Positions 1 through 22,492 of a stretch of DNA of 22,492 bases are shown piece after piece (within the stretch, counting starts at the first letter, position 1; every line of letters begins with the position of its first letter). The notes below the pieces were generated by a model. The model searched no databases, was not told the DNA's origin, and saw only the letters and a list, made by a program, of their open reading frames with translations. The stretch comes from a virus, in IMG/VR virus record IMGVR_UViG_3300009159_000349, positions 1-22,492 of that record; one strand, 5' to 3'. Both the position numbers and the translations under genes were made by a program.

Positions 1-555
1 CATGGCACCGTGATCCTTGCAGAACTCGCCAGTCTTTAAATCGCCCCGCCAGTGGCTCTTGCCCACCAAGAATGGCTTTTTGTTTTTGTCCAAGCGATAG
101 TGATAGAACGGTGGAAAGTTCAGTCTGATATGTGTGTCATCTAACACAGGTACTTCCAACAACTCGGCTAATGGATCATCTTCTTGTGGTTCATCCAGCT
201 CAAAGATATCTTCAATCTTGCGCTTTTTGGCCTGTGCTTTGGGCACTTTTTTGGGTGCCATGGGTATGTGTTCCCAGCAGGTGATACGAAACACCAAGTC
301 AGTGTTAGCAATCTTTTTGGGATCAACTTCCTGTCCAGTTTCGCGCTTCAAACGGTCAGCACGATTGCGTCTAGCTTCGGCAATGGTGCGCATGTTGATT
401 TTGGCCAAGCTGGGCAGGATAATGTCGTATTGATGATCTTTAGCAGGATCTCTAAAAGAACAGTAGGTGTTCTTGCTTAGGTGTATTTCTTTTAATATGT
501 CTCGATTGTTTAGATAGTTTACTTTTGTTGGGGGTTTTGTAGTGGCTAGTGACAC
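1..555 (-). CDS. gp55-like late sigma factor, N-terminal part (runs off left edge)
   Basis: The frame is open for 185 codons from a GTG at 555-553 to the window edge, so the C-terminus is missing. GTG is chosen because an AGGAG (567-563) lies 7 nt upstream and an in-frame TAA lies just beyond it. Residues 12-24 (VNYLNNRDILKEI) resemble the start of T4 gp55 (YNYVNNKELLQAI), the phage sigma factor that directs host RNA polymerase to late promoters. Residues 25-185 have no T4 counterpart that I can align. They include a basic stretch (62-71), a Lys-rich run (102-113), an acidic run (115-127) and a C-terminal HWRGDLKTGEF segment. T4 gp55 is only 185 aa in total, so this protein would carry a large insertion. 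The polymerase- and clamp-contacting regions would lie off the window. It could also be an unrelated conserved phage protein. Frame and start are secure; the function is a moderate inference. Confidence 0.55.
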   Translation of the reverse strand, partial: MSLATTKPPTKVNYLNNRDILKEIHLSKNTYCSFRDPAKDHQYDIILPSLAKINMRTIAEARRNRADRLKRETGQEVDPKKIANTDLVFRITCWEHIPMAPKKVPKAQAKKRKIEDIFELDEPQEDDPLAELLEVPVLDDTHIRLNFPPFYHYRLDKNKKPFLVGKSHWRGDLKTGEFCKDHGAM

Positions 556-562
556 TGAACAT

Positions 563-567
563 CTCCT
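563..567 (-). promoter_or_regulatory. ribosome binding site selecting the GTG start
   Basis: AGGAG on the minus strand ends 7 nt before GTG 555-553. The ATG at 562-560 lies directly against the AGGAG and opens only a 36-codon frame, so the site supports the GTG. Confidence 0.7.
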
Positions 568-579
568 AATAGTTTACTT

Positions 580-607
580 AGTATAGCATATTTCTTGCAG
601 TTGTCAA
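580..607 (-). promoter_or_regulatory. sigma70-type promoter of the gp55-like gene
   Basis: Read on the minus strand there is a perfect -35 TTGACA (607-602), a 16-bp spacer and a -10 TATACT (585-580), preceded by TGC, which is an extended -10 element. Transcription would start near 573, giving a leader of about 18 nt that contains the AGGAG ribosome site. This is a host-RNA-polymerase promoter, as expected for an early or middle phage gene, and it faces away from the structural cluster. Confidence 0.75.
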
Positions 608-640
608 CGGTTTCTTAAACTTTGCCTATTTTGATTTGAG

Positions 641-648
641 TAAATACT
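641..648 (+). promoter_or_regulatory. T4-late-like promoter box (TAAATACT) before the tube-cap gene
   Basis: GAGTAAATACTGT precedes the ATG at 651 by two bases. With its two upstream bases it matches the T4 late consensus TATAAATA at 6 of 8 positions (AGTAAATA). The same 9-mer GTAAATACT recurs before the gp25 gene. T4 late promoters need no -35 box, and none is seen here. Transcription would start at or next to the start codon, which would imply a leaderless or almost leaderless message. Confidence 0.45.
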
Positions 649-650
649 GT

Positions 651-2114
651 ATGCCTACAACTACCACACCCTCTGCTGTCAGCATTGATGGAGTCCCTGC
701 TACTGTTGCAGCAGACCCTGTGCCGGCACCTGCACCGGTAATCTTTGCCGATGCCACGGATGTGGCCAATGTCACACCGTTTGTGCCAGCTCCGGTTCAA
801 GGAGTGGGTCCAGTACAGGCATTTACATCAAATGCCACTGCAGCTACCTACGATGAGGCTAGAGCAGCAGCACTGGCACAGGCTGAAGTGGATGCCAGAA
901 ATACCTTGGGGCCACAAATCACCAGCGAAAATACTTTTAATTCTGTCAATATCAAGTTCAACAATGATGGAACTTACACAGCAGAATATACTTTGAGAGC
1001 TCAAACAGCTGAAGCACCAGTGCCCGAAGGCCCTGAAGACCCAGCGGCTTTGGATGCCCAAAATGTAGCCAACCGTGATGCACTAGAAGCAGGAGATTTT
1101 CAAAATCTAGCGCCAGAGGATGTGCCTCCAGAAGATGTGCCATATCAACCAAATTTAGATAATCCTCTAGAGGGCGTAGTTACCCAACCAGCGGATGTTA
1201 TCGATCCTAATGAACTAGGTGCAGGCGTTCCTCCATTGGTTACTGCGCCAGGGCAAGATCCCACTACCGAAACAGCCTCAATTCAACAGGCCCTGCGACT
1301 AGAAGCACAAAACAGACAAACCATTGCTGATCAACGCATGAATCGCGGGTCCTTGGGTGATTGGCGTGTGCGATTGCGTTTGGCACCACGCAGTAATTAT
1401 CTTTATAACGCTCCTGCTCCGGGTATTTTGTCACCACTCAAAAGCACAGACGGTGTGATATTTCCTTACACACCCACAGTCAATACCAGTTACAAAGCAC
1501 AGTACGACGCCTATGATTTGATACACTCAAACTATCGCGGATATTTTTACAAAAACAGTTATGTGGATGCTATCAATATCAAAGGTGTATTCACTGCACA
1601 GGACACCAACGAAGCTGACTATTTGTTAGCAGTGATACATTTTTTCCGCAGTGTGACCAAGATGTTTTATGGTCAAGACGCCCTGCGTGGTGCACCACCT
1701 CCATTGGTCTATTTGTCGGGTTTTGGACAATACCAGTTCAGCGAAGCTCCTTGTGTGGTCAGTAATTTTAGTTACAACCTGCCCGCAGATGTCAACTATA
1801 TAAGAGCAGGCTCTAACATGGTCAATGGCAATTTCAATCAAGACCAAAATACTAACGGACAAAATTTGCCCACCAATCCATTATCCGGTGCACTGTACAG
1901 ACTATTCAATGCAGGTATGAGCAGAGGGGCCATACCGTTGCGTATACCTGCAAATGCACCGCCGTTTGGCATAGATGGCAGATCTACCTATGTTCCTACC
2001 AAAATGGATATCGATATCACACTGTTGCCCATGCAAAGTCGAAGCCAAGTCAGCCAACAGTTTAGTCTAGAAAACTTTGCCAATGGCAACTTACTCAAAG
2101 GTGGATTCTGGTAA
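651..2114 (+). CDS. baseplate tail-tube cap protein, gp48/gp54-like
   Basis: 487 aa from ATG 651. A TTG at 636 would add five residues but runs through the TAAATACT box and has no ribosome site. Residues 1-60 are Pro/Ala/Val-rich and probably flexible. Residues 65-118 look like a small alpha/beta domain ending in DGTYTAEYTLR. Residues 120-230 are again acidic, Pro-rich linker. The folded part is about 235-487: repeated aromatic strands, LLAVIHFFRSVTKMFYG (325-341), LVYLSGFGQYQFSEAPCVV (352-370), then VPTKMDIDITLLPMQSRSQ (448-466). The pattern (helix with FYG, strand, PCVV/PCQI strand, PT.MDI.ITL strand) parallels the C-terminal halves of T4 gp48 and gp54, which cap the baseplate and start tube polymerisation. 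Its place before gp53 fits. Which of gp48 or gp54 it matches is not resolved. Its stop overlaps the next ATG by one base. Confidence 0.6.
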   Translation: MPTTTTPSAVSIDGVPATVAADPVPAPAPVIFADATDVANVTPFVPAPVQGVGPVQAFTSNATAATYDEARAAALAQAEVDARNTLGPQITSENTFNSVNIKFNNDGTYTAEYTLRAQTAEAPVPEGPEDPAALDAQNVANRDALEAGDFQNLAPEDVPPEDVPYQPNLDNPLEGVVTQPADVIDPNELGAGVPPLVTAPGQDPTTETASIQQALRLEAQNRQTIADQRMNRGSLGDWRVRLRLAPRSNYLYNAPAPGILSPLKSTDGVIFPYTPTVNTSYKAQYDAYDLIHSNYRGYFYKNSYVDAINIKGVFTAQDTNEADYLLAVIHFFRSVTKMFYGQDALRGAPPPLVYLSGFGQYQFSEAPCVVSNFSYNLPADVNYIRAGSNMVNGNFNQDQNTNGQNLPTNPLSGALYRLFNAGMSRGAIPLRIPANAPPFGIDGRSTYVPTKMDIDITLLPMQSRSQVSQQFSLENFANGNLLKGGFW

Positions 2115-2416
2115 TGGCCGCTAACTATACCACTGCCAGTGCCTACTATACCACTGGGTATCAGCAATTTTATTTGGATGTCATGGTCAATCGACCCATA
2201 CCCAAATTGCCAGATGATTTGCAGTTCAAGATCAACCTTACCTATCAATATAGACCAGATCTCTTGGCCAATGATCTTTATGAAAACAGTAATTTGTGGT
2301 GGGTATTTTATCAACGCAATCCTAATACCTTGACTGCACCACCGTTTGATTTCAAAGCAGAAACCATCATATATCTGCCTAAAATTACAACACTAAATTC
2401 TGTATTGGGAATTTAA
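2114..2416 (+). CDS. 53: baseplate wedge protein gp53
   Basis: 100 aa, about half the length of T4 gp53 (196 aa). The core YQYRPDLLANDLYENSNLWWVFYQRNP (residues 47-73), followed by FDF and a short hydrophobic strand ending YLP, is the hallmark of the gp53 family: a LysM-like unit in which the protein names a start state, has LWW, and ends with an I.LP strand. In T4, gp53 clamps neighbouring wedges together around the hub. The ATG overlaps the stop of the upstream gene as TAATG, which suggests translational coupling; a purine run AAAGGTGG lies at 2097-2104. The next gene starts two bases after its stop. Confidence 0.85.
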   Translation: MAANYTTASAYYTTGYQQFYLDVMVNRPIPKLPDDLQFKINLTYQYRPDLLANDLYENSNLWWVFYQRNPNTLTAPPFDFKAETIIYLPKITTLNSVLGI

Positions 2417-2418
2417 GT

Positions 2419-5400
2419 ATGGCCACAGAAGCAGAACTCAATGCTCAACTTCGTGCGCTGGAAGCTGAATTGGCGCAGGTTCGAGCTGAAATCGCTCGAT
2501 TAGAACCTGCTTATCTTGCCAGTGGTGCCAATGCTGATAGACTTGCTGTGTTGGCGCAAAGACAAACTGCCATTCTCAATCAACAAGATGCGCTGATTAC
2601 TGAAATCAATTCACAGTTTCCACCTAGGCCCACGGCCAGTTCAGGACAAGTAGCCCAAGATGATGCAGCGGCCGCCGTGTCGGGTGCAGTGGTTCAGAAT
2701 CCCGCAACCCCACCACAAATACTCACGCCCAGTGGTAGAATCGAAACTGCGCCTACCACCAATCCTGCAACAAACGCAGACACATCACCTGCTCCTAATG
2801 GAGTGGACACAGGAACCAATGCTCCTGTTAGACCTATTTCTCAAACCCAATCTGTTTCGGGATTGGCCACAGCTCAACAAGCTGAAGAATTTTTTCTAGG
2901 GACACCAGCTGACGCTGGAAATATTGCCGCAGGAACCACAGCCACTCAAGCCATACCCGGTGGTGGATCACCTGGCGTAGGCGCTCCCAGTGATGATGGG
3001 GGTAATAAAAAAGCGGTGGGCGTGGAAATTGATGACATTTTTGCCAATCAAAAAATCGTTCCTCAGGTCAATATATTAGATCAGTATGCCAGTTATACCT
3101 ACTCAGCATCAGTATACCTCATGTACCGAGCAGGTTATGAAAAACTGGTGACTACCAAAAAGAAAAGTCTAGATGGTGCTCAGTTGTTGTTCCAAAGCGG
3201 TGGCGCACCCGTGCGTGGCCGTAACAAATATTTTACCAACGATTATTACATTGATCGCATTCAACTTTCTTCATTTGTTGCTGGGCGCGGGACCAATGCA
3301 GCACACAATGTCAACGATATCAGAATGACAGTGTTGGAACCCAATGGTATTAGTTTCTTAAACAATCTTGATCGTGCGGTGCAGGATTTTTTAGGCGGTG
3401 CAGAAAACAAGAAGAAAAATTGGTCTGCTCAAATTTATCTGTTGGTCATAAGATTTTATGGTTATGATCAAAACGGTAATCTTGTACGCGGCGGAAAAAG
3501 AACTCAGACCAATCCCATAATACAAACCAAAACTACCAGTGATCCGCCCACAGATCCTGAAGCCTTTGTGGAAAAGTTTTATCCTATGATGATTAGTAAT
3601 ATCACTTTCAAAGTTGCCAGCAAAGGTGTTGAATATGACATAGTAGCAACTTCACCCAACTATTTCGTAGCTGCCAGTACCAATCGAGGCACAGTTCCCT
3701 ACAACATTGATCTCAGCGGCCAAACTCTCAAAGATGCCTTGGCTGGTAGTGCAGAACTCATAACCACAGCAGAGGCCAATGCCAATGCACGCAACCAGCC
3801 TACTGCGTTAGATCCTGTGGAATTTTCTTCCAATGCCGGAGTACCAGTGAACACACCAGCTCCGGCCAAGGCAGATGCTGCGCCAAAAAATACTCTGGTG
3901 GTCAAACGCGGACTTATGGCAGCTCTCAATCAATATCAAAAAGAACAAGTGGGAAAAACTTGTACCTACCCTGATATCTACGAAGTAGAATTTTTGAATC
4001 CCAGCATAGAAAGTGCCAAGCTATTAAAAAACGGTATCAACAGAGACAAAACGCGCACTGCTTCTACCAGTAGAAAAAATGCAGCGGATCAAAAGTTGCC
4101 AGACAAACAAAGCATAGACTACAACACACAGGTTGTTGCTGTGGTGGCCGGACAACAAATTTTGCAAGTGTTAGACATGATGTTACGCAACAGCACTTAC
4201 ATGCAAGATCAACAGTTGGCTGTGTATGATCCTGTGTCTGGTCAATTGTTGTACAACAAACGACCTGCCAACACAGTGGCTTGGTACAAGATTGGTATGC
4301 AGGCCATACCTTACAGTCCTTGGGATCCTATACGCAATGATTACGCCTACAAGATAAAATACACTATCGGTGCCTACAAAATCTCTGACCCCAAAAGTTC
4401 GTGGTTTCCTACCAGCCAATTCAATGGAGTCCACAAACAATATCCCTACTGGTTCACTGGACAAAACACAGCAGTACTATCCTATGAGCAACAAATCAAT
4501 GCATTGTATAGTTTGATCTTGAGTGGTGGACCTGGTGAGGCTCAGCTGGGAACCAGCAATGCCAACAGCCTAATTAGATTTGTCCCACAACCACGCAGTA
4601 ATGAAAGTGATGCAGGGGCCTATACTGGAGTTAACGAACCAGCAGCCAGCTTGGCAGATTATTTGTACAGTCCTTCGGATCAGGCCAACACTACCATGAC
4701 TATTGTGGGAGATCCTGCTTGGTTGCAACAAGGCGAAGCGTTTGCCGGCACACTGCTCAAAGACCAGTATCAGTTCAGTGCATTTTTAGCCGACGGCACA
4801 ATTAACTTTGATAGTCAGGATATTCTATTTGAAATCTTGTTCAACAAACCCACTGACTATAATCTCAGTACAGGCTTACTGAATCCAGATCCAAACAACC
4901 CCGTTAATGATAATTGGGCCGCACAGTCACCTGTGCCCGGTGACCCCAATTTTATAGATCCCCTGGAGTTGCCTGCCGGTAATCCATCATATAAACCACC
5001 CACAAATCAGGCCACCCAGAGTTATGTGTATAGAGCGAACTCGGTAGTTAGTGATTTTGTAAGAGGTAAGTTTACTCAAACTCTCAAGGGATCGTTGATG
5101 ACCTACTTCCCCACCGCAGCTCAACAGGCAGCAGCGCAGACCACCCAGGATGCAACAAAACAAGCAACCGCTTCACAGAGTCTACAGCGACAGTGGAATC
5201 AAATTCTCACACCCGCGACCAGCCTCACTCAGTACTCACCAATCAATAATCCCTTTGATTTGAGCACCACAGCCGCAGCCGCTGCGTCATCACCATTTGT
5301 AAATAACTTGTTGGGGGCAGTTCCTACCAGACCCGTGCCCCCACCAGCAACACCTACCAGCAATGGCGACATTGGCTTGGTAACTAATCCATTTGGTCCT

Positions 5401-5469
5401 GCAGTGGTTGATGGTGGTACCAATGCACCGCCACAACAGATAGCACCATCTGACGATTTTCTTGGTTAA
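2419..5469 (+). CDS. baseplate hub protein, gp27-like, with long flexible ends
   Basis: 1016 aa, against 391 aa in T4 gp27. Residues 4-66 form a predicted coiled coil (heptad Leu/Ile with Glu/Arg/Gln). Residues 70-200 are Pro/Thr/Ala/Gly-rich and low in complexity. The folded core runs from about 200 to 440: NILDQYASYTYSASVYLMY (218-236), YYIDRIQLSSFVAGRGTNAAHNV (276-298), a LEPNGISFLNNL turn, LVIRFYGYD (342-350), FYPMMISNITFKV (387-399) and RGTVPYNIDLSG (423-434). These alternating strands match the ring-forming tail-hub fold as I recall it from marine T4-like phages. A second folded part (490-810) holds WYKIGMQAIPYSPWDPIRNDY and NTTMTIVGDPAWLQQ. The tail from 895 on is Ala/Gln/Pro/Thr-rich. 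Position between gp53 and the spike gene fits a hub. GGGA at 2407-2410 lies 8 nt before the ATG. The hub role is an inference from pattern and place. Confidence 0.65.
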   Translation: MATEAELNAQLRALEAELAQVRAEIARLEPAYLASGANADRLAVLAQRQTAILNQQDALITEINSQFPPRPTASSGQVAQDDAAAAVSGAVVQNPATPPQILTPSGRIETAPTTNPATNADTSPAPNGVDTGTNAPVRPISQTQSVSGLATAQQAEEFFLGTPADAGNIAAGTTATQAIPGGGSPGVGAPSDDGGNKKAVGVEIDDIFANQKIVPQVNILDQYASYTYSASVYLMYRAGYEKLVTTKKKSLDGAQLLFQSGGAPVRGRNKYFTNDYYIDRIQLSSFVAGRGTNAAHNVNDIRMTVLEPNGISFLNNLDRAVQDFLGGAENKKKNWSAQIYLLVIRFYGYDQNGNLVRGGKRTQTNPIIQTKTTSDPPTDPEAFVEKFYPMMISNITFKVASKGVEYDIVATSPNYFVAASTNRGTVPYNIDLSGQTLKDALAGSAELITTAEANANARNQPTALDPVEFSSNAGVPVNTPAPAKADAAPKNTLVVKRGLMAALNQYQKEQVGKTCTYPDIYEVEFLNPSIESAKLLKNGINRDKTRTASTSRKNAADQKLPDKQSIDYNTQVVAVVAGQQILQVLDMMLRNSTYMQDQQLAVYDPVSGQLLYNKRPANTVAWYKIGMQAIPYSPWDPIRNDYAYKIKYTIGAYKISDPKSSWFPTSQFNGVHKQYPYWFTGQNTAVLSYEQQINALYSLILSGGPGEAQLGTSNANSLIRFVPQPRSNESDAGAYTGVNEPAASLADYLYSPSDQANTTMTIVGDPAWLQQGEAFAGTLLKDQYQFSAFLADGTINFDSQDILFEILFNKPTDYNLSTGLLNPDPNNPVNDNWAAQSPVPGDPNFIDPLELPAGNPSYKPPTNQATQSYVYRANSVVSDFVRGKFTQTLKGSLMTYFPTAAQQAAAQTTQDATKQATASQSLQRQWNQILTPATSLTQYSPINNPFDLSTTAAAAASSPFVNNLLGAVPTRPVPPPATPTSNGDIGLVTNPFGPAVVDGGTNAPPQQIAPSDDFLG

Positions 5470-5485
5470 TAGGATTCTATAACAC

Positions 5486-7957
5486 ATGGCAGATAATGTA
5501 CAACGCAGTAGAGGAATACCAAACAACTTCAAGTTTGATCGCGGAGGTTATCCTGCGCAGTTTGGACCTTTTATTGGCATAGTCACAAACAATGTGGACG
5601 CCACACGCAGCGGTCGATTGCAGGTTTACATTGATGCATTCAATGACACAGTTCAATCGGGTACCAACCGTGGTGAACCCAAGCTAAACGATCCCACACT
5701 GTGGACCACAATCAATTACTGCCCACCATTTTATGGTTCTACACCATTCAGCGGAACCAGCACCGGTACCGGCGGTTATGCGCCCGGTAATAGACAAAGT
5801 TACGGCATGTGGTTTACACCTCCCGACATTGGTGTGTCTGTGTTGTGTTTTTTTGCCAACGGTGATCGTACACAGGGCTACTATCTAGGAGTGGTTCCAG
5901 AACAAGGTATCAATCACATGATACCTGCAATTGGTGCAGTAAAAAACTATGTGGTCAACAACAACACACAGAATGTGACCTTTGCTAATGTAGCTCAGTT
6001 GCCGGTTACTGAAATCAATGATGGCAATCCTGGTATAAACAACAGTCCAAGATATTTTGCTGAACCCAAACCTGTGCACAGTGTGCAAGCGGCAATATTT
6101 TATCAACAAGGCTTAGACACAGATCCCATTCGCGGTCCTATAACCAGCAGCAGCCAGCGTGAAAGTCCAAGCACTGTGTACGGCATCAGCACACCCGGTA
6201 CTGCTATCTATCAAGGTGGCATGGATCCTAAAACCATTCGAGGACAGTTAGAACGCGGCGAGATAAATCCTCAAGATGTAGCAGTAATTGGTCGCAAAGG
6301 CGGTCATACTTTTGTGATGGATGATGGTGATCTTGATGGTAACGATGCTTTAGTTCGTATACGCACAGCCAAAGGCCATCAGATTACCATGAGCGATAAT
6401 GGCGATTGCTTTTACATTACCAATGCCAATGGACAGACATGGATAGAACTGGGTCGAGAAGGCACAGTTGATATATTTTCTACCAACAGTGTGAATATCC
6501 GCACTCAAGGCACAATCAACATGCACGCCGACAAAGACATCAACATATTTGCCGGCGGTACATTCAATGTTCGTAGTCAAGGTGATATGCATATTGAAAC
6601 TCCTAGATCAATGTCTCTTAATGCTACTACTGAACTTTCTGTGTACAGTAAGAGTACCATTGGCATACGCAGTGATGGTACGCTGGGATTACAAAGCAAC
6701 ACAGGTAACTGGAACAGTTCCGGCACATTAAATCTGCAAGGTAGTACAATTAATCTCAACGGCGGCGGAGCAGGATCAGTGGCTGCTGTGCAAGACCTTA
6801 AACTCAATCGCCTGGCAGATACTAGATTAGAAACCACAGGATGGACTGTGGTTCCACAGAGCCTGGAAACCATTGTGACTCGGGCACCTACACATGAACC
6901 TTATCCTTATCATGGTCAAGGGGTCAATGCCACTGCCAGCCTAAACACAGCCAATGCCACAACTATCACAACAACCACAACAACCACAGTTGGTAATGTG
7001 ACCACTACCACTGCCAACACAGTGACCACTACTGGCAGCACCACAGTCAATGCCGCGACCAAACAAGCAGTAGCTCGTGCAGCCGCTACTCAACCCATCG
7101 ACAAAGTTGTCGCTAACAACATTTTGTCGGAACCATTGGCCAATAGAGGTATAGGACCCAACAACCTATTGAATCAACAGTTGGTGACCACACTTACAGC
7201 CCAAGCTGCCTCTGCGGCGTCTAGACCAGCATTTGATCAAGTAGGTAATCTTTTACCGGGTTGGCAATACAACACCAACAATGTACCGGTGTATGTGGGC
7301 AACGACTTGGCCAAGTATGGAGTGGGAATTTATGGGCAAAGTGTGGCAGCACTGACATCTCTAGGATTTCTAAAACCAGGCACACTGGATCTTATCACAG
7401 ATCCCAGTCTTACTGCCACAGTGCTTAACACATCCAGTGTGTGGTCTGGGCAGTATGGTGTCGGCAGTTTGACCGATTACTTGAATAGTTCAGAACTACA
7501 AAATCTATCGCAAGTGGCCTTGATGGACGGCGCATATCAGGGACTTGTCAACGCTCAAATTTTAACCGGTGCAGAAGACGCAACCACAGTGGCAGCATTG
7601 GTGCAACCTGCTGCAAATCTTGGTGTCACCAATGTTGCTGCTTGGGTCAACGGTACAGCTGATGCTACAACAGCAGCGCAGGTTGAAACCGCCAGCAGAC
7701 AAGGAATTTATGCAACAGATTTTTACAATACCTACTTCACACAGTTGTTCCCTGCTGTGGATCCGGGTGGCTTTGTGAACACTGCTCAACGTACACAATT
7801 GGATCAACTGGTCGCAGCCATTATCAGCAATCCCAAAGTACCTAGTATTAACTTTTCTGACGCCAGTGCAGCAGAATTAGCAGGCAATGCAGCCGCAGTC
7901 ACGGTCACAGGTGAAGGTACTTTTAGGCTTAATCCTTACCGTGGACAAACATCGTAA
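5486..7957 (+). CDS. 5: baseplate central spike, gp5-like, without lysozyme domain
   Basis: 823 aa. Residues 26-150 are an OB-fold as in gp5/VgrG: FGPFIGIVTNNVDATRSGRLQVYI, then MWFTPPDIGVSVLCFFANGD and GYYLGVV. Residues 186-240 hold PRYFAEPKPVHSVQ, QQGLDTDPIRGPI and TVYGISTPG. Residues 270-430 form a trimeric beta-helix spike with short repeats (GTVDIFSTNSVNIRT, GTINMHADKDINIF, GTFNVRSQGDMHI, GTLNLQGSTINLNGG). T4 gp5 has a lysozyme domain between OB-fold and helix; here that space (150-270) shows no lysozyme-like sequence. Unlike T4 gp5, which ends at the helix tip, this protein goes on for about 390 residues: a Thr-rich linker (481-525), then a seemingly globular domain (600-780). AGGA at 5471-5474 precedes the ATG by 11 nt. 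It is the membrane-piercing tip by family. Confidence 0.85.
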   Translation: MADNVQRSRGIPNNFKFDRGGYPAQFGPFIGIVTNNVDATRSGRLQVYIDAFNDTVQSGTNRGEPKLNDPTLWTTINYCPPFYGSTPFSGTSTGTGGYAPGNRQSYGMWFTPPDIGVSVLCFFANGDRTQGYYLGVVPEQGINHMIPAIGAVKNYVVNNNTQNVTFANVAQLPVTEINDGNPGINNSPRYFAEPKPVHSVQAAIFYQQGLDTDPIRGPITSSSQRESPSTVYGISTPGTAIYQGGMDPKTIRGQLERGEINPQDVAVIGRKGGHTFVMDDGDLDGNDALVRIRTAKGHQITMSDNGDCFYITNANGQTWIELGREGTVDIFSTNSVNIRTQGTINMHADKDINIFAGGTFNVRSQGDMHIETPRSMSLNATTELSVYSKSTIGIRSDGTLGLQSNTGNWNSSGTLNLQGSTINLNGGGAGSVAAVQDLKLNRLADTRLETTGWTVVPQSLETIVTRAPTHEPYPYHGQGVNATASLNTANATTITTTTTTTVGNVTTTTANTVTTTGSTTVNAATKQAVARAAATQPIDKVVANNILSEPLANRGIGPNNLLNQQLVTTLTAQAASAASRPAFDQVGNLLPGWQYNTNNVPVYVGNDLAKYGVGIYGQSVAALTSLGFLKPGTLDLITDPSLTATVLNTSSVWSGQYGVGSLTDYLNSSELQNLSQVALMDGAYQGLVNAQILTGAEDATTVAALVQPAANLGVTNVAAWVNGTADATTAAQVETASRQGIYATDFYNTYFTQLFPAVDPGGFVNTAQRTQLDQLVAAIISNPKVPSINFSDASAAELAGNAAAVTVTGEGTFRLNPYRGQTS
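6926..7060 (+). repeat. Thr-rich linker (ACA/ACC codon runs) in the spike protein
   Basis: Residues about 481-525 of the spike protein are mostly Thr with Asn, Val and Ala, coded by runs of ACA, ACC and ACT. This separates the beta-helix from the C-terminal domain and is likely an extended linker. It is a coding simple-sequence tract, not an array with spacers. Confidence 0.7.
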
Positions 7958-7962
7958 ATACT
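7955..7962 (+). promoter_or_regulatory. T4-late-like promoter box (TAAATACT) before gp25
   Basis: CGTAAATACTAGATC lies between the spike and gp25 genes. The TAA of the box is also the spike stop codon. The box ends 5 bases before the gp25 ATG, and no purine-rich ribosome site is visible. It is the second exact GTAAATACT in the window, again just before a start codon. CGTAAATA matches TATAAATA at 6 of 8. Confidence 0.4.
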
Positions 7963-7967
7963 AGATC

Positions 7968-8345
7968 ATGGCTACCTTTATTGGATTTAACACACAAAAC
8001 CAACCCAAGAAATTTACCTTGGTGGATCAGGAATTAATCAAACGCGATTTGCTGAATGCATTTAACATACGCCAAGGTCAACTGGTAGGCAGGCCCGAAG
8101 TTGGAACCAACATTTGGGACAATTTGTTTGAAAATCAATCTGATCAGTTGCGCACAGTGCTAACGAACGAAATACAACGAGTGGTGGGATTAGATCCCAG
8201 AATTCAGTTGACCAGTTTAGAGATATTTCCTCAACAAAATGGCATTCTTTTGCAGGTAGGACTGACATTTGTGCCCAGTACCGATGCGCAGCGACTGGCC
8301 TTGTTCTTTGATCAGCAAACGCGCAGCGCCAGCTATGTCACTTAA
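7968..8345 (+). CDS. 25: baseplate wedge protein gp25 (sheath initiator)
   Basis: 125 aa, against 132 in T4. The family core is complete: LIKRDLLNAF near residue 24, GRPEVGTNIWDNLFE (41-55), then LTNEIQRVVGLDPRIQLTSLEIF (65-87) and a final strand pair. The DPR triplet stands where the family has its conserved EPR motif, so Glu is replaced by Asp. gp25 sits at the top of the wedge, contacts gp6 and gp53, and offers the beta-strand on which sheath polymerisation starts. It follows the spike gene by 10 bases and lies 45 bases before gp6, the usual pairing. Confidence 0.9.
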   Translation: MATFIGFNTQNQPKKFTLVDQELIKRDLLNAFNIRQGQLVGRPEVGTNIWDNLFENQSDQLRTVLTNEIQRVVGLDPRIQLTSLEIFPQQNGILLQVGLTFVPSTDAQRLALFFDQQTRSASYVT

Positions 8346-8364
8346 CACAGCCGTTTATTTTCAC

Positions 8365-8372
8365 AATAAATA
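8365..8372 (+). promoter_or_regulatory. T4-late-like promoter box (AATAAATA) before gp6
   Basis: AATAAATA in the 45-base gap between gp25 and gp6 matches the T4 late consensus TATAAATA at 7 of 8 positions. It ends 18 bases before the gp6 ATG, leaving room for a short leader (ACAACACCACACTACT), though that leader shows no ribosome site. No -35 element is evident. Confidence 0.45.
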
Positions 8373-8390
8373 AAACAACACCACACTACT

Positions 8391-11300
8391 ATGGCCAAAT
8401 CCACTAGACAAACTGCAATTTTCGGGGTAGAAGACTGGAGAAGAATCTACCAAACCTACCGCGAAGCTGACTTTCAGAGCTATGACTTTGAAACCTTGCG
8501 CAAGAGCTTTGTTGACTATTTGCGCCAATACTACCCAGAAACATTCAATGACTACATTGAATCTAGCGAATTTATTGCCTTGCTGGACCTCATGGCATTT
8601 ATGGGGCAAGCCATGGCGTTTAGAAATGATCTAAACACCAGAGAAAACTACTTAGACACAGCCGAACGCCGTGATTCAGTGGTTCGTCTTGCCAACCTTG
8701 TGAGCTACACTCCCAAGCGTAACATTGCTGCGTCAGGCTACTTAAAAGTTTTTTCGGTACAAACCACAGAGAATGTCACAGACATCAACGGTATTAACCT
8801 AGCCAATGTCACTGTGAATTGGGCCGATCCTACCAACCCCAATTGGCAAGAACAATTTACTGCTATCATAAACGCCAGCCTGGTAGATAGCCAGCGTGTG
8901 GGCCGTCCAGGTAATCGAACCACAATTTTGGGTGTACGCACCGACCAGTACACTGTTAATCTAGTGCCAGGATTCTTGCCGGTGATACCTTATACTGCCA
9001 CCATTGATGGTATCAGCATGCCTTTCGAAGTGGTGTCAAGCACTGCTGTCAACAAAGAATTTGTTTACGAACCTAGTCCTAGACCCAACGGTGAGTTTAA
9101 TGTGTTGTTTCGCAATGACCAACTGGGATTTGAAAGCGCCAACACTGGATATTTCTTTTATTTCAAACAAGGCACATTACAAAATCAAGATTTCAACTTG
9201 GCCGAGCGTGTGAGCAATCGCACTGTGGATATCAACATTGAGGGCGTTAACAACACTGATCGTTGGCTGTACCAACTTGACAACGTGGGCAGTATTTCCA
9301 AGGAGTGGACCTATGTGCCTAGTGTGTATGCTGCAGCGGCCGAACAACAAATCACAAGTCCACGAACAGTTTATAGCACTAGCAGTAGAACCAACGACCA
9401 AATCACATTGAATTTTGGTGATGGTGTGTTCTCGGCCATACCAGTGGGTCAGTTCCGTTGTTATGTGCGTTCATCAAATGGTTTGCAATACATTATCAAT
9501 CCAGAAGAGATGCAGGCTGTGCAAGTGCCTATCAGCTATGTGAGCCGTACAGGTCAGTTACAGACTATTACTTTTACCTGCGGTCTTACTACACCAGTTA
9601 GCAATTCTCAGCCACGAGAAACCATTGCTGAAATCAAGCAACGTGCACCAGCTCGTTACTACACACAGAATCGCATGGTCAACGGTGAAGATTACACCAA
9701 CTTTCCGTTCACTGCTTACAATTCAATTATCAAAAGCGCAGCATTGAATCGTAGTGCCATTGGTACAAGTAGATATCTTGAACTGGTGGATCCCACCAAC
9801 AAGTATTCAAGCACAAACATTTTTGCCAGCGACGGTGCATTGTATCAAAGTCTTACATTGCCTACCTTCTTGTTTACTTTTGCTACCACCAATGAGATCA
9901 ACAATGTTATTGTGAACCAAGTACAACCTGTGTTGGCTGGTTATGAAATGCAACAGTTTTACTATGGTTACTTTCCACGTGTGAGCCTAAGCACATTGCC
10001 AACCACTTGGCATCAAAGCACCACACTGGCCAATGAGACCACTGGATATTTTGTCAATGCTCTGGGTAATCCTGTGAGCATTGGTACTTACAGCAGCAGT
10101 AATCTCAAATACATTGTGGTGGGAAGTTTGGTAAAATTTGTTCCACCCGCTGGTTATTTCTTTGACGCCAACAACAGATTGGTAGCAGGCCTACCAACCC
10201 AACCCAATGAAAAATTAATTATCTGGGCCAGTCCCACTGGCGTGGTATTAGATGGTACCAATCAGGGACAGGGCAACTTTAGCAATGGCGTGGGACCTGT
10301 GACACTGAACAACTTTGTACCCACCGGTGCCATAGCCAGTGAAGTAATACCGCTGTTTGTGACCGACTTGCCCACTGCATTTGAGCAAAGCATGGCCGAG
10401 CAAGTGTTGCTTCAACGCAATTTTGGCATTGGCTATGACAGCCTGGGCACAATTACCGGTACCCCAGGTACCTGGTACTTGATCACCAGTACCAACCTAG
10501 ATCAAAACGCTGCCTGGAGTCAGGTCAATGCTGGCAGCACAGCAGGTGTTAACAACGATGCTAGTTGGCTAGTACAATTTGTCACAGATGGTGTGACTTA
10601 CACAGTGACATCGCGAGCCTTGGATTACTTTTTTGGCAGTGTGATACAAACAAGATTTTTCTACTATGGTGGCGAACCAATTTTTGACAGCAGAACAGGC
10701 ACTGTGATTCGCGACTATGTAAATGTGTTGAAAACCAACAGCAGACCCGACAGTGCATTGCCTCAAAACACAGATATTCGACTGCGCATTGCAGGACAGC
10801 CTGTGCTAAGTGATGGTTATGTGGATGATTATCAAGTGCTAGTCACATTTGAAGATTCAGACAGCGACGGTGTGCCTGATGATCCCGACTTCTTCAACGA
10901 GATTGTGGCACCCAACGTCAACCCCACACAGAAACTGGTGTTTTTCCAACGCATAGTAGATTTTGATAACTTACAACGCTATGTGCTGATTGACAGTGGT
11001 ATTGTTAATTCCGACTACGCAACTAAAAATGATATCGAACTGGTCAAGTTACAGTATGTGTCAGGACAGATTTTTTATGCCTACAATCAGACTACCACAA
11101 TAGATAACTATACATTCACCGGCACCTTTTATCAACTGTTGATTGCCACAGATGGATCCAGATACCTACAGTTGCTCACAGACTACATTGCGCGAACTGG
11201 TCGTCAAGACCTAGCTTTTCAATATCGTCACAACAGTCCGTTGACCAGCAGAATTGATCCTGCTACCACAAACATCATTGACGTTTATGTGGTCACACAA

Positions 11301-11843
11301 GAATACTATATTCAATATCAAAATTACATCAGAGATGTCACAGGAACTGTGCCAGAACCCACACCACCTACCATTGATGAACTAAACACTGCCTATAGCG
11401 GATTACAAGATTATAAAATGTTAAGCGACACAATGATTCTAAATTCTGTGCAGTTCAAACCATTGTTTGGTAACAAAGCCCAACCAGATCTTCGTGCCAC
11501 TATCAAAGTCATCAAAGCCTTTGACACCACTGTCACAGACAGCGAAATCAAAAACTTGGTAGTCACTGCTATGAATGATTATTTTACCATTGACAAATGG
11601 GACTTTGGCGCTACATTTTATTTTTCGGAACTGGCAGCATATATCCATCAACAAATAGGCACTGTGGTCAGTTCAGTTGTATTGGTACCAATCAATCCTC
11701 AAAAGAGTTTTGGTGATCTATACGAAATTAGATCCGAACCCAATCAAATATTTGTCAACGCTGCCAATGTAAACAACGTTGAAGTCATCAGTGCGCTGAC
11801 CAGCACTAATATCCGTACCGCACCTGGTAGTGGAGTAATTTAA
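8391..11843 (+). CDS. 6: baseplate wedge protein gp6 (J-like), enlarged
   Basis: 1150 aa, against 660 in T4 gp6. The N-terminus is strongly diagnostic: IYQTYREADFQSYDFETLRK (19-38), YLRQYYPETFNDYIESSEF, then DLMAFMGQAMAFRNDLNTRENYLDTAERRDSVVRLANLVSYTPKRNIAASGYL, as in gp6 of marine T4-like phages. The C-terminal third (1030-1150: DLRATIKVIKAFDTTVTDSEI, FYFSELAAYIHQQIG, SFGDLYEIRSEPNQIF) is the conserved part shared with P2 gpJ-type wedge proteins. The middle (about 500-850) is extra and holds beta-rich stretches plus an acidic loop DSDSDGVPDDPD at 822-833. gp6 dimers form the inner iris ring that opens on contraction. Its TAA overlaps the next ATG by one base (TAATG). Confidence 0.9.
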   Translation: MAKSTRQTAIFGVEDWRRIYQTYREADFQSYDFETLRKSFVDYLRQYYPETFNDYIESSEFIALLDLMAFMGQAMAFRNDLNTRENYLDTAERRDSVVRLANLVSYTPKRNIAASGYLKVFSVQTTENVTDINGINLANVTVNWADPTNPNWQEQFTAIINASLVDSQRVGRPGNRTTILGVRTDQYTVNLVPGFLPVIPYTATIDGISMPFEVVSSTAVNKEFVYEPSPRPNGEFNVLFRNDQLGFESANTGYFFYFKQGTLQNQDFNLAERVSNRTVDINIEGVNNTDRWLYQLDNVGSISKEWTYVPSVYAAAAEQQITSPRTVYSTSSRTNDQITLNFGDGVFSAIPVGQFRCYVRSSNGLQYIINPEEMQAVQVPISYVSRTGQLQTITFTCGLTTPVSNSQPRETIAEIKQRAPARYYTQNRMVNGEDYTNFPFTAYNSIIKSAALNRSAIGTSRYLELVDPTNKYSSTNIFASDGALYQSLTLPTFLFTFATTNEINNVIVNQVQPVLAGYEMQQFYYGYFPRVSLSTLPTTWHQSTTLANETTGYFVNALGNPVSIGTYSSSNLKYIVVGSLVKFVPPAGYFFDANNRLVAGLPTQPNEKLIIWASPTGVVLDGTNQGQGNFSNGVGPVTLNNFVPTGAIASEVIPLFVTDLPTAFEQSMAEQVLLQRNFGIGYDSLGTITGTPGTWYLITSTNLDQNAAWSQVNAGSTAGVNNDASWLVQFVTDGVTYTVTSRALDYFFGSVIQTRFFYYGGEPIFDSRTGTVIRDYVNVLKTNSRPDSALPQNTDIRLRIAGQPVLSDGYVDDYQVLVTFEDSDSDGVPDDPDFFNEIVAPNVNPTQKLVFFQRIVDFDNLQRYVLIDSGIVNSDYATKNDIELVKLQYVSGQIFYAYNQTTTIDNYTFTGTFYQLLIATDGSRYLQLLTDYIARTGRQDLAFQYRHNSPLTSRIDPATTNIIDVYVVTQEYYIQYQNYIRDVTGTVPEPTPPTIDELNTAYSGLQDYKMLSDTMILNSVQFKPLFGNKAQPDLRATIKVIKAFDTTVTDSEIKNLVVTAMNDYFTIDKWDFGATFYFSELAAYIHQQIGTVVSSVVLVPINPQKSFGDLYEIRSEPNQIFVNAANVNNVEVISALTSTNIRTAPGSGVI
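10854..10889 (+). other. candidate calcium-binding loop in gp6
   Basis: Codons for DSDSDGVPDDPD (residues 822-833) give the spacing D-x-D-x-D-G-x-x-D-D, as in thrombospondin type 3 and EF-hand-like calcium loops. It sits between two hydrophobic strands (YQVLVTF and KLVFFQRIV). Metal binding is not shown by the sequence alone. Confidence 0.4.
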
Positions 11844-14800
11844 TGGCCAGTGTACGCACAGTAGAACTACTGCCAGAGATTTTTCAGACTGACACCAACA
11901 AGATGGTGCTGGGCGCCACACTGGATCAGTTGACACAAGAGCCTAACTTCAAAACCATTCAAGGTTATGTGGGACGCAGTGTGGGTCCTGGGGTAAATCC
12001 CAATGACAAGTATGTAACCGAACCCACTGCCACCAGAACAGATTATCAACTAGAACCCGGCGTGATCAGCCTTGATCCAGCCAATGTTCAAAGTATAACC
12101 AATGCCATAACCTATCCTGGCATGATTGATGCATTGTCTTTGCAAGGCGCCAATACCACCAAAGCAGATAGACTGTTTACCAGTAATTACTACACCTGGG
12201 ATCCGTTTATTGATTTTGACAAGATGGTCAACTACAGTCAATACTACTGGTTGCCTTCTGGTCCAGATGCAGTGGATGTGTTTGCCGGCACAGTGCCGCT
12301 AACTGACAACTTTGTGGTCACACGAGCCAACGGTGTGTACACATTTTCTGGTGTGGAAGGAGATAACCCCACACTGACCTTGGTTCGTCAAGGCAACTAC
12401 ACATTTCAAGTGGCACAAAATGCCACAGAAACTGTAAACTTTAGAGTTACCAACCGAAGCAATAATGCTTTCTTGATTGACGGTATTGCCAACCCAACAT
12501 TGACCTTGGTACGTGGCAATACCTATGTGTTTAATTTGTTGTTGACTGGCGACTATAAGTTTACCATTCAATCAACTCCGGCATTCAATGTTAACAATGA
12601 TTATAATGATGGTGTGAGCCGTAACAGTAGCAGTGCAGGATTACTGACATTTACAGTGCCTCAAGATGCACCCGACACCTTGTATTACAGCAGCAAAAAT
12701 GAATTTTTAATGGCCGGTACATTTAATATTGTCAACGGTACTCCGGGCACAGGTCCTGGATTTTGGATTCAAACAGATCCAGGTGTCAATGGTCGATTGC
12801 CTTATGCTCCCAACATCAGCAGCAGAGATGTGTTGGGTGTGATCAATAATGGTGAAGATCTTGGCACAGTAACTTTCAATGTGCCCTTGGCCACAGCACA
12901 GAGTTTTTACTACAATCTCACTGACATAGGTAGTGTAGATTTGATAGTGGCTGATTTGCAGTTTGATCAGATCAACAATGTGTTTGTGGATCAATTTCTT
13001 GCTGAGTATGGCGGCATTGATGGTATTAGAAATCTCAATGGTCGTACCTTGGTTTTTCTCAATCAAATTCCCGATGCTCAGGACGGTGGTTGGCTAGTTA
13101 CCACACAGTTTGACCCATTAGCACAAGACTCGGCCAACAACGGCTTGACTGGTAGCTATGATACTACCACATTTGATCAAACCACACCCATAGACGATGT
13201 AGCCCTGCGCTACAGTGTGTGGCAGATTCAATATGTACAGGCCGTGGGCGGCAGTTATTACATGAAGCTGGTCAGTGTTGAGGCGGTCAACAACCTGGAA
13301 AAATTCAACATATTGTATGGTGATGTTTACGCCAGCACCAATTGGTATAAAAATTCCTCTGGATATTTTGAACAGATTCCGCTGTTGACTGCTGCAAAAA
13401 ATTTACTGTACTATCAAGACGGTACTGATCCTGAGATTTTTGGTCAAATAAGACTGATTGACCAAGTGGACGCCGGAGTTCTTAATGTTGACGAAATTAT
13501 CGGCAAAAAGAACTATACCAGTCCCAATGGAGTGGCATTTACCAATGGTCTCAAGGTACAATTTATTGGTCAAGTCACGCCTTCAAGTTATGCTGGCAAC
13601 CAGTATTATGTAGAGGGTGTGGGCGTAGCAATCAAATTGCTGCCGGTGACCAATTATGTGACCCCTGAGACCTATACCGAGAGTGCAACTGTTCCATTTG
13701 ATAGTACACCGTTTGATGTAGGCAATTTTGATGCCAGTTTGAATCAACCTCTGGTACCAGACTACCTGACCATCAACAGAGCCAGTCCTGATCTCAATGC
13801 TTGGACACGCAGTAACCGATGGTTTCACGTTGATGTGATCAACGCAGCAGCTCAGTACAACAACATCCTTCCTGTGTTGGACAATGCTTACAGAGCCAAA
13901 CGACCTATTCTTGAATATCGTGCTGGTACCAGATTGTACGACTTTGGTACCGAATCTAAACAACCAGTTGACATAATTGACTTTTCTGTGACAGATGCAT
14001 TCAGCACCATTGAAGGCAGCACTGGTTATGGCACAGACGGATACAACTTTACAGATGGTACTCGTGTTATCTTTGCCCGAGATGCTGACCCAGATGTACG
14101 AGACAAAATTTATGTGGTGCAGTTTATAACACCAGATACTGTGCCACCCCTGATTGCAGAACCTATTATTAACTTGACTCCTGCCACTGATGCTGATGTA
14201 CTATTTGACAACACTGTGGTCTGTCTCAGCGGTCAGACATTGCAAGGAAAAAGTTTTTGGTACGACGGCGTAAATTGGATCAAAGCACAACAAAAAACCG
14301 GCGTAAATCAAGCACCGTTGTTTAATGTTTATGACTCAGCGGGTATAAGCCTCAGTGATGCCGTAAAGTATCCCAGCTCAACATTTGTGGGCAGTAAACT
14401 GTTTTCCTATGCCATAAACGCCAGTGGTGTCACTGACCCTGTGTTGGGTTTTGCGCTACGTTATCTCAGTTTGGCCAATGTGGGCGACATCGTATTTGAC
14501 AACAATCTTTACACTGAAACATTTACCTATGTCAAAAATAAAATAACAACCACCGACAACATCAGCATAGGTATTGTGCGCCAATATGCATCACGCACTG
14601 TGTTTGAAAAAGAACTGGGATGGCAACCAGCCATAACCAAAGGTTACACACGACAACAATTCAAATTCACCTATGATGGTCGTCCGTTGCAGTTAGACAT
14701 AGCAGTTTTACCCAATGGTGCCATTCCAAGTGTGCAGGTGTTTGTGGGATCAGTTTTTGTAAGCCCTGGTGATTACACAGTGTCCACTACCAGCAATTCC

Positions 14801-17800
14801 ACCACAATCACACTTAACAACGTTTACATTCCGGGCGATGTGATTGAAGTGGTAGTGATCAGTGATCAAGCCAGCAGTGTGGGATTTTATCAGATTCCCA
14901 GTAACTTAGAAAATAATCCCTTAAACGTTAATAGTCCGTATTTTACACTTGGTACAACAAGAGCTCATTATGACACTATGGGTCAAAACTTGTTGGCCCT
15001 GGTGGGACCAATCAACGGTGCTAATAATAGTAGAGACCTAGGTAACATTGGTCGTTATGGCGAAAACATTGTGCAACAAAGTTCGCCACTGACCTTGGCT
15101 GGTTATTTCATGCGCAGTGCAGATTATAACATTTTTGCTGCCCTGAGCTTTAACGATCGAGAGTACACCAAATTCAAAACACAGTTGTTGGACACAGTTG
15201 TTCAAAACGACTACATTAACATGACTGTGCCAGAAATTCTCAACAGTGCCATGGCTGAAATAGTAGAAGGGCGCAGCAGTCTCAATCCATTCTACTGGAG
15301 TGACATGGTACCCACTGGTAGTGTGTTTGCACAGAGCAGCACTACAATTACACCCATCAGCACTAATGTATTTTCCACAGTTCAAACCTATAACTTTACC
15401 AGCTCAAATTATCTTGGACTGTTGGTTTATGTAAATGACATACTGTTACAAATCAATTACGAATACACTGTGGCTGTGGATGCACCTAGCCTGACCATTA
15501 CTGCTCCACTGGCAGTGGGCGATGTGGTTCGTATTGAAGAATACAATCCCACATATGGTAACTATGTGCCCAACACACCTACTAAGATGGGTTTGTATCC
15601 AGCATATCGTCCCAGAATTTATGTTGATGATACCTATGTTGAAGCTAGATTGGTAATTCAGGGTCATGATGGCAGTATCACCGTGGCCTTTGGAGACATT
15701 AGAGATGAGATCCTGTTGGAATTTGAAACAAGAATTTTCAATAACTTAAAGATCAAATCTGCTATTCCATTACCAGTGGTAGAGGTAGTGCCAGGACAAT
15801 TTAGAACCACAGACTATTCACTGAATGAAATCAACAGCATTGAATCCTCTAGTTTCTTGAGCTGGATTGGTTGGAACAATTTAGATTACAAAACACAGAC
15901 TTACTTTGCCAACAACCAATTTACATGGAATTACAGTGCAGCCGGCAACAAACTCACCGGAGACAACACCAGAAGCGAAGAGCCACTGCTGGGTGCATGG
16001 CGCGGTATTTATAATTATTTTTACGACACCGATTCGCCACAAAGCACTCCATGGCAACTGATTGGCTTTAGTGAAAAGCCCACTTGGTGGAATGATGTGT
16101 ACGGTCCAGGACCATACACTAGCGATAACTTGGTGTTGTGGGACGACATGGCACTAGGGTTGGTGGCAGATCCTATTGTACCTTATATTCGTCCAGAGTA
16201 TGCAAGACCCAACTTACAACAGGTCATTCCCACAGGCACAGAAGGTCAACTGCTGAGTCCATTTGAAAGTGTGGTAGGCTTGTATGACAGTACCCAATGG
16301 CAAAAGAGTTGGGTGTTTGGTGACAACGGTCCCGTAGAAGCATCGTGGCGCAAGAGTTCCAGTTATCCATTTGCCATCATGCGCATGTTGGCCTTGACCA
16401 GACCTGCAGAATTTTTCAGTTTGTTTGCTGATCGCGACCTTTACAAATACAACACTGAATTTGGTCAGTACCTATACAATGATCGTTACAGACTGGATGC
16501 CAATGGTGTTGAGGTTTATGGCAACGGTGTCAGCAAAGCCAGTTATATCAACTGGATTGTGGATTACAACCAACTGTCAGGATTGAACAGCACCGACCTG
16601 CTCACAGCCGACTTGAAGAATCTTGATGTGCGTCTGTGCTACCGTATGGCATCATTTACTGACAAACAGTATCTCAACATCTACACTGAAAAATCCAGTC
16701 CCAATAGTACAAACAGCAGCTTGTTGTTACCGCCAGAAAGTTACAAGTTACTGGTCTACAAAAACCAACCATTTGATCGTGTGGGCTACAGTGCGGTTAC
16801 TGTGCAAAGATCGGGCACTGGTTATGCTGTGATTGGTTATAGTTTGCAAAATCCCTATTTCAATATCTTGATCAGTAACCCCAGCGGCAAAAAGCAACGA
16901 ATCAGTGCCGGTGGTTCCACTGTACTGGTTCCTATAGAGTATACCAAGAACGTGGCTCAAGTGCCCTATGGCTATGTGTTTGCCAATGCCACCATGGTTG
17001 TGGATTTCTTGTTGAGCTATGGTGCACTGTTGGCCAGACAAGGATTGATGTTCGATGGTGTAGAAAATGGCTATGTGCTAAACTGGAATCAAATGGCACA
17101 AGAGTTCTTGTACTGGGATAACCAAGGTTGGGCAGATGGTGCCATTATCTGTTTGAATCCAGCTGCAGCCATACTCAGCGTGAGCCGCCCACAAAGTATT
17201 GTGGATTCGGTCACTGTGATGACTCCTGAAAGTCTAGTGCTAGATCAGAATCGTCAGGTGGTGCCAGCACGTGATTTGGTTATTACGCGCCTGGGCAACG
17301 ACTTCAGTGTGCGCACAGTGACCAATCAAATTATTTCGTTCCTGGATGTTAAATTTACCAGTTATGAAACCATGGTGGTCTTAGACAATGTCAGCATATT
17401 CAATGACTTGATTTACAATCCTGCTACCAGTGCCCGTCAAGGTAGAATTTATGTGCGTGCCACAGTCAGTGCGGAATGGAACGGTCAACTAGATGCCCAA
17501 GGCTTCATACTGAACGATCTTAACACCATCAAGGAATGGCAGCCCTATAAGAAGTACACCAAAGGCGAAATCGTTCTTTACAAGCGAAACTATTGGAGTG
17601 CACAAGACATTGTGCAGCCCAGTGCCGAATTCAACAGCTCGCAGTGGGTCAAGAGTGACTACACAGCCATACAAGGTGGCTTGTTGGCCAACCTGCCCAA
17701 CAAGAGCAACGAACTGGCCAACAGCTACGACACATTCAATGCCAACTTTGCAGTGGATCAAAATCTCTTTGCCTATGGCTTGATTGGATTTAGACCCAGA

Positions 17801-20800
17801 CAGTATATGAGTGCCTTGGACCTCAGCGACACCAGTCAGGTCAATGTGTATCAGCAGTTTATCAAAGACAAAGGCACAATACTCAGCGTTGACTTGTTTG
17901 GTAATGCCAATCTTGGCAAAGAAGTTGCTGAATACTATGTGCGTGAAAACTGGGCAATCTTACAGGCCACTTATGGTGCCAATGCCAACAAAACATTTAT
18001 TGAATTTCAGTTAAACCAGGCCTTACTAAGAGCAGATCCGTCAGTGTATCAAGTAATTGAACCTGCTCAACCCAGCTTGGCAGATCAAACTGTTTTATAC
18101 AGCAAGGTATGGCGCACTGGTCGCCCACTGTCGTCGCCCAATATCTTTACCACAATCTATCCAGAGATCACAGACACAGCTTTACCCAGTGCAGGTTATG
18201 TGAACATAGATGATGTAGACATCACTGTGTTTAATTTGGCCAGCAACTTGAATCTTGATGCAGCCACTCTTGAAACTGTAGGCATAGGCACCACTATATG
18301 GGCAGCCAAGATAAACGATTATGATTGGGGTATCTACCGCTGCAGCCCAGTACCAGGTCGTATTGAATCTGTGACCAGCAACCTAAATGGCACCAGCAGC
18401 GTGGTATTCAGTCAAACACATGGACTATCAGTTGGCGCTGTGGTCATATTAAAGTATGTGGATACCCAAGTTGATGGCGTGTATCGAGTGCTGGCAGTAC
18501 CCTCTATTAATACAATTACCATTGACCTAACATTTACCAATACTGTAGTGGCACAAGGTCTGGCCTTTTTCTTACAGACACAACGAGTGGCCCAGGCCAG
18601 CGATGTGATCAACTTGCCTTATGCCCAAAGCCTGGTTCCTGGTGCCAAAGCCTGGGTTGATAACAACGGATCTGGACATTGGGAAGTACTAGAAAAACAA
18701 GCACCCTTTGTGGAAGGTGCAGTATTGAGCGCCACGGTTCCTGTGTCCAACAGCGGCTTTGGATCTAGTGTTGCTCAAGGACAAAACAATCTTTCGGCCT
18801 TGATTGGTTCGCCCACCGACGGTGCTGCTGGCGCGGTTTATACATGGTTACGGGATCAAACCAATCAGTACATTCAAACCAACATATTGACATTAGGAAC
18901 CACAAGCACAGCAGGTTATGGTAATGCAGTCAAAATTGGCACCAATACATGGGCAGCGGCCGGAGCCAGTGCCAGCAACAGCAGCCAAGGTTATGCGGCA
19001 GTAATCTATCGCCCAGCACAAAGTAACGTTTTTGATCAACGACAACTATTGGTCGCACCAGATCAAAATTTTGGAGCTGGTGAATTTGGTTATGATGTTG
19101 CTATCAGCAGAGATGAACGCTGGATGTACATTGGTGCACCTGGCAACAACACTGTGTATGCCTATGGTCGTGTAGACATTGATGAAAATCAATATGTGAC
19201 CTATGTGGGTGATGGCTCAACCGTAGTTTATAATTTCTCAGATTCTATTTCAATTACCAATGGCGAGCAACTGACTGTGGTGGTCAACAATGTGGTGCAG
19301 GTATATGGCATTGATTATACAACTACAAGTACCAACGTGGTGTTTGTAACAGCACCAGTACAGTCCTTACCAATTTTGATTAGACGCAGAACATCGTATC
19401 AACTGGATAAAAACACCTACTACTCAATCTCGCAAAACGCCACTTCTGGTGGAGGCAGTGGAGCCAAGTTTACAGTGACCAATCTCCGTGGTGTATACAC
19501 CACAACATTAGTGTCAGGTGGTACTGGTTATGCCAATGGCAATACTGTCACAATCTATGGTGCAAACATAGGTGGCGCAACACCTGCCAACAATCTTGTT
19601 ATAACTGTGACTGCAGTTGATGGCGGTGCAATCACTGCATTTACTACCGCAGGCAGTGGTATCAGCAATACCAGCATCTTTACTATCACTCCTTACTTGG
19701 CCACAGTGAGCGATATATTCTCGTTTACTGTGACAGTGAATGGAGACTTACAAAGACCCTTCCAAGACTACAGTTTCAACACAGACAGTGCGCTGTATGC
19801 AGATGAAATTGTGTTTAACAATGTGCCTGCAGCAGGAGCAAACATTGTTGTAACTGCACTGAGTTATTTCCAGTTTGTGCAAGCAATCACAGTGTCAGGA
19901 TTGAGCAACACTGCTAGATTTGGCAACAGCGTGAGCACCACCACAGATGGTCGTCAAGTGTTGATTGGTGCGCCCAGTGACAGCACTACCAACTATGCCA
20001 ACAGCGGTGCAGTGTATGCATTTGATCGCAGTGTGATTCGTTACATTGTGAGTGATCCCACTACATTAACCTATGCATTGCCTGCGGGATGGCAAGAACC
20101 AGTGTCAGTGGTGTTAAACAACGAATTCTTAGTCAACAGCGCACAATTCCTTGATGGTACATTCAGTGTGGTAGGTAACAATGTGGTGCTGTCTAGTTCA
20201 CTGACCTTGGCTGTGGGCGACATTATTGAAATTGAAAGCAATATATTCCGTCAGGTACAAAAGTTTGCTGCTGGCTCACCAACTCAAGCAGCAGGTTTTG
20301 GCACTGTAATCAACGTGTGCCCCACAAATTGTAGCGTATATGCCAGCTCGCCATTGGATGGGTCAGTGTTGCCTGATGCAGGTAGCGTAGACCGCAGAAC
20401 CAACCAGGCAAGATTGTATGGAGTGATAACATCCACTGTATCCAATGCTGCGCTGACCCCGGGCAACACAATTCGCATCAATAACACACCGGTTACAGTA
20501 CCCAATGCTCCAGATAATACTGTGGATGGCCTGGCCGCTGCTATCATAGCAGCAGGAATACCCAATGTTACTGCCACAGTCAGCAACGGTCTTTTGACCA
20601 TCAGTGTGATCAATCTAGCTGCGGCCGATGAATTCAACCGACTCAGCGTGTTACCAGGAGTGTCGGGCACAGCGTTTGCAGATCTAGGTTTTGAACCCTA
20701 TGCATTTGCTCAAACCATTGTAAGTCCTAATCCTGTGGATTTTGCCTACTTTGGTCAGAGTCTCAACATCGATAGTAGTGCATTAACCTTGGTAGTAGGT

Positions 20801-22492
20801 GCACCAGGCGGCACCACTGCAATACCTACCACATTCGACAATGGCACTACCTATTTTGATGCACACAGCACAAACTTCTTCAAGTACATTGTTCAAGGTG
20901 GTGCTGTGTACACTTACGATTACTTGCCCAGTGTCAACAGTAGTGTGTCTAATCCGGGCAAGTTTGTATTTGGCCAGGAAGTGTATGATAACTCCATAGT
21001 GCTGGGAGACCAGTGGGGAGCCGCAGTCAATTACACCAGTGGCCGACTACTTGTGGGTGCACCAGGCAGTGATCTGGGTGACAGCAGTCTAAACTATGGT
21101 CGTGTGGCCAGCTTTGATAACCCTACACTGCGTCCGGCCTGGACTCCAATCCATGTACAGCAACCAGTGGTAGATGTTTATTTGATCAATTCTGTGTTTA
21201 TGTTTGATCGACTGCAGAGTTCGGCCACTGAATTCTTTGACTGGTTTGATCCACTACAAGGTAAGATCCTTGGCGCTGCCAGACAGAATATAAATTACAT
21301 TGGTGCTGTGGATCCTGCACAATACAACACTGGTATCATTAATAACAATGGTAACTTCTGGGGCGAAGCCAATCTTGGACAGATTTGGTGGGATACTAAC
21401 AGTGTGCGATTCATTGATCCCAATCAAGACAATCTGGCCTACGCTGCACGCCGTTGGGGACAGTTGTTCCCAGGCAGCACAGTAGAAGTGTATCAGTGGG
21501 TGCAGAGCACAGTACCACCTAGTGCCTACACCGGTCCGGGAACCCCACGTGATACAACCTCATACACTCAAGTTTCTGGCCTAGACAGCAACGGTATAAT
21601 CAGCACCTTCTATTATTTCTGGGCCAAGGACATTACCACAGTACAAACTACTCTGGGTAAAACACTCAGTACCACCGGTATTGCCAGATACATTGAAGAA
21701 CCCAGAAGCAGTGGCATACCATATGTGGCCTTCCTTGATGCCAGCACTGTGGCCATCTACAATGGCTTGCCATATATCAGCGCACAAGATACCATCTTGC
21801 ATGTCGACTACGAGCAGCAGGCAACCATTAATAACATTCACCAAGAATTTGAGTTAATTGCAGCCGACGTTGCTGACAGTTTCTTAAGCAGTAACCTGTA
21901 TAGAAAACTTCAAGACAGTTTCTGTGGTGTAGACACAGCCGGTGCTGTGGTGCCAGATCCAAACCTAAGTCCAGCAGAACGCATTGGTGTACAGTTCCGC
22001 CCACGCCAGAGCATGTTTGTCAACAGATTCTTAGCACTGCAGAACTACCTAGAGCGAGCCAATGCTATCTTGTTGCAATATCCAATAGTGGAAAACCGCA
22101 GCCTGAGCTTGCTGAACAGCAGAGAGCCCGAACCCACTGCAGCCAGTGGCGCTTGGAACCTGCGAGTAGCCAATCTAGAAGAACTCAGTTTTCAAAATCT
22201 CTACGCTGTGCCCATTGGATATCGTTATCTAGTGGTCAGCGACAGCAGTCAAGATGGTCTATGGACCATTTACAGTGTGGAACAAGTTAATTCTGTGCGT
22301 TACACCGAACTAGTACGCATACAAAATTATGACACACGTAACTATTGGTATTATACCACTTGGTACTTGCCTGGATACAACAAGAGTCAAAAACCAATAA
22401 CACAGGTTCCCAACTATGCAAGTCTTGCGACCCTGAATGTTCCGGTGGGTTCTAGTGTCAAAGTCACTGCCAATGGTCAAGGCAAGTTTGAA
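11843..22492 (+). CDS. giant baseplate protein in the gp7 position, propeller-bearing (runs off right edge)
   Basis: One frame is open for 3550 codons from ATG 11843 to the edge with no stop, so the protein exceeds about 380 kDa and its C-terminus is unseen. GGAG (11832-11835) lies 7 nt upstream and TAATG couples it to gp6. Residues 1-160 (LLPEIFQTDTNK, ATLDQL, GYVGRSVG, RLFTSNYYTWDPFIDFDKMVNYSQYYWLPSGP) and a W-rich body (about 1270-1900: GHDGSITVAFGDIRDEILLE, WQLIGFSEKPTWWNDVYG, YPFAIMRMLALTRPAEFF) look like a conserved wedge scaffold. Added modules: cupredoxin-like tandem (164-302), beta adaptors (937, 1180, 2454, 2622, 2737), a THGLSVGAVV module (2173-2234), seven FG-GAP motifs (2305-3093), then a Tyr/Trp-rich C-terminal part. 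Position after gp6 suggests a gp7 equivalent, although I cannot align it to T4 gp7 (1032 aa). A receptor-contacting fibre-like role for the inserts is inference. Confidence 0.75.
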   Translation, partial: MASVRTVELLPEIFQTDTNKMVLGATLDQLTQEPNFKTIQGYVGRSVGPGVNPNDKYVTEPTATRTDYQLEPGVISLDPANVQSITNAITYPGMIDALSLQGANTTKADRLFTSNYYTWDPFIDFDKMVNYSQYYWLPSGPDAVDVFAGTVPLTDNFVVTRANGVYTFSGVEGDNPTLTLVRQGNYTFQVAQNATETVNFRVTNRSNNAFLIDGIANPTLTLVRGNTYVFNLLLTGDYKFTIQSTPAFNVNNDYNDGVSRNSSSAGLLTFTVPQDAPDTLYYSSKNEFLMAGTFNIVNGTPGTGPGFWIQTDPGVNGRLPYAPNISSRDVLGVINNGEDLGTVTFNVPLATAQSFYYNLTDIGSVDLIVADLQFDQINNVFVDQFLAEYGGIDGIRNLNGRTLVFLNQIPDAQDGGWLVTTQFDPLAQDSANNGLTGSYDTTTFDQTTPIDDVALRYSVWQIQYVQAVGGSYYMKLVSVEAVNNLEKFNILYGDVYASTNWYKNSSGYFEQIPLLTAAKNLLYYQDGTDPEIFGQIRLIDQVDAGVLNVDEIIGKKNYTSPNGVAFTNGLKVQFIGQVTPSSYAGNQYYVEGVGVAIKLLPVTNYVTPETYTESATVPFDSTPFDVGNFDASLNQPLVPDYLTINRASPDLNAWTRSNRWFHVDVINAAAQYNNILPVLDNAYRAKRPILEYRAGTRLYDFGTESKQPVDIIDFSVTDAFSTIEGSTGYGTDGYNFTDGTRVIFARDADPDVRDKIYVVQFITPDTVPPLIAEPIINLTPATDADVLFDNTVVCLSGQTLQGKSFWYDGVNWIKAQQKTGVNQAPLFNVYDSAGISLSDAVKYPSSTFVGSKLFSYAINASGVTDPVLGFALRYLSLANVGDIVFDNNLYTETFTYVKNKITTTDNISIGIVRQYASRTVFEKELGWQPAITKGYTRQQFKFTYDGRPLQLDIAVLPNGAIPSVQVFVGSVFVSPGDYTVSTTSNSTTITLNNVYIPGDVIEVVVISDQASSVGFYQIPSNLENNPLNVNSPYFTLGTTRAHYDTMGQNLLALVGPINGANNSRDLGNIGRYGENIVQQSSPLTLAGYFMRSADYNIFAALSFNDREYTKFKTQLLDTVVQNDYINMTVPEILNSAMAEIVEGRSSLNPFYWSDMVPTGSVFAQSSTTITPISTNVFSTVQTYNFTSSNYLGLLVYVNDILLQINYEYTVAVDAPSLTITAPLAVGDVVRIEEYNPTYGNYVPNTPTKMGLYPAYRPRIYVDDTYVEARLVIQGHDGSITVAFGDIRDEILLEFETRIFNNLKIKSAIPLPVVEVVPGQFRTTDYSLNEINSIESSSFLSWIGWNNLDYKTQTYFANNQFTWNYSAAGNKLTGDNTRSEEPLLGAWRGIYNYFYDTDSPQSTPWQLIGFSEKPTWWNDVYGPGPYTSDNLVLWDDMALGLVADPIVPYIRPEYARPNLQQVIPTGTEGQLLSPFESVVGLYDSTQWQKSWVFGDNGPVEASWRKSSSYPFAIMRMLALTRPAEFFSLFADRDLYKYNTEFGQYLYNDRYRLDANGVEVYGNGVSKASYINWIVDYNQLSGLNSTDLLTADLKNLDVRLCYRMASFTDKQYLNIYTEKSSPNSTNSSLLLPPESYKLLVYKNQPFDRVGYSAVTVQRSGTGYAVIGYSLQNPYFNILISNPSGKKQRISAGGSTVLVPIEYTKNVAQVPYGYVFANATMVVDFLLSYGALLARQGLMFDGVENGYVLNWNQMAQEFLYWDNQGWADGAIICLNPAAAILSVSRPQSIVDSVTVMTPESLVLDQNRQVVPARDLVITRLGNDFSVRTVTNQIISFLDVKFTSYETMVVLDNVSIFNDLIYNPATSARQGRIYVRATVSAEWNGQLDAQGFILNDLNTIKEWQPYKKYTKGEIVLYKRNYWSAQDIVQPSAEFNSSQWVKSDYTAIQGGLLANLPNKSNELANSYDTFNANFAVDQNLFAYGLIGFRPRQYMSALDLSDTSQVNVYQQFIKDKGTILSVDLFGNANLGKEVAEYYVRENWAILQATYGANANKTFIEFQLNQALLRADPSVYQVIEPAQPSLADQTVLYSKVWRTGRPLSSPNIFTTIYPEITDTALPSAGYVNIDDVDITVFNLASNLNLDAATLETVGIGTTIWAAKINDYDWGIYRCSPVPGRIESVTSNLNGTSSVVFSQTHGLSVGAVVILKYVDTQVDGVYRVLAVPSINTITIDLTFTNTVVAQGLAFFLQTQRVAQASDVINLPYAQSLVPGAKAWVDNNGSGHWEVLEKQAPFVEGAVLSATVPVSNSGFGSSVAQGQNNLSALIGSPTDGAAGAVYTWLRDQTNQYIQTNILTLGTTSTAGYGNAVKIGTNTWAAAGASASNSSQGYAAVIYRPAQSNVFDQRQLLVAPDQNFGAGEFGYDVAISRDERWMYIGAPGNNTVYAYGRVDIDENQYVTYVGDGSTVVYNFSDSISITNGEQLTVVVNNVVQVYGIDYTTTSTNVVFVTAPVQSLPILIRRRTSYQLDKNTYYSISQNATSGGGSGAKFTVTNLRGVYTTTLVSGGTGYANGNTVTIYGANIGGATPANNLVITVTAVDGGAITAFTTAGSGISNTSIFTITPYLATVSDIFSFTVTVNGDLQRPFQDYSFNTDSALYADEIVFNNVPAAGANIVVTALSYFQFVQAITVSGLSNTARFGNSVSTTTDGRQVLIGAPSDSTTNYANSGAVYAFDRSVIRYIVSDPTTLTYALPAGWQEPVSVVLNNEFLVNSAQFLDGTFSVVGNNVVLSSSLTLAVGDIIEIESNIFRQVQKFAAGSPTQAAGFGTVINVCPTNCSVYASSPLDGSVLPDAGSVDRRTNQARLYGVITSTVSNAALTPGNTIRINNTPVTVPNAPDNTVDGLAAAIIAAGIPNVTATVSNGLLTISVINLAAADEFNRLSVLPGVSGTAFADLGFEPYAFAQTIVSPNPVDFAYFGQSLNIDSSALTLVVGAPGGTTAIPTTFDNGTTYFDAHSTNFFKYIVQGGAVYTYDYLPSVNSSVSNPGKFVFGQEVYDNSIVLGDQWGAAVNYTSGRLLVGAPGSDLGDSSLNYGRVASFDNPTLRPAWTPIHVQQPVVDVYLINSVFMFDRLQSSATEFFDWFDPLQGKILGAARQNINYIGAVDPAQYNTGIINNNGNFWGEANLGQIWWDTNSVRFIDPNQDNLAYAARRWGQLFPGSTVEVYQWVQSTVPPSAYTGPGTPRDTTSYTQVSGLDSNGIISTFYYFWAKDITTVQTTLGKTLSTTGIARYIEEPRSSGIPYVAFLDASTVAIYNGLPYISAQDTILHVDYEQQATINNIHQEFELIAADVADSFLSSNLYRKLQDSFCGVDTAGAVVPDPNLSPAERIGVQFRPRQSMFVNRFLALQNYLERANAILLQYPIVENRSLSLLNSREPEPTAASGAWNLRVANLEELSFQNLYAVPIGYRYLVVSDSSQDGLWTIYSVEQVNSVRYTELVRIQNYDTRNYWYYTTWYLPGYNKSQKPITQVPNYASLATLNVPVGSSVKVTANGQGKFE
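12332..12748 (+). other. tandem cupredoxin-like segment with lost metal ligands
   Basis: Residues 164-302 of the giant protein. NPTLTLVR occurs twice (175 and 217), 42 residues apart, each followed by a Y.F strand, as in cupredoxin-like domains of marine phage and bacterial proteins. The second copy ends LTFTVPQDAPDTLYYSSKNE FLMAG. Typical members read LYYYC..H..MGG there; here Ser stands for Cys and Glu for His, with only Met 290 kept. The early His (GHPF) is also absent (TGDYKF). The fold seems kept and the copper site lost. Confidence 0.5.
14651..14866 (+). repeat. beta adaptor module, copy 1
   Basis: Residues 937-1008 of the giant protein: RQQFKFTYDGRPL, VQVFVGSVFVSPGDYTVS, TTITLNNVYIPGDVIEVVVIS. 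The shared pattern is F.F, then V.VNn.....DYTv, then ItL....aGD.IeI. Such units are common linkers or fibre attachment modules in phage structural proteins. Confidence 0.5.
15380..15547 (+). repeat. beta adaptor module, copy 2
   Basis: Residues 1180-1235: VQTYNFTSSNYLGLLVYVND, INYEYTVAVDAPSLTI, then LAVGDVVRIEEYN. It has the same V.VND / YEYTV / LtI / GDVVRI order as copy 1. Confidence 0.5.
19202..19402 (+). repeat. beta adaptor module, copy 3 (between propeller blades 3 and 4)
   Basis: Residues 2454-2520: YVGDGSTVVYNF, LTVVVNNVVQVYGIDYTT, NVVFVTAPVQSLPILIRRR. The GDGST..Y.F opening followed by V.VNN..Q..G.DYT is the classic form of this module. It sits inside the propeller sequence. Confidence 0.55.
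19430..19669 (+). other. Gly-rich beta module inserted in the propeller
   Basis: Residues 2530-2609: SGGGSGAKFTVTNLRG, VSGGTGYANGNTVTIYGANI, LVITVTAVDGGAITAFT. The G.GY..G..VTI.G pattern followed by an ITV..V.GG strand is a small beta module seen in phage structural proteins. Function unknown. Confidence 0.4.
19706..19870 (+). repeat. beta adaptor module, copy 4 (between blades 3 and 4)
   Basis: Residues 2622-2676: VSDIFSFTVTVNGDLQRPFQ, DYSFN, EIVFNNVPAAGANIVVTAL. It has the same V.VNG / DYSF / IvF....aGa.IvV order, a little more divergent. Confidence 0.45.
20051..20245 (+). repeat. beta adaptor module, copy 5 (between blades 4 and 5)
   Basis: Residues 2737-2801: SDPTTLTYALPAGWQEPVSV, VLNNEFLVN, NNVVLSSSLTLAVGDIIEIES. 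The V.LNNE and LaVGDIIEI ends match the other copies; the middle differs. Confidence 0.45.
20423..20701 (+). other. beta-alpha-beta insert between propeller blades 5 and 6
   Basis: Residues 2861-2953: GNTIRINNTPVTVPNA, NTVDGLAAAIIAAGIPNVTA, NGLLTISVINLAA, LSVLPGVSGTAFADLGF. Order: strand with IRIN..PVTVP, helix, strand with LTI, then a LGF end. Similar units occur repeatedly in phage tail and flagellin-type proteins. Function unknown. Confidence 0.4.

Follow-up and report, generated by a model that had tools for sequence, protein, structure and literature searches.

A predicted seven-bladed FG-GAP propeller with inserted domains as an optional cassette of a giant phage baseplate-cluster protein

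Seven FG-GAP-like motifs in a giant open reading frame of a phage baseplate gene cluster raise the question of whether they form one integrin-like propeller, how its blades accommodate the long interruptions between some of the motifs, and what such a propeller would contact. The window (the whole stretch of DNA analysed) is a 22,492-base viral contig fragment.

The giant protein and its gene neighbourhood

The window encodes, in this order (coordinates on the plus strand), a gp53-like baseplate wedge protein (2114..2416), a large virion protein, a gp5-like baseplate hub protein (5486..7957), a gp25-like wedge protein (7968..8345), a gp6-like wedge protein (8391..11843) and, directly after it, a giant ORF (11843..22492) of at least 3550 residues whose reading frame is still open at the window end. 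The giant ORF occupies the position of T4 gene 7, which follows gene 6 in the T4 order (53, 5, 6, 7). A late-transcription sigma factor gene (phrog_12791; 1-555, minus strand) runs off the window start. The gene psbA was not found in 12 related contigs, which consequently give no sign of a cyanobacterial host; MAG contigs carrying related genes may be mis-binned phage.

The giant protein matches the profile of a jumbo-phage giant structural protein (phrog_10938) across its core (E=1.9e-274), and a relative 92% identical to it (L001) has about 4670 residues. The conserved core (residues 925-2091; 14615..18115, plus strand) and a conserved segment C-terminal to the propeller (residues 3115-3300; 21185..21742, plus strand) are also present in cultured jumbo phages (Pseudomonas PA5oct-like, Rak2-like, Atu_ph07, SCTP-2 and a Vibrio phage), all of them without the propeller. 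The family of this carrier protein includes at least 596 coding stretches in viral contigs when searched with a profile; as single queries against the same contigs, the Deifobo core had no match and the Atu_ph07 core matched the Atu_ph07 genome alone. The N-terminal region (residues ~150-640; about 12290-13760) is largely missing from the cultured jumbo relatives, as are almost all of residues ~151-550 of L001, and it is another lineage-specific insertion.

The predicted structure of the core (107 natural sequences; pLDDT 86.9, pTM 0.82) had no fold match in the PDB with E of 0.001 or below, and no known baseplate fold was matched. At the sequence level, neither the whole protein nor the profiles of the core and the propeller matched a PDB entry, apart from a weak match of the core to an Anabaena injection-system protein (E=0.074). 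A short CBM5/12-like (chitin-binding) stretch was assigned by eye at residues 1899-1939 (17537-17659); chitin-binding domains and enzymes acting on chitin make up several of the local PDB fold matches of the core, and sub-threshold CBM_5_12 matches occur elsewhere in relatives.

The baseplate-gene setting that had been proposed for the giant ORF holds, and propeller-less homologues of the carrier are virion proteins according to published mass spectrometry, all of it from homologues without the propeller. CBB_236 was detected in virions with 21 peptides (PMC5259590), and phAPEC6 gp245 (382 kDa, 17 peptides), whose position and size point to a homologue of the carrier, is listed directly after the baseplate wedge protein gp244 (PMC7247149). 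The carrier protein itself is probably located in the baseplate, where it would be present in six copies if it behaves like T4 gp7.

T4 gp7 had also been proposed for comparison, as a protein with a propeller domain of its own, and this comparison found no support. The hhalign probability of T4 gp7 against the core and the propeller was at most 0.3%; T4 gp7, gp8, gp9, gp10, gp11, gp5 and gp53 did not match the family profile; and gp7, although its structure is in the PDB, does not appear among the 50 best listed fold matches of the propeller or among those of the core. T4 gp7 contains fn3 and gp7-specific Pfam domains and no FG-GAP match, and the Gp7 Pfam domains were not found in the window protein. 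Consequently, the carrier is gp7-like by position only. The shared location after gene 6 would suit a propeller that is the direct counterpart of a gp7 domain, descended from a common T4-like baseplate protein; the results above and the closer homologues of the carrier, which have no propeller, make this origin very improbable.

The predicted propeller and its inserted domains

The FG-GAP motifs begin with FG, YG or WG at residues 2306, 2359, 2415, 2693, 2819, 2970 and 3058 (spacings of 53, 56, 278, 126, 151 and 88 residues); all seven of the original prediction are present, its residue numbers being one too low. The strict motif occurs exactly seven times in the 3550-residue protein, always inside the propeller region. 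Composition shuffles of the whole protein (500) gave a mean of 1.45 motifs and a maximum of 5, and shuffles of the region alone (2000) a mean of 0.6 and a maximum of 5. Among 60 relatives, conservation of the FG glycine is complete or reaches at least 90% in every blade. Pfam FG-GAP_2 (PF14312) matched three stretches (E=2.6e-12, 47.2 bits, curated cut-off 23), and scored 84 bits in a relative with a bare propeller; PF01839 (FG-GAP), the model originally named for this search, had no match in the window and a sub-threshold one in a relative.

AlphaFold2 was used to model residues 2276-3112 from 60 natural sequences, without templates. The model obtained (pLDDT 91.7, pTM 0.90) has seven blades of four strands each (A-B-C-D): strand A after FG, strand B ending in GAP, then strands C and D. 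In a Foldseek search, the heads of integrins alpha-5 and alpha-V were the best PDB matches (probability 1.00, lowest E 1.1e-8); integrin heads were the top match and many of the next ones, with target TM-scores of up to 0.59 against closed integrin propellers and, because the inserts disturb the superposition, rmsd values of 12-18 A for most of them. The region is strongly predicted to be a seven-bladed FG-GAP beta-propeller of integrin-alpha type, in agreement with the single integrin-like propeller first suggested. A chance origin of the seven motifs was ruled out by the shuffles together with the structure prediction.

The propeller cassette comprises residues ~2286-3098 (18698..21136, edges approximate; this and the following features are on the plus strand). 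Blades 1 (residues 2306-2349; 18758..18889), 2 (residues 2359-2403; 18917..19051) and 6 (residues 2970-3047; 20750..20983, with a 32-residue B-C loop) run from strand A to strand D, and blade 7 provides strands A-C (residues 3058-3092; 21014..21118). Its strand D is probably, from the strand register, the N-terminal strand HWEVLEK (residues 2279-2285; 18677..18697), which is kept also in proteins without the propeller and which would close the ring. The closing of the propeller ring by an N-terminal strand is the usual arrangement.

The other three blades are split between strands C and D. In blade 3, insert 1 (residues 2445-2672; 19175..19858; about 228 residues) separates strands A-C (residues 2415-2444; 19085..19174) from strand D (residues 2673-2682; 19859..19888); in blade 4, insert 2 (residues 2732-2798; 20036..20236; 67 residues) lies between strands A-C (residues 2693-2731; 19919..20035) and strand D (residues 2799-2808; 20237..20266); and in blade 5, insert 3 (residues 2855-2952; 20405..20698; 98 residues) lies between strands A-C (residues 2819-2854; 20297..20404) and strand D (residues 2953-2959; 20699..20719). 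Blade 5 also contains a CxxxC pair between strands A and B (residues 2826-2830; 20318-20332) that is at least 90% conserved and may form a disulfide or a metal site. The original prediction was right that the blades are not contiguous, and the predicted structure bears out its whole domains in propeller loops; its insert sizes (about 250 and 85-115 residues) were roughly correct, but it had placed the interruptions between whole blades rather than within them.

Insert 1 is composed of three modules: i1a (beta-sandwich), i1b (GGTGY module) and i1c (beta-sandwich); insert 2 is a beta-sandwich module (i2), and insert 3 an alpha/beta module (i3) which we take to resemble flagellin hook-IN type motifs. 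Three of these five modules (i1a, i1c and i2) are copies of one beta-sandwich domain that recurs elsewhere in the protein: the hhalign probability was 96.8% between i1a and i1c and 90.1% between i1a and i2, and further i1a copies were found in L001 (residues 4268-4340, 4574-4641 and 1194-1236), with the probability falling from 93 to 35%. By profile comparison, i1b and i3 are distinct from the i1a-type beta-sandwich.

The phage propeller shares its seven FG-GAP blades with the integrin alpha N-terminal propeller (alpha-5 and alpha-V heads), but the identity is about 10%, the protein is not a cell-surface receptor, and a DxDxDG-type calcium loop is missing (neither D-x-[DNS]-x-[DNS]-G nor [DN]-x-[DN]-G occurs in the propeller region). 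The integrin alpha-I domain is a precedent for a whole domain in a propeller loop, so domain insertion into a propeller is not new in itself; in the phage protein, the inserts lie within blades, between strands C and D, at three sites rather than one. With FG-GAP_2 proteins (PF14312) the window protein shares a repeat unit above the curated cut-off, but its repeats are interrupted by domains, and its propeller in turn sits inside a giant tail-cluster protein. Several viral FG-GAP propellers in BFVD have predicted structures matching the model: A0A6J5L8L4 of an uncultured Caudovirales phage (19% identity), which may belong to the same family as the window propeller, H6WG31 of cyanophage S-TIM5, A0A2L0UZX4 of Atu_ph07, and FG-GAP proteins of giant viruses.

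Other phage propellers differ from this one. In the K1F endosialidase, a beta-barrel is inserted in the propeller. The beta-barrel associated with the propeller of this tailspike binds host sugar (PMC12632334), but the propeller is a catalytic sialidase and not FG-GAP. PMC6115969 describes a five-bladed (phi11 gp45), a six-bladed (PRD1 P2) and a seven-bladed (phiKZ gp131C) phage propeller, two of them in receptor-binding proteins; as described there, none is an FG-GAP cassette in a giant baseplate-cluster protein. A literature search for FG-GAP in phage baseplates returned nothing relevant.

The propeller site across relatives

The propeller is located in a beta-hairpin loop of the conserved giant protein, and this site was surveyed in 161 relatives whose sequences allowed both flanks to be located. 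No blade units were detected at the site in 31 of them (19 around cultured jumbo phages and 12 diverse). The Rak2-like giant structural proteins (CBB_236, phAPEC6 gp245, 121Q gp582) share the homologous core and the gene order with the window protein, but have only 201-206 residues between the flanking conserved segments and no propeller. Bare seven-unit propellers (e.g. L178, L174, L165) occupy 705-730 residues between the flanks, their blades being ~60 residues apart, and in several diverse relatives the seven units follow one another at ~52-80 residues; the decorated propellers of the window's group occupy 939-1192 residues. In L101, L176 and Deifobo (L081), which lack the cassette, the hairpin around its insertion point can still be recognised.

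Seven units were counted in 74 of the 78 close relatives and in 20 of the 64 diverse ones. Because relatives of the window served to train the blade profile, the count is supported independently only by the matches in diverse relatives; these counts come from the first profile, as an iterated one drifted and was discarded. The modules vary from one relative to another: insert 1 is missing in L180 and i1b in L023 and L060, L075 has a second i1b copy at insert site 2, and L038, L042, L045 and L054 have an extra insertion in blade 1. The propeller is an optional cassette with modules shuffled between its loops, and the blade number stays at seven while the modules come and go.

Other arrangements were observed at the site. 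Seven relatives (L131, L141, L144, L152, L157, L166, L172) show two blade units, ~740-860 residues and two more units; the stretch in between is either a very large insert within the propeller or contains blades that have diverged beyond detection. In five others (L082, which is Atu_ph07, L102, L103, L104, L113), 528-1515 residues without recognisable blades lie at the cassette site (1515 between the flanks in Atu_ph07), which may be a different type of insert in this socket. In L178, a sub-threshold match to the endosialidase beta-barrel lies just before the propeller (residues 111-157 of the translated stretch 5539-7700).

A tblastn search of 50,697 phage genomes with the window propeller gave no match, so isolates would not have revealed it. 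When a relative with a bare propeller was the query, two weak matches were obtained in the phage genomes, to Sinorhizobium phage Phosso and Synechococcus phage S-SCSM2R; the Phosso match begins ~570 residues into a large gene, perhaps another gene than the carrier.

The widely varying sizes at the site, and the structural tolerance of insertions in a hairpin loop, would be expected if the propeller merely filled space passively, or were a neutral inserted domain kept by descent, and bound nothing specifically. Seven blades and invariant glycines across distant phages argue instead for selection on a folded propeller, and we consider a neutral insertion improbable.

Possible roles of the propeller and its modules

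In most relatives the propeller is 45-60% identical, a degree of conservation compatible with structural and binding roles alike. The blades and the A-B hairpins are well conserved, and insert 1 has the lowest identities in the protein (0.33-0.41, L001 residues 2451-2600), compared with 0.41-0.63 elsewhere in the propeller and, for the most part, 0.5-0.75 in the core. This combination of constrained blades and hairpins with a variable insert 1 fits a rigid display platform at the baseplate periphery whose variable modules make surface or capsule contacts, a proposal to which we give about an even chance. The blades would hold the shape of the platform; the variable modules would leave from one face of the propeller and make weak surface or capsule contacts, which would help to orient the baseplate before irreversible binding. 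Contact of the propeller with the host surface, as originally suggested, is plausible, and the propeller and its modules may have a binding role.

The same conserved blades and hairpins would also be expected of a docking platform, with the propeller and modules binding other tail proteins (fibres, neighbouring wedges) and never the host. Insert 3 and the loops of blade 6 are conserved, unlike a typical receptor-binding tip, and the beta-sandwich module recurs in the carrier itself, which is consistent with protein-protein contacts; against this, insert 1 is the most variable part, and the many relatives that are bare or propeller-less at the site indicate that the propeller is not needed for the basic machine. 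We regard docking as a credible explanation, though one with less than an even chance; docking of tail proteins is nearly as likely as host-surface contact.

Returning to the display platform, we tentatively extend it, with rather less than even confidence, to a two-level combinatorial host-contact system: a hairpin socket that is empty, bare, decorated or filled with long bladeless sequence, and propeller C-D loops that take interchangeable binding modules. The nested, optional and modular arrangement, which the original prediction did not include, is the interesting part, and a propeller cassette with further domains in its own loops is a new variation on the known FG-GAP propellers. A fixed insertion site has been identified at which an integrin-like propeller has been gained or lost whole; the site occurs in nature in the empty, the bare and the decorated state, which makes it a good system for studying how domains are nested without breaking a machine part. 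The giant protein illustrates clearly how exchangeable domains can be nested in a component of the phage particle, and its propeller is a concrete candidate for a surface-contact element of uncultured phages.
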